Origin: Pseudomonadota bacterium
Lineage (GTDB): Bacteria > SZUA-182 > DTGQ01
Reading direction: 5' to 3'
Length of the DNA stretch: 64,000 bases
Assembly (NCBI GenBank): GCA_030625085.1
Contig: DAOURK010000007.1
Location: forward strand, 1 to 64,000
Numbering within the stretch: position 1 is the first letter of the stretch; each line of letters starts with the position of its first letter. The notes beneath the pieces are model-generated. The model was not told the DNA's origin and did not search any database. It saw nothing but the letters and a program-made list of their open reading frames with translations. Both the position numbers and the translations under genes were made by a program. Shown one piece after another: positions 1-64,000 of this stretch.

Positions 1-215
1 AAATCTATTTAGAGAGGAAATTTTTTGATATTTTTAAGTTATTCCTACTTATAAATTAAGGCAAAATTTCCTTCAAAGGAAAAAAATTAGCAAATTGACT
101 ACGAAATGCCCTACTTAATTAATTGATGCGTCACAGTTGGGATATCCCTCTAATTCTTGACAATATTCGGGAGCCAACTTATGATAGAGAAAAAAGTATA
201 AAAGAAGGAAAGGAA

Positions 216-1634
216 ATGATAATGCCTTACTCCAGTATGTCGAAGGAAAAACAAAAAGAGTTAATGCCGACTCATAAAGCAGATATGGTTTTTGAATGTC
301 TTGAGTGTGGACGAACTTATCATATTGACCAATTTCTCTATATATGTCCCAAATGTAAGAGCCTTTTAAAGATTATAGATAAAAATTTTTATCAGCTAAA
401 AAAGGTTTCAGGAGAGGAATGGCGGCGTATTTTTGATTTTCGTAAAATGATAAATTGTGAATTCTTAAAAGGTATTTTTCTTTTCTATGAACTGATTCTC
501 CCCTGTATTCCATCGGATGATATTATCTACCTCGGTGAAGGGCATACTCCAATTGTTCGTGCTAATGAGGACTTGGCAGAACTTGTTGGAACGGATTTTT
601 TTATTAAATATGATGGGTTAAACCCTTCGGCAAGTTTTAAAGATCGGGGTATGGCCAGCGCGGTCAGTTTTATCAATTACTCGATCAAAAAAAGGAATAT
701 TAAACAGCTTTTGGGGATTTGTGCTTCTACCGGAGATACTTCGGCTGCGGCGGCTTTATATTTAAGTTATTTGAAGAAAGGTGTAGTTAAATCCGTGGTT
801 TTACTTCCTCAAGGGAAAGTAACTTCTCAACAGTTATCACAGCCCTTGGGTAGTGGGGCCACAGTTATAGAAATCCCCGGTGTCTTTGATGATTGTATGA
901 AGATTGTCGAGGAATTGTCTGAAAATTATGAGGTATTTTTGCTTAATTCTAAGAATCCGGTACGAATTATGGGGCAAAAATCTTATTCCTATGAAATAGC
1001 TCAGCAATTGGATTTTGATACCAGAGATTTAGTAGTACTGATTCCGATTGGGAACGCGGGGAATATAACGGCCGTTATGGAAGGGTTTTTGGACTTACAT
1101 CGATTGGAAATAATTCCGGAACTTCCTCAGATAATTGGTATACAAAGCCGGCATGCTAATCCGGTATTTCGATGGTATAAAGAAAAACAATACCATTCAG
1201 TAAAAGTAAGGCCTAGTGTGGCTCAGGCAGCTATGATTGGAGATCCGGTATCTTTCCCTAAAGTTTTTCGTTTGGTTTCCGAGAATTTCCAAGATAAATT
1301 TTTTGTAGTTGAGGTTACCGAACAGGAAATTATGCGGTATATGTTAGAGGCGAATCGGCACGGCCATATTGTTTGTACTCAGGGAGGAGAAACCATAGCC
1401 GGTGTGAAAGCAGCCCTCCGCGAAGGCTATATCAGTAGAGGCTCAAAGGTGGTAGTGGATTCTACTTCCCATCAGTTAAAATTTTCCGGATTTCAACAAA
1501 TGTACTTTGAAAACAAATTTCCCAAGGGCTATGAGATTATACCAGACAAGGTTTTACTAAATAGCCCTACGCAATTGCCTGCCTCTGTATCTGAAATTGC
1601 TCGGTTTTTACATTTGAAAAAAATAAAAAAATAG
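216..1634 (+). CDS. thrC: Threonine synthase (PLP-dependent)
   Basis: Catalyses O-phospho-homoserine to threonine in the cytoplasm, the last step of threonine synthesis. An N-terminal zinc ribbon is visible (C28, C31, C44, C47 counted from this start). The fold-type II PLP domain follows, with the Schiff-base lysine K142 in NPSASFKDRG and a Ser/Thr/Gly phosphate-binding stretch (CASTGDTSAAAA). The length of 472 residues suits the bacterial class with a zinc ribbon. I chose ATG 216 because AAGGA lies 6 nt upstream and about 27 residues before the ribbon is usual. The frame is open upstream to a TTG/ATG pair at 123/126 with no Shine-Dalgarno, so a longer form cannot be excluded. A weak sigma-70-like pair (TTGATA at 25, TTATAA at 49, 18-nt spacer) lies upstream. 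The family call is firm; the exact start is less so. Confidence 0.9.
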   Translation: MIMPYSSMSKEKQKELMPTHKADMVFECLECGRTYHIDQFLYICPKCKSLLKIIDKNFYQLKKVSGEEWRRIFDFRKMINCEFLKGIFLFYELILPCIPSDDIIYLGEGHTPIVRANEDLAELVGTDFFIKYDGLNPSASFKDRGMASAVSFINYSIKKRNIKQLLGICASTGDTSAAAALYLSYLKKGVVKSVVLLPQGKVTSQQLSQPLGSGATVIEIPGVFDDCMKIVEELSENYEVFLLNSKNPVRIMGQKSYSYEIAQQLDFDTRDLVVLIPIGNAGNITAVMEGFLDLHRLEIIPELPQIIGIQSRHANPVFRWYKEKQYHSVKVRPSVAQAAMIGDPVSFPKVFRLVSENFQDKFFVVEVTEQEIMRYMLEANRHGHIVCTQGGETIAGVKAALREGYISRGSKVVVDSTSHQLKFSGFQQMYFENKFPKGYEIIPDKVLLNSPTQLPASVSEIARFLHLKKIKK

Positions 1635-1788
1635 CTGTTGATATAATATTTATAACAAAATAGCCCCGAACCATTTTGGCAATCTTCCGAAAAAGAGAAA
1701 TAGAAGTCTATTAATCCCAAAAAAAGACATAAGTTAGGTTGATGTTAACGTTCCATGGTTTTAATACATTATAGGATTTTCAGGAATT

Positions 1789-2724
1789 ATGATTGCCATC
1801 AAAACTGTAGGGCTAAGAAAAGTATTTAAAACAGGGATTGCAAAAAAAAACGAGGTACTGAAAGGCTTAGATCTGGAGATTGAGCAAGGTGAAACATTTG
1901 GTTATTTGGGGCCAAATGGGGCCGGCAAGACTACCACGTTAAAACTTCTTTTAGGGCTCATATACCCTACTTCCGGAAGCGCTTTTATTTTGGGGGAGAG
2001 TACCCGGAATGTCAGGGTGAAGAACTTGATTGGCTTTCTTCCCGAACAACCATATTTTTATACCTATTTGACTGCTTGGGAATTTTTGGACTTTTATAGC
2101 CAACTGTTTGATATCCTGGGGAAATTTCGTAAAAAAAGAATTGAAGAGTTGCTCTCTTTAGTGGGATTAAAAGGAAAATGTGAAAAACTTCAGTTGAGGA
2201 AATTCTCAAAAGGAATGTTGCAGCGCCTTGGAATAGCTCAAGCCTTAATTAATGATCCTCAGGTTATTTTTTTAGATGAACCTTTTTCCGGCCTTGACCC
2301 TATTGGGCGAAAGGAAATCCGTGACATTATTTTTAAATTGAAGGATAGTGGAAAGACTATTTTCTTTTGCTCTCATATTTTATCAGATGTAGAACTGATA
2401 TGTGATAGAGTTGGTATTTTGGTCGATGGGCAGTTGCGGGCTCTTGGCAAAATTGAGGATTTAGTGGATACCAGCCTTAACTCGGCAGAAATTGCTTTTT
2501 ATGGATTAAAGGAAGGATCTAAGCAGGAAATACGAAATTTTTGCACTCAAATGGTGGATCATTCCGATAAGACCCTGGCTATATTTAATGACCGAGAATC
2601 GGTTGACAGAGCGGTCAAGATAATTACCGACGGTAAGGGATCATTGATTTCTTTAACTCCGGTTCGGCAAACCCTGGAAGATATATTTTTAAAAGAAGTG
2701 ATAACCGAGAAACAAATCTCCTAA
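1789..2724 (+). CDS. ABC-2 type transporter, ATP-binding subunit
   Basis: Cytoplasmic ATPase that powers an ABC-2 exporter. It has Walker A GPNGAGKTT at residues 41-49, a degenerate signature FSKGMLQRLG near residue 139, Walker B VIFLDEP near residue 160, and the switch histidine in FFCSHILSD. At 311 residues with a divergent C-terminal extension it matches the CcmA/NatA-like ABC-2 ATPases. The permease gene follows after 35 bp on the same strand, so the two form a transporter operon. The start is ATG with CAGGA just upstream. The substrate cannot be read from the sequence; candidates in this class include drugs, sodium, heme-pathway or cell-envelope components. Confidence 0.9.
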   Translation: MIAIKTVGLRKVFKTGIAKKNEVLKGLDLEIEQGETFGYLGPNGAGKTTTLKLLLGLIYPTSGSAFILGESTRNVRVKNLIGFLPEQPYFYTYLTAWEFLDFYSQLFDILGKFRKKRIEELLSLVGLKGKCEKLQLRKFSKGMLQRLGIAQALINDPQVIFLDEPFSGLDPIGRKEIRDIIFKLKDSGKTIFFCSHILSDVELICDRVGILVDGQLRALGKIEDLVDTSLNSAEIAFYGLKEGSKQEIRNFCTQMVDHSDKTLAIFNDRESVDRAVKIITDGKGSLISLTPVRQTLEDIFLKEVITEKQIS

Positions 2725-2759
2725 ATAGTAACGATAATAAGAACGAATCTATAAAAATT

Positions 2760-3527
2760 ATGTTAAAGATTCGCGCCATTTTTATTAACACATTCCGTGA
2801 AGCCATCCGTGATAAGATACTTTACAATTTATTAATTTTTGCTTTATTGATCATCGGCTGCTCGATTTTGTTGGGGACCCTGACTATTGGGGAACAACAA
2901 AAGATTATAAAAGATATGGGACTGGCCAGCATTTCGATTTTCGGGACTCTGATTGCTGTTTTTATCGGGATAGGTCTTGTATATAAAGAGATAGACAGGA
3001 AGACAATTTATAATATTTTTTCCAAACCCGTCCATCGATATCAATTCATCATTGGAAAATACCTGGGGCTTATATTAACTTTATTTGTAAATGTTTTGAT
3101 TATGGCAGTAGTTTTTCTTTCTATTGTCTATTTCATGGATGGAGTTGTGGGATTTTCGCTGATCCAAGCCATTTTTTTAATTTTTTTGGAATTAATGCTT
3201 ATTACAGCCGTGGCACTTCTTTTTTCGACTTTTACCACACCTACTTTAAGTGCGATTTTTACCTTGGCAATTTATGTTATTGGGCATCTCAGCGGTGACC
3301 TTAAGGTATTCGGGGCGAAGGCAGAGCAAGTGTGGGTAAGATATGTGACTCAGTTTTTATATTATGTAATACCAAATCTGGAGAATTTTAATATTAAAGG
3401 TTTGGTTGTATACAATCTTTCTTTGCCCGATCATTTTTTCCTTTTTTCCTTCCTCTATGGCATCCTCTATATTTGTATCGTTCTATTTTTTTCAATTTTT
3501 ATTTTTGAAAGGCGAAATTTTAAATAA
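2760..3527 (+). CDS. ABC-2 type transporter, permease subunit
   Basis: Integral membrane partner of the preceding ATPase. The 255-residue protein shows about six hydrophobic segments, the first at roughly residues 20-42 and the last near the C-terminus. The cytoplasmic loop after the second segment reads YKEIDRKTIYNIFSKPVHRYQFIIGK, which I shorten to the key elements EIDRKTI and SKPVHR; this is typical of the ABC-2 membrane family (NosY/CcmB-like). The family is recognisable from this loop and from the 35-bp spacing to the ATPase gene. No substrate can be assigned. Confidence 0.85.
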   Translation: MLKIRAIFINTFREAIRDKILYNLLIFALLIIGCSILLGTLTIGEQQKIIKDMGLASISIFGTLIAVFIGIGLVYKEIDRKTIYNIFSKPVHRYQFIIGKYLGLILTLFVNVLIMAVVFLSIVYFMDGVVGFSLIQAIFLIFLELMLITAVALLFSTFTTPTLSAIFTLAIYVIGHLSGDLKVFGAKAEQVWVRYVTQFLYYVIPNLENFNIKGLVVYNLSLPDHFFLFSFLYGILYICIVLFFSIFIFERRNFK

Positions 3528-3949
3528 TCCTGTGCCATTTTTTAAATTTTTTTCCTTAAATCACGGTAACCTCAAAGTCAGGTGTAAATATTTAATTTTA
3601 TAAGTTTTGTAAATTTATAAGGCCATCATATAAGTTATTGAAAGTCAAATAGTTATGGTTAATTTTGACGCGATCCTGTTCCTTAAATGGTTTTTTGTTT
3701 TTTGATGTGTTATAATTTTTAGTATCAAGAATATAATTATTCAAAATTTAGAATTTAGGGCATATTTCATTTTTTGATTTAGATTTTTTTGTCATTTCTA
3801 GCGAAGCGAGAAATCTTTAAGCCTTTGGATTATAAGATTTCTCGTCGTTTCACTTCTCGAAATGACAATAAAAGTGCTGAAATGACAATAAAAGTGTCAA
3901 TTACTTTTTATCTTTATTGTAGGATGCAGAATATAGGCAGTATTTTTTT
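3528..3949. other. Intergenic region with palindromic repeat
   Basis: 422 bp without a convincing gene between the ABC permease and the sigma-54 activator. It is very AT-rich. The only clear structure is the palindromic repeat at 3790-3867 and the short tandem duplication after it. Promoters for the activator must lie here, but I see no convincing -35/-10 pair. Confidence 0.6.
3790..3898. repeat. TGTCATTTC...GAAATGACA palindromic element plus 20-bp tandem duplication
   Basis: The ends TGTCATTTC and GAAATGACA are inverted copies, and inner arms AGAAATCTT / AAGATTTCT also pair, giving a 78-bp imperfect palindrome (3790-3867). The right end (GAAATGACAATAAAAGTG plus 2 nt) is then repeated once at 3879-3898. 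A diverged relative lies at 33136-33240. This type of short palindrome is widespread in bacterial intergenic DNA and looks like a MITE-class element. Confidence 0.65.
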
Positions 3950-6900
3950 ATGAAAAAGAGAGTAGCAAATTTTTTAAATAATATTTTTATCAGTAACTAC
4001 GCTATTGTTACTGCAGGGATAATCATTGCCGTCTTGTCAATTTTTATTATTCTTTCTATTTATAAGCAATCTAAACAAAATATTATTAATGAGTTTCAAA
4101 AATATCAATTAAGTTCAGTGGAAAGCGCTGCTCGAGGTATAGAAGGGTTTATTAAAAATACAATTAATGATTTGCGTTTTTTTGGGCAATTAAAATCGAT
4201 CCAAAATATGGATTTTACTTCAATGCGATCCACCTTGGAGAATTTATATTTTTTTCGTAAAGAGGAAGATAGTTTTTTAACCTCCCTATTTTATTTTGAT
4301 CATCAAGGGTCCTTAAAGTTTGCTATCCCATCAGAAGGATTAGAAAAGGGATATATTCAAACAAATATCGATCACGCGCAATACTCCTTTAACTCCAGCG
4401 AAGCCGATAATTTTCATATTTCAAAACTTTTTTTTAATCATCAAGATGAAGGGAGGGTCCGAATTAGTGTTCCTATTGTTGACCATGCAGAACAGAGAGA
4501 ACCTGGAGAAATTTTTTCTCTCGGGACTTTGTCTGCGGATATTGATGTTGAAAAGATGGCTCATTATTTTATCGGTCATGTGAAATTAAATACCAGCTAT
4601 GTATGCATTTTGGATAAGGATGGATGCATTATTGATCATCCCTGCCCTCAATTTATTACCAAAAATATTAGGGACATTGATATCAAAAGGATTGATGAAG
4701 ATAACAGAGTTTATCCATTTTACGATAGTCAGGATTTTTTAAATATACTTCTGAAGGAAAAAAGGGGCGCTTTCCGGGTCATCAGCCCCAATTTTGGTCG
4801 ATTAGAGTTGTTATCTTATGCCCCTGTTCAATTATATGAAAAATCTTGGATCGTGACTAAATATACGCCATTTTCAGAAATATCCGGTCCTATTGGGGAG
4901 TTGCAGAGACGATTTACTGTTATTATGTTGGGATTGATAATTTTAATGACTATAGGAAGTTTTTTACTTGTCACAGTCAATAAGAAGAGGGTTAGAACAG
5001 AGACTCGAGTTAAACATTTGACAAGAGAGATTCAATTAGAAGAAGAAATTAAAAAATCGGAAGCTAAATCTCGGGCCATTCTTCAATCAATCAATGATTT
5101 TATTATTATTCTTGACCCGGACTTGAATATCATCTGGAGCAATGATAGTGATGAAAAAAAATTTATAGGGAAAAAGTGTTGGCAAATCCGTCGTGGTTTG
5201 CATCAGCCTTGTAGCAAATGCATTGTTAAGGAGAGTTTTGAAGATAATAAATCACATTTATCCGAGGTAGTGGGTCAGGATAAGGAGCAGAAGTTTTTTT
5301 ATCAAATGTGTTCATCCCCAATTCTGGATAATGAAGGAAAAGTTGTCAGCGTGGTTGAGATGACACGAGACATAAGCAATATGAGAAAAATGGATGTCTT
5401 GATTCGGGAATCCGAGGAACGATATCGCCATTTGATTGAGCAGATGAATGAAGGGTTGTTGATTATTGATTCTGAAAACCGGATCACCTTCGTAAATAAT
5501 AAATTTTGTAAATTATTCTCCTGCGAATTCAAAGAAATTGTTGGCCAAAATTATGGAGTTTTACTTAATACGGAAAGTCAAATAAAGATGAAGGAGGCTG
5601 TTGAGAGGAGTAAAAAAGGCGAACCATCTTTAATTGAGTTGGAGATGGGTGATCCAAAGGCTTCGCCTTTAAGCATGATTTGCAGCCTTTCTTCACTTTT
5701 TGATGAGCGGAGGAATTATCGGGGTACTTCGGTAGTCTTTACAGAGGTCACAGAGCGTAAAAAATTAGCGAAAGAAATTCAGGTAAGCCGGGATAAGCTC
5801 CGCGCTATTTTGAAGGGGCTCAGTGATGGAGTTATGATTATCGACAAGAATTATATTATTCATTATATGAATGAGAGTAGTAAAAAAATTTTTGGAGATC
5901 AAGTTCAAAAACTATGCTACCAAGCCCTTTGGGATCGCTCCGAAGCTTGCCAAATATGTTTGTTAAAACAGATTTTTGAAGAAAACCAGGACCAGTATCT
6001 GACGAAAGATTCCATCAAGGGACGAATTTTGGATATCTCGGGTAGCCCTTTGGTTATGGAAGACGAGAGTATTTCTATGCTTATGGTATTCCGGGACATT
6101 ACAGAACGTAAACACTTGGAAAATAAACTTCTCGAATTCGAAAAGAATAGATTGCAGGATCATAAAGAAACCTATCGATTCGGCAAAATTATTGGCAAAA
6201 ATCATAAGATGCAAGATATCTACGATTTGGTCTCTATTGTTTCCCAAGGATTCACCACAGTGTTGATTCAGGGAGCAAGTGGCACAGGAAAGGAGTTAAT
6301 TGCCAGGGCTATTCATTATAACAGCGCTCAACATGATAAACCCTTCATAGGCGTAAGTTGTTCAGCACTTTCAGACGGGCTGTTGGAAAGTGAATTATTT
6401 GGGCATGTACGGGGGGCTTTTACCAATGCTATTCGAGATAAGATGGGAAGATTTGAATTGGCTGACGGAGGCACTCTCTTTTTAGATGAAATTGGTGATG
6501 TTTCTCCGTTCATTCAGGTAAAATTGCTTCGAGTATTGCAAGAGCGGCAATTTGAGAGAGTAGGTTCTTTGAAGACTATTAGAGTTAATGTAAGGGTCGT
6601 AGCAGCCACCAACAAGGATTTGAAGGCTGCGGTGGCTAAAGGGGAATTTCGCGAGGATTTGTATTACCGTTTGAATGTAGTCAAGATCTATCTTCCTTCA
6701 TTGAAAGAGAAAATTGATGATATTCCCTTACTTGTTCACTATTTTATCGAGCAATTTAATAAGAAATTCAGGAGAAATATTTCTTCCATTTCCTCCGGGG
6801 CCATGGGGTATATTGTCTCTTATGACTGGCCCGGCAATGTTCGTCAATTGGAGAATGCTATCGAGCATGCCTTTATATGCGCCAAAGGTAAAATAATTCT

Positions 6901-7222
6901 CCCCCAAAATTTGCCTCTGGAGATTAGGCAGGGGGAAAAGCAAAAGAAGAGATCATCAATGGTTGACATCGTAGATTTAGAGCAAGGAAAGGGGGAGATT
7001 TTAACCCTTGATGAGATGGAAGCCCAGATGATTGTGAATGGTTTACGCCAAACTGATGGCCATCTTGGAAATACCGCTCAAATACTGGGAATCGCACGTT
7101 CTACTCTTTGGCGGTTAATGAAGAAACATAATATAACGAAAGAATCTGGTCGGAATAAAAAGGTTATTTTTTTGAAAGACAAGTTTAAATTAAGCCAGGA
7201 TCACGGCCATAATTCCGCTTAA
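3950..7222 (+). CDS. Membrane sensor / sigma-54-dependent transcriptional activator
   Basis: A one-protein signalling device of 1090 residues that senses outside the cell and activates sigma-54 RNA polymerase. Order: transmembrane helix at about 17-40; an extracytoplasmic Cache-like sensor to about 320; a second transmembrane helix at about 325-345; three PAS domains at about 375-480, 495-610 and 620-730; an AAA+ domain with Walker A GASGTGKE near 775, the sigma-54-contact loop GAFTNA near 822 (a variant of GAFTGA) and Walker B LFLDEIGD; and a Fis-type helix-turn-helix at about 1040-1062 (LGNTAQILGIARSTLWRLMK). PAS1 and PAS3 carry spaced cysteines (CWQ...CSKC and CYQ...CQIC), which suggests redox or metal sensing. 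There is no receiver domain, so no partner kinase is needed. A possible target is the -24/-12 site at 9459. The last 33 bp overlap the convergent DUF1614 gene. Confidence 0.92.
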   Translation: MKKRVANFLNNIFISNYAIVTAGIIIAVLSIFIILSIYKQSKQNIINEFQKYQLSSVESAARGIEGFIKNTINDLRFFGQLKSIQNMDFTSMRSTLENLYFFRKEEDSFLTSLFYFDHQGSLKFAIPSEGLEKGYIQTNIDHAQYSFNSSEADNFHISKLFFNHQDEGRVRISVPIVDHAEQREPGEIFSLGTLSADIDVEKMAHYFIGHVKLNTSYVCILDKDGCIIDHPCPQFITKNIRDIDIKRIDEDNRVYPFYDSQDFLNILLKEKRGAFRVISPNFGRLELLSYAPVQLYEKSWIVTKYTPFSEISGPIGELQRRFTVIMLGLIILMTIGSFLLVTVNKKRVRTETRVKHLTREIQLEEEIKKSEAKSRAILQSINDFIIILDPDLNIIWSNDSDEKKFIGKKCWQIRRGLHQPCSKCIVKESFEDNKSHLSEVVGQDKEQKFFYQMCSSPILDNEGKVVSVVEMTRDISNMRKMDVLIRESEERYRHLIEQMNEGLLIIDSENRITFVNNKFCKLFSCEFKEIVGQNYGVLLNTESQIKMKEAVERSKKGEPSLIELEMGDPKASPLSMICSLSSLFDERRNYRGTSVVFTEVTERKKLAKEIQVSRDKLRAILKGLSDGVMIIDKNYIIHYMNESSKKIFGDQVQKLCYQALWDRSEACQICLLKQIFEENQDQYLTKDSIKGRILDISGSPLVMEDESISMLMVFRDITERKHLENKLLEFEKNRLQDHKETYRFGKIIGKNHKMQDIYDLVSIVSQGFTTVLIQGASGTGKELIARAIHYNSAQHDKPFIGVSCSALSDGLLESELFGHVRGAFTNAIRDKMGRFELADGGTLFLDEIGDVSPFIQVKLLRVLQERQFERVGSLKTIRVNVRVVAATNKDLKAAVAKGEFREDLYYRLNVVKIYLPSLKEKIDDIPLLVHYFIEQFNKKFRRNISSISSGAMGYIVSYDWPGNVRQLENAIEHAFICAKGKIILPQNLPLEIRQGEKQKKRSSMVDIVDLEQGKGEILTLDEMEAQMIVNGLRQTDGHLGNTAQILGIARSTLWRLMKKHNITKESGRNKKVIFLKDKFKLSQDHGHNSA

Positions 7223-7834
7223 AAAAATCCCATCGAAGGTCCCCGCACCTCCTATAGAAGCTGTTGAGATCCCTAAGTCTTTTATTTTAGATAAATTGGC
7301 TAAATCTGCTCCAATAAGAGTACCAATACTGCCGGATATATAAGCGGTTTGGGGAGTTGCCTGTTTATCCAGAAGCAGAGAACTTAATGCTGCTGAAAGG
7401 GCAGGCAGAAGAATCGGGATGGTAATTCCAACACCGGGGACAACTCGGGAGAAGTAATAAACAATAAGAGAGACAATAAGGGTAGCCAGAAGTGTTTTTT
7501 CAGGGTGGAGGGCTTTGACCATTAAATATAGGGAAATAAAAATCGGAATTATTGCTCCACCTAAATTAATGGCTATGGTGGTTTTGGATGTTATGAGTGA
7601 GGGGAGAACCGACCAAAGGCCTGTAAACCAGGTTGCATGATGAGGGGAAGAATGAACTTGCCAAAGGGCAATATTTACATAACTTCCCAATAAAGAAAAA
7701 AATAAGAGAAGAAAAACCCCATAAGGGGAAATCTGTATTTTTTCATAGGCGTATTTAATAACATGAATTTTAATAAGGAAAAAAAGGATCGAGAGAAGAA
7801 GAAAAAATAAAAGAGAAAGTGTATTTGCGTTCAT
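7190..7834 (-). CDS. DUF1614 family integral membrane protein
   Basis: A 214-residue polytopic membrane protein with about six hydrophobic segments and the conserved C-terminal signature of DUF1614: GADLANL, then IGGAGTFDGIFLSGI. The family has no established biochemical function that I know of. The gene lies 36 bp downstream of the pentapeptide-repeat gene on the same strand, so the two may be co-transcribed. Its 3' end overlaps the convergent sigma-54 activator by 33 bp, so the two messages are complementary at their ends. The recognition rests on the C-terminal motif. Confidence 0.75.
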   Translation of the reverse strand: MNANTLSLLFFLLLSILFFLIKIHVIKYAYEKIQISPYGVFLLLFFSLLGSYVNIALWQVHSSPHHATWFTGLWSVLPSLITSKTTIAINLGGAIIPIFISLYLMVKALHPEKTLLATLIVSLIVYYFSRVVPGVGITIPILLPALSAALSSLLLDKQATPQTAYISGSIGTLIGADLANLSKIKDLGISTASIGGAGTFDGIFLSGIMAVILA

Positions 7835-7870
7835 CTGCGGAAATCTGCGCTTACCTGTGGTGTTAATTTA

Positions 7871-8821
7871 TTAAAATATTTTCGGAAAATTTTTTTGTAA
7901 ATATTGTTTAAACTCCTCAAGGGATAGGCGGGATGCAGACCACCAATTAGTCCCTTGAAAGCTGGCCCCTTGAAAATGTTTAATTTCGGAAATATTGGTT
8001 CCCGTCATGATAGAATAATCAAAGAGGGTATCTTGAATAGAAGCCTGTTGTAAATTACAGAACATCAGGTTAGTATCTTTCAGATTAGCGCCATTTAAGT
8101 TAGCGCCGCTTAAATCTGCTCCACTCAAATCAGCTCCCTGAAAATCTGTATCCTGTAAATTTTTGTTTTGTAATGAAGCATTTTTAAAGAACATAAAGCG
8201 ATAATTTTTTAAATTTATATTCACCTGGTCGAATTTGGCTTGATGTAGATTATTAACGTTTTCTAAATCTAAATTGTCTAATTTAGCTCCATAAAAATTT
8301 GCTTGGCTGATGTCGGCATTTTTCAGGTTAACGTTAATCAGTTGCGCGCAAGTGAAATTGCAATCATGTAAGTTGGCATTTTCCAGATTTACATTGATCA
8401 GAACAGCCCCTTCGAGATTTGCCTGGTTTAAATTGGCTCCATAAAGGTCCGTGTGGATGAGTTTCCCATAGGCTAGGTTGCAAATATTGAGATTTGCTGA
8501 GCGTAGATTGGTGCCTTCAAGGTTAGCATGACTCAGATTTGTTCCATAAAGAAAAGAATTCACCAATTGGGCGCCATGTAGATCCACCCCTTCCATAAAT
8601 GCCTTTTCCAGATTGATGTTTTGCCCGTGAATTTCTCTCATATTAGCCTTTTTAAAACACGCTTCACGTCCAAAAACATAGTCCAGATTTGCTCTCCAAA
8701 GGTTTGCCTTTTCCAGGTTTGCCTTTTCCAGGTTGGCTCTGGTCAGGGTGGCTTGGCTGAGATCTGCAAAGGCTAAGTTTTTATGTGGCCAATGAACTCC
8801 GTGGAGATATTTTTCATTCAT
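7871..8821 (-). CDS. Pentapeptide-repeat protein
   Basis: Almost all 316 residues are tandem A(D/N)LXX pentapeptides, for example ANLEKANLEKANLWRANL near the start and ADLSGADLSGANLNGANL near residue 235. Such repeats fold as a right-handed four-sided beta-helix. No signal peptide, membrane segment or kinase domain is present, so this is a stand-alone cytoplasmic helix. Some family members mimic DNA and shield gyrase, but nothing here proves that role. Two interruptions, at about residues 40-60 and 185-205, depart from the pattern and may be loops. It heads a two-gene unit with the DUF1614 gene. Confidence 0.9.
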   Translation of the reverse strand: MNEKYLHGVHWPHKNLAFADLSQATLTRANLEKANLEKANLWRANLDYVFGREACFKKANMREIHGQNINLEKAFMEGVDLHGAQLVNSFLYGTNLSHANLEGTNLRSANLNICNLAYGKLIHTDLYGANLNQANLEGAVLINVNLENANLHDCNFTCAQLINVNLKNADISQANFYGAKLDNLDLENVNNLHQAKFDQVNINLKNYRFMFFKNASLQNKNLQDTDFQGADLSGADLSGANLNGANLKDTNLMFCNLQQASIQDTLFDYSIMTGTNISEIKHFQGASFQGTNWWSASRLSLEEFKQYLQKNFPKIF

Positions 8822-9131
8822 AAATTTATTCTCTTATTTTTAAATTATTTAGGATTCTATTTTCCGCTGGTTGCTGCGGGGTTAGTTCATTTTTAAGGGA
8901 TTATTTTTAACAGAATAAATGACCTTATGCCCATTTTTGAGTATAATTGTTTATCATTACCTATTTTGGAGACAATCCATCATAATTAGCTTTATTATAA
9001 GTATAAATTATTTTTTTTGTCAAATTAAAATAGGAAGATTTAGGTTCATCGGGTTAATGAGTATCTTTGAGTATGTAGATGGTAAAGCCGGAGTTTAAAA
9101 TTTTGCTTTAGCGAACATTTTGCCAACTTTT

Positions 9132-9208
9132 TATAGATCTCCAGAAAAATAATTACATAATCGATATTTAATCAAAAGTAGCGCAGGGCTTTAGCCCTGC
9201 CAAACTAC
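9132..9208 (-). repeat. Partial GCGCAGGGC-family MITE-like element
   Basis: Starts with TATAGAT and continues through ATAATCGATATTTA to AAAAGTAGCGCAGGGC and TTTAGCCCTGCC. This matches the outer arm and half of the central palindrome of the elements at 52367-52491 and 57182-57307. The second half is missing or diverged beyond recognition. Confidence 0.65.
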
Positions 9209-9268
9209 ATGGCTAATGCCCAGTATTATAGCCAATTTAGTTCGAAATGAAAATTGCTGGAGACGTAG

Positions 9269-9282
9269 CGACATTTTTGTCG
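9269..9282. promoter_or_regulatory. Upstream dyad 1 (CGACA-N4-TGTCG)
   Basis: CGACATTTTTGTCG, an inverted repeat with 5-bp arms. It lies about 210 bp upstream of the start point predicted from the sigma-54-like promoter at 9459 and exactly 100 bp from the second copy. It is a candidate enhancer-binding site for a Fis-type activator. Confidence 0.4.
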
Positions 9283-9368
9283 AATCAGTTCAGATAGAGT
9301 AATGAAAAGGCAAATGGTTTTGACTAGAGGTTTATTTTTTTTAGAATCTGTGCTTAATAAATGGTTTT

Positions 9369-9382
9369 CGACAAAATTGTCG
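9369..9382. promoter_or_regulatory. Upstream dyad 2 (CGACA-N4-TGTCG)
   Basis: CGACAAAATTGTCG, an inverted repeat with 6-bp arms (CGACAA / TTGTCG). It is centred about 110 bp upstream of the predicted start point, within the usual distance for sigma-54 enhancer sites. Confidence 0.4.
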
Positions 9383-9458
9383 GAAGATTAATTCAGGCGT
9401 AATACTGTGGAGGGGGTATCTCCTTTATTTATAACCTATTATAGCATATAAAGGAAAT

Positions 9459-9474
9459 CGGCATGAAATTTGCT
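9459..9474 (+). promoter_or_regulatory. Candidate sigma-54 (-24/-12) promoter
   Basis: CGGCAT-GAAAT-TTGCT matches the sigma-54 consensus TGGCAC-N5-TTGCW at all core positions, with GG at 9460-9461 and GC at 9472-9473 in the required 12-bp register. The start point would be near 9485, giving a leader of about 170 nt before the gene at 9658. Two dyads upstream and a sigma-54 activator gene in the window strengthen the call. Confidence 0.5.
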
Positions 9475-9657
9475 TTTCTGGGTTAATTATAAACTTAAAA
9501 AAAAATTTAAGCTAATATTTTACATTCTGAATTTTGATTTTTATATTCTGTATTTTAACAACAAATTCATTGATTATTTTCTTATAAGCTGGTATTTTAC
9601 AGCATAAAAGGAAATGAATTCAAATTGGTTTAATGATGAATCAAAGGGCATGTATTA

Positions 9658-10254
9658 ATGGCCAATACAAAATGTGTTATCTGTTATCAAAAAAAAGGGA
9701 AACGATATTGTCCGGTCTTAAAAGGGAAAATATGTTCTTCTTGTTGTGCTCGAGAAATGGCCGAGGGAAAAATGTGCTTGAATTCATGTAAATATAGAGC
9801 AAACAGTTTACAATATAAAAGGCATAAAGAAGAGAGTAAATATCATCAAAAACTTGGGAATTTGAATATAGATCAAGACAGTGTTTTGCGTTTTATAGCG
9901 GCCTTGGAGAGCAAAATTTGTCTAAAAGTCGTTGATCCTTATTATGAGGATCAGCATATAATAAAAGCTATAGAGAGAGTGATTGATCAGTATAAATTCG
10001 GGGCTGTATCCAAAGAGGTTCTTTTGAACAGAATTGGGATAATTGAGTCAATTATTATAGAGGGAATAGGCTCTTTTGCTCTTGAGTCGGGTGGGTTATC
10101 AAACGAGATGATTTTAGAATATATGTCTCTTTATCAAAGATTTTTGATAAATTTTTTACAGAAAAAACCCGGATCAAGGGCTTATATTCAAAATTTGATC
10201 AGGATAAGAGAAGAAGCACAAGAGGAGAAAAAAACTTCTTTGATAATTCAGTAA
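9658..10254 (+). CDS. Hypothetical protein with N-terminal Cys-rich zinc-binding motif
   Basis: I do not recognise a named family. The first 45 residues carry nine cysteines in CxxC, C and CSSCC patterns (CVIC, YCP, ICSSCC, MCLNSC), which would bind one or two zinc ions. The remaining 150 residues are predicted helical with no membrane segment or signal peptide. The N-terminal layout resembles small zinc modules at the start of uncharacterised bacterial proteins. The gene sits behind a candidate sigma-54 promoter and about 140 bp before the type II secretion operon, which has its own promoter. A regulatory or adaptor role is possible but unproven. Confidence 0.6.
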   Translation: MANTKCVICYQKKGKRYCPVLKGKICSSCCAREMAEGKMCLNSCKYRANSLQYKRHKEESKYHQKLGNLNIDQDSVLRFIAALESKICLKVVDPYYEDQHIIKAIERVIDQYKFGAVSKEVLLNRIGIIESIIIEGIGSFALESGGLSNEMILEYMSLYQRFLINFLQKKPGSRAYIQNLIRIREEAQEEKKTSLIIQ

Positions 10255-10297
10255 TATCTAAGATACTGATATACTGGATTATTGGTATGTATCGTCA

Positions 10298-10326
10298 TTG
10301 ACTAAAGATATGAGTTAAGCTATACT
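10298..10326 (+). promoter_or_regulatory. Sigma-70-type promoter of the T2SS operon
   Basis: TTGACT at 10298-10303, a 17-nt spacer, and TATACT at 10321-10326: near-consensus hexamers at ideal spacing. Transcription would start near 10333, about 60 nt before gspE. Confidence 0.6.
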
Positions 10327-10393
10327 TAAAATGTTGTTTTGAAAATCAAAATGTTTTTTTAATATTCATTCATGTTGAAATTATGAGAGTTTC

Positions 10394-12124
10394 ATGATTG
10401 GTTATAACAGAAAAATTTTTTATACCCTTCTGCTTGACCGGAAATTGATTAACCAAGAAGATTTGGATAAAGCCATTGAAGAGCAGAAGAATTCTTGTGA
10501 TTCCCTTGAAAAGGTATTGGTGGATTTAGGCCTTCTTTCAGAAGAAAATGCCTGCAAGGTTCTCAGTGACTATTTGAATCTGCCTTTTTTACCTGCTTCA
10601 GAATATCCGGAAACACCGCTGTTAGGCATTGATTTTCCCACCAAATTTTTAAAACAGAATAAATTTTTTCCCTTAGAAATCAAAGATAACACCTTGTCCA
10701 TCGCCATGGTCAATCCTCTGGATTTTTCTACTATTGATGAAATCGTTTTATTTACTAACCGCAAAGTAAAAGTGTATATATCCAAGATAACTGATGTTTT
10801 AGCTGCGATTGATAAACATTATGGCGGCGGAAGCAGTACTATGGATCAGATTATTGGGGGCATGGGCGAGGATGAGATGCAATTGGTTGCCAGCAGTGAG
10901 GATGAAGATATTGATCAATTGCGGGATATGGCTTCCGAGGCACCAATTATTAAACTGGTTAACCTGGTTATTACCAGAGCCATTGAAGATGAAGCCAGTG
11001 ATATTCATATTGAGCCTTTTGAAGATAAGGTATTAATACGTTTAAGAGTTGATGGAGTTCTTCATGACATTGAGTCTCCTCCTAAGAGGATTCAGGCGGC
11101 TATTACTTCACGTGTGAAGATTATGGCTAATTTAAATATAGCCGAAAGGCGACTGCCGCAAGACGGGAGGGTTCGGTTGCGTGTTGCCGGCAAAAAGATA
11201 GACCTTCGTGTATCTACTGTCCCCACGTTGTATGGTGAAAGTGTTGTTATGCGAATATTGGATCGCAGCAGTATTTTGTTAGATTTGCAAGAGCTTGGTT
11301 TTCCTGAAGATAAGCTGCACCAATTTGAAGGCATGATTCAAAAGACCCATGGGATTGTATTGGTTACCGGTCCCACGGGAAGTGGTAAAACAACTACTTT
11401 ATATTCTGCTCTTGACAAGATTAATTCGCCGGATAAAAAAATTATCACTGTGGAGGACCCGGTGGAATATCAATTGAGTGGTGTGAATCAAATTCAAGTG
11501 GCTTCAAAAATTGGCCTTACCTTTGCCAGTGGGCTACGATCTATTGTCCGGCAAGACCCGGACATTATGATGATTGGAGAGGTTAGAGATTTTGAAACAG
11601 CAGAGATTGCTATTCAATCTGCGTTAACAGGCCATTTGGTTTTCTCCACTTTGCATACTAATGACGCCCCTGGTGCAATCACCAGGCTTTTAGATATGGG
11701 GGTAGAAGGATATTTAGTAGCCTCCTGCCTGGAAGGAGTGTTGGCTCAGAGGTTGATCAGGACCATTTGTAAAAACTGTAAGCAGCCGGTCATTCCGGAA
11801 AAAAAGGCCATGGATAGAATGAATATGACGCAGAAAGACCGCTTTTTGGTTTATCGAGGGAAAGGATGCCAGGAATGTAAAAATACTGGTTACAAGGGTA
11901 GGACCGGCATATATGAACTTATGGTAATTAATGAACAAATTCGAAGTTTGATTATTGAAAAAACCGGCTCTAATGTTATTCGTCAGAAGGCAATTCAGGG
12001 TGGGCTTAAGACCTTAAGAGAAGACGGCTGGGAGAAGGTCAAAAAAGGAATTACCACTATTGAAGAAGTATTGCGGGTTACTGAGGAAGATGAGGCCTCA
12101 GTCCTGGATGCTATTGGCATGTAA
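10394..12124 (+). CDS. gspE: Type II secretion ATPase GspE
   Basis: Cytoplasmic hexameric ATPase that drives the pseudopilus. It has an N-terminal MshEN-type domain (about 1-150), then the GspE/PilB core with Walker A GPTGSGKTT near residue 326, the Asp box, Walker B IMMIGEVRDFETAEIA and the His box. The zinc-binding C-terminal insert is intact (CKNC at about 458-461, CQEC at about 492-495). The length of 576 residues is normal. It is the first gene of an 11-gene operon. PilB is the main alternative, but the downstream gspG-K and gspC-D genes make T2SS the better call. Confidence 0.93.
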   Translation: MIGYNRKIFYTLLLDRKLINQEDLDKAIEEQKNSCDSLEKVLVDLGLLSEENACKVLSDYLNLPFLPASEYPETPLLGIDFPTKFLKQNKFFPLEIKDNTLSIAMVNPLDFSTIDEIVLFTNRKVKVYISKITDVLAAIDKHYGGGSSTMDQIIGGMGEDEMQLVASSEDEDIDQLRDMASEAPIIKLVNLVITRAIEDEASDIHIEPFEDKVLIRLRVDGVLHDIESPPKRIQAAITSRVKIMANLNIAERRLPQDGRVRLRVAGKKIDLRVSTVPTLYGESVVMRILDRSSILLDLQELGFPEDKLHQFEGMIQKTHGIVLVTGPTGSGKTTTLYSALDKINSPDKKIITVEDPVEYQLSGVNQIQVASKIGLTFASGLRSIVRQDPDIMMIGEVRDFETAEIAIQSALTGHLVFSTLHTNDAPGAITRLLDMGVEGYLVASCLEGVLAQRLIRTICKNCKQPVIPEKKAMDRMNMTQKDRFLVYRGKGCQECKNTGYKGRTGIYELMVINEQIRSLIIEKTGSNVIRQKAIQGGLKTLREDGWEKVKKGITTIEEVLRVTEEDEASVLDAIGM

Positions 12125-12160
12125 AGGAGTTCACACTATTGAGGAAGGGTTACCTTTTTT

Positions 12161-13378
12161 ATGGCGGTTTTTACCTATAAGGCAACAGATCGATCCGGTA
12201 AGATCGTTAATGGAAATATTGAGGCAAAAAATAAGACCGTTGTTATTAATCGGTTACAGGATTCAGATTTTTACCCCATAAAAATTGAAGAAAGGGGAAG
12301 GTCTTTTTCGGAAGGGAGGGGGAATTTTTTTTCTTTTGGACAGAGGATTAAAGCAAGGGATGTTCTGGTGTTTACCAATCAATTATCAACTCTTCTTTCT
12401 TCAGGAGTGCCTTTGGACAGAAGTTTAACTATATTGATAGAGTTGACTGAAAATAAAAAATTGAGTCAAGTTATTATTGATGTTCAAAAAAATGTTCATG
12501 GAGGGAGCCTTTTTACTGATGCTCTGGGTCGACACCCGAAAGTTTTCTCCAAATTATATACAAGTATGGTTAAAGCCGGAGAATCTGGCGGGGTGCTGGA
12601 GAATGTTTTAATCAGATTGGCCGGGTTTTTAGAAGCATCCCAAGAATTTAAAGAAAATGTGATTTCAGCTTTGATTTATCCACTGATCTTGACTGTAGTT
12701 GGTGGTGGTTCAGTTGTTGTTCTGCTGACCTTTGTGGTACCTAAATTTACCCAAGTTTTTGCTGATATGGGGCAGGCAATCCCCTGGCCCACCCAGATTT
12801 TGTTGGGAGTGAGCGGCTTTTTAGTTAGTTGGTGGTGGCTTTTGTTAGTCGTCTTTTTATTGCTGGCTTGTTCTTTACGATATTATGTTAATACTGAAAA
12901 GGGCAAATGGACTTGGGATTCATGGAAACTTCGTTTGCCCATATTGAAGGATTTGACCCAGAAAATTGAAGTTTCACGATTTGCAAGGACTTTCGGCACC
13001 CTAATACAGAGTGGGGTGCCTATTCTTCAGTCGTTAGTTATTGTTAAGGATATCATTGGAAATTCTGTATTAGCCAAAGCCATCAGGGAGATTCAGGGAA
13101 GAATTAAAGAGGGAGAGAAGATCTCCGAACCCTTGCAGCAGAGCCAATTATTTCCTCCCATGGCTATTCATATGATTGATGTTGGAGAAGAAAGCGGACA
13201 ATTAGAGGCTATGTTATTTAAGATCGCTGATACCTATGATGTTGAAACACGCAATTCCGTAAAGCGTATGGTATCTATGTTGGAACCTTTATTGATTTTG
13301 TTCATGGGAGTATTGGTAGGTTTTATTGTTATTTCTATGTTGTTGGCCATTTTTGGGATTAACGAGATCCCTTTATAG
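12161..13378 (+). CDS. gspF: Type II secretion inner-membrane platform protein GspF
   Basis: Polytopic inner-membrane protein on which GspE acts. The 405-residue sequence has two repeats of the GspF/PilC cytoplasmic domain (about 70-190 and 275-395), each followed by hydrophobic segments (about 165-195, 220-240 and 375-400). The conserved motifs FTNQLSTLLSSGVPL and FARTFGTLIQSGVPI open the two halves, and DVGEESGQLE is present. It lies 36 bp after gspE. Confidence 0.93.
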   Translation: MAVFTYKATDRSGKIVNGNIEAKNKTVVINRLQDSDFYPIKIEERGRSFSEGRGNFFSFGQRIKARDVLVFTNQLSTLLSSGVPLDRSLTILIELTENKKLSQVIIDVQKNVHGGSLFTDALGRHPKVFSKLYTSMVKAGESGGVLENVLIRLAGFLEASQEFKENVISALIYPLILTVVGGGSVVVLLTFVVPKFTQVFADMGQAIPWPTQILLGVSGFLVSWWWLLLVVFLLLACSLRYYVNTEKGKWTWDSWKLRLPILKDLTQKIEVSRFARTFGTLIQSGVPILQSLVIVKDIIGNSVLAKAIREIQGRIKEGEKISEPLQQSQLFPPMAIHMIDVGEESGQLEAMLFKIADTYDVETRNSVKRMVSMLEPLLILFMGVLVGFIVISMLLAIFGINEIPL

Positions 13379-13485
13379 AAATTTGGAGTGATAAGATCTG
13401 TTTAAACAAACCTGCAGGTTGATTTTTTTATATATTAGAAAGAATTTTTTAGCCTATTTTTATTATTAAATTATATTAAGGTTCG

Positions 13486-13529
13486 GGTCTGGGGCTATAC
13501 TGAGATAATAGGTTTTTACCCCTCAGACC
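13486..13529 (+). promoter_or_regulatory. Leader stem-loop upstream of gspG
   Basis: GGTCTG-GGG at 13486-13494 pairs with CCCC-T-CAGACC at 13519-13529, forming a stem with one bulged base about 25 nt before the gspG start. It lacks a T-tract, so it is not a simple terminator. It could protect or process the message so that the major pseudopilin is made in excess. Confidence 0.35.
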
Positions 13530-13553
13530 TTTCAATTTATTAGGGGGTAAGGT

Positions 13554-14006
13554 ATGAAAAAATATCTAAAAACTTTATGTAAATCAAGTGCTCGGGGCTT
13601 TACCTTAATCGAATTGTTAATTGTTATGGTCATTATTGGCCTTTTGTCTGCCTTAGTTGGGCCGAAAATGTTCAGTAAAGTAGGGAAATCAAGGATTCAG
13701 GCAGTGCGGGCTCAAGTTAGTCTATTTGAGACAGCGCTGGATACCTATCGACTGGATAATTATAATTACCCTTCAAGCTTGGAAGCTTTGGTAAGGGATC
13801 CTGGTCTAGAGGGTACTTGGGATGGGCCTTATCTAAAGAAAATCCCCAAAGATCCCTGGGGAAATGGTTATATTTATACGTCTGAGGAAAATAATTCTTT
13901 TGTCATTGTCTCTGCCGGCCAGGATGGGATGGAGGGCACAGAAGATGATATTTCCAATCAAGAAGAAGATACTTATGATACGGGTAATGTTATTCCACCG
14001 GGCTAA
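13554..14006 (+). CDS. gspG: Major pseudopilin GspG
   Basis: Main subunit of the T2SS pseudopilus. The prepilin motif RGFTLIELLIVMVIIGLLSA has the cleavage Gly15 directly before Phe16 and the conserved Glu20 at mature position +5. The C-terminal part has the GspG calcium-site signature DPWGNGY and ends in an acidic tail. The start ATG follows a GGGGGTAAGG ribosome-binding site. It lies 175 bp after gspF, the largest gap in the front half of the operon, with a leader hairpin. Confidence 0.95.
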   Translation: MKKYLKTLCKSSARGFTLIELLIVMVIIGLLSALVGPKMFSKVGKSRIQAVRAQVSLFETALDTYRLDNYNYPSSLEALVRDPGLEGTWDGPYLKKIPKDPWGNGYIYTSEENNSFVIVSAGQDGMEGTEDDISNQEEDTYDTGNVIPPG

Positions 14007-14063
14007 GGGAAAATAACTATTCAGACACTATAGGCTGATTTACAAATCAGGAAAATATATTTT

Positions 14064-14158
14064 AAACCACAAAAACACAAAGAAGATCAAAAACAAAAAG
14101 AAAGGAATTAATTTTTTATGTCCCTATATTTTTTTAACTTTATGTGCCTTTGTGGTTT
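14064..14158. repeat. Palindromic AAACCACAAA...TTTGTGGTTT element
   Basis: AAACCACAAAAACACAAAG at the left end is mirrored by CTTTATGTGCCTTTGTGGTTT-type sequence at the right end, so the 95-bp element can fold into one long hairpin. It sits between gspG and gspH. Half-copies or relatives are at 24751, 31922, 36381 and 58139. Confidence 0.6.
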
Positions 14159-14173
14159 GATATGGGGGCCTGA

Positions 14174-14755
14174 ATGATTACAGACAGAAAGGGGTTTACT
14201 CTAATTGAGGTTATTATTATTGTTGTTATCATGGGTGTGGCTATCGGATTGGCGGTTCCAAGGATCGGGAACTCTGTGGGTAAAATGAGATTGAAATCAG
14301 CCGTGCGCAAATTTTCTGCTGTTTTACGCTATACCCGCCAGATGGCTATTTCCAGGAAAAAAGAATATACAGTAACCATAATATCTAATGTCGATGAAAA
14401 TATATATAAGTATAAATATTTGAAAGTAGAGAGAAAGCAAAATAAAAGAGATTCCTTTTTAGATAATGATGAGGGTGAGGCAACCAAAAAGAAAGGGCCT
14501 AACTTTACAGAAACAAATATCCTGGAGACCCCGAAGGCTATTGATTTGGAAAAAATACAGATTTCCTATCAACAGAAAGATCGGGAAGGAGAATATCTGG
14601 AAGGTGGGGGCGGAGAAATTATTTTTTATCCAAAAGGAGAGTCTACCGGCGGAAGAGTAATTTTTGGCATGGAAGGGGTAAAATTAGCCTTTCAGGTTGA
14701 TATTGACCCTGTTATCGGGAGGGTCAAGGTTAAGAGAAAAGATGAAGAGGAATAA
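14174..14755 (+). CDS. gspH: Minor pseudopilin GspH
   Basis: 193 residues with a type IV prepilin leader (KGFTLIEVIIIVVIMGVAIG, cleavage after Gly8, Glu at +5) and the GspH pattern of a long first helix followed by ...RYTRQMAISRKKEYTV. GspH is a tip-proximal minor pseudopilin. The middle is unusually rich in Lys/Glu. It is separated from gspG by the palindromic repeat and overlaps gspI by 14 bp. Confidence 0.85.
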   Translation: MITDRKGFTLIEVIIIVVIMGVAIGLAVPRIGNSVGKMRLKSAVRKFSAVLRYTRQMAISRKKEYTVTIISNVDENIYKYKYLKVERKQNKRDSFLDNDEGEATKKKGPNFTETNILETPKAIDLEKIQISYQQKDREGEYLEGGGGEIIFYPKGESTGGRVIFGMEGVKLAFQVDIDPVIGRVKVKRKDEEE

Positions 14756-15200
14756 AGATTCTGCCGGATTTACCCTGTTGGAAGTAATGGTGGCCTTGGC
14801 CATTTTATCAGTGGGGTTGGTTTCTTTATTTCAATTATTTTCCGGCTCCTTGCGCTCGGCCAAGGTTTCTGCTGATTATACCAAGGCTGTGATCGGAGCG
14901 CAAAAAAAAATGGATGAAATTTTAGGCTGCTTATATGTAGAAGATTTTGAGAAAATGCATAGGGCCGGAGATTTTGGGACTGAAGAAGGGGAGGATTTGC
15001 TGGAAGGATACCGGTGGGAGGTTACAGATGAGGATTATCCTGTTCCTGAGCTTGAGGAGGAATGGAATGAACATCATCATTCAGAAGAAAAAAAATTTTT
15101 GTTAAAAAAAATTACCATGCGCGTTATGTGGCAAAGCGGAATGAATGACAAGAAATTAGAGCTGGTTACCTTAAAAATGTTGTATAAAAAAAATGAGTGA
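14742..15200 (+). CDS. gspI: Minor pseudopilin GspI
   Basis: 152 residues with the leader DSAGFTLLEVMVALAILSVG and the GspI-type continuation SLFQLF. I place the start at ATG 14742, just before the leader, rather than at longer in-frame starts, because a seven-to-ten-residue basic leader is usual. It overlaps gspH by 14 bp and gspJ by 8 bp, which points to translational coupling. GspI forms the pseudopilus tip complex with GspJ and GspK. Confidence 0.87.
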   Translation: MKRNKDSAGFTLLEVMVALAILSVGLVSLFQLFSGSLRSAKVSADYTKAVIGAQKKMDEILGCLYVEDFEKMHRAGDFGTEEGEDLLEGYRWEVTDEDYPVPELEEEWNEHHHSEEKKFLLKKITMRVMWQSGMNDKKLELVTLKMLYKKNE

Positions 15201-15948
15201 TTTAAAAACACAAAAAGGTTTTACTCTTATTGAAGTATTAATTTCCTTGACCATTCTTTCCCTAATTATGGGAGTGGTTATGGGGGGGTTCCGGTTGGGG
15301 AGCCGATCATGGCGGAAAGGTGAGGAAATGTTGGAGGAACAGCAGCGTATGCGGTGTGTTTTTTCCTTTCTTATTCAAGATATTAAATCGTGTATTTTGC
15401 TCAAAAGACCTGCTGATCCCGAGGCTTCAGGTAGTCAAAGGAATAGGGCTAATCAACCGGTTGTGTTTATAGGGGAAGCCGATAAATTAAAATTTGTTAC
15501 CACTGCTTCCGGTATTGGACCTCAAGTTAAAAAAGGGACACTCCGTGAGGTATCTTATTGCCTTAGTTACGAAGAAGATAAACCGGGGTTGGTAATGGGA
15601 GAGCGTCCCTTGTTATACCAGAATCCCTTTGAGGATGAGGATGTATCTCTGAGTGAAGAATCATTAGGGCCGCCACCTTCTATTTATTCATTGTATCCCG
15701 ATGTTGTTGATATAGTTTTTCAATATTATGGAGTAAAAGAGATTCATAAAAGGCCGACGGAAAGAGATGCGGAGCCCGAATGGCATGATGATTGGAACCG
15801 TTTGGAAGATATACAAAGTGGAGAACATTATCTAAAGAATTTACCTGAAAAAGTTAAAGTAACCCTTCGTCGCAAAAAGTCTGAAGACGATCCGGAAATT
15901 AACACCAGTTTTGAAATTCCTATTGTAGTAGGGGAACGCAAGACATGA
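15193..15948 (+). CDS. gspJ: Minor pseudopilin GspJ
   Basis: 251 residues with leader QKGFTLIEVLISLTILSLIM and the GspJ/PulJ continuation (GSRSWRKGEEMLEEQQRMR). The long beta-rich C-terminal half includes the LPEKVKVTL motif seen near the end of this family. It overlaps gspI by 8 bp and gspK by 4 bp (ATGA). Confidence 0.88.
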   Translation: MSDLKTQKGFTLIEVLISLTILSLIMGVVMGGFRLGSRSWRKGEEMLEEQQRMRCVFSFLIQDIKSCILLKRPADPEASGSQRNRANQPVVFIGEADKLKFVTTASGIGPQVKKGTLREVSYCLSYEEDKPGLVMGERPLLYQNPFEDEDVSLSEESLGPPPSIYSLYPDVVDIVFQYYGVKEIHKRPTERDAEPEWHDDWNRLEDIQSGEHYLKNLPEKVKVTLRRKKSEDDPEINTSFEIPIVVGERKT

Positions 15949-17000
15949 GAAAGACTGAGGAAGGGGTTGCTTTGATGATGGTTTTATGGGTTTTGCTTCT
16001 TTTGAGTTTTATTGCGTTGGAGTTTGCTTATTCCATGCGAACAGAAGTGGAAATTACCAAAAATTATCGTGATGAAATGCAGGCCTATTATATAGCCAGG
16101 GCGGGGGTCGAACTGGGGCGATATGAATTGGCTATATCCGGGAAGGCTAAACCACATTATAAGGATCAAACCAAAAGAATGGTTTTTGGCAAGGGTGAGG
16201 ATGGGAATGCTAAAAACTCTCCAAAATTCAGGGTTTTTAAATTAGGTGAGGGAATATGTGACTATCAATTTGAGGCAGCTAATGTGAAATTTCCTTTAAA
16301 TGATCTGACTAAAAATGTAGACGCTTTGAAAAAATTTTTGGAAAAATACTGTGATCTGGAAGCCTTTTCAGAAGAGATGAGTATGATTGCTTATTCGATT
16401 AAGGATTGGGTCGATGATGATGATCATTATAGTTTGCCTGGAATTGGAGCGGAAGATGATTGGTATGAATCGAATGATCGGGGCTATGAATGCAAAGATG
16501 CTGATTTTGATAGTGTAGATGAATTGAGCCTGATCCGGGGTTTACGAATTGAAAATGGCGACAGTGAAGAAGAAATCGCCCAAAAAAAGAAAATGCTAGC
16601 GAATTTTAAACGATTTTTTGGTGTGAATTCCGGGTTTTCCGGGTCTTTACCAAGCATTTCTAAAAACCCGGATATAATTTTGAATATTGCCAGCAAGGAG
16701 GCTATTCAGGTGGCTTATGATATTGGACTACTCAAGAAATCACCTGATGATGTTGCAGCAAAAAAAGAAGAAAATGGGGGTATCTATAGTGATAAAACCA
16801 GTAATATTATCTATTACTATATAAATTCAACAGCTATTATGAATGCTTCCCCAGTGCATAGAGGAATTAGGGCTTCATTTTTTATGAAGAAAAGAACTGA
16901 TCCAACGTACTGGACACCCCTGTATTGGAATGATAATTATATTCCCGAATATTATGATGATCCGAATCAGGATGAATTGAGCCAAGGTGATCAGGGGTGA
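15945..17000 (+). CDS. gspK: Minor pseudopilin GspK
   Basis: Largest pseudopilin (351 residues) and cap of the pseudopilus tip. The leader EEGVALMMVLWVLLLLSFIA has the family's variant of the cleavage site without the usual Glu+5, as expected for GspK. The segment AYSIKDWVDDDD is the conserved GspK acidic/calcium loop. The gene shares ATGA with the end of gspJ. A 233-bp gap with a palindromic repeat follows before gspL. Confidence 0.9.
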   Translation: MRKTEEGVALMMVLWVLLLLSFIALEFAYSMRTEVEITKNYRDEMQAYYIARAGVELGRYELAISGKAKPHYKDQTKRMVFGKGEDGNAKNSPKFRVFKLGEGICDYQFEAANVKFPLNDLTKNVDALKKFLEKYCDLEAFSEEMSMIAYSIKDWVDDDDHYSLPGIGAEDDWYESNDRGYECKDADFDSVDELSLIRGLRIENGDSEEEIAQKKKMLANFKRFFGVNSGFSGSLPSISKNPDIILNIASKEAIQVAYDIGLLKKSPDDVAAKKEENGGIYSDKTSNIIYYYINSTAIMNASPVHRGIRASFFMKKRTDPTYWTPLYWNDNYIPEYYDDPNQDELSQGDQG

Positions 17001-17076
17001 AGAGTGAGGATGTCGTAAATTTATGACAGGAGCCGCCATTTTTTTTGATGGCTTACCGGCCATTTTAATTTTAGTA

Positions 17077-17138
17077 GACAGGATAAACAGGATTAAACAG
17101 GAAAAAAAGAAAATTTTATAAAATCTGTTAATCCTGTC
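17077..17138. repeat. GACAGGATAAACAGGATT palindromic element
   Basis: The left arm GACAGGATAAACAGGATT is mirrored by AATCTGTTAATCCTGTC on the right. A second copy is at 41650-41714. It sits between gspK and gspL and could form a hairpin in the operon mRNA. Confidence 0.6.
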
Positions 17139-17233
17139 CAATTTATGTATTTAAAGGGTGAGTGAGCGTGGTTTTATTATTGACTGATCATAATAGAATT
17201 TTTGGCGAAAAATAAAGTAAGGGGGCTACCTTT

Positions 17234-18784
17234 TTGCTATATTTACAACAGAGCGTAGGAATCGATTTTCGGGATAATACTCTTCGCATTGTCCATCTGG
17301 GCAGGACTTTTAAAGGTATTGTCCTTATCGATTATTTTATCAATAAATATCCTCATTCACAGAGGGACAAGGGTGGTGGTGAAGATGAGCTTGATTTGAT
17401 GACCCTTGATTTGCGTAATTTTATCCTGGAGAGAGGTATTAAACCGGATCAAATGGTGGTTGGGCTCCCCAGAGAAAAAGTGATCTTGAAAGAGATCATT
17501 ATGCCCAAAGTTGAAGAAAAAGAATTGCGCAATATGTTGAGCTATGAGCTGGCAAAACATATCCCTTTTGCCGTTGAGGATATTGTTTTTGATTATCAAA
17601 TCCTAAGCAAAGAGGAGAATACATTACGAGTTTTTTTAGGGGTTGTTAAACAAGATGAGGTGCAAAAAATTCTCAAATTTTTTGCACCTGGGCAAATGAT
17701 GCCTGCTGTGATGGATGTTACCTCTATTGCTGAGATGAATTGGCTGGTCAGTCAAAATAATCTTGATAAGGATACTTTTACTGCCATAGTAGATATTGGA
17801 GAAGGTACGATAGAATTGGGGGTTTTAGAGGGAAGGGAAATTAAGATGTCTCGCAGTCTCATTCGCAAAGAAAATCATCTTGAAGATGCGTATACTGATG
17901 AGGCCCCTCCCTTGGCTTCTTCAGGGGAAAAGGAGGAAATGGGTGAGGCTCATTTTTCTGAGACTATGAATGATATGGGTGAATCTTTGGGGCAGGATAT
18001 TATCCGAGAACTTACTATTGCAATGAATGCTTTTCCCGAGATCACTGAAGAACGTAAGATTAATGAGTTGGTTTTGACCGGTATAGATGCTTATGATAGT
18101 TTTGTATCCGAATATATTAGCAAAAAATCCGGGACTCAAAGCAGGATAGTAAATCCTTTTAAAAATATCACCGCTGACAATATTCCAGGCAAAATAACCT
18201 CCGGGTTAGCTGTGGCTACAGGATTGGCCATGAGGGGGATGGAAGATCAGCCGCTGATGTTAAATTTTTTATCTGAGGGGAAAAAGACAAGAAGGAAAAA
18301 AAACTATCTGGCCTTTACCATAACCTTTTTAGTCATGGCTATTGTCTTAAGTATGGCCTGGGGTTTGGGCCTGACGTATAAGAATCGTTTGATATCTTTA
18401 GATTTGGCCAGTAATTTTGAGACGTTACAACCTGATGTAAAAGATGTGAAGGAGATGTCTCACGATATTGAAGCCCTCAATAAGGAACTTTCGCTTATTG
18501 AAGAAATTGTTGACACCCAAGTCAGTAAGATAGATCTTTTAAAAGAGTTGACCATTCGTCTCCCGGCGGACACCTATCTTGATATGTTGAAGGTTACTAA
18601 TGAAAAATTGGAGATACGAGGTCAATCTGAATCTCCCTCTGATTTAATCTCTATCCTGGAAGGTTCATTTATGCTTGAGAAAGTTCAATTCGGCTCCAGT
18701 ATAAGGAAAATTAGAAAAGGGAGTAAAGAGCGTTTTACTATTAAAGCGGATATTAAGAGAGTTAAAAACTATGAAGAAGAGTAA
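17234..18784 (+). CDS. gspL: Type II secretion assembly protein GspL (PilM/GspL actin-like)
   Basis: 516 residues. The N-terminal actin-like fold (SVGIDFRDNTLRIVHLG, then IVDIGEGTIELGV near residue 185) links to GspE in the cytoplasm. A single transmembrane helix at about 357-377 is followed by a periplasmic ferredoxin-like domain. This is the GspL layout, equivalent to PilM joined to PilN. The start is TTG at 17234 with AAGGGGG upstream; no ATG fits. It overlaps gspM by 14 bp. Confidence 0.87.
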   Translation: MLYLQQSVGIDFRDNTLRIVHLGRTFKGIVLIDYFINKYPHSQRDKGGGEDELDLMTLDLRNFILERGIKPDQMVVGLPREKVILKEIIMPKVEEKELRNMLSYELAKHIPFAVEDIVFDYQILSKEENTLRVFLGVVKQDEVQKILKFFAPGQMMPAVMDVTSIAEMNWLVSQNNLDKDTFTAIVDIGEGTIELGVLEGREIKMSRSLIRKENHLEDAYTDEAPPLASSGEKEEMGEAHFSETMNDMGESLGQDIIRELTIAMNAFPEITEERKINELVLTGIDAYDSFVSEYISKKSGTQSRIVNPFKNITADNIPGKITSGLAVATGLAMRGMEDQPLMLNFLSEGKKTRRKKNYLAFTITFLVMAIVLSMAWGLGLTYKNRLISLDLASNFETLQPDVKDVKEMSHDIEALNKELSLIEEIVDTQVSKIDLLKELTIRLPADTYLDMLKVTNEKLEIRGQSESPSDLISILEGSFMLEKVQFGSSIRKIRKGSKERFTIKADIKRVKNYEEE

Positions 18785-19334
18785 AGAAAAAGATAAAAAA
18801 TTGGCCATCATTCTTGGGATTATCGCTGGATTATTGGCATTTGTCCTTTGCATTATGGCAGTTTTATCATATAATGGCGACATTAAAGAAAAGATTAAGG
18901 AAAGAAAGCAAAAAATAAAGCATGATATTTCCACGGTAAAAAAAAGAAGCAGTAAAGAAGCCGAACTGGAGTATTTACAACATAAAAGAGCATCCTTTGA
19001 TCAGAGGCTGTTGTTGGGTGAAACCCCGGCGGTGGCTGCTGCAGAATTACAGACAATTTTAAGTGATATGGCCTCTGAATATGACCTTATGATCAGTAGC
19101 CAGAGAATCATTACTCCAAAAGAACACGGTATTTTTTTGGAAGTGCCTGTTCAGATTACTACTCAATGTACGGTGACTAAATTACAGGAATTACTTTATC
19201 AAATTGAAACATATCCAATATTTTTAAGTATTTCCGATCTTAATATTCAAGTTGTTCGGAGGAGTGATCAGAAAGAGGTTAAAGCGACTATTAACATTTC
19301 CGGTGTTATACTAAATAGCAATAATATCTCTTAA
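18771..19334 (+). CDS. gspM: Type II secretion protein GspM (PilO-like)
   Basis: 187 residues: a basic start, one transmembrane helix at about residues 12-34, a coiled-coil stretch (about 40-75), then a small alpha/beta periplasmic domain ending in the pattern TKLQELLYQIE...LSISDLNIQV typical of GspM/PilO. It pairs with GspL in the inner-membrane complex. The start lies inside the end of gspL. Confidence 0.82.
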   Translation: MKKSKEKDKKLAIILGIIAGLLAFVLCIMAVLSYNGDIKEKIKERKQKIKHDISTVKKRSSKEAELEYLQHKRASFDQRLLLGETPAVAAAELQTILSDMASEYDLMISSQRIITPKEHGIFLEVPVQITTQCTVTKLQELLYQIETYPIFLSISDLNIQVVRRSDQKEVKATINISGVILNSNNIS

Positions 19335-19349
19335 AAAGGAGTAATTTTT

Positions 19350-20375
19350 TTGTTCAGACGGATTTTTTGGATCAATCTGGGGCTTTTTGCCATTGTATTT
19401 TTGCTGGGGCTGAATGTCTACAAGACCTGGTTTTCAGTTATCAAGGGAGAATGGAAGGAGCCTGTTTTTGTCTCAGCCGAGAATATTCCGGAGAACGAGG
19501 CCATGTTTGGAGAGGAGAAAGCTTCAAAGTCTGCTCTTTATACTTATGATGTCATTGCTGATAAAAATTTATTTCGTCCTGAAAGAACAGAATGGCTTCC
19601 TCCTCCACCTGATGAGGAAGAATCGAAAAAAAAAGAGAAGTCCAAATCCACCAAAAGCAATCAAAAGGCACTGAAAGAGCCCATTCTTTATGGGATTATG
19701 ATTAGGAGAGATAAGAAAAGCGCTTTAATGAAAGGATCAATCCGGGAAAAAGCCAAAGAACGATTCAGAGAGGTAAGGTTGGGTAATGGGCAAGTTCGTA
19801 AAGTACCTCTCCCCTCCCGGCCGGGAAGGGTCGTGCCTGATAAAGTAAGGACTTATCATGTGGGAGACGAAATTAATGAATCCATAGTGGTTGATATATT
19901 ACAGGACCGGGTTATTTTGAGTAAAAATGATGAAGAATATGAAATACTTTTACGGGAACCTTCGCGCTTGGCCGCTAAAAATGCTCCCGGCCCTGATCAA
20001 GAATCCCCGGATAAAAGGCAGATGGGTCTACAAACTTTTCCTTTCCCCGGCCAATTTCCGAATTTCCCCCAGCCTCCTGGGTATCCTGTTCCGCCCGGTT
20101 TCCCTGCCTATCAACCGCCGCCGCAGCAAGGGCAGAGGCAGGGGCAAAGGCAAGCAGGACAATCCAGGTTTAATTATCTGCCTGGGTCGATACCTGGGGG
20201 GGGAGGGATGTTAGTTCCTCCACAGAGGAGGTTACCACAAAATCCAGGACCGAGGGTTCATACGCCTGGTTCACAAAATCAAACACAGGGGTCTTCGCCC
20301 TATCCAAGTTATTCCGGGCCTAAGTATTTCAATCCTAATTGGCAGGGGCAGAGTCCATTTCCTTTAAATAGATAA
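19350..20375 (+). CDS. gspC: GspC-like inner-membrane linker protein with Pro/Gln-rich tail
   Basis: 341 residues. A transmembrane helix at about 5-23 is followed by the motif DVIADKNLFRPERTEW, characteristic of GspC/PilP-type HR domains, and a beta-rich section (KEPILYGIM...YHVGDEINESIVVDILQDR) to about residue 215. From about residue 225 to the end it is almost entirely Pro, Gln, Gly, Asn and Arg, replacing the PDZ or coiled-coil domain of classical GspC. The start is TTG at 19350 behind AAAGGAG. The protein should connect the inner-membrane platform to the secretin encoded next. Confidence 0.72.
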   Translation: MFRRIFWINLGLFAIVFLLGLNVYKTWFSVIKGEWKEPVFVSAENIPENEAMFGEEKASKSALYTYDVIADKNLFRPERTEWLPPPPDEEESKKKEKSKSTKSNQKALKEPILYGIMIRRDKKSALMKGSIREKAKERFREVRLGNGQVRKVPLPSRPGRVVPDKVRTYHVGDEINESIVVDILQDRVILSKNDEEYEILLREPSRLAAKNAPGPDQESPDKRQMGLQTFPFPGQFPNFPQPPGYPVPPGFPAYQPPPQQGQRQGQRQAGQSRFNYLPGSIPGGGGMLVPPQRRLPQNPGPRVHTPGSQNQTQGSSPYPSYSGPKYFNPNWQGQSPFPLNR

Positions 20376-20453
20376 GGTAAGGTAGTATAAAATGATAATT
20401 ACGGAATTTCGATTACATAATTTATTGTTAGAAAGGACCCGGAGGTTGACTAT

Positions 20454-22514
20454 ATGAAATATTATGTAAGGCTTTTTCTCTTTGTTTTTTTATCCTTTCT
20501 TCTTTTTTCCTGCGCCGCCATCCAGACTATCCGGGGAAAAGACCATAGAGCTATGGAGGATTCTCTGGCTTCCGGCAGAAGGGGGGGGGGCTATAAAATA
20601 AAAGTGGGAAAAATGGAAGAGGGACGACGAAAGCGCCAACCCATTGAAATTGTACCCAAGGAAGAGATTGGCTTAAAAAAGAAAGGGGAGGCTGAAAAGA
20701 GTAACCTGACGGCCGTGGAGGCAACAGAAGATGGAGTAGATACAGTTAAGGTGGAGAAAAATCGTTCTATTTTTAAACCCTATATCCCTCCTGAAAAACA
20801 GACTAGATTGGTAGAAGCTTTACCTGATGAGATGCCGGCAGGAGTTAAGGAGCAAATAATTTCTTCAGGAGAATTTAGCCCTGAAGAATACGTAACCTTG
20901 AATTTTGAGCAGGCCCCTATTGATGAGATTATTAATACTGTAAGTGAAACTCTTGGTATGAACTATATTTTGGCCCCGGGCGTTAAAGGCCAGATTACTA
21001 TGCAAACCTCCAAGCCGGTTCCCATAAGTGAGCTTTTTCAGATATTACAATCTGTTTTGCAAGTTAACGGTTTTACTTTGGTCTTATCGGGTCGTTATTT
21101 TAAAGTAGTTCAGGCCAAAGAGGCTATACGATACCCTATCGAAGTTATGGCAGGAAAGGGAGATGGAGAGCTTCCCCAGGAAGATACCTATATAACTCAG
21201 ATTATTTCTTTGGATTACATTCCCGTAAAAGAGATGCTTAATGTATTAAAACCCTTTTTATCTAAATCAGCTCCTCAGCCTATTCAGCACGCAGAATTGA
21301 ATCTATTGATTTTGAATGATACTGCTGCTAATATGATAAGGCTTTTAAAATTTGTTCAGGAGCTTGATAAACCATTATATCAACCTAAAGAAAAAGTTTT
21401 TGTATATTATGTAGAGAACGGTGATTCCAAGAATTTGGCTAAGGTTTTAAATGATATTTATAAAAAAGGTACGAAAAAGAAGGATGATAAGAGGAAATTT
21501 CCCATACCTCAGGCTCCCCCTGGAATTCCTCCACAGGCAATGAGACCGCCTTTTTTGCCCCCTTTTTTTGCTACCGGTGAGGAAGTAGAGGGCGAGGTGA
21601 CTATTGTGGCGGCAGAAGATATTAATGCCCTTATTATTACCACGTCCCCAAGAAATTATCCGGCTGTTTTAGAAATTATTAAAAAGCTGGATATCCAACC
21701 AAGGCAGGTTTTGGTCGAGGTCTTAGTAGCGGAAATCACTATTGATGACCTGACAGATTTTGGTCTTGATTGGAGGTTTCAAGGCACTGCGTCAGGAGGA
21801 ACATCATATAATTTGAATCAAACTCTTGGAGGAACACCCGAGGGCGCACTGAGTAATGGTATGGATACATTTAAATCAGGCTTTAATTATATGATCTTTA
21901 AACAAAATAGATTTCTCACTCTTTTAAACGCGAAGGCTAAGGCAAGTAAATTGGATGTTCTTTCAAGCCCTCATATTATCGCCTCTGATAACCAGGAAGC
22001 TGAGATTAAAATTACTCGACAGGTTCCTATTCGTAAATCAACTGTGATTAATCAGCAAATAAGCTTTGATACTGAATATAAGGATGCAGGAATTACCTTG
22101 ACCTTTACTCCCAAAATTAATGAGAAGGGATTGGTTTCCTTAAAACTAAGCCAAAAAGTGAGCCTATGGGAAGGGTCCACAGACGCTGGTGACCCCATTT
22201 TTAGTGAACGTTCAGCAAGCACTACGGTTGTTGTCCATGATGGAGAAACTTTAATTATAGGTGGGTTGGTAAAAGAGGAGAGAACCAAAACAAGAGAAGG
22301 TATTCCCTTCCTGAAGGATATCCCTTTAATAGGAAATTTATTCTCCCGCTCTGGGGATTCATTTCTAAAGACTGAGTTGATTATATTAATTACCCCCCAT
22401 GTGATTAAAAATAAGACTGAGGGAAACGAACTCACAACGAAATTTCAAAATCGGGTTCGAGTTCTTCAAAATCGAATTAAGAAAATTAAACCATCAACTA
22501 GAAATACTCGATAA
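20454..22514 (+). CDS. gspD: Type II secretion outer-membrane secretin GspD
   Basis: 686 residues. The signal peptide ends in a lipobox-like LLFSC (Cys20), so the secretin may be lipidated and pilot-independent. Periplasmic N0-N3 domains follow (N0 at about 145-215 with TLNFEQAPIDEIINTVSE; N1-N3 to about 430 with a Pro-rich N2/N3 insert near 355-375). The secretin core has VEVLVAEITIDDLTDFG and ends with the signature GLVKEERTKTREGIPFLKD. The gene stops 17 bp from convergent ruvB, with no terminator hairpin between them. Confidence 0.95.
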   Translation: MKYYVRLFLFVFLSFLLFSCAAIQTIRGKDHRAMEDSLASGRRGGGYKIKVGKMEEGRRKRQPIEIVPKEEIGLKKKGEAEKSNLTAVEATEDGVDTVKVEKNRSIFKPYIPPEKQTRLVEALPDEMPAGVKEQIISSGEFSPEEYVTLNFEQAPIDEIINTVSETLGMNYILAPGVKGQITMQTSKPVPISELFQILQSVLQVNGFTLVLSGRYFKVVQAKEAIRYPIEVMAGKGDGELPQEDTYITQIISLDYIPVKEMLNVLKPFLSKSAPQPIQHAELNLLILNDTAANMIRLLKFVQELDKPLYQPKEKVFVYYVENGDSKNLAKVLNDIYKKGTKKKDDKRKFPIPQAPPGIPPQAMRPPFLPPFFATGEEVEGEVTIVAAEDINALIITTSPRNYPAVLEIIKKLDIQPRQVLVEVLVAEITIDDLTDFGLDWRFQGTASGGTSYNLNQTLGGTPEGALSNGMDTFKSGFNYMIFKQNRFLTLLNAKAKASKLDVLSSPHIIASDNQEAEIKITRQVPIRKSTVINQQISFDTEYKDAGITLTFTPKINEKGLVSLKLSQKVSLWEGSTDAGDPIFSERSASTTVVVHDGETLIIGGLVKEERTKTREGIPFLKDIPLIGNLFSRSGDSFLKTELIILITPHVIKNKTEGNELTTKFQNRVRVLQNRIKKIKPSTRNTR

Positions 22515-22531
22515 TTGGGGGGATAATTTCG

Positions 22532-23569
22532 TTACCATAAAGGTTGCTGCCTGGTTGGTTGCTTTTGGATCGGCTGCGGGTAAGGGACATGGAAATGTTC
22601 AAAAGCCAATTTGGTGGCCATTCTGCCCCGGGGGGTTTTTTGTAGATAGCCTTCTTGTATGAGATAAGGTTCAAAGATATCTTCGATGGTATCCTTTTCT
22701 TCATTAATGGCCGCCGAAAGGGTTTCTAATCCTACCGGCCCCCCATTAAATTTTTCCATAATGGTCAGTAGCAGTTTTTGATCCATTTTGTCAAGTCCTG
22801 CCTTATCAATCTCTAACTTTTTTAAAGCAATCTCGGCTATTTCTTGAGTAATTCTCCCGTCGGCAGTGACTTCGGCAAAATCTCTCACCCGTTTCAGAAG
22901 CCGGTTGACAATTCGGGGCGTCCCGCGAGACCTTCCGGCGATTTCCTTTGCTCCGGCCGGATCAAGGGGAACATTCAGGATCTTGGCAGATCGGCAAATA
23001 ATCTCTTGCAACTCTTGATGGGTATAGAAGTCCAGCCGGCTGATAACTCCAAAGCGGTCGCGCAAGGGAGAAGTTAATAAGCCGGCTCTGGTAGTGGCGG
23101 CCACCAGAGTGAATCTGGGCAAATCTATTTTAATGGATCGGGCGCTTGGACCCTGCCCAATAATAATATCCAATTTAAAATCTTCCATAGCCGGATACAG
23201 GATTTCTTCAATAGCAGGGGATAAGCGATGTATTTCATCGATAAATAACACGTCCAGGTCCTTCAAGTTGGTAAGAATAGCCGCCAGGTCTCCGGCTCGC
23301 TCTATAACCGGGCCGGCTGTACTGCGCAAATTTGTTCCCATTTCTCGGGAAATAATATAAGCAAGAGAAGTTTTCCCCATCCCCGGGGGGCCGAAAAAAA
23401 GACAATGATCTAAAGCTTCGCCCCGGTTTTTTGCGGCCTGAATGAATACCTGAAGATTTTCCTTGGTTTGTTTTTGTCCCACATAATCCCGAAAATTTTG
23501 TGGGCGCAGATTCACATCAAGGGGAAAATCTTCCGCCGTTTCTTTGGCAATGATAAGGGGGTTTTTCAT
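22532..23569 (-). CDS. ruvB: Holliday junction branch-migration helicase RuvB
   Basis: 345-residue AAA+ motor that works with RuvA on Holliday junctions. It has the N-terminal motif [12 protein letters not shown], Walker [10 protein letters not shown], Walker [11 protein letters not shown], sensor 1 and arginine-finger region ([16 protein letters not shown]), and a C-terminal winged helix ending in TPRGRMAT. It is the last gene of a ruvC-ruvA-ruvB run, 17 bp after ruvA. Confidence 0.97.
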
Positions 23570-23586
23570 GGTGTTTTCCCTTATGG

Positions 23587-24219
23587 TTATTTAGTCATAT
23601 GATAGAGGGCCTTTTTAATCAATTCCTCAATTGAAAGCTCTGTACTCTCTTGAAGAGGTTGCTTATGAAGAATTTGGTTTATGGCCCGCTCGGCAAGCAA
23701 TCGGTTGTATCCTAAACTGACCATTGCAGATACTGCATCCTCCTGGAGGCTGCCACCTTTTTGGAGAGATGCCTCCAGATTAGCCATTTCGGTAATTGAG
23801 GATTCATTTTGGTCAAGGGCGATGATTTTGTCTTTGAGCTCCAGGATGAGCCGGCGGGCAGTTTTTTCTCCAATGCCGGGTATAGAGTTGAGGCGGCTTA
23901 TATTGGAAAGAGAAACAGCAGCCTTAAATTCTTGAGGCGAAATATGAGAAAGAACATTTCGGGCCAATTTGGGCCCGATTTTACTCACCTTTAGTAAAAG
24001 TTCAAATGTTTTCTTTTCCTCCATGGTCCAGAAACCATAAAGTTGCCAACAATCCTCACGAATATGGATGTAGGTATATAATTTTAATTCTTTTCCCGGT
24101 TCCGGTAATTTATAGAAAGTCGATAATGGAATAGATATAAGAAATCCGATACCATGAATATCAATAATAATATCTTCAGTATTTTTCCTTTGCAGTATAC
24201 CTTGAAGATGGGCGATCAT
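23587..24219 (-). CDS. ruvA: Holliday junction-binding protein RuvA
   Basis: 210 residues. It binds four-way junctions and recruits RuvB. The N-terminal OB fold starts MIAHLQGIL, the two helix-hairpin-helix motifs are present ([16 protein letters not shown] and [20 protein letters not shown]), and the C-terminal domain III contacts RuvB ([12 protein letters not shown]). I set the start at ATG 24219 rather than upstream codons because it overlaps the ruvC stop as ATGA and matches the family N-terminus. Confidence 0.96.
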
Positions 24220-24713
24220 GATTTTTTCGATAGGCAATATCGCAGATGAGATGAATGATGATGGCAAATGGCTAAAGCCAAAGCATCTGATGCATCATCA
24301 TGTACCTTAAGTTCTTTTAAATTAAGCAATAGCTTAGTCATTATTCGCACCTGATCCTTAGTAGCTCTCCCATAACCCACTATAGCCTGTTTAACCTGAA
24401 GAGGCGTATATTCGTAAATTTGGGTTTGAGTTTTGCTGGCTATATATAAAACAACTCCCCGGGCTTGTCCCAGTTTTAAGGCTAATTTGGGGTTTGAAGC
24501 TATGAAAATGTCTTCCACCGAGACCTCATCGGGTCGGTATTCTTCGATAATTTTTTTCAGTGAGTCTCCGATTTTTTTAAGACGATCCGGGAAAGATTCC
24601 TTTGGTGAAGTTTTAATTATACCGATATCATGAAGAAGAAGTTTTTGATCTAAACTTTCAATTACCGCATGACCCGTGTGGGCAATACCAGGGTCAATAC
24701 CCATAATCCGCAT
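24216..24713 (-). CDS. ruvC: Holliday junction resolvase RuvC
   Basis: 165-residue endonuclease that resolves Holliday junctions. The RNase H-like fold starts with MRIMGIDPGIAHTG, which contains the first catalytic Asp. VEDIFIASNP gives the catalytic Glu, and KLKVHDDASDALALAICH-type sequence gives the last two acidic residues. It is first in the ruvCAB unit and overlaps ruvA by 4 bp. Confidence 0.96.
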   Translation of the reverse strand: MRIMGIDPGIAHTGHAVIESLDQKLLLHDIGIIKTSPKESFPDRLKKIGDSLKKIIEEYRPDEVSVEDIFIASNPKLALKLGQARGVVLYIASKTQTQIYEYTPLQVKQAIVGYGRATKDQVRIMTKLLLNLKELKVHDDASDALALAICHHHSSHLRYCLSKKS

Positions 24714-24750
24714 TAATAACCTTCTCCTTTAATCATTCAACTCTTCAATT

Positions 24751-24805
24751 AAACCACAAAGGCACAAAGGACACAAAGAGATAAAAAAGTATAGGAATAT
24801 AAAGA
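24751..24805. repeat. Half-copy of the AAACCACAAA repeat family
   Basis: AAACCACAAAGGCACAAAGG and the following AT-rich arm match one arm of the element at 14064-14158. It lies between yebC and ruvC. Confidence 0.5.
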
Positions 24806-24861
24806 TATAATTCCCTGCTTTATAACATAAATCGGCTTGGGGTCTGAAGGGTTACCCCCAA

Positions 24862-25608
24862 CTATTTTATGTTTTCCATGACCTCATCCGGAATATCAAA
24901 ATTGGCGAAGACATTTTGCACATCATCATGATCTTCTAATTTTTCCATTAACTTGAGCATTTGTTCTGCGTGTTTACCCCCCAATTTAACAGTAGCTTGC
25001 GGAATTCGGCTAACCTCAGCCAGGGAAATTTCGATTCCTTCCTTTTCAATAGCTTCTCGCACAGATTCCAGATCTTCCGGCAAAGTTGTGATCTCAAAGA
25101 CATCTTCGTTTCTTTGCATGTCTTCAGCACCGGCGTTTAGAGCAATTTCCATAAGTTTATCTTCATCTACCTTGTCACTATCTATGACAATCAGGCCTTT
25201 TTTGTTAAACATCCAGGCAACACATCCGGATTCACCAAGGTTACCGTTGTGTTTTGAAAACATATGGCGTATATCGGCAACAGTGCGATTTTTATTATCA
25301 GTCATAATCTCTAATATAATGGCAGCTCCACCCGGCCCATACCCTTCGTATGTAAATTCTTCATAAGAAACACCGGGGAGCTCTCCGGTCCCTTTCTTAA
25401 TGGCCCGAGTGACGTTATCTTGCGGCATATTAACAGCTTTGGCGCTGGCAATGGCTGTTCGGAGTCTGGCGTTGGAGGTAGGATCACCACCACCACCCCT
25501 GGCGGCTACTGTAATTTCTTTAATTACCTTAGTAAAGGCCTGCCCTCTTTTGGCATCCGTGGCTGCCTTTTTATGTTTAATTGAACTCCATTTTGAATGT
25601 CCGGACAT
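24862..25608 (-). CDS. yebC: YebC/PmpR family protein (translation factor / regulator)
   Basis: 248 residues, full length. It starts [22 protein letters not shown], of which the key elements are SGHSKWS and [11 protein letters not shown], and continues [15 protein letters not shown] and YEGYGPGG, the family hallmarks. YebC-type proteins are known as transcriptional regulators (PmpR); some members help ribosomes through difficult sequences. The neighbourhood with ruvCAB is common. A good AAGGAG lies upstream of the ATG. Confidence 0.95.
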
Positions 25609-25621
25609 TAATTGTTTCTCC

Positions 25622-27718
25622 TTATTTAATTTTTTCCTCTTTTTCTTTTTTGGCTTCAGCGACGACCTTGTCTATAATGTGTCCGGGGATCTCTTCATAG
25701 CGGGAGAATTCCATGGTGAAATTCCCTCTTCCTCCAGTCATGGACCTAAGATCAGGCGCATATTTTAACATTTCGGCCATGGGGACCTCAGCTCGAATAT
25801 TTTGATAACGACCTTTAGTATCAACACCTTGAATCCGGCCTCTTTTGGAATTGAGATCACCCATAATGTCTCCCATAAATTCTTCAGGAACTATGATCGA
25901 TATTTTCATAATAGGTTCCAGAAATGTAGGATTACATTGCATAAATCCTTTTTTGAAGCCCATGGAACCTGCTATTTTAAAGGCCATTTCTGAAGAATCT
26001 ACAGTGTGATAGGAACCGTCATAGAGGGTAACCTTCACATCAGTGATGGGGTAACCAGCCAAAATTCCATGCTCCATGGCCCCTACGATCCCTTTCTCTA
26101 CAGCAGGTATGTATTGTTTGGGTATGGACCCGCCAGTGATTTTATCAACAAATTCAAATCCTTCACCATGAGGTAAAGGTTCTATTTCGAGCCATGTATC
26201 TCCATATTGACCTCGACCACCCGATTGTTTTTTATATTTCCCCTGCACTTTGGTGGCCCCTTTAATAGTTTCCTTATAAGGCACTTTTGGTGTTTTGAGG
26301 TTTACTTCGGTACCAAATTTTCTTTTCATTCGATCGATTGTTATTTCAATATGCACTTGACCCATTCCAGAGAGAATAAATTCCCTGGTCTGCTGATCTC
26401 GAGAAATAGAGAGGGTAGGATCTTCTTCACATAATCGATGCAAAGCATTGCCCACTTTATCTTCATCCCCCTTGGTTTTCGGTTCAATGGCAAAAGAAAT
26501 GACCGGGGAGGGGAAGGTCAGTTGAGGGAAAGTAATGGGATTTTGTTCATCACTAAATGTATCACCGGTGGTGGTCTCTTTTAATTTGGCAAAAGCCGCA
26601 ATATCCCCTGTGTTGACCTTAGTGATGGGTTGGTGGTTTTTCCCCATGAGCGCATATATTTGGCCGATTTTTTCTTTACATTTTTTGGTACTGTTGTAAA
26701 GATGCGAATCGGAAGTCAAGACTCCGGAAAAAACCCGAAAGATGGTTAATTTACCTGAATATGGGTCTGCTATGGTCTTAAAGACAAAGGCGGAAAATGG
26801 TTCATCCTCTTGAGGTTTCCTGCTTATTTGTTCTTCAGCTTTATTTAATCCATAGATTTCAGGCCGGTCAAGAGGAGAGGGGAGATAATCCACTATGGTA
26901 TCCATAAGAGGCTGAATTCCTATATTTTTTATTGCCGAACCACACAGAATGGGAGTAAATTTTTTTTGCTTAATTCCTTGGCTCAGCCCCGCTTGCAGTT
27001 CCTCACTACTCAATTCTTCTCCTTCCAGATATTTTTCTAAAAGGGTGTCATCCACTTCGGCTATGGCTTCAATCATTTTTTGATAAAATTCTTTGGCCTT
27101 ACTTTCCAGATCGGAAGGGATGTCTTCCGTTTTGTATTCACCACTATCTTCTTGATAAATATAAGCTTTTTGGCTAAAAAGATCAATAATCCCCTTGAAG
27201 TTTTGTTCTGTCCCAATAGGTAATTGCAGCACAATTGGGTTTAATTCTGCCAAAGACCCGGGCAATTCTTCCAGAGTACGATAGAAGTCGGCTCGTTCAC
27301 GGTCCATTTTATTGATGAAGACCAGGGCTGGAATTTGCAATTCTTTTACCTGAGACCAAAAATTTTCTGTTTGCACCTTTACGCCTGAAATAGCGCTAAT
27401 AACCAGAACGGCGCTATCAATAACTCGTAAGGCGCCTTTGGCGTCACTGATAAAATTGATATCTCCCGGTGGATCAATAAGGTTAATTTTTGTTTTTTTC
27501 CATTCACAGTAGGCCAAACTGGAACTAATGCTTGATCTTCTGGAGATTTCATCCGGCTCATAGTCAAGGTTGGAGGACCCATCGTCAACTTTTCCCAATC
27601 TGGTCACTGATTTTGTATCAAAAAGCATAGCTTCGGCAATTGAGGTTTTTCCATCACCTCCGTGTCCCAACAGCCCTATATTTCTGAGTTTATCGATTTG
27701 GTATTCTTTTACGCTCAT
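25622..27718 (-). CDS. EF-G-like translational GTPase (EF-G2 type)
   Basis: 698 residues with the full EF-G domain order (G, II, III, IV, V). G1 is GHGGDGKTS near residue 18, G4 is NKMD and G5 is CGSA. G3 reads DPPGD where canonical EF-G has DTPGH, so the catalytic histidine is absent, as in the FusA2/EF-G2 group. The C-terminal domains keep typical motifs ([10 protein letters not shown]-like [18 protein letters not shown]-like LEPIMKISI). It is therefore likely the accessory EF-G2 paralogue rather than the housekeeping EF-G; no str operon genes surround it. AAGGAG precedes the ATG. Confidence 0.88.
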
Positions 27719-27790
27719 TCAGGGTCTCCTTATTTAGTGTGGATACTCGCCAACCTATCTTTATTAGTATCTTAACCATAAGTTTTATCT

Positions 27791-27846
27791 TTTTTGTGGT
27801 AGAAATTTTTTAAAACCTTTTGGGTTCCGGTTTGTCCGGGTTAGGG
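27791..27846. repeat. GGTTCCGGYTTGTCCGGGTT repeat, copy 1
   Basis: About 55 bp running from GTGGTAGAAATTTT to GGTTCCGGTTTGTCCGGGTT and AGG. It is nearly identical to 28941-28990, and the core is also found inverted at 31795-31811. It contains CCGG...CCGG arms but no proper terminator. Confidence 0.6.
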
Positions 27847-27950
27847 ATATATACTTTATTTTCATAAATTAACAAAAAATATAGTTACTGTCAAGTTAAT
27901 AAGCATAGTATCATCCTGTAATTACAGAGCTCGGCAATGAATAGAGGTCT

Positions 27951-28682
27951 TTATCTGCGGCACAATATCTTTACCTCATCAAGCGTCAGGAATCGATATT
28001 CACCAGGTTTTAAATCACCCAAACTCAAAAAAGCAAATTTGGTTCTTTTTAATTTTAAAACCAGATGACCGATGGCTTCAAAAATTTTTTTTATTTCTTT
28101 ATTTTTACCCTCATGCAGATCAATGGATAGCCAAGTATTATGTTGAGTGCTTTTGACTACATGGATAGAATCAACCTTTAGACTCTCCTGATTAAAGCGA
28201 ATTCCTCGTTTGATTCTGGTAATCGTTGTTTCTTCAGGGATACCCTTTATCTTAACCATATAGGTCCGAGAGATTTTATGCTTTGGATGGGTCAATATAT
28301 AACATAATTCCCCATCATTTGTTAAAAGCAATAAACCTTCCGTATAGTAGTCTAATCGGCCGACTGGGAAAATTCGACGGCCCAGACTTGGAAGAAGTTC
28401 CATAACAGTAGGGCGACCTTCTTCATCACAAAGGGAAGTGATATAACCTTTGGGTTTATTCAATAAAATGTATACGTTATTCTTTGATTTTATGGATAGA
28501 GTGATTCTTTTATGGTTATAAAAAATAACATCCTTTTCAGGATCGGCTTTGGTCCCCAGTTTGCGTATAATTTTTCCATTTACCCGAACTTTTCCCTCCA
28601 GGATTAACAGTTCGCATTTTCTCCTGGAGTCGATACCTGCTTGAGCCAATATTTTTTGTAATCTGATTGCTTTTGGGTTTAT
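27951..28682 (-). CDS. RsuA/RluB-family rRNA pseudouridine synthase, probable ATA start
   Basis: Isomerises a uridine in rRNA. It has an N-terminal S4 RNA-binding domain (RLQKILAQAGIDSRRKCE), then the catalytic domain with NKPKGYITS, the catalytic Asp in GRLDYYTEGLLLLTNDG, and KTYMV-like RTYMVKIKG. The only canonical start (TTG 28649) would cut off the first residues of the S4 domain. Upstream the frame is open with no ATG, GTG or TTG before a stop, and GGGAGGT lies 7 nt before ATA 28682. I therefore extend the gene to that ATA (243 residues). RluB and RsuA cannot be separated by eye. Confidence 0.85.
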   Translation of the reverse strand: MNPKAIRLQKILAQAGIDSRRKCELLILEGKVRVNGKIIRKLGTKADPEKDVIFYNHKRITLSIKSKNNVYILLNKPKGYITSLCDEEGRPTVMELLPSLGRRIFPVGRLDYYTEGLLLLTNDGELCYILTHPKHKISRTYMVKIKGIPEETTITRIKRGIRFNQESLKVDSIHVVKSTQHNTWLSIDLHEGKNKEIKKIFEAIGHLVLKLKRTKFAFLSLGDLKPGEYRFLTLDEVKILCRR

Positions 28683-29142
28683 TTCAGTTACCTCCCATAA
28701 TTTTTTTATTTTATTTATGTGGCTTTAATTTAACACAGATTAACGTTTTTTTCAATAAATCAGCAATTCTCTCATTATGGATTCTCTATTCCGCCGTTTA
28801 TATTTCTTCGTAGGTTTTGGTAACTGGTTATTTATTGACAATATTGCCGATATATCTTAAAATTACATAGATTCATTTAAAATATTTAAAATTTATTCAT
28901 TATTTTGTGTTAGGCACTTAGTTCTGAATTTCGTGTTTTTTATGATAGAAAATTTTAAAACCTTTTTGGTTCCGGCTTGTCCGGGTTAGGTATGGGATTG
29001 GGAATATAAGTTCATTTAGTTAACCAGTAATTTTATTTTTATCATTTTTATGTAATGAAGGACTTAAGTCCTTCTATACCCCTTTTAGTCAATAATATGA
29101 ACTATCCTTCCCCGATGGACAAAAATATTTAATGGAAATGGA
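28683..29142. other. Intergenic region between divergent genes
   Basis: 460 bp, AT-rich, between the pseudouridine synthase (minus) and the DUF4912 gene (plus). It holds repeat copy 28941-28990. I see no further gene or RNA, and no convincing promoter pair. Confidence 0.55.
28941..28990. repeat. GGTTCCGGYTTGTCCGGGTT repeat, copy 2
   Basis: Matches 27796-27846 in the same orientation from GATAGAAA through TCCGGCTTGTCCGGGTTAGG. A 17-bp piece is also present inverted at the 3' end of the GH57 gene. Confidence 0.6.
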
Positions 29143-30207
29143 ATGAATAATCAACAGATTCGTCCTATCACTTTTGGTAAGCGAGAAATTGTTTTTCAGA
29201 AGGGGATGGGTCCTCTCTTGTTCCTTTTAGAAGTTGACCCCTATCATTTTTATGCTTGCTGGGAGATATCGCCTGAGGAATTATCCATTATTATTGATCA
29301 AATAGGAGGATTTTTCCATCAGAGTCAATTGATTTTGAGAGTTTATGAGGGTAATAATTTTAAAAATGATAAAGTAGAGATTGGGTCATATTTCGAGGTT
29401 TTTGTAGATGGCTGGAAGAATAAATGGTACATTGAAATATCCAAGCCTCATACTTCCTATTTTGTAGAATTGGGGTTGAAAGCTTCGACCTCGGACGATT
29501 TTTATGTAATTAAACGCTCAAATGTTATTAAGACTCCTCAAAATACAATGTCTTCCAATAAGCAAGAACAGTGGATACAGGTTCTTGGAGAGTATGAAGA
29601 GGTAAATATGGTAAAGGGCGATCAAAAATCAGCCAAAGGCATCTCATTAGATCGGGCAGTAATAGATCGAAAAATAATTCAAGAATATTATAAGAATTTA
29701 TGGCAAAGAGACTGGCGGGAAATCTCACCAGAGTGGGCGGAAAAAGGACAAATAATCGGCCAAGGGGCACAGGAAAATATAACCGGCTTTGGTTTTGTTA
29801 CCAAAGATAATCCTGGTTTTCCCCCTGAGACCGGCAACTCAGCAAAAACAGAAAATCTGAGCAGTTATTTGCCTTGGAGCAGTTATAATCTTTCCTCTGA
29901 AATACCGAGCAGTTTCAGCAGCTTTTCCCTGTTGAGCAGTTGGCAACCTGAAGAAAATGCCGATCCAAACAGGTCCTTTCAATATGGTACTGATCTGGTG
30001 GTTTATGGGAAGACGCAGCCGGAGGCAGTTTTATATATTGATGGAGATAAGGTTGAGATTCAAGCGGATGGGACTTTTTCCTGGCGATTAAATCTTAGTC
30101 GGGAAGGCCACTATCAAATCCCTTTGCAGGTTGTTTTTCAAGGTGGAGAAGAGATTTGTGAGTTCATCCCTTTTCATATTCAAAAAAGTAAAAAAAATGG
30201 AGATTAA
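29143..30207 (+). CDS. DUF4912 domain protein
   Basis: 354 residues. The N-terminal half carries the DUF4912 pattern (LEVDPYHFYACWEISPEEL near residue 30, RVYEG, and SYFVELGLK). The second half is low-complexity Ser-rich (about 225-270) and ends in a second small beta domain (DLVVYGKTQPEAVLYIDGDKVEI) that looks like a bacterial Ig or transthyretin-like fold. No signal peptide is visible. The stop codon directly abuts the ATG of the GH57 gene, so the two are translated together. DUF4912 genes are often found beside GH57 glucan-branching enzymes, but the biochemical role is unknown to me. Confidence 0.7.
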   Translation: MNNQQIRPITFGKREIVFQKGMGPLLFLLEVDPYHFYACWEISPEELSIIIDQIGGFFHQSQLILRVYEGNNFKNDKVEIGSYFEVFVDGWKNKWYIEISKPHTSYFVELGLKASTSDDFYVIKRSNVIKTPQNTMSSNKQEQWIQVLGEYEEVNMVKGDQKSAKGISLDRAVIDRKIIQEYYKNLWQRDWREISPEWAEKGQIIGQGAQENITGFGFVTKDNPGFPPETGNSAKTENLSSYLPWSSYNLSSEIPSSFSSFSLLSSWQPEENADPNRSFQYGTDLVVYGKTQPEAVLYIDGDKVEIQADGTFSWRLNLSREGHYQIPLQVVFQGGEEICEFIPFHIQKSKKNGD

Positions 30208-31827
30208 ATGGAGCCTCAAGTCTATTTATGTTTGGTGCTTCACGCCCATCTACCCTATGTAAGACATCTTGAACAAGAGGAATGCTTGGAAGAGCGATGG
30301 CTTTATGAAGCTATAAATGAAAGTTATCTTCCTCTGCTCCAGGTATTAGAAAATTTTGTTGAAGATGCTATTGATTTCAGACTTACTCTTTCACTTAGTC
30401 CCACCCTTATTTCAATGCTTACTGATCCCTTACTTCAAGAAAGGTTTATAAGTTACCTGGATAAATGTATCGAGTTGGCGGAAAAAGAAGTCCGCAGAAA
30501 TAAATACCATCCGCAATTAAGCCATTTATCTTTGATGTATTATGAAAAATTTACCTCCAATAAGAAGCGTTTTGAGCAGAAGTATCATCGAAATCTTGTT
30601 TCGGGTTTTAAAAAATTTCAAGATATGGGAAAGGTACAGATTATTATCTGCCCGGCAACCCACGGGTATTTGCCTTTGTTAAAAATGAATTCATCTTCGG
30701 TGCAGGCCCAAATTGAGGTGGCGCTTCACTATTATCAAAACATTTTTGCTCAATCTGTCCAGGGTATATGGTTGCCTGAATGCGGGTATTATGAAGGTCT
30801 GGATGAGATATTGCGATCCTATGGTCTGCGATTTTTCTTTTTAGACACACACGGTTTTCAATGTGCGAATCCGAGTCCCAAGTATGCTGTATATGCTCCT
30901 ATTTATTGTCCATCAGGAGTGGCTGCTTTTGGTCGGGATCAAAGATCAGCTCGACGGGTATGGAGCTCAAAACATGGTTATCCCGGAGATTCGAATTATC
31001 GGGAATTTTATCGTGATCTTGGGCATGAACTGGATTATGAATATATTAGGCCTTATATTCACCAGGATGTCCGGGTGGATACCGGCCTTAAATATTATCG
31101 GATTACCGGTCAAACAGAGTCTAAGGAATTTTATCATCCTCAAAATGCTTTAGCCAAGGCTCGGGAACATGCCGATGATTTTTTTGAATCTCAGCTTGGC
31201 TATGGACTTTACCTAAGGCAAAAGATGGCTCGTTCTCCCTTGCTTGTTGCTCCTTATGATGCGGAATTATTCGGACACTGGTGGTATGAAGGCCCTGAAT
31301 GGCTTAATTTTTTGATTCGCCGTTGTGCTAAACAAAAAGATTCCTTGAAGATGATAACCCCTTCGGAATATCTTCAGGAATTTCCCACCAATCAGGTTTC
31401 TCAGCCTGCTGCCTCCAGTTGGGGGTGGAAGGGATTTAATGAAATGTGGCTTAATAATTCCAATGATTGGATTTATGCACCTCTCTATAGGGCCGGGCAG
31501 TCAATGGAATCAATGGCCGATAAGTTTGCCGGCCAAAATGGGTTAGTTCGGAGGGCCCTGAATCAGGCCGGGCGTGAACTATTGCTGGCCCAAAGCAGTG
31601 ATTGGGCTTTTATCATCCGAACCAATACCATGGCTCGATACGCCACTGAACGAACTGTTACCCATCTTAACCGATTTGATAAGCTCTGTCGGCAAATTCG
31701 CAGCCAAACTATCGACCCTGGATATTTACAATCAGTTGAGAAAATCAATAACCTTTTTCCCGACCTTGATTTTGAAGCATTTCGAAGTACTTATAACCCG
31801 GACAAGCCGGAGTCAAAAAATAAATAA
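30208..31827 (+). CDS. GH57 family 1,4-alpha-glucan branching enzyme
   Basis: 539 residues. It introduces alpha-1,6 branches into glycogen-like glucans in the cytoplasm. GH57 motifs: LHAHLPYVRH at the N-terminus, the nucleophile E191 in GIWLPECGY, and the acid/base D351 in APYDAELFGHWWYEGP. The C-terminal helical domain (AAASSWGW-like PAASSWGWKG, then LNQAGRELLLAQSSDWAF) is the DUF1957 region specific to branching enzymes. It follows the DUF4912 gene with no gap and has GGAG upstream. The last residues (NPDKPES) are encoded by a copy of the CCGGACAAGCCGG repeat, so the tail is probably an acquired extension. Confidence 0.9.
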   Translation: MEPQVYLCLVLHAHLPYVRHLEQEECLEERWLYEAINESYLPLLQVLENFVEDAIDFRLTLSLSPTLISMLTDPLLQERFISYLDKCIELAEKEVRRNKYHPQLSHLSLMYYEKFTSNKKRFEQKYHRNLVSGFKKFQDMGKVQIIICPATHGYLPLLKMNSSSVQAQIEVALHYYQNIFAQSVQGIWLPECGYYEGLDEILRSYGLRFFFLDTHGFQCANPSPKYAVYAPIYCPSGVAAFGRDQRSARRVWSSKHGYPGDSNYREFYRDLGHELDYEYIRPYIHQDVRVDTGLKYYRITGQTESKEFYHPQNALAKAREHADDFFESQLGYGLYLRQKMARSPLLVAPYDAELFGHWWYEGPEWLNFLIRRCAKQKDSLKMITPSEYLQEFPTNQVSQPAASSWGWKGFNEMWLNNSNDWIYAPLYRAGQSMESMADKFAGQNGLVRRALNQAGRELLLAQSSDWAFIIRTNTMARYATERTVTHLNRFDKLCRQIRSQTIDPGYLQSVEKINNLFPDLDFEAFRSTYNPDKPESKNK

Positions 31828-31834
31828 AATTTTT

Positions 31835-31919
31835 ACCATGAAAACACATTTTGAGAAATAGACTTTACTGAAAAAGTCAGATTTTTCATCCTCGAGGGTG
31901 AACAACTCATTCATGAGTG
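31835..31919 (-). repeat. 85-bp dispersed repeat, copy 1 (inverted relative to 42157)
   Basis: Reverse-complement match over the full 85 bp to 42157-42241, with roughly ten mismatches. It contains GACTTTACTGAAAAAGTC, a small stem-loop. It lies 8 bp after the GH57 stop codon. Confidence 0.7.
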
Positions 31920-31921
31920 TT

Positions 31922-31960
31922 TACTACAAAGACACGAAGGCCACGAAGTGAAAATAAAAT
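31922..31960. repeat. ACAAAGACACGAAGGCCACGAAG repeat relative
   Basis: Short stretch with spaced ACAAAG / ACGAAG / ACGAAG units, similar to 58139-58185 and to the AAACCACAAAG family. It lies directly after the 85-bp repeat. Confidence 0.4.
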
Positions 31961-31975
31961 CAGCGCTATGGTAAA

Positions 31976-33049
31976 TTATTTTATTATTCTCAGGCAGCAC
32001 TGATCTAGCCAGGATTTAAGCTCCTCATTGTTGGCCGGTGCGTAACCAAGACAATTGCGCCAGATTTTCGGACTTTCCATACAAAAATATACAAAGCATT
32101 TAGGGTCCCTTTGTCGAATCCAGGAGATCATCTTAGAGTAAATTTCCTGGCGAATAATTTCCAGATAACGCATCTTTCCATCTAATCCACGGATGAACTC
32201 TTCATAAATAATTCGGCTATGCGGGAATTTTTCCTGAATGATTGGCTTTGATTTCGGCATAAAGCGAAAGCAGCCCATGCTAATCCAGGTGATATGGGAG
32301 GGCTTAATGGTTGAGAATAGCATATCAATGGTTTTTTGATATTCTTTTTCCCAACCGGGGTAAAAGATAATTGGATCAAAGTGGAAAGCCAATTTGTAAC
32401 CCAAGTTTTGGCATTTTTGAGCAGCTAAAAGACGCTGCTCAATGGAGGGCGCCCCCAATTCTTCTTCTTTTGCTATTCGTGAGGAATTCAGCGACCAGGC
32501 AATAATGGTTTTCCCCTGGTGGTCTAAGTTTGCCAAGTTATGGATAGTATCGGTTTTGGTTTTTAATTCAAGGTATGCTTTTTGTTGGCGGGCAAAATAA
32601 GGAACAAGAATTTTGCTTAATTCAGTGATGTGATCCAAAACCAGGCTATCGGTAAATTCTCCGGTGCCGATGCGAAAAATTTGCCCTGGAAATTGGGTGA
32701 ATAGCCTATCCAATTCTTCAAACATTTCATTTAGATTAGCGTGAATAGTCAAAGCCGGATATTCCAAATAAGATTGCAAAATACAGTAAGTGCAAGATAG
32801 TGGACAGTTCAGGCCAATGTTTAGAATTTTATACAGACAACAAAGATAGTTTGATGTACCCGGACAAGGCTTAAAAAAATTCCCCTTGTTGCGGGTTATT
32901 ACCAGATTATTTTTTTCTTGCAGATAGGGAGAATCTTTGTTTATATTGCAGTATTCTATAGGAATAGATGGGCAGTTATGAATGATAATTTTTACCAACG
33001 AGGAAGAGCGAACCTCTGGTGAGATGATAATTTTTTGAGGTTGATACAT
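31976..33049 (-). CDS. SPL-family radical SAM protein (spore photoproduct lyase-like)
   Basis: 357 residues. The radical SAM cluster motif is C82-x3-C86-x2-C89 (NCPLSCTYC), as in spore photoproduct lyase. The TIM-barrel elements RIGTGEFTDSLVLD and AWSLNSSRIAKEEE-type sequence are typical of the SplB group. Cys-rich N- and C-terminal parts (CCLYK, CFVYFCMES, CLGYAP) surround the core. This organism need not sporulate: SPL-like proteins occur widely in non-sporulating anaerobes, where the substrate is not established. It is the last gene after the GT2 and ParB-like genes, separated from the latter by 270 bp that include a repeat. Confidence 0.82.
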   Translation of the reverse strand: MYQPQKIIISPEVRSSSLVKIIIHNCPSIPIEYCNINKDSPYLQEKNNLVITRNKGNFFKPCPGTSNYLCCLYKILNIGLNCPLSCTYCILQSYLEYPALTIHANLNEMFEELDRLFTQFPGQIFRIGTGEFTDSLVLDHITELSKILVPYFARQQKAYLELKTKTDTIHNLANLDHQGKTIIAWSLNSSRIAKEEELGAPSIEQRLLAAQKCQNLGYKLAFHFDPIIFYPGWEKEYQKTIDMLFSTIKPSHITWISMGCFRFMPKSKPIIQEKFPHSRIIYEEFIRGLDGKMRYLEIIRQEIYSKMISWIRQRDPKCFVYFCMESPKIWRNCLGYAPANNEELKSWLDQCCLRIIK

Positions 33050-33135
33050 TTTTTATACCTTAATTTTGCAATTTTTCATTGTTTGCAGCAGAAAATATTT
33101 TTGATGCATTCGCAAAAAGTCCTTTTGGGGAAATT

Positions 33136-33240
33136 TGTAATTTCGACCTCAGAGAGAAATCATAAGTTTTTCAACATGTTGTGCGATAAAGATTTCTCAC
33201 AGGAGTACAGTGAACTTAGTGAATCTGTTCGAAATGACAT
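33136..33240. repeat. Diverged TGTCATTTC...GAAATGACA element
   Basis: Begins TGTAATTTCGACC, has inner arms AGAAATCAT / AAAGATTTCTC and ends TTCGAAATGACA, the same layout as 3790-3867 but with a longer loop. It sits between the SPL and ParB-like genes. Confidence 0.5.
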
Positions 33241-33319
33241 TTAAATGAGACTTTTTATGAGATCATCATTTTTATCTTGTCACGAAAATTATTTCCTTTT
33301 TTTGTTGTCGGCAAGAGGT

Positions 33320-34315
33320 TTAGGACTTAATAATGGTTTGAAACTTTTGATTTTTAGCCAATTTATGTAAAAAATTGGCCTTTTGTTCAAATTCTGAAAA
33401 ATCAGCAAATTTTAGTTCAAATTTATAGTTTCCATGTTCAAAATAAGCTGGTGGATATAATTCAAGATGATCCGGCAGTCGAAGGGTTTTTTTCTCTTGG
33501 GCAAATTCATGTTCCTTAGTTGTCAATCTCGGATATCGTTTCTTTCGCAAATAGATTCTAAGGGAAAGGGCTTTTTGTCGCTGATCCTGATCCTTGGACA
33601 GAATGTCCAAGATCAATTGATCGGTTAAAATTTTTTTGACGCGTATGTGATCCCGCAGAGAAATTTCTTGTATATATTCCAGTACCTCGAATTGTTGACT
33701 TGTGGTAAATGGTAATTGCTGCAAAAAGCGATAGATTTGAATTCTTTCAGGAGCGGGCAATTTGACTAATCGCAAAGCCATCTCCGGATTGATTTTCTCT
33801 GCGGCCAAATCCTGAGCAATATCTTTCTCTAAATCCGCCAATTGAATAATTCTTGAAAATGCCTTTTCGTTTTGCGGTAGGCCGAGCAGGGGGAGATAGT
33901 CCTTGATAATTTTTTTTTCCGGAAAGAAAGAAAGCAGTTTTTTGATAATTTTAGCTTGCTCCATGCTATTTGGTTTCTTATGACTTAAAAATAAGGAGAG
34001 GCTGAATAGGTAAACCTTCTGATCTTGCATAGAATATGGAAGGACTCTGCTTGATATAGTAGAACATCCCATTGATTGACAGGCCAAAAAGCGGTTAGCT
34101 CCATGAACAATAAATATGTTTCCCTTTTTTGTCTTTTGGACAATGATTGGAGCAAAAAGTCCATATTGTTTGATACAACTGATAAGTTCCCTTTGACGAT
34201 TATTGGCGTTGGTGTGTGAAAAGGGATACTGTATGATATAAGGTTGATGTTCCAGGTTAACCTTATCCATTTCAATATCCATAGGCTGTAAGGTAAGGGA
34301 GATGTTATTTTGCAT
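33320..34315 (-). CDS. ParB/Srx-fold N-terminal domain protein
   Basis: 331 residues. Residues about 15-110 match the ParB N-terminal fold (ELISCIKQYGLFAPIIV, then VHGANRFLACQSMG), where ParB proteins have a DGxRR/HRR-like box; here it is HGANRF. The middle is helical and may act like the ParB helix-turn-helix. The C-terminus is basic. No parA is nearby, so a chromosome-partition role is not supported. The gene shares 11 bp with the upstream glycosyltransferase gene and precedes the SPL gene, so a link with the radical SAM protein is plausible. Confidence 0.7.
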   Translation of the reverse strand: MQNNISLTLQPMDIEMDKVNLEHQPYIIQYPFSHTNANNRQRELISCIKQYGLFAPIIVQKTKKGNIFIVHGANRFLACQSMGCSTISSRVLPYSMQDQKVYLFSLSLFLSHKKPNSMEQAKIIKKLLSFFPEKKIIKDYLPLLGLPQNEKAFSRIIQLADLEKDIAQDLAAEKINPEMALRLVKLPAPERIQIYRFLQQLPFTTSQQFEVLEYIQEISLRDHIRVKKILTDQLILDILSKDQDQRQKALSLRIYLRKKRYPRLTTKEHEFAQEKKTLRLPDHLELYPPAYFEHGNYKFELKFADFSEFEQKANFLHKLAKNQKFQTIIKS

Positions 34316-35216
34316 TTTCTGTTTCCTTTAGAGTATGGTGAAGGAAAAAAGGTGACTGTAAAAGCTTTTGAAAATCATCAGTACCTATTTTACTGTCAAT
34401 TTTTTCAGGTATTGAGAGAAAAAATGTTCTTTCATCTTCTTTTTGATGGTGCAAACATCCACTGCCATATACCCCACATTTTTTTTTCAATGCTTCTTTG
34501 GCAGCTTTCATTTGGAGAGAAGTTAGGTCCCCTTGGCTAATAACTTTAAGGAGAGCCTTGATTCTTAATTTGTCCAGCCCAACATACTTTTGTGATAACT
34601 GATCTTTATGTCCCCCCCGTTTAATAATGAGGCGATCTTCCAGATAACCGATAGGAAAACGGCAACCAATTCGAAGCCACAAATCATAATCCTCACAGGC
34701 TGGAAAAGATTCATCAAAATAGCCGGTCTGGTCCAGGATTTGCCGAGACACCATAATAGATGAGGCGCTAATAAGGCAAAGAGGAAGTAATTTATCAAAG
34801 ATATAGCCGGAAAATTTTTTATGTTTTGATTTTTGATTTAACCACGATCCATCTCGCAACCACGTTTCGTTGGTATAAACAATTTGATACCCTGAGTTTT
34901 TTTGTAAAAAGGTGATTTGAGAGGATAATTTTTTATTTTCCCATAGATCGTCTGAATCCAAAAAACAGATTAATTTTCCTGAAGAATTCCTAATGCCGGT
35001 ATTTCGTGCCGCACTTATCCCTTTATTTGAAGTATGGCGAATGTAAGTTAAAAGGTGATGATAAGGTTGAATTTTTTTCCAGGTGTTATCCGTTGATCCA
35101 TCATCAATGAGGAAGAGTTCAAAGTCCTGGTAATCTTGGGCTAAAATACTTTGGATGGCTTCGGGAAGAAACCTATCTCGGTTATAGGTAGTAAGGATAA
35201 CACTAACTGTAGACAT
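34305..35216 (-). CDS. Family 2 glycosyltransferase
   Basis: 303 residues with the GT-A fold start MSTVSVILTTYNRDRFLPEA, the nucleotide-binding stretch LFLIDDGSTDNTW, the DxD region CFLDSDDLWE and the acceptor-side ED motif ACEDYDLWLRIG. It transfers a sugar from a nucleotide donor, probably onto an envelope glycan. Acceptor and donor are unknown. It overlaps the ParB-like gene by 11 bp. Confidence 0.9.
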   Translation of the reverse strand: MSTVSVILTTYNRDRFLPEAIQSILAQDYQDFELFLIDDGSTDNTWKKIQPYHHLLTYIRHTSNKGISAARNTGIRNSSGKLICFLDSDDLWENKKLSSQITFLQKNSGYQIVYTNETWLRDGSWLNQKSKHKKFSGYIFDKLLPLCLISASSIMVSRQILDQTGYFDESFPACEDYDLWLRIGCRFPIGYLEDRLIIKRGGHKDQLSQKYVGLDKLRIKALLKVISQGDLTSLQMKAAKEALKKKCGVYGSGCLHHQKEDERTFFLSIPEKIDSKIGTDDFQKLLQSPFFLHHTLKETENAK

Positions 35217-35587
35217 CTCGTATAATTTAATTAGAATTTTTAGATAATTACAACAAAAAAGATTGGCTCCAGGCTATACCAGGATTCAATAAAGAGTATA
35301 TATGAAATCAGGTAAATTGCAATACAAAATTTTAGCAATAATGAACAACGATTTGTTTTCTTTGTTTATTGGAATCGTCCTTGCGTATAAGATGCAGCGT
35401 GCATTAGATAAACTTTTAGTTTGCAATGATCGGGCAGTCTACCAGCGCAGAAAGTAAAAGGCCATCAGCAAGGATGCTGATGGCCTTAATGAAAGCTGTT
35501 TACATCAGGGATATATTTTTGTTTCCATAGCATGTTGATAACTGAATACTAGAATATGTCGCTAGTTTCAGTAAATCTATAGAGAAC
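35217..35587. other. Intergenic region with minus-strand terminator
   Basis: 371 bp between the GT2 start and the 3' end of the Gly/Tyr-repeat gene. It holds the hairpin at 35458-35487. I see no other gene. Confidence 0.55.
35452..35487 (-). terminator. Rho-independent terminator of the Gly/Tyr-repeat gene
   Basis: On the minus strand AAGGCCATCAGC pairs with GCTGATGGCCTT around a 6-nt loop and is followed by TTACTTT. The 12-bp stem lies about 100 bp after the stop codon at 35588. Confidence 0.7.
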
Positions 35588-35947
35588 TTAGCCGTATAAT
35601 CCACCATAAAAACTACCGCCGTACAAGCTACCGCCATATAAGCTACTGCCGTAATACCCACCGTAATATGGCCAGTAATATCCGCCGTACAAGCTACTAC
35701 CGTACAGCCCACAAAATAGGCTATTAGATTTTGCGCTTATACATTCACTGGATTTCAGTTCCCATGATGCAGCCTTAGCTATTTTTTGAGACAGAGTTTC
35801 ACCTTCAAACACTATGGTAGTGGAATATGTATAATTATAGTGAGCATTGAGGTCACCGTATAAAGCCTCTACTTTTTTAACGCTAAAAAATAGTAAAGAG
35901 AAAATCATGGAAAAAACTAAAACGATACTTATAGAATAATTGTTCAT
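35588..35947 (-). CDS. Small secreted Gly/Tyr-repeat protein
   Basis: 119 residues. A hydrophobic segment at about 6-22 ends in KKVEA, a plausible signal-peptidase I site. A middle domain of about 60 residues has two cysteines (SSECIS, LFCGLY). The last 40 residues are nearly pure Gly, Tyr, Ser and Leu in repeats of GSSLYGG / GGYYG. I start at ATG 35947, which has GGAGGT 7 nt upstream; a duplicated stretch just upstream repeats GGAGG and ATG. I do not recognise the family. Such tails occur in surface, adhesive or amyloid-like proteins. Confidence 0.6.
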   Translation of the reverse strand: MNNYSISIVLVFSMIFSLLFFSVKKVEALYGDLNAHYNYTYSTTIVFEGETLSQKIAKAASWELKSSECISAKSNSLFCGLYGSSLYGGYYWPYYGGYYGSSLYGGSLYGGSFYGGLYG

Positions 35948-36609
35948 AGTCTTTACCTCCATAGTCTTTGCCTCCATTTAATCATAAAAATGTACGATAA
36001 CGACCATACTAACACTTTATTAAACAAGAAGTCGCAGGGGAATCATGAACATGTCATTGAAATAATGACTATTCCCCACATCAACTATGTCGCCTGAGCT
36101 CGTGGCGAATTTATTATTACTACTGAAGTCACTCTGAATTGTTTGTCGATTTCTGTCCATGGACAAAATTATATATCTTCAGCAGTTTGCTTTTCCTGAC
36201 ATTCAGTGTGGCTTCATGGGCCCTCATAGATAATAGTATTTAATACACTTAATACATGGCGAAATTAATTTTTATATTTTTTACTGTTCTATTTTACATA
36301 TAGACAATTAATCTTTCTTTTTGTCTCATGATATTTTTTTTCTTTATATTCAGCGAGGGAGCATAAATCAAGCTTTCTAAATTTCACCGCAGAGTACACA
36401 GAGAGCACAGAGTTTTTAAATGCGTTATTCCCGGTTTTTATTAATACTAATATAATGGTTTGTATTTATTCATAATTTTGTAGTTTTAATCAATTTGATA
36501 CTTGTTTTTGAAATTGAGAAGTGGTAAAATATTTTGTCTATATTAAGAGAAGATACTTATTAGATTTTTTATTATTAAGAGTCTCTAAAGGCAATGGTGG
36601 GTAATAATT
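35948..36609. other. Intergenic region upstream of the receiver-HisKA gene
   Basis: 662 bp, AT-rich, between divergent genes. It has a perfect 12-bp palindrome TGTCCATGGACA at 36155-36166, an ACCGCAGAGTACACAGAG-type repeat at 36383-36412 and a candidate promoter at 36502-36530. No gene or RNA is recognisable. Confidence 0.5.
36502..36530 (+). promoter_or_regulatory. Candidate sigma-70 promoter
   Basis: TTGTTT, a 17-nt spacer and TAAAAT. The -10 is good and the -35 is half-consensus. The start point would be about 70 nt before the gene at 36610. Confidence 0.3.
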
Positions 36610-37362
36610 GTGATTAATAATTACAGTGATGATCTTTATACAGATCGGGAGCAAGTTGAAGCCGAAAAAATTTTAATAGTGGAAGATAATGAAGATATAC
36701 GTATGTTATTGCAACGTATGCTTAAATCTAAAGGATATCAGGTAATTCTTGCTGAAAATGGGGATATTGCTTTACGAAGGGTCAGAGAAGAAGATCCGCA
36801 TCTGGTTTTGCTGGATTTATCCTTGCCGAAAATTGATGGTTACAGTGTGTGTAAAATGTTAAAGGGGTCTGAGAATACGAAATATATCCCCATTATTATT
36901 ATTACTTCCCATTCAAGTTTAAAAGAGAAAATAATGGGCCTTGAGCTTGGAGCCGACGACTATATTGTAAAACCCTTTCAGAAAGAGGAGGTCTTAGTCA
37001 GAGTTAAGTCATTATTAAAATTACATTCTTTGCATAAGCACCTTGTCCAAGCTGAAAAGTTGGCTACTCTGGCTCAAGTAGCGGTAAGTGTTAATCATGA
37101 AGTAAACAATCCTCTTTGTGCAATTTCAGCCAATGCGGAAATTATAAAAATTATGTTAAACAAGGGAGTTGATCTCGATAGAATAAATACTAAGATTGAG
37201 GTAATTCTCAATGAAGTGGATAGAATCAAGAGGGTGATTGAAAAATTATCCAGGGCTACCAAGGTAGTTAGTATGGAATATATATCAGGTATTCAAATGC
37301 TTGATATTGATCAGTCGATTGAGCAGATTAAAGAGAATAACTTAAAAAAATTAAAATTCTAA
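36610..37362 (+). CDS. Response regulator receiver fused to a HisKA domain without ATPase domain
   Basis: 250 residues. The receiver (about 19-135) has acidic E25/D26, the phosphoacceptor D69 in VLLDLSLPKIDGY, T99 and K121 (VKPF). A HisKA dimerisation domain follows with the H-box VNHEVNNPL (H163). The protein then ends after about 85 more residues, with no N, G1 or G2 box, so it cannot bind ATP as a kinase. It may be phosphorylated by, or pass phosphate to, another protein. The start is GTG 36610. Confidence 0.85.
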   Translation: MINNYSDDLYTDREQVEAEKILIVEDNEDIRMLLQRMLKSKGYQVILAENGDIALRRVREEDPHLVLLDLSLPKIDGYSVCKMLKGSENTKYIPIIIITSHSSLKEKIMGLELGADDYIVKPFQKEEVLVRVKSLLKLHSLHKHLVQAEKLATLAQVAVSVNHEVNNPLCAISANAEIIKIMLNKGVDLDRINTKIEVILNEVDRIKRVIEKLSRATKVVSMEYISGIQMLDIDQSIEQIKENNLKKLKF

Positions 37363-37403
37363 TATAGCGATATTTTTTTGACTGGAAAGTTTTTTCTTTA
37401 AGC

Positions 37404-37430
37404 TTGACTTTATAGGGTTTACAGTATAAA
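37404..37430 (+). promoter_or_regulatory. Candidate promoter of the ffh-rplS operon
   Basis: TTGACT at 37404-37409 and TATAAA at 37425-37430. The hexamers are good but the 15-nt spacer is short. It lies 54 nt before ffh. Confidence 0.35.
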
Positions 37431-37483
37431 CTGACCGCCAAAGAATATATATAAATAGAGAATATTTGTAAGGGGTTACCGGG

Positions 37484-38827
37484 TTGTTTGATACATTATC
37501 GGATCGGTTACAGGTTGTTTTCAAAAAACTTCGGGGCTATGGAAAACTCTCTGAGAAGAATATTCAGGATGGATTACGGGAAGTCAAACTGGTTCTCCTG
37601 GAAGCTGATGTTAATTACAAAGTTGTCAAGAATTTTATCGAGAAGGTAAGAGAAAAAGCTGTTGGCGAGCAGGTTTTTAGAAGTCTTACCCCGGGGCAGC
37701 AGGTAGTAAAGATCGTTCATGAGGAAATGATTTCCCTGATGGGGGGAGAATACCAAAAATTGACTATGGCCCCTAATCCCCCAACGGGAATTATGTTAAT
37801 TGGGCTTCAGGGATCGGGGAAAACAACTACGGCGGCTAAGCTGGCCAACCTTTTGAAAAAAGAGGGCCAAAAAATTATTTTGGTAGCTGCCGATCCATAT
37901 CGGCCTGCTGCTATAGACCAGTTAATGATTCTCGGCAAGCAACTGGGAGTTTTCGTATATGCCGATAAAGAAGCGAAAGATGCTGTAACCATCTGTCATG
38001 GCGCTCAAAAAGCAGCCCTCTCCGGCGGTTATGATTGTATGATTTTAGATACTGCCGGCAGGTTACACATTGACGAAGAACTTATGCGGGAATTGAGGGA
38101 AATTAAGGAATCTGTTTGTCCTCATGAAGCGATTTTGGTAGCTGATGCTATGACCGGGCAGGATGCGGTTAATGTGGCTAAAAGTTTTGATCAAGCAATT
38201 GGGATCAATAGTATTATATTAACCAAGATTGATGGGGATGCTCGGGGTGGAGCGGCCCTTTCAATGCGTGCTGTTACAGGAAAACCTATTCGATATGTAG
38301 GGACTGGAGAAAAAATTGATTTTATTGAACCATTCCATCCTGATCGGATGGCTTCTCGCATTTTGGGGATGGGGGATGTCCTTACCCTGATTGAAAAGGC
38401 AAAAACTGGGTATTCGGAGGAAAAAGCCAGAGAACTACAAAAAAAGATTGCCGAAGATGCCTTTACCCTGGCTGATTTCCGTGATCAACTGCAGCAGATA
38501 AAGAAATTGGGGCCTATGGGACAACTTATCGGTATGATACCTGGTGCAAAAAAAATAGCCAAAAAAACAGATTTCAAGGACGATGATAAAAAATTAGTCC
38601 GGATTGAGGCGATAATTAATTCTATGACCGGGAGTGAGCGCAATAATGCAGTTTTGATTAATGGCAGTCGAAGAAAACGGATCGCTCAAGGGAGTGGAAC
38701 AACAGTGCAGGATGTTAATCAATTGCTTTCGCAGTTCAGTCAGATGCAAAAAGCCATGAAACAAATGAAGAAAATGGGGATGGTCCCTGGTCTTGGCGTC
38801 AATCCATTCAAAAAAAGGAGGAGGTGA
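37484..38827 (+). CDS. ffh: Signal recognition particle GTPase Ffh
   Basis: 447 residues. It binds signal sequences on nascent chains together with 4.5S RNA and delivers them to FtsY at the membrane. N domain (about 1-90), then the G domain with G1 LQGSGKTTTAAK, G3 DTAGRLH and G4 TKIDGDARGG, and a Met-rich M domain ending KAMKQMKKMG. The start is TTG 37484 behind AGGGGTTA. It is the first of seven genes in an unbroken operon with rpsP and tRNA/rRNA-modification genes. Confidence 0.97.
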   Translation: MFDTLSDRLQVVFKKLRGYGKLSEKNIQDGLREVKLVLLEADVNYKVVKNFIEKVREKAVGEQVFRSLTPGQQVVKIVHEEMISLMGGEYQKLTMAPNPPTGIMLIGLQGSGKTTTAAKLANLLKKEGQKIILVAADPYRPAAIDQLMILGKQLGVFVYADKEAKDAVTICHGAQKAALSGGYDCMILDTAGRLHIDEELMRELREIKESVCPHEAILVADAMTGQDAVNVAKSFDQAIGINSIILTKIDGDARGGAALSMRAVTGKPIRYVGTGEKIDFIEPFHPDRMASRILGMGDVLTLIEKAKTGYSEEKARELQKKIAEDAFTLADFRDQLQQIKKLGPMGQLIGMIPGAKKIAKKTDFKDDDKKLVRIEAIINSMTGSERNNAVLINGSRRKRIAQGSGTTVQDVNQLLSQFSQMQKAMKQMKKMGMVPGLGVNPFKKRRR

Positions 38828-38832
38828 ACTAT

Positions 38833-39075
38833 TTGGCATTACGGATACGGTTAACCAGAAGGGGAACGAAAAAACGGCCCTTTTACAGAATTGTGGTTAT
38901 GGATTCCAGGAAAAAGCGGGATGGTAAATATCTTGATCTTGTCGGCAACTATGATCCGTTGCAAGATCCTGCGGCTATTAACGTCGATAAAGATAGAGCC
39001 GTTTCCTGGATGCAAAAAGGGGCAATACTATCTGATACTGTCAGACAGATATTTAAAAAACAAGGAGTAATCTAG
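38833..39075 (+). CDS. rpsP: 30S ribosomal protein bS16
   Basis: 80 residues. The sequence IRLTRRGTKKRPFYRIVVMD is the S16 hallmark. I start at TTG 38833, giving the usual N-terminus (M)ALRIRL, because GGAGGTG lies 6 nt upstream; the in-frame GTG at 38824 is part of that Shine-Dalgarno. It lies 5 bp after ffh. Confidence 0.95.
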   Translation: MALRIRLTRRGTKKRPFYRIVVMDSRKKRDGKYLDLVGNYDPLQDPAAINVDKDRAVSWMQKGAILSDTVRQIFKKQGVI

Positions 39076-39129
39076 TTGTAGTAAATTCCAATTCTAAAAG
39101 GAGTTATTAACCTAGACGGAGGTAGAGAA

Positions 39130-39366
39130 ATGGTAATTAAGGATTTGATAGTAGATATTGCTAAGGCTCTGGTTGACTATCCAGAGGAAGTCCATGTGAC
39201 AGAAGTTGAAGGTGAACGAACCACCGTATTAGAGTTGAGAGTTGCCAAAACTGATTTGGGCAAGGTAATAGGTAAACAGGGGCAGACCGCCAGAGCTATG
39301 CGAACGGTCTTAAGTGCGGCTGCTACTAAAATAGGCAAGAGGGCGGTTTTAGAGATTTTAGAATAA
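39130..39366 (+). CDS. khpA: KH-domain RNA-binding protein KhpA
   Basis: 78 residues forming one type II KH domain with the GxxG loop in [15 protein letters not shown]. KhpA (YlqC) binds RNA with KhpB in other bacteria and usually sits between rpsP and rimM, as here. It has a strong GGAGGT before the ATG. Confidence 0.93.
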
Positions 39367-39395
39367 TTCAAGAGGGCCCTTAAGGGAGGTTATCC

Positions 39396-39908
39396 CTGGT
39401 TCATATTGGTAAAATTATTAATACCCATGGCAAGAGAGGAGAAGTTAAGGTTTACCCTTTAACAGATTTTCCTGAAAGGTATCAGTTCCTGGAAGAAGTT
39501 TTTCTGATAACCCCTTCAAAGCCGGAAAGCCTCCTTATCGAGAAAGTTAGGTTTCATAAAGGGTGTATTATTATGAAACTGAAAGGGTATAATAGTATAA
39601 GTGAGGCTGAAAAACTGAAAGGGGTTGAGATTGGTATTCCGGAAAAGTGGTTGTGGCCTCTGGGAGTAAATGAATATTATCATTTTCAAATTATTGGATT
39701 GGATGTTTATACTGACACAGGTTTGCATTTGGGTGAAGTAAAAGATATATTCCCTACAGGAAGTAATGATGTTTACACAGTAAAAAAGGGGCGAAAAGAA
39801 TATCTTATCCCAGCCATTAAAGAGGTAATTAAAGAAGTGGATTTGCAAAGGAAAAGAATTATCATCCATCCCATAGAAGGATTGTTAGATCTCTCCAATG
39901 CTCTTTGA
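39396..39908 (+). CDS. rimM: 16S rRNA maturation factor RimM, CTG start
   Basis: 170 residues. It helps assemble the 30S head together with bS19. The N-terminal barrel (VHIGKIINTHGKRGEVKVYP) and the C-terminal PRC barrel (GLHLGEVKDIFPTGSNDVYTV, of which the key part is GEVKDIFPTGSNDVY) are both present. The first Met codon in frame (39573) would delete the N-terminal third. An in-frame TAA at 39381 leaves CTG 39396 as the only near-standard start, and GGGAGGT lies 5 nt before it. It overlaps trmD by 11 bp. Confidence 0.93.
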   Translation: MVHIGKIINTHGKRGEVKVYPLTDFPERYQFLEEVFLITPSKPESLLIEKVRFHKGCIIMKLKGYNSISEAEKLKGVEIGIPEKWLWPLGVNEYYHFQIIGLDVYTDTGLHLGEVKDIFPTGSNDVYTVKKGRKEYLIPAIKEVIKEVDLQRKRIIIHPIEGLLDLSNAL

Positions 39909-40620
39909 TATTATTACGTTGTTTCCGAAAATGTTTCCGGAATATATTCACCAAAGTATTGTAAAAAGAGCTCAGGAAAAGGGATTGGTGAATATTCGGA
40001 TCCATAATCTTCGGGATTTCACACTGGATAAACATCGAAAAGTTGATGATGTCCCTTACGGTGGCGGACCTGGGATGGTGTTGATGGCTGAGCCGCTGCA
40101 CCGTGCTGTTACGTATCTTTCCAAAGAGGATTTGCCGGTTAAAAGGATACTGCTGTCTCCTCAAGGCAGACTTTTTTCTCAAAAGATAGCTGAAGAACTT
40201 TCTAAAGAAACGCATCTTTTGTTAGTTTGCGGACATTATGAAGGGCTTGATCAAAGAATCCGAGACTCAGTAATAGATGACGAGATTTCCATTGGGGATT
40301 ATATATTGACAGGAGGGGAGCTGCCTGCTTTGGCTGTGTTGGATTCGGTAACCCGGTTGATTCCTGGAGTATTGGGGTCTGAGGAATCATTACACTGTGA
40401 GTCTTTTTTGGATTCCTTGTTGGATTATCCTCAATATACCAGGCCGGAGATTTTTAACACTATGCAAGTTCCAAAGGTCCTTGTGTCCGGACATCATGAA
40501 AAAATAAGAAAGTGGAGGCGCAAGCAATCCCTGATTCGCACCTCTCAAAAGAGGCCGGATTTGTTTCAAAAAATAAAAATGACCGATGAGGACATCGAAT
40601 TATTGAAGGATTCTTCATAA
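39898..40620 (+). CDS. trmD: tRNA (guanine-37-N1)-methyltransferase TrmD
   Basis: 240 residues. It methylates G37 of tRNAs to prevent frameshifting. The SPOUT knot motifs are LVCGHYEGLDQR and SIGDYILTGGELPAL. The N-terminus MLFDIITLFPKMF is typical, as is DDVPYGGGPGMV. It overlaps rimM by 11 bp and ends 2 bp before the next gene. Confidence 0.97.
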   Translation: MLFDIITLFPKMFPEYIHQSIVKRAQEKGLVNIRIHNLRDFTLDKHRKVDDVPYGGGPGMVLMAEPLHRAVTYLSKEDLPVKRILLSPQGRLFSQKIAEELSKETHLLLVCGHYEGLDQRIRDSVIDDEISIGDYILTGGELPALAVLDSVTRLIPGVLGSEESLHCESFLDSLLDYPQYTRPEIFNTMQVPKVLVSGHHEKIRKWRRKQSLIRTSQKRPDLFQKIKMTDEDIELLKDSS

Positions 40621-40622
40621 TT

Positions 40623-41192
40623 TTGGAACGTGCATCGATTTCTATAGGGTTACTTCATTTTCCTGTATATAATAAAAATAAAGAGGTTGTTATAAGCTCA
40701 ATAACAACCTCGAGTCTTCATGATATATCTCGGACAGCCAGAACGTTCGGGGTTGATAATTTTTATATTATTACCCCCTTAAAATTACAGCAAGACCTCA
40801 TTGATCGCTTGCTAAAACATTGGCAGGTTGGTTATGGTGCTCAATACAACCCGACTCGGCGGGATGCCTTTCAGAAGGTTTTAGTAGTAAGCACTCTTGA
40901 GGATTGTCTTGATGATTTAAAAAGAAAATATAGACAAGATCCTATTACAATAGTGACTTCGGCTCTTTCTCAGGGAAATTGTATTTCCTATGCGGATCTG
41001 CGCGATAGAATCCACCGGTTACGTAAACCATATCTTATTGTCTTTGGAACAGGCTGGGGAATTGAACAAAGCTTGATTAAAAATATGGATATGGTTATTG
41101 AACCTGTTTATGGGAGGGAGAATTATAATCATCTTTCAGTAAGAGCTGCCGTAGCAATAATTCTCGATAGATTAATAAATGAAAGTAGATAA
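40623..41192 (+). CDS. SPOUT-type RNA methyltransferase (Methyltrn_RNA_4 family)
   Basis: 189 residues. The N-terminal half (ISIGLLHFPVYNKNKEVVIS, then LHDISRTARTFGVDNFYIITP) and the knot half (LIVFGTGWGIEQSLI, NHLSVRAAVAIILDRL) match the small SAM-dependent RNA methyltransferases found between trmD and rplS in deltaproteobacteria and others. The target RNA is not established to my knowledge. The start is TTG 40623, 2 bp after trmD; its ribosome-binding site is weak, so it is probably coupled to trmD translation. Confidence 0.82.
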   Translation: MERASISIGLLHFPVYNKNKEVVISSITTSSLHDISRTARTFGVDNFYIITPLKLQQDLIDRLLKHWQVGYGAQYNPTRRDAFQKVLVVSTLEDCLDDLKRKYRQDPITIVTSALSQGNCISYADLRDRIHRLRKPYLIVFGTGWGIEQSLIKNMDMVIEPVYGRENYNHLSVRAAVAIILDRLINESR

Positions 41193-41218
41193 AAGTGGAT
41201 AAATGAGGAAAAAAAATT

Positions 41219-41569
41219 ATGAATAATATTATGAGAGGATTGGAACAGGAAGGATTAAAAAAAGATATCCCAAGTTTCGGGCCTGGTGACACGGTAAAGG
41301 TACATATTAAGTTAATAGAAGGGGAGCGGGAAAGAATACAGGTCTTTGAAGGAGACGTCATCAGAATCAGGCGGGGTGATATTCGATCTACATTTACTGT
41401 GAGAAAAACTTCTTATGGTGTAGGGGTAGAGCGAATTTTTCCTTTACACTCGCCGGTGATTAGTAAAATTGAGGTCACCAGAAAGGGTAAGGTCCGTCGA
41501 GCTAAATTGTATTACATGCGCAAGCGAATGGGTAAAAAAGCAAGGATTAAAGAAAAGAGTTTCAGATAG
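41219..41569 (+). CDS. rplS: 50S ribosomal protein bL19
   Basis: 116 residues with the bL19 pattern [26 protein letters not shown] and [20 protein letters not shown], ending in a basic tail. It sits at the subunit interface. It is the last ribosomal gene of the operon. Confidence 0.97.
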
Positions 41570-41649
41570 GTCAGTATCTTCCCTTTATGGCGTGATAATA
41601 AGTGGATTGAAAATTTAATCTTGAGAGTACAGGAATCCCCATTTTATTT

Positions 41650-41714
41650 GACAGGATAAACAGGATTGAACACGATAAAAAAGAAAAATCCTGTTACATG
41701 CTGTTAATTCTGTC
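41650..41714. repeat. GACAGGATAAACAGGATT palindromic element, copy 2
   Basis: Left arm GACAGGATAAACAGGATT is identical to 17077-17094. The right arm ends CTGTTAATTCTGTC. It lies between rplS and the YraN gene. Confidence 0.6.
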
Positions 41715-41744
41715 TGATTTAAAAAAGTAATAATGTAATGAGGT

Positions 41745-42116
41745 ATGATGCCGACTATAGACAGACAGAAACTTGGCAAGCAAGGTGAACAGATAGCCGC
41801 CCAGTTTTTGAAGTCGAAGGGATTGTCTATTCGTGAGGTTAATTTTCGTTGTTCTGCCGGTGAGATTGATATTATCGCCCTAGACGCTGACATCGTTGTT
41901 TTTGTTGAAGTAAAAACAAGAAGCAGTGAAGATTTCGGTTTGCCTGAAGAAGCGGTGAATTATTTTAAACAGAAGAAACTTATACAATTGGCCATGTATT
42001 ATTTACAAAAGGAACACTCACAGAACAAACGTTGTCGCTTTGATGTTGTATCTATCATTATAAGAAATGATAAGGTCAAAAAAATTAATCATTTTGTGGA
42101 TGCTTTTTCGGCTTGA
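41745..42116 (+). CDS. YraN/UPF0102 family predicted endonuclease-like protein
   Basis: 123 residues. KLGKQGEQIAAQFLKSKG opens the domain and GEIDIIALDADIVVFVEVKT carries the PD-(D/E)xK-type D...ExK residues. The family is common next to rplS and rnhB. The activity is not firmly established. Start ATG 41745 or 41748. Confidence 0.9.
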   Translation: MMPTIDRQKLGKQGEQIAAQFLKSKGLSIREVNFRCSAGEIDIIALDADIVVFVEVKTRSSEDFGLPEEAVNYFKQKKLIQLAMYYLQKEHSQNKRCRFDVVSIIIRNDKVKKINHFVDAFSA

Positions 42117-42579
42117 AGAGAAAAGGTTAACGTCCCTCCCCGGCTTATAAAATAAACGCTCATGAACGAGTTGTTCACCCCAGAAGATGAAAATTTTGAC
42201 TTTTTCAGTAAAGTCTATTTTTCGAAATGCGTTTTCATGGTAAAAAGTTAAAAATAAAATATGACGTAAAAGTTAGCTGTTAATTTGCTGATAATGCTGA
42301 TTGGCAAACCTTCGAAGAAATTTTTCCGACAACATTTTTTGTCCTCAGTTTTGTTCCCCACCTCATATTGCCGGGATCTAATTAATTCTATTGATTTTAT
42401 AAAGAAAAAAATAGTATACTATAGTACATTGAACTCTTTTTTTGTTTCTTGAGCTTGCATAATTAAAGTTCAAATGTATACTTTATACTATTGGGGTAGA
42501 ATAAAAATAAACAGTAAAAAAATCTAAAAGAAAATCGTCATATTATCCACTTTGAATGATAATAATTTAGGAGAGAGAG
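42117..42579. other. Intergenic region before the exported-protein cluster
   Basis: 463 bp. It holds the 85-bp repeat at 42157-42241. The rest is AT-rich spacer with no recognised gene or RNA. Confidence 0.55.
42157..42241 (+). repeat. 85-bp dispersed repeat, copy 2
   Basis: Inverted counterpart of 31835-31919 over its whole length, with ends CACTCATGAA/CGCTCATGAA and TTTTCATGGT shared. It contains GACTTTTTCAGTAAAGTC, a stem-loop. Confidence 0.7.
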
Positions 42580-44766
42580 ATGAAGGGTAAATCTATATAT
42601 TTTTTTTATATCTTTTCTACTATTTTTTTGGGGCTAATTTTCCTTATCCATTTAGGCGGATCAAATAGTTGGGCTCAAGCCCCTCCTCCCCCTACCATAT
42701 GTGAAGACAAATGCTTGCCTGAAATAAATGAAGATCCTAATACCCCTACTGTTGTTAATGCTTTAGAAAAGATTATAATTTATTTTATTTCTTTTGATTG
42801 TCGGATGAACTCAATTAAGACCAAAGAGGCTTTTCATCTATATGCAGGGGAGGATGAGATTAATGATCTAGATGAATATTTATCTTTTTCAGATTATGTT
42901 CTGGACCATATATTAATGGGCTCCATATTGACTTTCACCCCTCATTCTCCTTTTGAAGAAGGAATTGTTTACAAAGTTGAAATAGAATCAACTGCTGAGA
43001 ACAACGATGGGGTCCAGTTTGATGGTGATGGTGATGGTACAGCCGGGGAGGACCCGGAAGATAATTGGGTGATGAAATTCATTATTGATGCAAATTCTCC
43101 TGAAACTGGTTGGAGCCAGGTATATGACCCGGAAAACATTTTTACTGAAAATAAAGTAAGCAGTATGATAGTAGATAATCAAGACCGGTTATGGGTTACC
43201 TCAGAAGAGGGTGATGTTTGTTATTTTGATGGAAACGATTGGAATTGTGAAAAGCCCTTTTGGGATTCTGATTATGTTGATGATATCCCCTGTATGACCA
43301 CTGATAATGAAGGGTGCTTATGGCTTGGTTTTAATGTCCTTGAAAGTAATTTTCTTACACCCAAGTTAGCCAAATTAGTAAATAATAGCTGGGAGGTAAA
43401 AGATTTAGATCAGATCCCATCTGATGAGTCTATTAGGGATATTGCTGTTGATTCGGAAAATAATATCTGGATTATTGCTAGTAACGATATTTATAAATAT
43501 GATGGGGAGTTACATTATTGTCCTCCAGGGGGTGAAGATAAACCTGTTAGCACATTTATCACATCGTTAGTAATAGATCCGGATGATAATCTATGGGTTA
43601 GAACAGTAACTTCTGAGATCTGGAAGGCTGAAGGTGGTTGGTGGGGTGATGAATATACCGCTAGATGTAATTATCAAATTAATGATATTAATGACATGGC
43701 GGTAGATTCCGCGGGTAATATTTGGATTGGCACAGATAATGGACTCCTTAAATTAGATCCAAGTAGCCAGGACCCAAATTGGCCTAAATATACAATTGAT
43801 GATGGACTTCCAGGTGATTCTATTAACGCTTTAAGCATTGATCCGAATAATAACCTTATCTGGGTTGGTACCTCAGATGGATTAGGGAAATTTGATATCG
43901 CCACTGAGTCTGGTATAGCTTACACTGACCAAACATCGGGTAAAGCAATTAATCACCTGGTTTTAAATTCTCGGGGCGAGGTTTGGTTCAATACTAATCA
44001 GGGGATACAGATGCTAGATAAAATACCTCCCTATGTCTTGAAAAATGAGAGTGTACCAAAAAATAACACTAATATAAATATATTGCAAGATATTCAAATT
44101 GTCTTTAGCGAACCTATGAAGCGTGACTTAACTGAAAGCGCTTTTACCATGGTTGAGGTTGAAGATGGGCAGGAAGATCTGGAAATAGAAGGGGCATTTT
44201 CTTGGCCCAACTCTAAAACTTTGATATTTGATCCAAACGCTATAATTGAAAATCATTCTTACAAGGTTGTGATAGATACAAATGCTATAGATCTACTCGG
44301 TAATTCTCTTAATGAATTATACAGCGTGGTTTTTTCTACCGGTGAGCAGGAACTTCCTTATATCACCAATAAAAGCTGTTCTCTGACACAGTTAGTTTTT
44401 TATGTTAATGATGATGGTGTGGTGGTTGATCCAAATTCGATCGAGGTCCGGGTCGACAATATAGATGTGACTGGGGATGAGGGGTTTCAGATCGAAGGGG
44501 CTAATAATAGTTACCAAGTTACTTATTCTCCAGATAATTTGTTCCCAGAGAATGAAGAGATTACAGTAACCATTACGGTGAAAGATTTGAACGGAAATCC
44601 ATTACCAGATCATGAATTTCAAATTACTCCTCAAGAGCCTGGTACAGAGCATAGTGCTGAAAGCCCTATTGATTTAAGCGGCAGCGGATGTTTTCTTGAT
44701 ACCTTGCAAAATAGGACAAAGAAAAATAGGACAAAAGTCTGGTTTCAGCAGCTTTTGGAATTTTAA
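42580..44766 (+). CDS. Large exported protein: Ig-like domains plus regulator-type beta-propeller, C-terminal anchor out of frame
   Basis: 728 residues. A signal peptide is clear (hydrophobic core about 8-25, ending SNSWAQA). The order is: an SbsA-type Ig-like domain (about 50-165); six or so propeller repeats of the two-component-regulator type (DNQDRLWV, DSENNIWI, DSAGNIWIGTDNGLL, about 180-480); a second Ig-like domain (IVFSEPMKRDLTESAF, about 485-590); and a third weaker domain. Near the C-terminus GSGCFLDT resembles GCFTDS in the next gene. In this frame the protein ends KVWFQQLLEF. If one A is removed at 44733-44736 the frame runs to 44815 and ends with a hydrophobic segment (KLFIPVFLLLAWL). 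The true protein is therefore probably anchored and the gene carries a 1-nt insertion or a sequence error. It could be a type II secretion substrate. Confidence 0.75.
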   Translation: MKGKSIYFFYIFSTIFLGLIFLIHLGGSNSWAQAPPPPTICEDKCLPEINEDPNTPTVVNALEKIIIYFISFDCRMNSIKTKEAFHLYAGEDEINDLDEYLSFSDYVLDHILMGSILTFTPHSPFEEGIVYKVEIESTAENNDGVQFDGDGDGTAGEDPEDNWVMKFIIDANSPETGWSQVYDPENIFTENKVSSMIVDNQDRLWVTSEEGDVCYFDGNDWNCEKPFWDSDYVDDIPCMTTDNEGCLWLGFNVLESNFLTPKLAKLVNNSWEVKDLDQIPSDESIRDIAVDSENNIWIIASNDIYKYDGELHYCPPGGEDKPVSTFITSLVIDPDDNLWVRTVTSEIWKAEGGWWGDEYTARCNYQINDINDMAVDSAGNIWIGTDNGLLKLDPSSQDPNWPKYTIDDGLPGDSINALSIDPNNNLIWVGTSDGLGKFDIATESGIAYTDQTSGKAINHLVLNSRGEVWFNTNQGIQMLDKIPPYVLKNESVPKNNTNINILQDIQIVFSEPMKRDLTESAFTMVEVEDGQEDLEIEGAFSWPNSKTLIFDPNAIIENHSYKVVIDTNAIDLLGNSLNELYSVVFSTGEQELPYITNKSCSLTQLVFYVNDDGVVVDPNSIEVRVDNIDVTGDEGFQIEGANNSYQVTYSPDNLFPENEEITVTITVKDLNGNPLPDHEFQITPQEPGTEHSAESPIDLSGSGCFLDTLQNRTKKNRTKVWFQQLLEF
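44708..44737 (+). repeat. 15-bp tandem duplication with one extra A
   Basis: AAAATAGGACAAAG is present twice in a row (44708-44721 and 44723-44737). The second copy has AAAA where the first has AAA. The extra A marks the place where the reading frame leaves the putative membrane anchor. Confidence 0.75.
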
Positions 44767-44837
44767 GGAGATTAAACTATTTATTCCTGTTTTTTTATTG
44801 CTTGCTTGGTTATAAAAGAATTTGAATTAAGAACATG

Positions 44838-44880
44838 AAACGAGGTTGGGTTTTCATTGAGGAGGCTCTGCCTCGTTTTT
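44838..44880 (+). terminator. Rho-independent terminator
   Basis: AAACGAGG pairs with CCTCGTTT across a loop that has its own small AGGCTCTGCCT stem, followed by a T-run. It lies about 70 bp after the exported-protein gene. Confidence 0.6.
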
Positions 44881-45014
44881 ATTACCCAAAATTATTGTAT
44901 TCCGGCAGATGAAATTGAAATATAAAAGAAATTTTCATCTTTTTATATGGCTTCCCGGCCAATCGCTTTGTCAGTCTAGCGGAGGTAGTAGATCTAATTT
45001 GAAGGTACTAATAC

Positions 45015-48000
45015 ATGAGTAAGCCAAAGTATACGTGGTTTTTTTTGCTGAGTATGATGATTTTTCTTTTAGCCTCTACTTTTTCTGCCGTTGCTAAAAC
45101 ATCAGACCCCTTGGAAATTTCTACTGGCAATGATTTACAAGTTTATCCTTCTGCAGTATGGAATTCTGAGCGCGGTGAATACTTTACTGTTTGGTATGAT
45201 GGATATGCTGATTCTAATAGTGCAGGTATTTATGGAATGCATATTGACCCTAATGGGACAAAGGGAGATCCATTCCAAATTGTTTCCATTATAGATACCC
45301 AAGATAGAACTCACTCTCCACAAATCGCTTATGATACAGGCAAAGACCAATATCTTATTACATGGCATGATGAAACAGGTGATAGCCTGTCAATAGATAT
45401 TTGTGCTGCCTTGGTGTCCTTTGATGGAAATGAAGTGCAAATAAAAATTCTCAATATTCCCAAGGTAGAACAAAGGCAGTCACACCCGAAGGTCGCCTGG
45501 AATGGCGAGCAGTTTCTCATTGTCTGGTATGATTTTCGAAATGGTGCATTTAATCCGACAGATTTGAAGGATGCGGATATCTATGGGATTCGTCTTGATC
45601 CCAATGGTAATGTCCTTGACCCTAACAGCCTGGCAATTTGTACTGATGATTCAGGCCAGGTTGATCCGGTAGTGGCGGGATATTCTGCTGAGGGAGAAAA
45701 AGGTTGGCTGGTCAGTTGGGTGGATGAGAGAAATACCTCTTCAGACAGAGACATTTATGCGGCCATTGTTAACCAGAATGGGGATTTGGTAAAGCAAAGT
45801 TTTCCTGTTTGTAATGCTGAAAAGGATCAGGAGAATGTTCGGCTAGCTGTTGGCCCTTCCGGCTTTTTCATGGTTTGGCATGATGAAAGATTAAAAGGCA
45901 CACAGGGTCAAGAGGGAAATACCTTGGGGAATTATTTAATTGGGGCTCGTCTGTCTTGGGATGGGGATATCTTGACTGATGCTCAAAATAGCACTGTGAT
46001 TCCAATTGCCACGGTTGAATCGGGGATATTTGTTCCAAGTATTGCTTATTTTCACAATAGTTTTTTAGTCACCTGGCATGATGATAGTAAAATTAAAGGA
46101 GCAAGGGTCTCCTGGGAGGGGTATATTTTTTTTGGTAGTATTGATGAAGCTACCGGAGAGAGAAAGCCTTTTATCTTAAGTGATCCGAACACGGTATCTA
46201 CTAATTCTGCTGTTGCTGTTACCTATTCATCAACTGGTGATTATAATCCTGATGAGAAGGTGTTAATCACTTGGCAGGTTAATGATGATAATACATCGCA
46301 GGACATTTGGGGAGCTTTGTATACGCCGCCCAAACCACCTTTTTTGCAGTGGGTTGGCGAAGGTGATTTTACAGAGGAGGGGGTCCACCCGGAATCCGGT
46401 AAGGGGGGAGATGAATTTACCTTTAAAGTGAAGTATAAGAAATCTGAGGAAGGTAGTAGTACGCCGCTGGGTAGTAATGTATGGATAGATCGTAATCGCA
46501 ATGGAAAGCTTGAAATGGATGAGATTTTTCAAATGGAAGCTGACGAGGATGATAGCTCGATCTATCAAACAGAAGTACCGATCTTGTATGAGTATGATGG
46601 GGACCCGAATGATCCGGATAAAGATAAGGTTTTCTATCAATTTCTTTTTCAAGATGAATTTAATATGGCCATAGGAGATCCGAATGCTGAGGGAGATCCT
46701 GCTGGTGAAAATAGTATAACGCTCACAAAGAAAGGGGCTGTACCTCAACTTTCCTGGGTGGGGACAGGGGGCTATATCCAAGATGGCCTTGATCCAGGCA
46801 GGGTGGAGGTCGATACGAACAATACGTTTATTTTTAAAGTACATTATCGTGATTCAGATAGTGATGAACCTAAAATTTATCAGGTGTGGATTGATATTAA
46901 TCGTGATAATAGCTTTGAAGGGATATGGACTGATGATGACTATGATGGTATAAGAGATGAAAACGAAATAATCTTAAATGAAAAATTTGATATGAAAGAG
47001 GAAAGCAGTGGTGATTATTCTGCGGGCATCACCTATAGTTTTGAAAAGGATCTAACAGTGAATCAGATAGGGCCGCTGGGCTATCGTTTTTACTTTGATG
47101 ACGGGGCGAATGTGGCCCGGGGAGAGCCGAAAAATATTCGCTATCTGATTATTACCAGTACCTCTGAAGATTGTATTCACAGTGGTTTTAAGCCCCAAAT
47201 GAAACCGGACATTGCTTTAACTGATCAGGGAGGCATGATTGTATGGCAAGATCTCCGGAATGGGGAACTTGCAGATCCAAATGTGCCCCAAATTCAACCA
47301 GATTCCAAACCTCAATGGTTTTATCAAGGTTCTGAGATTTATGGGCTTTTGTTAGATCCTGAAAATGGGGCTCCAGCAACTGAAAATGGTGGAGAAATTC
47401 AGATAGGCACGACAAATAAAAATCAATTTAATCCCAGGATAGCCGGTTTTGGCAATAGATTTTTAGTGGTCTGGGAAGATTTGAGAGATGGAGAGATAAA
47501 AACAACAGGCAAAATCACAGGTTCAGGCTATGAGAATAAGGATATATATGGTCAGATTATTGATATAAAAGATCCCAATAACCGAACTGAGGATTTTTCT
47601 ATTGCCAGGTATACCGCTGATGATCCTTCTTATATGGATCAAAGTAATCCTGCTGTGGCAACAAGTGGAGACAATAGATTTTTAGTGGTTTGGGACGATG
47701 GTATAGGTGGTAGTAGTTATGGGAAAAGTATTTATGGGACCATAGTATCATACGATCCAAATGCCGGCCAAAAAGTGCATCATGACGTGGATGGATACGG
47801 ACTTGAAAGCTGTATTATACGTAATACCAAAGATCACAAGAAGCCTGCAGTGGCCTGGGCGAATAACGCCCGAAGGTATCTGGTGGTTTGGCAGGATTCC
47901 GGGACAAGCCGCCTTTACGCTAACTCCCTTGATCCTAACGGCCAGGTAATGGGGGGGGTTAATATTCGAGAAAGCAGGATCGAGGATGAAGACTATAACA

Positions 48001-50774
48001 GGGAGCATGGTAATCCCATTTGCATTGATTATCAAACTGATATGTATTCTCCTGCTATGGCCTCTGATGGAGACAGATTTTTGATTGTTTGGGAGCATGA
48101 GGTAGAGGGGCTCCTTAATGACAAAGATATTTATGGTATTTTTGTAAACCCTAACAGCATAGTATTATCTACAGACCAAAATGATATAATATCTACAGAT
48201 CCTAATGGTAGACCATATGAAGTAAAGAACAAAGACTTATTAGGGGATGCCAAAATTCCTATCTGTACTGCTGAAGGAGATCAGACCAACCCGCGCGTCC
48301 ACTGGGATAAGGCAACGGGGAATTATTTTGTGGCTTGGACATCTCAGCCATTGTATAAGGATGCTCTAGGTGAATACGAGCCGGGATCTGATACTGATAT
48401 CCGGGGAGTATGGCTGAATGCAAATGGGCAATTAATTGGAAGGAAATCTGAAGATAGCGGCTGGGAAATATGTGCAGTGCACGGAATTCAGGCAGAGCCG
48501 GTTATTTCAGGCAATGGCAACATAAAACGCGCAGTCTGGACGGATGAGCGCAATAGTGGTTTTCCCCGTTCCTCCTCTATTGTTGGTGTTTTTGACGGAT
48601 TATCTTCAGATATCTATAGCAGTCCCCTTAAATCGTTTTTGCAAACCTTGGATGATGAAGATTTTTCAACCGGTATCAATCCCACAATTGGAGGTAATGG
48701 CACAGACTATACCTTTAAAGTAAATTATCGGGGTATTGCCGAAGATCCTAATGGTCATTATGAGGACCCTAATGTTTGTGAAGTATGGGTTGATTTAGAT
48801 GGGGACGGCAAGTATGATTCCGGAGAAAGGTATACGATGGCTGCAGATCCTAATGATACGAATTTAGAAGATGGACAAATATATGTTACAGAAGTGTCCC
48901 TTACTCTTCCTGATGATTATACTGTAACTAATTGGCCGATCATGATAGGATATCGGTTTTATTTTGAAGATAAAGAGGGTTTTTCGTCTATTGGGAGTGC
49001 TAATATACTAAAAACATTCCAAATGAATCCTCCATTGTTATCCTGGACTTGGGAGAATAATTATCACAACGGTGGAGTATCCCCTTCAAGGGGCCCAAAA
49101 GATACCAGGTTTAAATTTCGCGTTCGTTATCGATATGTTCCTTCGGACTCTGATGAAGCAACTTCCCTCCCTGATGTCGACCTTTGGATAGATTTTAATC
49201 AAGACGGTAAGTATGAATCTGAAGATAATGAAATGTTTCGTCTTAGACCAGAGTGTGATGGTAATTGTAATTACGCTGAGGGGGAAATATTTTATTATAC
49301 TTTAGAAGGGTGGCATAGAGAAGGCGATTACAATTATAGATTTTATTCCCAACATATTGAAGGTGGGATTGGTGTTGGAGAGCCTACAAAAGATCACCAG
49401 TTTACTATTTATGATCCAAGCGAAAAAGGCTGGACAACCTATACTACAGCCGATGGTTTAGCCAGTAATCGCATTCAATGTTTGCTGGCTCAAGGAAATA
49501 CTCTTTGGGTAGGTACAGATGCAGGTTTGAATAGGTTCAGGAATGAATCCTGGGAGACCATTACTCCTGAAAATGAGAGCGGATTGGCGAGTTATAATAT
49601 AGTAGATATGGTTTTGGATTCTACTTCGGATGTGCTTTATGTAGGAACTAGTGCAGGCCTGAGTACTTATAATGGCTCTTCTTGGAAACTTTATGGTAAG
49701 GAAGATACAGAAGAAGTATTTGAAGAAGGGTATATAAGTATTGGGAACTTGGCTTCTAATAAACAGGCAATTTGGATGATTGTTCAACGGACATCAGAGG
49801 AATATTTTGAGGCTATAGACACGCAAACTGACATTGATCCTAATATGATTGAGATTTCTTTAGTCTGCCATGACATTTCAAACAACTCATGGACTAAATA
49901 TACTAAAGAGAATACTTCTTCCCATGAAGGCGGGGGACTTCCCAGCGAATACATTGGGGATTTATCTGTTGATGATAATGGTGATGTCTGGGTTTCTACT
50001 GTGCTTATCACCTATTCAGGAGATGATGAAACAGAATTTGATCCTAATTTAGTTAGCTCTGAATATAAAGGTCTTTCACGGTTTAAGCCGGATGAGAAAA
50101 AATGGACCCATTATACTACTGCTAATGGGAATAGTATTTTAAAGACGAATCACCTTAATAAAATTATTGCTGATAAAAATGGGGACCTTTGGGTTGGAGG
50201 GACACCTACAGTGGGGGGAGCCGCATCAGATGGGGGATTATATCAATTTGATATCGGAAATGAAGAATGGGTGGAACATTTTTATAAAGGGCAATCAGGA
50301 GTAAACCTTGGCAGTAATTACATATACGCGCTGTGTGCAGATGATCCTGGTCTGTGGATTGGCACGGTTCCTATTACTGAAGATGGTACCGATGGGGGCG
50401 CCAGTTTCTATGATGGAAGCTCTTGGGGGGATTTATTTACCATTGACAGTACGGGTGATGGTTTGGTAAGTAATGCTATTACCGCTATAGCTGTTCAAAA
50501 CTCCAATAAGGGTGATGAGGTTTGGTTTGGAACACCCTATGGATTAAGTCGCTATGGGTATGGAGCACAGTATACCCCTGCGGATCCGAATACAGTTTTT
50601 CGCTTTCCCGATCGGGGTTGTTTTACTGATAGTTTCAGCAATATGGTCAATCAGAAATCTATACTGAATCATAATCCATTGGGATTTTGGTGGATAGTTT
50701 TGATAATGGGTTTTTTATGTTTGGGAATCGGATTTTTCTCTATAGTAAGGAGATATTTATGGGTAAGAAGGTAG
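45015..50774 (+). CDS. Giant exported protein with repeat modules, EF-hand-like loops, propeller and C-terminal anchor
   Basis: 1919 residues. Signal peptide at about 1-28 (core FFLLSMMIFLLAS, end AVAKT). Residues about 30-440 and 725-1200 repeat a module of the form VAWNGEQFLIVWYD...DIYG...LDPNG, probably beta-propeller blades. Four copies of another module (about 445-565, 579-715, 1204-1335, 1342-1465) carry calcium-loop-like DLDGDGKYDSGE or DRNRNGKLEMDE. Residues about 1472-1860 are regulator-type propeller blades (NTLWVGTDAGLNRF). The C-terminus has GCFTDSF at about 1866, a hydrophobic helix at about 1889-1908 and a basic end RRYLWVRR, the layout of a C-terminal sorting signal. Asp-Pro-Asn is strikingly frequent. 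Probably a cell-surface protein; function unknown. Confidence 0.75.
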   Translation: MSKPKYTWFFLLSMMIFLLASTFSAVAKTSDPLEISTGNDLQVYPSAVWNSERGEYFTVWYDGYADSNSAGIYGMHIDPNGTKGDPFQIVSIIDTQDRTHSPQIAYDTGKDQYLITWHDETGDSLSIDICAALVSFDGNEVQIKILNIPKVEQRQSHPKVAWNGEQFLIVWYDFRNGAFNPTDLKDADIYGIRLDPNGNVLDPNSLAICTDDSGQVDPVVAGYSAEGEKGWLVSWVDERNTSSDRDIYAAIVNQNGDLVKQSFPVCNAEKDQENVRLAVGPSGFFMVWHDERLKGTQGQEGNTLGNYLIGARLSWDGDILTDAQNSTVIPIATVESGIFVPSIAYFHNSFLVTWHDDSKIKGARVSWEGYIFFGSIDEATGERKPFILSDPNTVSTNSAVAVTYSSTGDYNPDEKVLITWQVNDDNTSQDIWGALYTPPKPPFLQWVGEGDFTEEGVHPESGKGGDEFTFKVKYKKSEEGSSTPLGSNVWIDRNRNGKLEMDEIFQMEADEDDSSIYQTEVPILYEYDGDPNDPDKDKVFYQFLFQDEFNMAIGDPNAEGDPAGENSITLTKKGAVPQLSWVGTGGYIQDGLDPGRVEVDTNNTFIFKVHYRDSDSDEPKIYQVWIDINRDNSFEGIWTDDDYDGIRDENEIILNEKFDMKEESSGDYSAGITYSFEKDLTVNQIGPLGYRFYFDDGANVARGEPKNIRYLIITSTSEDCIHSGFKPQMKPDIALTDQGGMIVWQDLRNGELADPNVPQIQPDSKPQWFYQGSEIYGLLLDPENGAPATENGGEIQIGTTNKNQFNPRIAGFGNRFLVVWEDLRDGEIKTTGKITGSGYENKDIYGQIIDIKDPNNRTEDFSIARYTADDPSYMDQSNPAVATSGDNRFLVVWDDGIGGSSYGKSIYGTIVSYDPNAGQKVHHDVDGYGLESCIIRNTKDHKKPAVAWANNARRYLVVWQDSGTSRLYANSLDPNGQVMGGVNIRESRIEDEDYNREHGNPICIDYQTDMYSPAMASDGDRFLIVWEHEVEGLLNDKDIYGIFVNPNSIVLSTDQNDIISTDPNGRPYEVKNKDLLGDAKIPICTAEGDQTNPRVHWDKATGNYFVAWTSQPLYKDALGEYEPGSDTDIRGVWLNANGQLIGRKSEDSGWEICAVHGIQAEPVISGNGNIKRAVWTDERNSGFPRSSSIVGVFDGLSSDIYSSPLKSFLQTLDDEDFSTGINPTIGGNGTDYTFKVNYRGIAEDPNGHYEDPNVCEVWVDLDGDGKYDSGERYTMAADPNDTNLEDGQIYVTEVSLTLPDDYTVTNWPIMIGYRFYFEDKEGFSSIGSANILKTFQMNPPLLSWTWENNYHNGGVSPSRGPKDTRFKFRVRYRYVPSDSDEATSLPDVDLWIDFNQDGKYESEDNEMFRLRPECDGNCNYAEGEIFYYTLEGWHREGDYNYRFYSQHIEGGIGVGEPTKDHQFTIYDPSEKGWTTYTTADGLASNRIQCLLAQGNTLWVGTDAGLNRFRNESWETITPENESGLASYNIVDMVLDSTSDVLYVGTSAGLSTYNGSSWKLYGKEDTEEVFEEGYISIGNLASNKQAIWMIVQRTSEEYFEAIDTQTDIDPNMIEISLVCHDISNNSWTKYTKENTSSHEGGGLPSEYIGDLSVDDNGDVWVSTVLITYSGDDETEFDPNLVSSEYKGLSRFKPDEKKWTHYTTANGNSILKTNHLNKIIADKNGDLWVGGTPTVGGAASDGGLYQFDIGNEEWVEHFYKGQSGVNLGSNYIYALCADDPGLWIGTVPITEDGTDGGASFYDGSSWGDLFTIDSTGDGLVSNAITAIAVQNSNKGDEVWFGTPYGLSRYGYGAQYTPADPNTVFRFPDRGCFTDSFSNMVNQKSILNHNPLGFWWIVLIMGFLCLGIGFFSIVRRYLWVRR

Positions 50775-51409
50775 TGGCTTTTGGTATGCTTTTTTTTCTG
50801 ATAGCAATGTCCTTAACTGCTAGTGCGGCTTCTATCAGGAAGGGGATTCTTTTGGAAATTAAGGGCGGATATTATCGCTGTTCAGATTATAATAAGTGGG
50901 AAGAGGCTATTGGCCACGGGTTTTCGGCCTTTGGGGGGTTAAAGCTTAGCCGGGAGGTTTTAAAAAATATTGAGCTTGGCATTAGTGTAGATTATTTACG
51001 CGCCAATCAAAGAGAGTGGGCTGTCTATCTGGTGCCTGTTGGACTTACTTTAACCTATGCCTATCGCCGCAGTCAGAATCAAGTCTTTGTTCCTTATTTG
51101 GGAGGAGGAGTGGATTTTGTCTATGGAAGGACAGGGACAGGAGAACTGATTCCTGAAGCTTCTCACCTGAAAGAGCCCGGGTTTCATGCAACACTTGGGA
51201 TGCGTATTTTGTTGGATGCCGCCACTGCTGAGGATGCCGGCGCCTTTGATCAAAAATATGGGGTTAATAATAGTTATTTAGTTTTTGAAGCCAAATATTT
51301 ACAGCTTTTTAATGATGATTATGTTGATAAGGATTACCCGTATCAAGGAACAGGATATTTGGACCCCACAGGAGCATTCATTTCTATAGGCATATTGGTG
51401 GAATTTTAA
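50759..51409 (+). CDS. Predicted outer-membrane beta-barrel protein
   Basis: 216 residues. Signal peptide MGKKVVAFGMLFFLIAMSLT ending ASAAS. The rest alternates polar and hydrophobic residues in strands (ILLEIKGGYYR, FSAFGGLKLS, VPYLGGGVDFVYG) and ends in a strand with terminal Phe (AFISIGILVEF), the signal read by the BAM machinery. I start at ATG 50759 with AAGGAG upstream; it overlaps the giant gene by 16 bp, so the two are coupled. It could be an outer-membrane partner of the giant protein. Confidence 0.78.
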   Translation: MGKKVVAFGMLFFLIAMSLTASAASIRKGILLEIKGGYYRCSDYNKWEEAIGHGFSAFGGLKLSREVLKNIELGISVDYLRANQREWAVYLVPVGLTLTYAYRRSQNQVFVPYLGGGVDFVYGRTGTGELIPEASHLKEPGFHATLGMRILLDAATAEDAGAFDQKYGVNNSYLVFEAKYLQLFNDDYVDKDYPYQGTGYLDPTGAFISIGILVEF

Positions 51410-51458
51410 GATTAACCTTAAAAGATAAAAGATATTTTTTGGTTTGGATGTTTTATAT

Positions 51459-51480
51459 AAGACGTGCCGTCGTCTTTTTT
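51459..51480 (+). terminator. Rho-independent terminator
   Basis: AAGACG pairs with CGTCTT around a 6-nt loop, followed by TTTT, 50 bp after the barrel gene and just before convergent moaC. Confidence 0.65.
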
Positions 51481-51493
51481 GTATGACTAAGAG

Positions 51494-51985
51494 CTATTTT
51501 CCTTCTTCTCTCACAAATGTGCCGCTTTGGCCCCCGCTTTTTTTCATCAACACAATATCGGAGATCTTCATGGCCCTATCTATCGCCTTACACATATCAT
51601 AAATAGTAAGAGCGCTTATCGAAACAGCAGTCAGAGCTTCCATCTCGACCCCGGTTTGCCCAATAGTCTTTGCTTTGGATTCAATAGTAATAGCGTTTTT
51701 ATCTTGATCAATAGAGAAATTTATATCAATGATTGCCAGGGAGATTGGATGACATAGTGGAATCAAAGAGGAGGTGCGTTTGGCCGCCATAATCCCGGCT
51801 ATTTTGGCTGTTTCCAAGGCATTCCCCTTTTTTATATCATTATGGAGAATAGCCTTCAAGGTAGACGGCTGCATAAAGATGGTCCCCCGAGCTATGGCTT
51901 CTCGGACAGTCTCTCCTTTTTGGCTGATATCCACCATTTGTATTTGCCCTTGATCATTAAAATGGGTAAGTTTTTTTTCTTTCAA
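51494..51985 (-). CDS. moaC: Cyclic pyranopterin monophosphate synthase MoaC
   Basis: 163 residues. It converts the GTP-derived cyclic intermediate made by MoaA to cyclic pyranopterin monophosphate in molybdenum-cofactor synthesis. Family motifs: THFNDQGQIQMVDIS, AGIMAAKRTSSLIPLCHP and GVEMEALTAVSISALTIYDM (the key residues being in GVEMEALTA and TIYDM). The start is TTG 51985 behind AAGAGGTA. Other moa genes are not in the window. It fits the need for molybdopterin by the formate dehydrogenase downstream. Confidence 0.96.
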   Translation of the reverse strand: MKEKKLTHFNDQGQIQMVDISQKGETVREAIARGTIFMQPSTLKAILHNDIKKGNALETAKIAGIMAAKRTSSLIPLCHPISLAIIDINFSIDQDKNAITIESKAKTIGQTGVEMEALTAVSISALTIYDMCKAIDRAMKISDIVLMKKSGGQSGTFVREEGK

Positions 51986-52366
51986 AAGTATACCTCTTAA
52001 TAATAAGTTATTTTATTACCTAATTTACCAAAAGTTATAGCTATTTTCAAGGAAATTCAAAAGAAGTGTTTAAAGATTAAAGGGTGCCTTAATGTGAACT
52101 GCTTGTTCCCTTTTTATTCCTTTTATTCCTTGAAAAATTGAACGAATTTTGATATAAATCTTCAGCACTTCTATTTTTCCTATAGCTGTATTAAGATTGA
52201 CAAAATGTTTGCTGAAGCGATATAGGGAGACTTTTTGTAAAGCTTCTTAGTGAAGCAAAAGCGATAAAAATTGCCGTTGTCTGAGCGAAGCGAGTTTTTG
52301 CCAATCGATTTCTATTTTTTTTAAATTGCTGTATAACTCTATGAATTATTAGAAGTTTAAGTTATT

Positions 52367-52491
52367 TATAGATTTTTAGGTATTAAATTTTATGTAGCGC
52401 AGGGCTTTAGTCCTGCATTTTGGCAGGACTAAAGCCCTGCGCTACTTTTGTCTGAATATCGATTATGAAATTATTTTCCTAAAAATCTATA
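52367..52491 (+). mobile_element. MITE-like element with terminal inverted repeats (GCGCAGGGC family)
   Basis: 125 bp. The ends TATAGATTTTTAGG and CCTAAAAATCTATA are perfect 14-bp inverted repeats. The centre is a long palindrome, GTAGCGCAGGGCTTTAG(T) to its mirror CTAAAGCCCTGCGCTAC, around TCCTGCATTTTGGCAGGA. A close inverted copy is at 57182-57307 and a half-copy at 9132-9208. It has no coding capacity. Confidence 0.75.
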
Positions 52492-52612
52492 GGTCCTGAA
52501 TAAAAAGCACTAGAAAGAGGGATTAATTTGATATTATTGGTAATAATGCCGTTAAAATTTTTGTTGCTGAAATAAGCAGGTATACTAGAAATAACAATAA
52601 AACTCCGGCACG

Positions 52613-52688
52613 AGCTTACATTAATAACATAAGCTTACATTAATAACATAAGGTTAGATTAATAACATGAGGTTACATTAATAACAAA
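52613..52688 (+). repeat. Four 19-bp direct repeats upstream of the antiporter
   Basis: Units AGCTTACATTAATAACATA (twice exactly), then AGGTTAGATTAATAACATG and AGGTTACATTAATAACAAA, head to tail. They end 16 bp before the TTG start of the antiporter gene, so they occupy its promoter and leader. Confidence 0.8.
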
Positions 52689-52704
52689 AGGTACTAAAAA
52701 ATAA

Positions 52705-54078
52705 TTGGTCGAAAAAGATTTAACCGTGAAATACTATAAAATTCAGAAAAATCAAAATCAAAGCGGCGCCATAAGGATTAAATATATAATCTTATTTATA
52801 GGCATAGTTCTTTTTTTAACCTCTGCCGCATTTTGGGTCCCCTCCTTTCTTAAGGGGAAAATTGTTTCCTATCATTTTTTTCAAAATGAAGTTGTTGTCC
52901 TTGGTTTACTTCTCTTGGGAGGTTATATAGGAGGTGAGGTGGCCAATTTTTTAAAATTTCCGGCAGTCACCGGCTATATTGTTATGGGTATTTTTTTAGG
53001 CCCGTCTGTTCTTAATTTTGTGCCCTCCCATATGATACAAGAATTTAACTTTATAGAGGTCTTGGGCTTAAGTCTGGTAGCCTTAATTATCGGGGGAGAC
53101 TTACATCTTGATACCTTAAAGAGGATCGGCCATACAGTTGTAGTCATTACTATAGTTCAAGCCTTCAGTACTTTTATGCTGGTGAGCTTGTCCCTTAAAT
53201 ATATACTAAAAATACCTATACAAACAACTCTCTTTTTAGGGGCCATTGCCTCGGCTACAGCTCCGGCCGCAACAGTAGCGGTAATTAAACAATACAAAGC
53301 TAAGGGGCCGTTAACAGATTCTCTTTTAGCTATCGTAGCTATGGATGATGCCGCTTGTATAATTTTATTTTCTTTAGTTGCGGCTGTTGTCGGAGTATTA
53401 AATGGAGGAAAAGAAAAGGGCCTCCTTATCCATATAGCTCTTCCCTTATGGGAAATAGGAGGTTCTATTGCCTTGGGGGTGATTATGGGAACTATCCTTA
53501 CCCTGATCCTGAGAAAAAAGATAAGGCAAAAGCATGAAATGATGATAATCCTTATTGGGGCTGCTTTTTTATTTGGTGAAATAGCTGAAATTATGGGTTT
53601 ATCAGCTTTACTTTTTAATATGACTGCCGGCTTAACCTTGGTTAATTTGGACCCTAATCCTCTTTTTTTTAAATGTCTGGAGGATATTGAGCTTCCTATT
53701 TTTATAGTTTTTTTTAGCCTGGCCGGGGCTACCTTAAATCTGAAGATTTTACTAAAAAATTGGGCAATAGGGCTTTTGTTTGTTTTATCAAGGGCTGTGG
53801 GGAAAATTGGTGGTGTATATATCGGAGGGAAGGCATCTGGGGCAAATAAATATATTCAAAAGTATCTTGGTTTTGCCATGTTGCCCCAGGCCGGCGTGGC
53901 TATAGCCTTAGCTCTTACTATCCAAACCACGTATCCTGATTTGGCCGGCCTCATAACCTCTGTTGTTTTGGCCTCAGTGGCCATTAATGAATTGGTAGGA
54001 CCCTTGGGAACGAAATTCGCTATTACATCCGCAGGAGAAATACATTTCAAAAAAGAAGTAAGGAGTAATGAGATCTAA
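52705..54078 (+). CDS. Cation/proton antiporter (CPA2-like, Na+/H+ exchanger family)
   Basis: 457 residues, about 12-13 transmembrane helices. An extra N-terminal helix (about 24-45) precedes the exchanger core. The core shows the unwound-helix region ASATAPAATVAVIKQY and the paired acidic residues D214-D215 in VAMDDAACI, expected for electrogenic Na+/H+ or K+/H+ exchange. There is no TrkA/RCK C-terminal domain. The start is TTG 52705 with AAAAGG about 12 nt upstream. The last 4 bp overlap the convergent gene. Confidence 0.85.
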   Translation: MVEKDLTVKYYKIQKNQNQSGAIRIKYIILFIGIVLFLTSAAFWVPSFLKGKIVSYHFFQNEVVVLGLLLLGGYIGGEVANFLKFPAVTGYIVMGIFLGPSVLNFVPSHMIQEFNFIEVLGLSLVALIIGGDLHLDTLKRIGHTVVVITIVQAFSTFMLVSLSLKYILKIPIQTTLFLGAIASATAPAATVAVIKQYKAKGPLTDSLLAIVAMDDAACIILFSLVAAVVGVLNGGKEKGLLIHIALPLWEIGGSIALGVIMGTILTLILRKKIRQKHEMMIILIGAAFLFGEIAEIMGLSALLFNMTAGLTLVNLDPNPLFFKCLEDIELPIFIVFFSLAGATLNLKILLKNWAIGLLFVLSRAVGKIGGVYIGGKASGANKYIQKYLGFAMLPQAGVAIALALTIQTTYPDLAGLITSVVLASVAINELVGPLGTKFAITSAGEIHFKKEVRSNEI

Positions 54079-54650
54079 TTTAATGGGTTTATTTTTTTTA
54101 AGAGGATTTGTTCTAATAATAATTTTTCAAAATAAAAAAAGTTTTTAAGATTTAAAGCCACTTCATTATAAAACCGGGACGCGCTGTTTTTTTGAATTTG
54201 TGCGCATAATACCGGTAACCAGTCTAATTGATCAAGAAGATAATTTTGTTCTTGATATAAAAAATTTACGGCTATTAAATAATTTTTTCTTTGCCACTGC
54301 CGTTTTTCTTTTTTAATCAATGAACACATATGTTTTATCTCAAAAATAAGATGGTCATTCGCCTTTTGATCTTCATTGTTCTTTATCGAAGGGCCCTTTG
54401 TGTCTTTTTGATCTTCAAAGCTTTTATAAGCTGAACAGCAGGGGAAGACGTATTTATTACTCGGGCGAATAAATAAGTCCAAATATTCTTTGTTCAGGGT
54501 GTTCAAATTTTCTTTAAAGTCATGAATTTGTTGTAATTTTTGGGGGGGTTGTTCAAAAAGGACGCCATAGGATTGATAATAATCTAATCGTTGAGTGGCA
54601 AGTTCTGCACCCTCCATGCAAAATTGTATCTTTTTCAGATCTATTATCAT
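54075..54650 (-). CDS. Probable TorD/DmsD-like molybdoenzyme chaperone
   Basis: 191 residues, all-helical, cytoplasmic. It has the TorD-family layout: an early EYLDLFIRPSNKYVFPCCSAY, matching the EYxxLF...P..S.Y region; a middle HLIFEIKHMCSLI, matching the DHLxxEL helix; and a late LDWLPVLCAQIQ...ASRFYNEVALNLKNFF, matching WLPxFxxxV....FYxxLAxxL. In the family these proteins bind the leader of molybdoenzymes and help cofactor insertion. Similarity is judged by eye, so the call is tentative. moaC lies 2 kb upstream and a formate dehydrogenase 3 kb downstream. Confidence 0.55.
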   Translation of the reverse strand: MIIDLKKIQFCMEGAELATQRLDYYQSYGVLFEQPPQKLQQIHDFKENLNTLNKEYLDLFIRPSNKYVFPCCSAYKSFEDQKDTKGPSIKNNEDQKANDHLIFEIKHMCSLIKKEKRQWQRKNYLIAVNFLYQEQNYLLDQLDWLPVLCAQIQKNSASRFYNEVALNLKNFFYFEKLLLEQILLKKINPLN

Positions 54651-54892
54651 AATTTACCTATATAAATATGGTCCTTATAAAGGTTGTTATTGTTTAAATT
54701 CTTTTAATGTTGGGCAGCACTCAGATGTATCGGCATTTATTTAGATATCACTTAGAAAAAAAATGGAGGAAAAAGTTTATTTTTTTAGGGAACGATTTTA
54801 ACGTTAAATCTAAAATAAACTTACGTACTGGCTATATAAAATGAGTGTATGAAATGTGATTAATGTATGAAAAACTATAGATTTTTTTAGGA

Positions 54893-57070
54893 TCAGCGGG
54901 GCATATTTTTTTGAAAAATTTGCTGAAGCAGCATTCTGGCCTCATAAAAGTCGGGCCGAAGCTGGAGAGATTTTTGTAAATATATGATTGCTTCGTTGGG
55001 TTTGTCGATTATTAAAAATAATTTGGCTAATTTAAAACAGGATACATAATCGTCCGGCCAGATTTCGAGAATTTTTTTCCATTCATCTATACATTGGTCA
55101 ATTTTTTCAAGATGGTAGTAGGTATCAGCCAGACGGATATGTGCTTCCCGATTGTTTTGATTAATTCTGATAGCAACGTTAAATTTTCCGATCGCTTTTT
55201 CAAGATTCCTTTGTTGGGAATAAACTCCACCGAGGTTGGTATGAGTAATAGAGGCAAGAATAGAGTTGGGAGACAGGGAGAACACTTTTTTGAATTCACG
55301 AATAGCTGAATCAAGATCATCGGTTTTAAAATACATCATTCCCAAGTTGTTGTGCGCATTAGCCAATGAGGGGTTTATCCTCAGGGCCTCTTTATACTCC
55401 CTGATGGCCTCCCGGGGTAAAGACATCTGATCGTAGAGTAAACCAAGGATGTGATGGCCGTTGAAATATCCCGGATCTATGGCAACCAGTTTTTTTATTA
55501 CAGCCAAAGCCTCCTTGAGTCTCCCTGCCTTCTGATAGGCCAATCCAAGAGAATAAAGGGCCATTTTATTTTCAGGGTCTTGGGCGAGCACATTTTCGTA
55601 TTTTTGAATGGCCCCCTCAAGAGATCCCTTTGACTCCAATTCTCGGGCCTGATCGATTTGAGCAAGCAAAGGGGCCTTGTCCTTTGGGTCTGGAAGCAAA
55701 GATGTGGTCCGATCCTGTGTGTCTTTCTTTTTAGATTCGCCGCTCCAGATGTACCCAAGGCTGCGAAGTCTCTCTCGGGTTTCAGGAGAGAGGGCAATTT
55801 GTTTGGCATCTCCTTGTTGGTTAGATTTTAATGAGATATCTTTTTTCAGGCGCAGCAATTTGTTTTGTAAGGATTTTGTTTTTTTCGGGTTTTTTGAATA
55901 AAGGTTACTCTTTTCCTGTGGATCTTTTGTCAGATTATATACCTCGGGTTTAGGTGCCTCGATGTATTTCCATCCATCCGGAGTAATAATTCCCTCCAGC
56001 GGGGCCCAATTAAAGTTGAGCTCCGGGTAACGCGTTGCGCAGTAAAGATTTCGGCCCCGGTCTTTCTTTTTTCCTGTGAGGAGAGGGACAAGGCTTATTC
56101 CTTGATAGGTGATTTTTTTTAATTTGATACCTGATGTCTCCAGAATCGTCGGCATAATGTCTATAGTATTGACCAGGGAGTTAACCTTGGCACCCTTTTG
56201 GATCGATGTTGGATAGTTGAAAATAAGGGGGACTTTTATGGTAGTGTCATAAATAAAGAGGCCGTGGGTTTGTTCTTGATGCTCCCAGAGGCCTTCTCCA
56301 TGGTCGCCAACCAGAATAATGAGGGTATTATCCTGAAGGTGCAATGTTTGCATTTTTTCAAAAAGCTTACCTAAGCATTGATCCAGGTAAGCGATTTCCC
56401 CATCGTATGGCCGGTTTTCGTATTGGCTGTTGAAGGGAGCCGGTGGGTCATATGGGGAGTGGGGGTCAAAAAAATGTACCCACAAGAAGAATGGGTCCTC
56501 ATAATTTTTCTGAAGCCATTTTTGGGCCAATTCAGTAACCTCTTTCCCCTTCCTATAACTTTCTATGGCTTTTGGCGCCCTTCCCTCATGATGATTAAAG
56601 TGATCGTTATAATAATCGAATCCCTGCTTCAAACCAAATTGGGCGGCCAACACATAGGAGGCTAAGATGGCGCCGGTATTGTACCCTTGCTCCTTTAAAA
56701 TTTCAGCCAGGGTAACTGCGGAATCAGTAAGAACAAAAATGCCGTTATCATGGACCCCATGCCGGATTGGATATTGGCCGGTCATGATACTGGCATGAGA
56801 GGGAAGGGTGATTGGCGCCGGTGAATAGGCATTGGAAAATAAGACGCCATTTTTAGCCAGCTTATCGATGTTGGGTGTTTTAATTGATTTATACCCATAG
56901 CATCCCAGGTGGTCGGGTCGTAGGGTATCAAGAGTAATTAGAAGAATATTGAGTGAATTTTTTGGGGAAGTGGTTTTCCCCTCTGCTGTTAGGTTTGATC
57001 CATAAGTCAGAGAAAAAATCAAAAAAATAAAGATAGATGAAAAAAACACTATTTTTCGGGAAAACGACAT
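54893..57070 (-). CDS. Sulfatase-fold hydrolase/transferase with TPR domain
   Basis: 725 residues. A signal peptide or N-terminal anchor (about 5-25) is followed by an alkaline-phosphatase-superfamily domain (about 40-430): NILLITLDTLRPDHLGCYGY with D48 as metal ligand, and GDHGEGLWEHQ. At the nucleophile position, where sulfatases have C-x-P-S-R, the sequence is T88-L-P-S-H. This excludes formylglycine chemistry and is closer to phosphotransferase-type members. The C-terminal 260 residues are about seven tetratricopeptide repeats (ALYSLGLAYQKAGRLKEAL, AHNNLGMMYFKTDDLDSAI). The substrate is unknown; it should act in the periplasm. Confidence 0.85.
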   Translation of the reverse strand: MSFSRKIVFFSSIFIFLIFSLTYGSNLTAEGKTTSPKNSLNILLITLDTLRPDHLGCYGYKSIKTPNIDKLAKNGVLFSNAYSPAPITLPSHASIMTGQYPIRHGVHDNGIFVLTDSAVTLAEILKEQGYNTGAILASYVLAAQFGLKQGFDYYNDHFNHHEGRAPKAIESYRKGKEVTELAQKWLQKNYEDPFFLWVHFFDPHSPYDPPAPFNSQYENRPYDGEIAYLDQCLGKLFEKMQTLHLQDNTLIILVGDHGEGLWEHQEQTHGLFIYDTTIKVPLIFNYPTSIQKGAKVNSLVNTIDIMPTILETSGIKLKKITYQGISLVPLLTGKKKDRGRNLYCATRYPELNFNWAPLEGIITPDGWKYIEAPKPEVYNLTKDPQEKSNLYSKNPKKTKSLQNKLLRLKKDISLKSNQQGDAKQIALSPETRERLRSLGYIWSGESKKKDTQDRTTSLLPDPKDKAPLLAQIDQARELESKGSLEGAIQKYENVLAQDPENKMALYSLGLAYQKAGRLKEALAVIKKLVAIDPGYFNGHHILGLLYDQMSLPREAIREYKEALRINPSLANAHNNLGMMYFKTDDLDSAIREFKKVFSLSPNSILASITHTNLGGVYSQQRNLEKAIGKFNVAIRINQNNREAHIRLADTYYHLEKIDQCIDEWKKILEIWPDDYVSCFKLAKLFLIIDKPNEAIIYLQKSLQLRPDFYEARMLLQQIFQKNMPR

Positions 57071-57605
57071 ATATATTTTTTTGTAGTAGTAGTATATATT
57101 TTTATAAAAATAGTATCTAATAAAATCAAATGGTTATAATGCCTAAATCTGTTAATTTAGGACTTTTTACGAGTAATAATATATATTTTAATAAAAATAT
57201 TTTCATAATCGATATTTAGACAAAAGTAGCGCAGGGCTTTAGCCCTGCATTTTGGCAGGGCTAAAGCCCTGCGCTACAGTATGAAATTTAATATCTGAAA
57301 ATCTATAATAGTAGTATAAAATATTATTATTATTATTAACAATAAGAAGTATACCATAGATAATATGAAACGTCTATGAAAGGGTCAATAATTTGGCCTA
57401 AAAAATAATTTTACAAATCTTTGGAATTCAGTAGAATCCATTAACCATTTTTTTCTTTACAATTAATAGCATTATGGTAAGATAATATTCTATTTTTGTT
57501 CACTAATTCGGTAAATAATTCAGTCTTTAATCCAGCTTCTAACTTCTTATTTTTTCTAGTCTAATTCCATGCTCTAATACTGATAACTAAGCGAGAGGTA
57601 ATGGA
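57071..57605. other. Intergenic region upstream of the formate dehydrogenase operon
   Basis: 535 bp between divergent genes. It holds the MITE-like element at 57182-57307; the rest is very AT-rich. I find no convincing -24/-12 or -35/-10 pair here. The operon's ribosome-binding site is GAGAGGT before ATG 57606. Confidence 0.55.
57182..57307 (-). mobile_element. MITE-like element with terminal inverted repeats, inverted copy
   Basis: About 126 bp, the reverse complement of 52367-52491 with few differences in the core (GTAGCGCAGGGCTTTAG mirrored around GCATTTTGGC). The right end CTGAAAATCTATA matches; the left end is diverged. Confidence 0.7.
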
Positions 57606-58094
57606 ATGAGTAATTTGGATATAACATATATAAGTCAAATTTTAACTGGCTATAAAAGTATGAAAGGGGCCTTGATTCCTGTGCTCCAGGAAGTGCAAAA
57701 TCATTATACCTATATTCCGGAGCCGGCCGTAGACCTTATTGCTGAGGCCTTAAATATTTCTCCCAGTGAAATTTATGGAGTTCTTACTTTTTATACTCAA
57801 TTTTATACACAACCGGAAGGGAAATATACTATTAAATTGTGCAGAGGAACAGCCTGCCATGTTAAAGGGTCAAAGTCCATTCTCGAGGCCATTGAAAGAA
57901 AACTGGGTATCAGAGTCGGAGAAACGACTAAGGATGACTTGTTTACCTTACGGATCGTTGCTTGTCTGGGAGCGTGTGCTGTAGCCCCGGTAATGATGGT
58001 CAATGGAGATTATTACGGTGAGCTGACACTCGAAAAAATAGAGGGGATATTTGACGAACTACAGGCAAAGGAATGTAAGTCAGCTAAAACATAA
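57606..58094 (+). CDS. NuoE-like [2Fe-2S] subunit of NAD-linked formate dehydrogenase
   Basis: 162 residues of the 24-kDa subunit fold. C79, C84, C120 and C124 (CRGTAC and CLGAC) bind the [2Fe-2S] cluster. Features such as EIYGVLTFYTQF and APVMMVNG are standard. In this operon it relays electrons between FdhA and the NuoF-like flavin subunit. It is the first gene of the formate dehydrogenase cluster. Confidence 0.92.
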   Translation: MSNLDITYISQILTGYKSMKGALIPVLQEVQNHYTYIPEPAVDLIAEALNISPSEIYGVLTFYTQFYTQPEGKYTIKLCRGTACHVKGSKSILEAIERKLGIRVGETTKDDLFTLRIVACLGACAVAPVMMVNGDYYGELTLEKIEGIFDELQAKECKSAKT

Positions 58095-58138
58095 GCTTAT
58101 TCTAACCCGAACAAGACGGGACTAAAAATCTACTATAG

Positions 58139-58185
58139 ATTACCACAAAGATCACCAAAGCAGTGAAGAGCACGAAGGGGAAATA
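58139..58185. repeat. ACCACAAAGATCACCAAAG repeat relative
   Basis: Spaced ACAAAG / CCAAAG / ACGAAG units between the NuoE-like and NuoF-like genes, similar to 31922-31960. Confidence 0.4.
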
Positions 58186-58272
58186 AAATTTTCATGTCTT
58201 ATTGGCAAGATAGAAATGTTTTTTGTCAGAAAAATATGAATTTCAGAACTAAGCGCCAAAAGAGTCTAATGA

Positions 58273-60159
58273 GTGAACATGAAGGTAAAAAAAGAACAAA
58301 AGCCTATGGATAAAGGAAAAAAATTACAATCAATAGAAGAACTTGAGTCGTTGCAGCAGCAAGCTTTTGATAGATATGATCCTTTGCGAAAAAGGGTTCG
58401 TATTTGCATGACAGGGTGTTTGGCTCATGGTGCGGATAAAGTGCGGGATGCCTTGGTCGAAGAATTGGAAAATCAAGGCATGAGCAAAGATATCGATTTA
58501 GTGGAAACCGGATGTTTCGGTTTTTGTGCTAAAGCGCCGGTGGTAGCCATAGATCCGGAGGATATCCACTACCAACGAGTAAAACCCGAAGATGCCGGGG
58601 AGATTGTTTCCGAAACCCTTGGTAAAGGGAATATCATTGACAGATTGGTTTATTTTGATAAGAAGGCTAATAAGAGATTACCTTACACGCAGGATATCCC
58701 TTTTTACAAGAGACAAGTTAAACATGTATTAAGAAATTGTGGGCGGATCGATCCTAAGCGTATTGACCATTATCTCTTAAATGATGGATATAAAGCCTTG
58801 GCCAAAGTTATTACCTCTTTATCCCCTGAGGAAGTTATTGAAATGATAAAGAAGTCCGGTTTGAGGGGCAGAGGAGGGGGAGGCTTTCGCACCGGCTTAA
58901 AATGGGAGATCTGTCGAAGAGCTGCCGGAAGCCCTAAATACCTTATTTGCAACGCTGATGAAGGTGATCCGGGGGCGTTTATGGATCGTGGTCTTCTGGA
59001 AGGTGATCCGCATTCAGTTCTGGAGGGGATGTTGATTGGAGCGTATGCCCTTGGTGCCCGGTTTGGGTATGTTTATGTAAGGGCGGAGTATCCTATAGCG
59101 ATAGATCATCTCAAAATCGCCTTAAATGAGCTGAAGTCATTGGGACTCTTGGGGGATAATATTCTGGGGAAAGATTTTTCCTTCCATCTCAAACTCAAAG
59201 AAGGTGCAGGCGCCTTTGTATGTGGGGAGGAAACCGCTTTGATGGCATCTATTGAAGGCAAAAGGGGTATGCCCAGGCCTCGGCCGCCTTTTCCGGCCCA
59301 CAAAGGGTTGTGGGGTAAACCCACCAATATTAACAATGTAGAAACCTTTGGTAATGTCCCCTTAATTATCCTGAATGGGAGCGAAGAATATACCCGATTA
59401 GGCACGGAAAAGAGCAAGGGGACCAAGATCTTTGCTTTGGCCGGCAGGGTTAATAATACCGGGTTGGTGGAGATCCCCATGGGCACTTCTTTACGTGATA
59501 TTATATTTGATATTGGCGGAGGAATCCCAAAAGGCAGGACCTTTAAAGCTGTGCAGCTAGGGGGGCCTTCTGGTGGTTGTATCCCTGGGGACCATCTTGA
59601 TGTGCCGATAGATTATGATTCATTGATAAACCTGGGAGCGATTATGGGATCAGGCGGGATGGTAGTGATGGATTCAGCCAATTGCATGATTGATGTTGCC
59701 CGGTTTTTTCTGGAGTTCATTCAAATTGAAAGTTGTGGTAAATGCATACCCTGCCGCATAGGTACCAAAAGAATGCTGGAGATCCTTGTTCGGATCACTG
59801 AAGGGGAAGGGAAAGAAGAGGATATCTCATTATTGAAAGAGCTGGCTGAAGGTATAAAAATTACCGCCTTATGTGGATTAGGGCAAACGGCGCCAAATCC
59901 GGTTTTGAGCACCATTCGTTATTTTCTTGATGAATATAAGGAACATATCTTTGAAAAGAGATGTCCGGCTAGTGTATGCGTTCCTTTGATAAAGTTTGAA
60001 GTAAATCGGGAACTGTGCAAGAAATGCGGGATTTGTAAAAAGGTATGTCCGGTAGGGGCGGTTAGTTGGGAGAAAAAAATGCCGGCCGTTATTGATAAGA
60101 ATATTTGTATTAAGTGTAAAACCTGTATAGAAAATTGTCCTGCTCAGGCAATACAATAA
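58273..60159 (+). CDS. NuoF-like FMN/NADH-binding subunit with extra Fe-S domains
   Basis: 628 residues. Order: a thioredoxin-like [2Fe-2S] domain (about 40-115; CMTGCLAHGAD and CFGFCAKAP); the NuoF core with FMN loop GLRGRGGGGFRTG and NADH-site GAGAFVCGEETALMASIEG; an SLBB section; the [4Fe-4S] motif SCGKCIPCR...C; and two C-terminal ferredoxin clusters (CKKCGICKKVCP and CIKCKTCIENCP). The many clusters resemble electron-bifurcating hydrogenase/formate dehydrogenase subunits, so ferredoxin may take part as well as NAD. The start is GTG 58273 or, two codons on, ATG 58279. Confidence 0.93.
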   Translation: MNMKVKKEQKPMDKGKKLQSIEELESLQQQAFDRYDPLRKRVRICMTGCLAHGADKVRDALVEELENQGMSKDIDLVETGCFGFCAKAPVVAIDPEDIHYQRVKPEDAGEIVSETLGKGNIIDRLVYFDKKANKRLPYTQDIPFYKRQVKHVLRNCGRIDPKRIDHYLLNDGYKALAKVITSLSPEEVIEMIKKSGLRGRGGGGFRTGLKWEICRRAAGSPKYLICNADEGDPGAFMDRGLLEGDPHSVLEGMLIGAYALGARFGYVYVRAEYPIAIDHLKIALNELKSLGLLGDNILGKDFSFHLKLKEGAGAFVCGEETALMASIEGKRGMPRPRPPFPAHKGLWGKPTNINNVETFGNVPLIILNGSEEYTRLGTEKSKGTKIFALAGRVNNTGLVEIPMGTSLRDIIFDIGGGIPKGRTFKAVQLGGPSGGCIPGDHLDVPIDYDSLINLGAIMGSGGMVVMDSANCMIDVARFFLEFIQIESCGKCIPCRIGTKRMLEILVRITEGEGKEEDISLLKELAEGIKITALCGLGQTAPNPVLSTIRYFLDEYKEHIFEKRCPASVCVPLIKFEVNRELCKKCGICKKVCPVGAVSWEKKMPAVIDKNICIKCKTCIENCPAQAIQ

Positions 60160-60203
60160 CCATAGGGTTTTAAAAATAATTAATAGCACAGGTGAAATAG
60201 TTT

Positions 60204-62891
60204 ATGGACGGAAAAAAAATAGTGCTTTCAATCAATGGAAAAGAGATCACCTGCGGTCTCAATAAAACAATATTGGATGTCGTCCGCGAAAATGGTATTC
60301 AAATCCCTACTCTGTGTGACTGTAAAAATTTGGCCCCCTTTGGGGCATGTCGTCTTTGTTTAGTTGAAATTGAGGGGATTCCCAAACTGATAACAGCTTG
60401 TTCCACCATTGCTGTAAAGGGGATGAAGATCAGGACTGAGTCGGAACGGATTGATAAGTCTCGAAGATTTATTGTTGAGTTATTATTATCAGATCATCCG
60501 TTTGATTGTATGTTTTGTGAACAAGCGGGCACCTGTCCGCTTCAGGACCTGGCCTATGAATATGGCATGAAAAATATTCGTTTTCCCGGCGAAAAACGAG
60601 CAACTATTACTGATGATACCAATCCCTTTATTGAAAGAGATAATAGTAAATGTATTTTATGTGGTAGATGCGTGCGGGTTTGTGATGAGATTCAAGGGGT
60701 TGGGGCTATAGGTTTTATAGACCGGGGATTTCAGACTCGTATCGGCACTCCCTTTGACAGAAACCTCGATTGTGAGTTTTGTGGTCAATGTGTGGCGTCC
60801 TGTCCTGTAGGCGCACTGACAGCCAAGCCTTCAAAACAGAAGGGAAGGATCTGGCAAACCAGGTCAGTGAAAACCATATGTCCTTATTGCGGCTGTGGCT
60901 GCAACTTAACACTTCATGTCCGGGATAATAAGATTATTAGCGTGACTTCAGACCCGGATACACTGAATGAAGGTTATCTTTGCAGCAAAGGTAGATTCGG
61001 CTGTGATTATGTGCACCATCCCGATCGGTTGCAATATCCCTTGATTAAAAAGGACGGCCAATTTATTCGATCATCATGGGAACAAGCGTTAACCCTGGTG
61101 GCCATGAAATTCAAAGAGATCAAAGAACAGCATGGAAATGATAGCTTGGCCGGTTTAAGTTCAGCCAAATGCACTAATGAAGAAAATTATCTGTTTCAAA
61201 AATTTATAAGGGCGGTGTTGGGCACCAACAATGTTGACCATTGTGCGCGGCTTTGACATTCTTCTACAGTGGCTGGTCTAGCCACAGCATTTGGTAGCGG
61301 AGCCATGACCAATTCGATTGCCGAAATCGCAGGGGCCGAAACTATCTTGGTTATCGGTTCCAATACCACCGAAGCCCATCCTATTGTTGGTCTACAGGTA
61401 AAAAAGGCAGTTAAAAAACATGGGGCGAAATTGATTGTTGCCGATCCCAGACCGATTGACTTAACCCGTTTGGCTGATATCTGGTTGCCTCTTAAGCCCG
61501 GCACGAATGTGGCCTTATTGAATGGAATGATGAAGGTTATTATTGAAGAAGGGCTTGAAGATCAGAGATTTATCGCTGAGCGAACTGAAGGCTATGAAGA
61601 ATTCAAGAAGGTGATAGATGCTCTCGACCTGGAGGAGACCGCTCAGATAACCGGAGTATCAGTTTCATTGATTCGGGAGGCTGCCCGGATGTATGCACAG
61701 GCCGAGAAAGCCTCAATCCTTTATGCCATGGGGATTACCCAACACTCCTCCGGTACCGGACATGTTTTGTCAACCGCTAATTTAGCTATGCTTACAGGGA
61801 ATGTGGGGAAGGAAAGTGCGGGGGTAAATCCGCTCAGGGGCCAAAGCAATGTTCAGGGCGCTTGTGATATGGGGTGTTTACCAAACGTTCTTCCCGGCTA
61901 TCAGAAGGTATCCGATGCTGGTGTTCTCTCAAAATTTGAGAATAAATGGAATGTCCCTTTATCTAATAAGCCGGGATTAACTGTTACCGAAATGTTTCAT
62001 GGAGCTTTGACTGGAGAGGTTAAAGGGTTGTATGTAATGGGTGAAAATCCAATGCTGAGTGATCCTGATCTTAATAAAGTTAAAAAGGCCCTGGAATCTT
62101 TGGAATTTTTGGTGGTTCAGGATATCTTTTTAACTGAGACAGCCAAAATGGCTGATGTGGTTTTACCAGCGGTAAGCTTTGCTGAAAAAGAGGGCACGGT
62201 AACCAATACCGAAAGAAGAGTCCAGAAGATGAACAAAGCCCTTGAAAGCACTGGAGAGGGCAAAGAAGATTGGAAAATTATAAAAGATCTGGCTGGGGCT
62301 ATGGGATATGCCATGCACTATCCGGCGGCCGAAAATATTTTTCGGGAACTTTCAGGGTTAACTCCTATTTACAATGGTATTACCTATGAAAGAATAGATC
62401 CCCATGGGATACAATGGCCTTGTCCGAGTGTTCATCACCCCGGAACAAAGTATCTACATCATCGCCGTTTTTCTAAGGGGTTAGGAAAATTTAGTCCTGT
62501 TGAATACACTCCTCCGGCTGAGATAGTGGATGACGAATATCCTTTTATACTTACTACCGGAAGAATTTTATTTCATTTTCACACCGGATCAATGAGCCGT
62601 CGGGTTTTTTCTCTCAATGAGATAAGCCCTGAAGGGTTTCTTGAAATGAGCGCCAAGGACGCTGATTATTTGGGGATTGAATCCAATGAAGAAGTGGTAG
62701 TTAAATCCAGGAGGGGAAAACTTAAGGTGAAAGCATTGGTTAAAAAGAATTTTTTGGCAGGGACGGTATTTCTGCCCTTCCATTTTCACGAGTCTCCGGC
62801 AAATATTTTGACCAATACAGCCCTCGATCCGGTGGCCAAAATTCCGGAATTGAAGGTGTGTGCAGTAAAAATTGAAAAAATAAAAAAATAA
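60204..62891 (+). CDS. fdhA: Selenocysteine-containing formate dehydrogenase catalytic subunit FdhA (UGA read through)
   Basis: 895 residues, oxidising formate to CO2. The reading frame is broken only by TGA 61254-61256, which is codon 351 in NVDHCARL-U-HSSTVAGLA. This is exactly where formate dehydrogenases have Sec or Cys. N-terminal NuoG-like part: [2Fe-2S] cysteines C38, C49, C52, C66; DHPFDCMFCEQAGTCPLQD; ferredoxin clusters CILCGRCVRVC and CEFCGQCVASCP. The molybdopterin core has its own [4Fe-4S] site CPYCGCGCN and CSKGRFG. A stem-loop with a GGU loop follows the UGA. It lies 44 bp after the NuoF-like gene. Confidence 0.93.
61269..61285 (+). promoter_or_regulatory. Bacterial SECIS element
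   Basis: GTGGCT pairs with AGCCAC around the loop GGTCT. The 6-bp stem begins 13 nt after the UGA, and the loop GG lies 19 nt after it. A GGU in a small apical loop at this distance is what SelB recognises in bacterial selenoprotein mRNAs such as E. coli fdhF. Confidence 0.82.
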
Positions 62892-62907
62892 CGAGGGGAG
62901 TTAACCG

Positions 62908-63369
62908 ATGGTAGATATTGAGCAAGTAATGGATATTAAGCTTTTTAAGGATTTTAGCGTTACTGAAATTGAGCGGATTCTCGGCATTGCCAAGCTTCAA
63001 AGTTTCAAAGTCGGAGAGACGATTATCAGAGAAAATGTAGTTGGCAAAGAACTATATATTATTATTGAGGGGAAAGTAAGGATCAGTAAATTGGTTTCAA
63101 TAGGTGAAAGCGTAAATTTTGCCATTCTAAGGCGAGGCAATTTTTTTGGAGAATTATCCCTTTTAACTCAGAAAGCGCATTCAGCCACCGCCGAGGCAGT
63201 AGAAAATACTCAAGTAATGACTATCAATAAAACGGATTTTGATAAATTTGTTGAGACAGATCCACAGGCCGGATTTAAAATACTTAAATCAATTATTTGC
63301 GAGATCAGTGAGTTGCTCAAGCAGATGAATGACAAATTTATTGATATGATGGGGTATATGTGGAGATAA
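62908..63369 (+). CDS. Cyclic nucleotide-binding-domain protein without DNA-binding domain
   Basis: 153 residues forming one Crp-type beta-roll: LFKDFSVTEIERIL, then VGKELYIIIEGKVRIS, FFGELSLLTQKAHSATAEA (the phosphate-binding cassette) and TINKTDFDKFV. It stops after the C helix and has no helix-turn-helix, so it is not a Crp/Fnr activator by itself. It follows fdhA by 16 bp with AGGGGAG before the ATG, so it belongs to the formate dehydrogenase operon and may tune it through protein contacts. Confidence 0.85.
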   Translation: MVDIEQVMDIKLFKDFSVTEIERILGIAKLQSFKVGETIIRENVVGKELYIIIEGKVRISKLVSIGESVNFAILRRGNFFGELSLLTQKAHSATAEAVENTQVMTINKTDFDKFVETDPQAGFKILKSIICEISELLKQMNDKFIDMMGYMWR

Positions 63370-63420
63370 TATAGAGAATGAAGAATGGGGACCAAGGATA
63401 AATTGAAAATTTTTAGCGAA

Positions 63421-63462
63421 AAAAAAGGCCAACCGGCATTTATTAGTGCCTGTGGCCTTTTT
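63421..63462. terminator. Bidirectional terminator
   Basis: AAAAAAGGCC...GGCA pairs with TGCC...GGCCTTTTTT around TTTATTAG. A-run and T-run on both sides serve the operon on the plus strand and the Spy-like gene on the minus strand. Confidence 0.8.
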
Positions 63463-63493
63463 TTTTCAGTTAACACGTCTTTTTTTAGTTAGC

Positions 63494-64000
63494 TTACCAG
63501 CCCATGCCTCCCATGCCTCTTCCGCGACCTTGCCCAGGTCCCTGTCCGAACCCTTTTCTTTGAGGCATATCACATTTTGATCTTCCTCTCCAGCCTCTCA
63601 TTTCATCGAATACTTCCATTTGTTCGGGAGTTAATATTTTTCTAATTTCAGGACGCTGACGCATTCTTGCCTTTTGTAATTTTGCTCGAAGCGTGGCAAT
63701 TTCATCAGTTAATTGGTCGGCTTTTTTCCACTTGATATCATCTTGCTCCATTAAGGCCCTTCGTTTCAATCTTTTTTGACCTAAATCATCTTGTAAGTCA
63801 ATGGTCTTTCTCATAAGATTAAAGCGAATTTTGTGCATTTTTTGTCTCTGTTCAACAGACAAATTCAGATACCGGCCGAGACGCTTAAAATTATCTGCTC
63901 CGCTAAAAAATGGCATGTTGCCCTCTCCACTACCTGTATTTTGCAGATATCTACTACTAAAAGATTGTTCTTCCATATGGGCGTTTGCCTGGGTTATTAA
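63494..64000 (-). CDS. Spy/CpxP-like periplasmic protein, 5' end beyond the window
   Basis: 168 residues visible; the gene continues past the window edge. Upstream of the Met at 63976 the frame reads LITQANA-HMEEQ, which looks like the end of a signal peptide with an AxA-like cleavage site. The true start is therefore outside. The body is helical and charged, with NLSVEQRQKMHKIR and the LTxxQ motif KILTPEQMEVFDEMRG, as in Spy/CpxP/heavy-metal-resistance chaperones. The C-terminus is Gly/Arg/Met-rich (GQGPGQGRGRGMGGMGW). Confidence 0.75.
   Translation of the reverse strand, partial: LITQANAHMEEQSFSSRYLQNTGSGEGNMPFFSGADNFKRLGRYLNLSVEQRQKMHKIRFNLMRKTIDLQDDLGQKRLKRRALMEQDDIKWKKADQLTDEIATLRAKLQKARMRQRPEIRKILTPEQMEVFDEMRGWRGRSKCDMPQRKGFGQGPGQGRGRGMGGMGW

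Follow-up and report, generated by a model that had tools for sequence, protein, structure and literature searches.

What sorts two large exported proteins that are encoded side by side and end in a similar cysteine motif, and is the signal a new one? The question is raised by a 64,000-nucleotide stretch of DNA (the window), in which the original prediction had proposed a new C-terminal sorting signal: a GCF(L/T)D motif followed at 20-25 residues by a hydrophobic helix. The two open reading frames, called A and B here, are adjacent on the + strand, both have signal-peptide-like N-termini, and the motif is indeed common to them, as GCFLDTL in A and GCFTDSF in B (Table 1). We have compared their own genome (G000) with four relatives of the same order (G001-G004) and with further genomes of the same class (G005-G008); the genome-wide profile search covered G000-G004 and 89 other genomes.

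Table 1. Features of the locus, numbered from the first letter of the window
Feature	Position	Strand	Remarks
Type II secretion gene cluster	10394..22514	+	GspE, GspF, GspM-b and GspD identified; possible exporter, with a putative link to A and B
Protein A, 728 aa	42580..44766	+	Reg_prop beta-propeller and Big_5 Ig-like domain behind a signal peptide; tail with a CFI box and no membrane helix
CFI box of A, GCFLDTL	44686..44706 (remaining tail to 44763)	+	11.8 bits with the leave-out profile; below the NF041763 cut-off
Protein B, 1919 aa	45015..50774	+	Repeats, GEVED and Reg_prop beta-propeller behind a signal peptide; tail with a divergent CFI box, a membrane helix and a basic end
Divergent CFI box of B, GCFTDSF	50616..50636	+	Cys1869-Phe1870 invariant in five orthologues
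Predicted membrane helix of B, residues 1889-1911	50679..50747	+	Conserved in B orthologues
Ribosome-binding site AAGGAG and ATG of gene C	50747..50761	+	Within the codons for the Arg-Arg-Tyr end of B
Gene C, 216 aa	50759..51409	+	Predicted OmpA-type 8-strand outer-membrane beta-barrel, Phe last; overlaps the end of B

The tails of proteins A and B

Protein A ends in SGSGCFLDTLQNRTKKNRTKVWFQQLLEF. The 24 residues that follow its Cys are polar and basic, with a maximum 15-residue Kyte-Doolittle mean of -0.96, and there is no in-frame hydrophobic helix after the box; hydrophobic runs occur only in other reading frames. A frameshift or otherwise broken tail that masks a helix was considered and rejected, because the orthologues of A in G001, G002 and G003 are equally helix-free. 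The C-terminal ends of the A relatives are SGSGCFIDSVSHKPWSWLRRVVELLWS (G003), SGSGCFINSVMRHQSSASSWLRRLWEFIQHLRVYLA (G001), GDGCFINSLER (G004) and GGGCFVGSLRESGRNRFQRLIPYLINIKK (G002); none has a helix, and the tails of the orthologues are polar and basic like that of A itself. The tail of A also contains an in-frame near-duplication of 15 bases (44709-44738; AATAGGACAAA), which is translated as NRTKKNRTK. Finally, a close paralogue of A elsewhere in its own genome (G000:C103) is 55% identical over 51-434, and its terminus has no box; the tag is therefore a separable module.

The tail of B, DRGCFTDSFSNMVNQKSILNHNPLGFWWIVLIMGFLCLGIGFFSIVRRYLWVRR, does contain the predicted helix, which begins 20 residues past the Cys and reaches a maximum 15-residue Kyte-Doolittle mean of 2.71; the AlphaFold model of B places a helix at residues 1888-1918. 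The boxes of the B relatives read CFISSL, CFISAL, CFADSF and CFVEHL, with a helix after each, and relatives of A and B again lie side by side in G001, G003 and G004. Thus, the helix foreseen for both proteins is found in B and is missing from A. As a protein query, the tail of B returned nothing convincing beyond B itself. The likeness of A and B to PorZ (E 1e-9 to 1e-11) could have implied a link with type IX secretion; we rejected this, as the scores are far below the cut-off and reflect the Reg_prop propeller repeats.

Gene C and the arginine end of protein B

The last residues of B, VRRYLWVRR, are as strongly basic as the original prediction had stated, but they can hardly serve as a CTERM hallmark. 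In three of the five orthologues (own genome, G002 and G003) the ribosome-binding site and ATG of gene C double as the codons of B from Val-Arg-Arg-Tyr onward. In G001 the overlap of B and C is arranged otherwise and the Arg pair is missing at that place, while in G004 the two genes do not overlap and Arg-Arg is kept through other codons. The Arg end of B is consequently in part a by-product of the gene overlap, and argues only weakly for a CTERM signal. A more general caution follows, namely that where genes overlap, the ribosome-binding site of the second can impose a basic tail on the product of the first.

Gene C itself is kept beside B in G001-G004. Its predicted barrel is closest to those of OmpA, NspA and OmpW, an MXAN_2562-like match being below the cut-off. 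In G001 (L201, 8905-15231), B and the barrel gene C form a single open frame uninterrupted by a stop, inside which C keeps its own start and signal peptide; this reflects a natural fusion or else a misassembly. In the window, the surface genes A, B and C are inserted (37484-51985) after a housekeeping run of ffh, trmD, an RNA methyltransferase and a YraN-like gene, and ahead of moaC; much of this gene order is shared with G001 and G003.

A modular tag expanded in one lineage

A corrected pattern together with a profile of 26 tails yielded a catalogue of 45 distinct tails in G000-G004, a count that is a lower bound. The consensus is G-C-F-I-x-[ST]-[LI], for which A and B both have G-C-F-x-D-[ST]-[LF]. 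Cys-Phe is fixed across the 45 tails partly by construction of the search; 38 of them have I in the next position, 40 have S or T two places later and 36 continue with L or I, and Gly precedes the Cys in 32. The Asp that the original prediction had included in its motif (position +3 after Cys) is present in just 4 of the 45 tails and is therefore not diagnostic. Nor does the helix define the tag: 40 of the 45 tails have none and extend for 6-33 residues after the Cys (6-69 over the whole catalogue), some being so short (6-10 residues) that they end at the box. Gly-Cys-Phe-x-Asp plus helix is a layout special to B and its orthologues; in its own genome, where the GCFxD pattern has 34 matches versus 9 for its reversal, B is the only protein that combines it with a helix. 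Outside the order, the box-plus-helix form also occurs in deltaproteobacterial propeller or NTTRR-like proteins (L208, 8130-9635; L222, 3885-5981), which have CFITAAA or CFIVTSA and then a helix.

The charge of the sequence switches at the box. The linkers ahead of it contain 40 K/R and 113 D/E, and the ends after it 82 K/R and 21 D/E, with 17% aromatic residues. After removal of the tails the carriers, most of which have a detected signal peptide, form at least 12 unrelated clusters; among the carriers are repeat proteins of PKD and Ig-like type, a BamB-like propeller, and proteins resembling thermolysin and a deacetylase. Between orthologues the box is 69% identical, versus 37% for the linker ahead of it.

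The cleaner of two measures of enrichment is the genome-wide profile search, which gave 17, 14, 11, 14 and 12 matches in G000-G004. The other 89 genomes gave 0-6, mostly tiny non-gene frames with few at E < 0.01, which is the chance level; G005-G008, although of the same class, are also at that level. A test on 663 ORFs points the same way: the last 60 residues contain CF[ILVMTA]x[STA] 26 times and its reversal once, and the density of the motif there is about 12-fold greater than in the protein bodies, with no such enrichment of the reversal, figures that are inflated because part of the loci were retrieved using the motif itself. There is little doubt, then, that the tag is real: it is modular, expanded throughout the lineage, conserved and usually helix-free.

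Relationship to named sorting motifs

The box corresponds to a family already named in NCBIfam, NF041763 (CFI-box putative sorting motif; model length 14 positions, curated cut-off 15.9 bits), which has the same box, the same terminal position and the same Gly-rich approach. It is matched at E<=1 by 30 of the 45 tails, several of them above the cut-off, among which are the own-genome tails at C75, C150 and C97. What the name of the family implies, exported proteins from unrelated families with the box at their very C-terminus, also holds for the tails in our catalogue. We found no study of the CFI box in a search of the open literature.

Proteins A and B themselves are below the cut-off, and the B family differs in adding a membrane helix after the box. 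A has no match at 15.9 bits and its orthologues score 10.9 (G003) and 13.1 bits (G001); B likewise has none, while its G003 orthologue passes with 18.0. A profile of 36 tails, from which all A and B relatives had been left out, gave A 11.8 bits, so A is recognized independently of the A and B families. The same profile gave the B of the window only 1.9 bits, and A or B relatives elsewhere up to 19.8 (the G003 orthologue of B); B's box is therefore assigned via its orthologues, and not from its own sequence. Judged by these comparisons, the tails of A and B are divergent instances of NF041763, a motif abundant in this lineage. The original prediction had named a match to a defined CTERM family as grounds against novelty, and such a match is largely what we find, with the qualification that A and B fall short of the threshold. 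Its two examples did reveal a real feature, but the properties chosen to define that feature were the wrong ones.

It had also likened the tails to the Cys-containing CTERM signals without being able to name one. The comparison is sound inasmuch as this is a Cys-containing C-terminal tag on exported proteins. None of the MYXO-, JDVT- or Synerg-CTERM models matches either tail; it is NF041763 that covers the box. MYXO-CTERM (TIGR03901), the substrate of myxosortase MrtX and a precedent for Cys-dependent sorting with a type II secretion system (PMC11980579), shares an invariant Cys in a Gly-containing motif and the presence of that system. Its layout of Cys motif, helix and Arg-rich end is reproduced in form by B, but not by A or by 40 of the 45 tails. 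JDVT-CTERM (with MrtJ) and Synerg-CTERM (with MrtS) are comparable in having a Cys-containing tag and CPBP proteases in the genome; the scores of the latter are nevertheless far below the MrtJ (75) and MrtS (130) cut-offs. GlyGly-CTERM (TIGR03902) has a similar Gly-rich approach and its system uses type II secretion, but no tail matches its model. Rhomboids are found everywhere, and there is no rhombosortase in the own genome, where the rhomboid scores 39 versus a cut-off of 84.

How might the tag be handled?

Our tentative preference, held at a little less than even confidence, is that A and B, both of them large exported beta-propeller proteins, have divergent CFI boxes that act, after Sec and type II secretion, as a Cys-dependent tag for surface retention, the Cys being modified. 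The signal would consist of a Gly/Ser/Asp-rich linker, the box G-C-F-I-x-[ST]-[LI] and a short basic, aromatic end. After export by Sec and passage of the outer membrane via the type II system (which, as originally predicted, is encoded in the window), the exposed Cys-Phe box would be recognized beyond the outer membrane. Its cysteine would then be modified, probably by lipid attachment if the analogy with MYXO-CTERM (PMC11980579) applies, and the modified protein would stay on the cell surface. Unlike MYXO-CTERM, most members would require no membrane helix; the extra helix of B would first anchor it in the inner membrane. This reading is supported by the properties of the tag described above, namely its unrelated and mostly signal-peptide-bearing carriers, its enrichment in G000-G004, its matches to NF041763, the conservation of the box, the box-less paralogue of A, the charge switch and the recognition of A by the leave-out profile. 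Further support comes from the MYXO-CTERM precedent, from the presence of the type II secretion system and from the outer-membrane barrel gene that overlaps the end of B. It is weakened by the failure to find a dedicated enzyme (sortase PF04203 is missing from all nine genomes, the own genome has one Lgt, and neither a rhombosortase nor an Mrt equivalog was found), by the lack in most tails of a helix by which a membrane enzyme might find the box, by a box in B too divergent to be recognized without its orthologues, and by the lack of any common neighbour of unrelated tagged genes, where recurrence is confined to orthologous contexts and to the local housekeeping operon. With respect to Lgt, none was seen in the fragmented assembly of G002, and G003 alone among the nine genomes has a second, weak and longer Lgt-like protein (G003:C25:3213-3938, L314; 29.5 bits, an open frame of 361 aa).

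Alternatively, the tail might be left unprocessed, as an export signal or a docking peptide made up of a hydrophobic box and a basic, aromatic end, with the Cys in a disulfide or packed against a partner. The tails that end at the box would fit such a role, as would the lack of an enzyme. On the other hand, an invariant lone Cys resembles the tags in which the Cys is modified, and carriers as varied as these point to an enzyme of general use more than to a single partner, so we consider this rather unlikely.

A third possibility is a CAAX-like or myxosortase-like substrate, in which a CPBP intramembrane protease of this order cleaves after a lipidated Cys, for which MrtX and Rce1 are precedents. 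CAAX-type proteases and exosortases were among the enzymes that the original prediction had suggested looking for, together with rhombosortase, and both do occur in the own genome. CPBP proteases number 3, 3, 2, 4 and 3 in G000-G004, that is, in all five tagged genomes, and 0, 0 and 1 in G005-G007, two of these three untagged genomes of the same class thus having none; co-occurrence within a single order is nevertheless not independent evidence. One type corresponds to TIGR03008, and in G002 (C282; L165/L300) its gene abuts, in convergent orientation, one whose product ends in SSCFIMSLP. However, TIGR03008 was not seen in G001 despite its many tags, none of the CPBP proteins scanned is an Mrt equivalog, and the known Mrt substrates have the helix that most CFI tails lack. 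Taken together, this makes cleavage by a CPBP protease distinctly improbable.

Handling by the exosortases of this genome is very improbable. Both of its full exosortases lie in polysaccharide clusters, within about 6-8 kb of a CFI-box gene (C194/L181 and C41/L182), but the boxes have neither a PEP-type motif nor a helix, and no tagged gene is near the exosortase loci examined in G001, G003 and G004, the G001 locus carrying ordinary PEP-CTERM-like tails instead. Moreover, convincing tags are missing from G005 despite its three exosortases. The new CTERM family originally envisaged, with GCFxD, helix and basic end cut by a sortase-like enzyme of its own, would account for the Cys-Phe, the helix and the mostly Arg end of B and its orthologues; given the helix-free majority, the variable Asp, the want of a further such protein in the genome and the existence of NF041763, it is refuted as stated, and we accord it almost no likelihood. 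Least probable of all is a chance resemblance between the tails of A and B, which the score of B's box by itself would allow and which lineage-wide enrichment, conservation between orthologues and the independent recognition of A oppose: chance is excluded for the tag in general, if not fully for the copy in B alone.

Implications

The CFI box can be tested cleanly in a lineage that has a dozen or so mostly helix-free tags per genome. It is possible, though on the doubtful side, that the box defines a helix-independent, Cys-dependent pathway of surface sorting, served by an enzyme outside the sortase, exosortase, rhombosortase and myxosortase families, with B as an intermediate that has a MYXO-like helix. 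If the box were shown to work without a helix, Cys-based sorting would be distinct from the three-part CTERM design.
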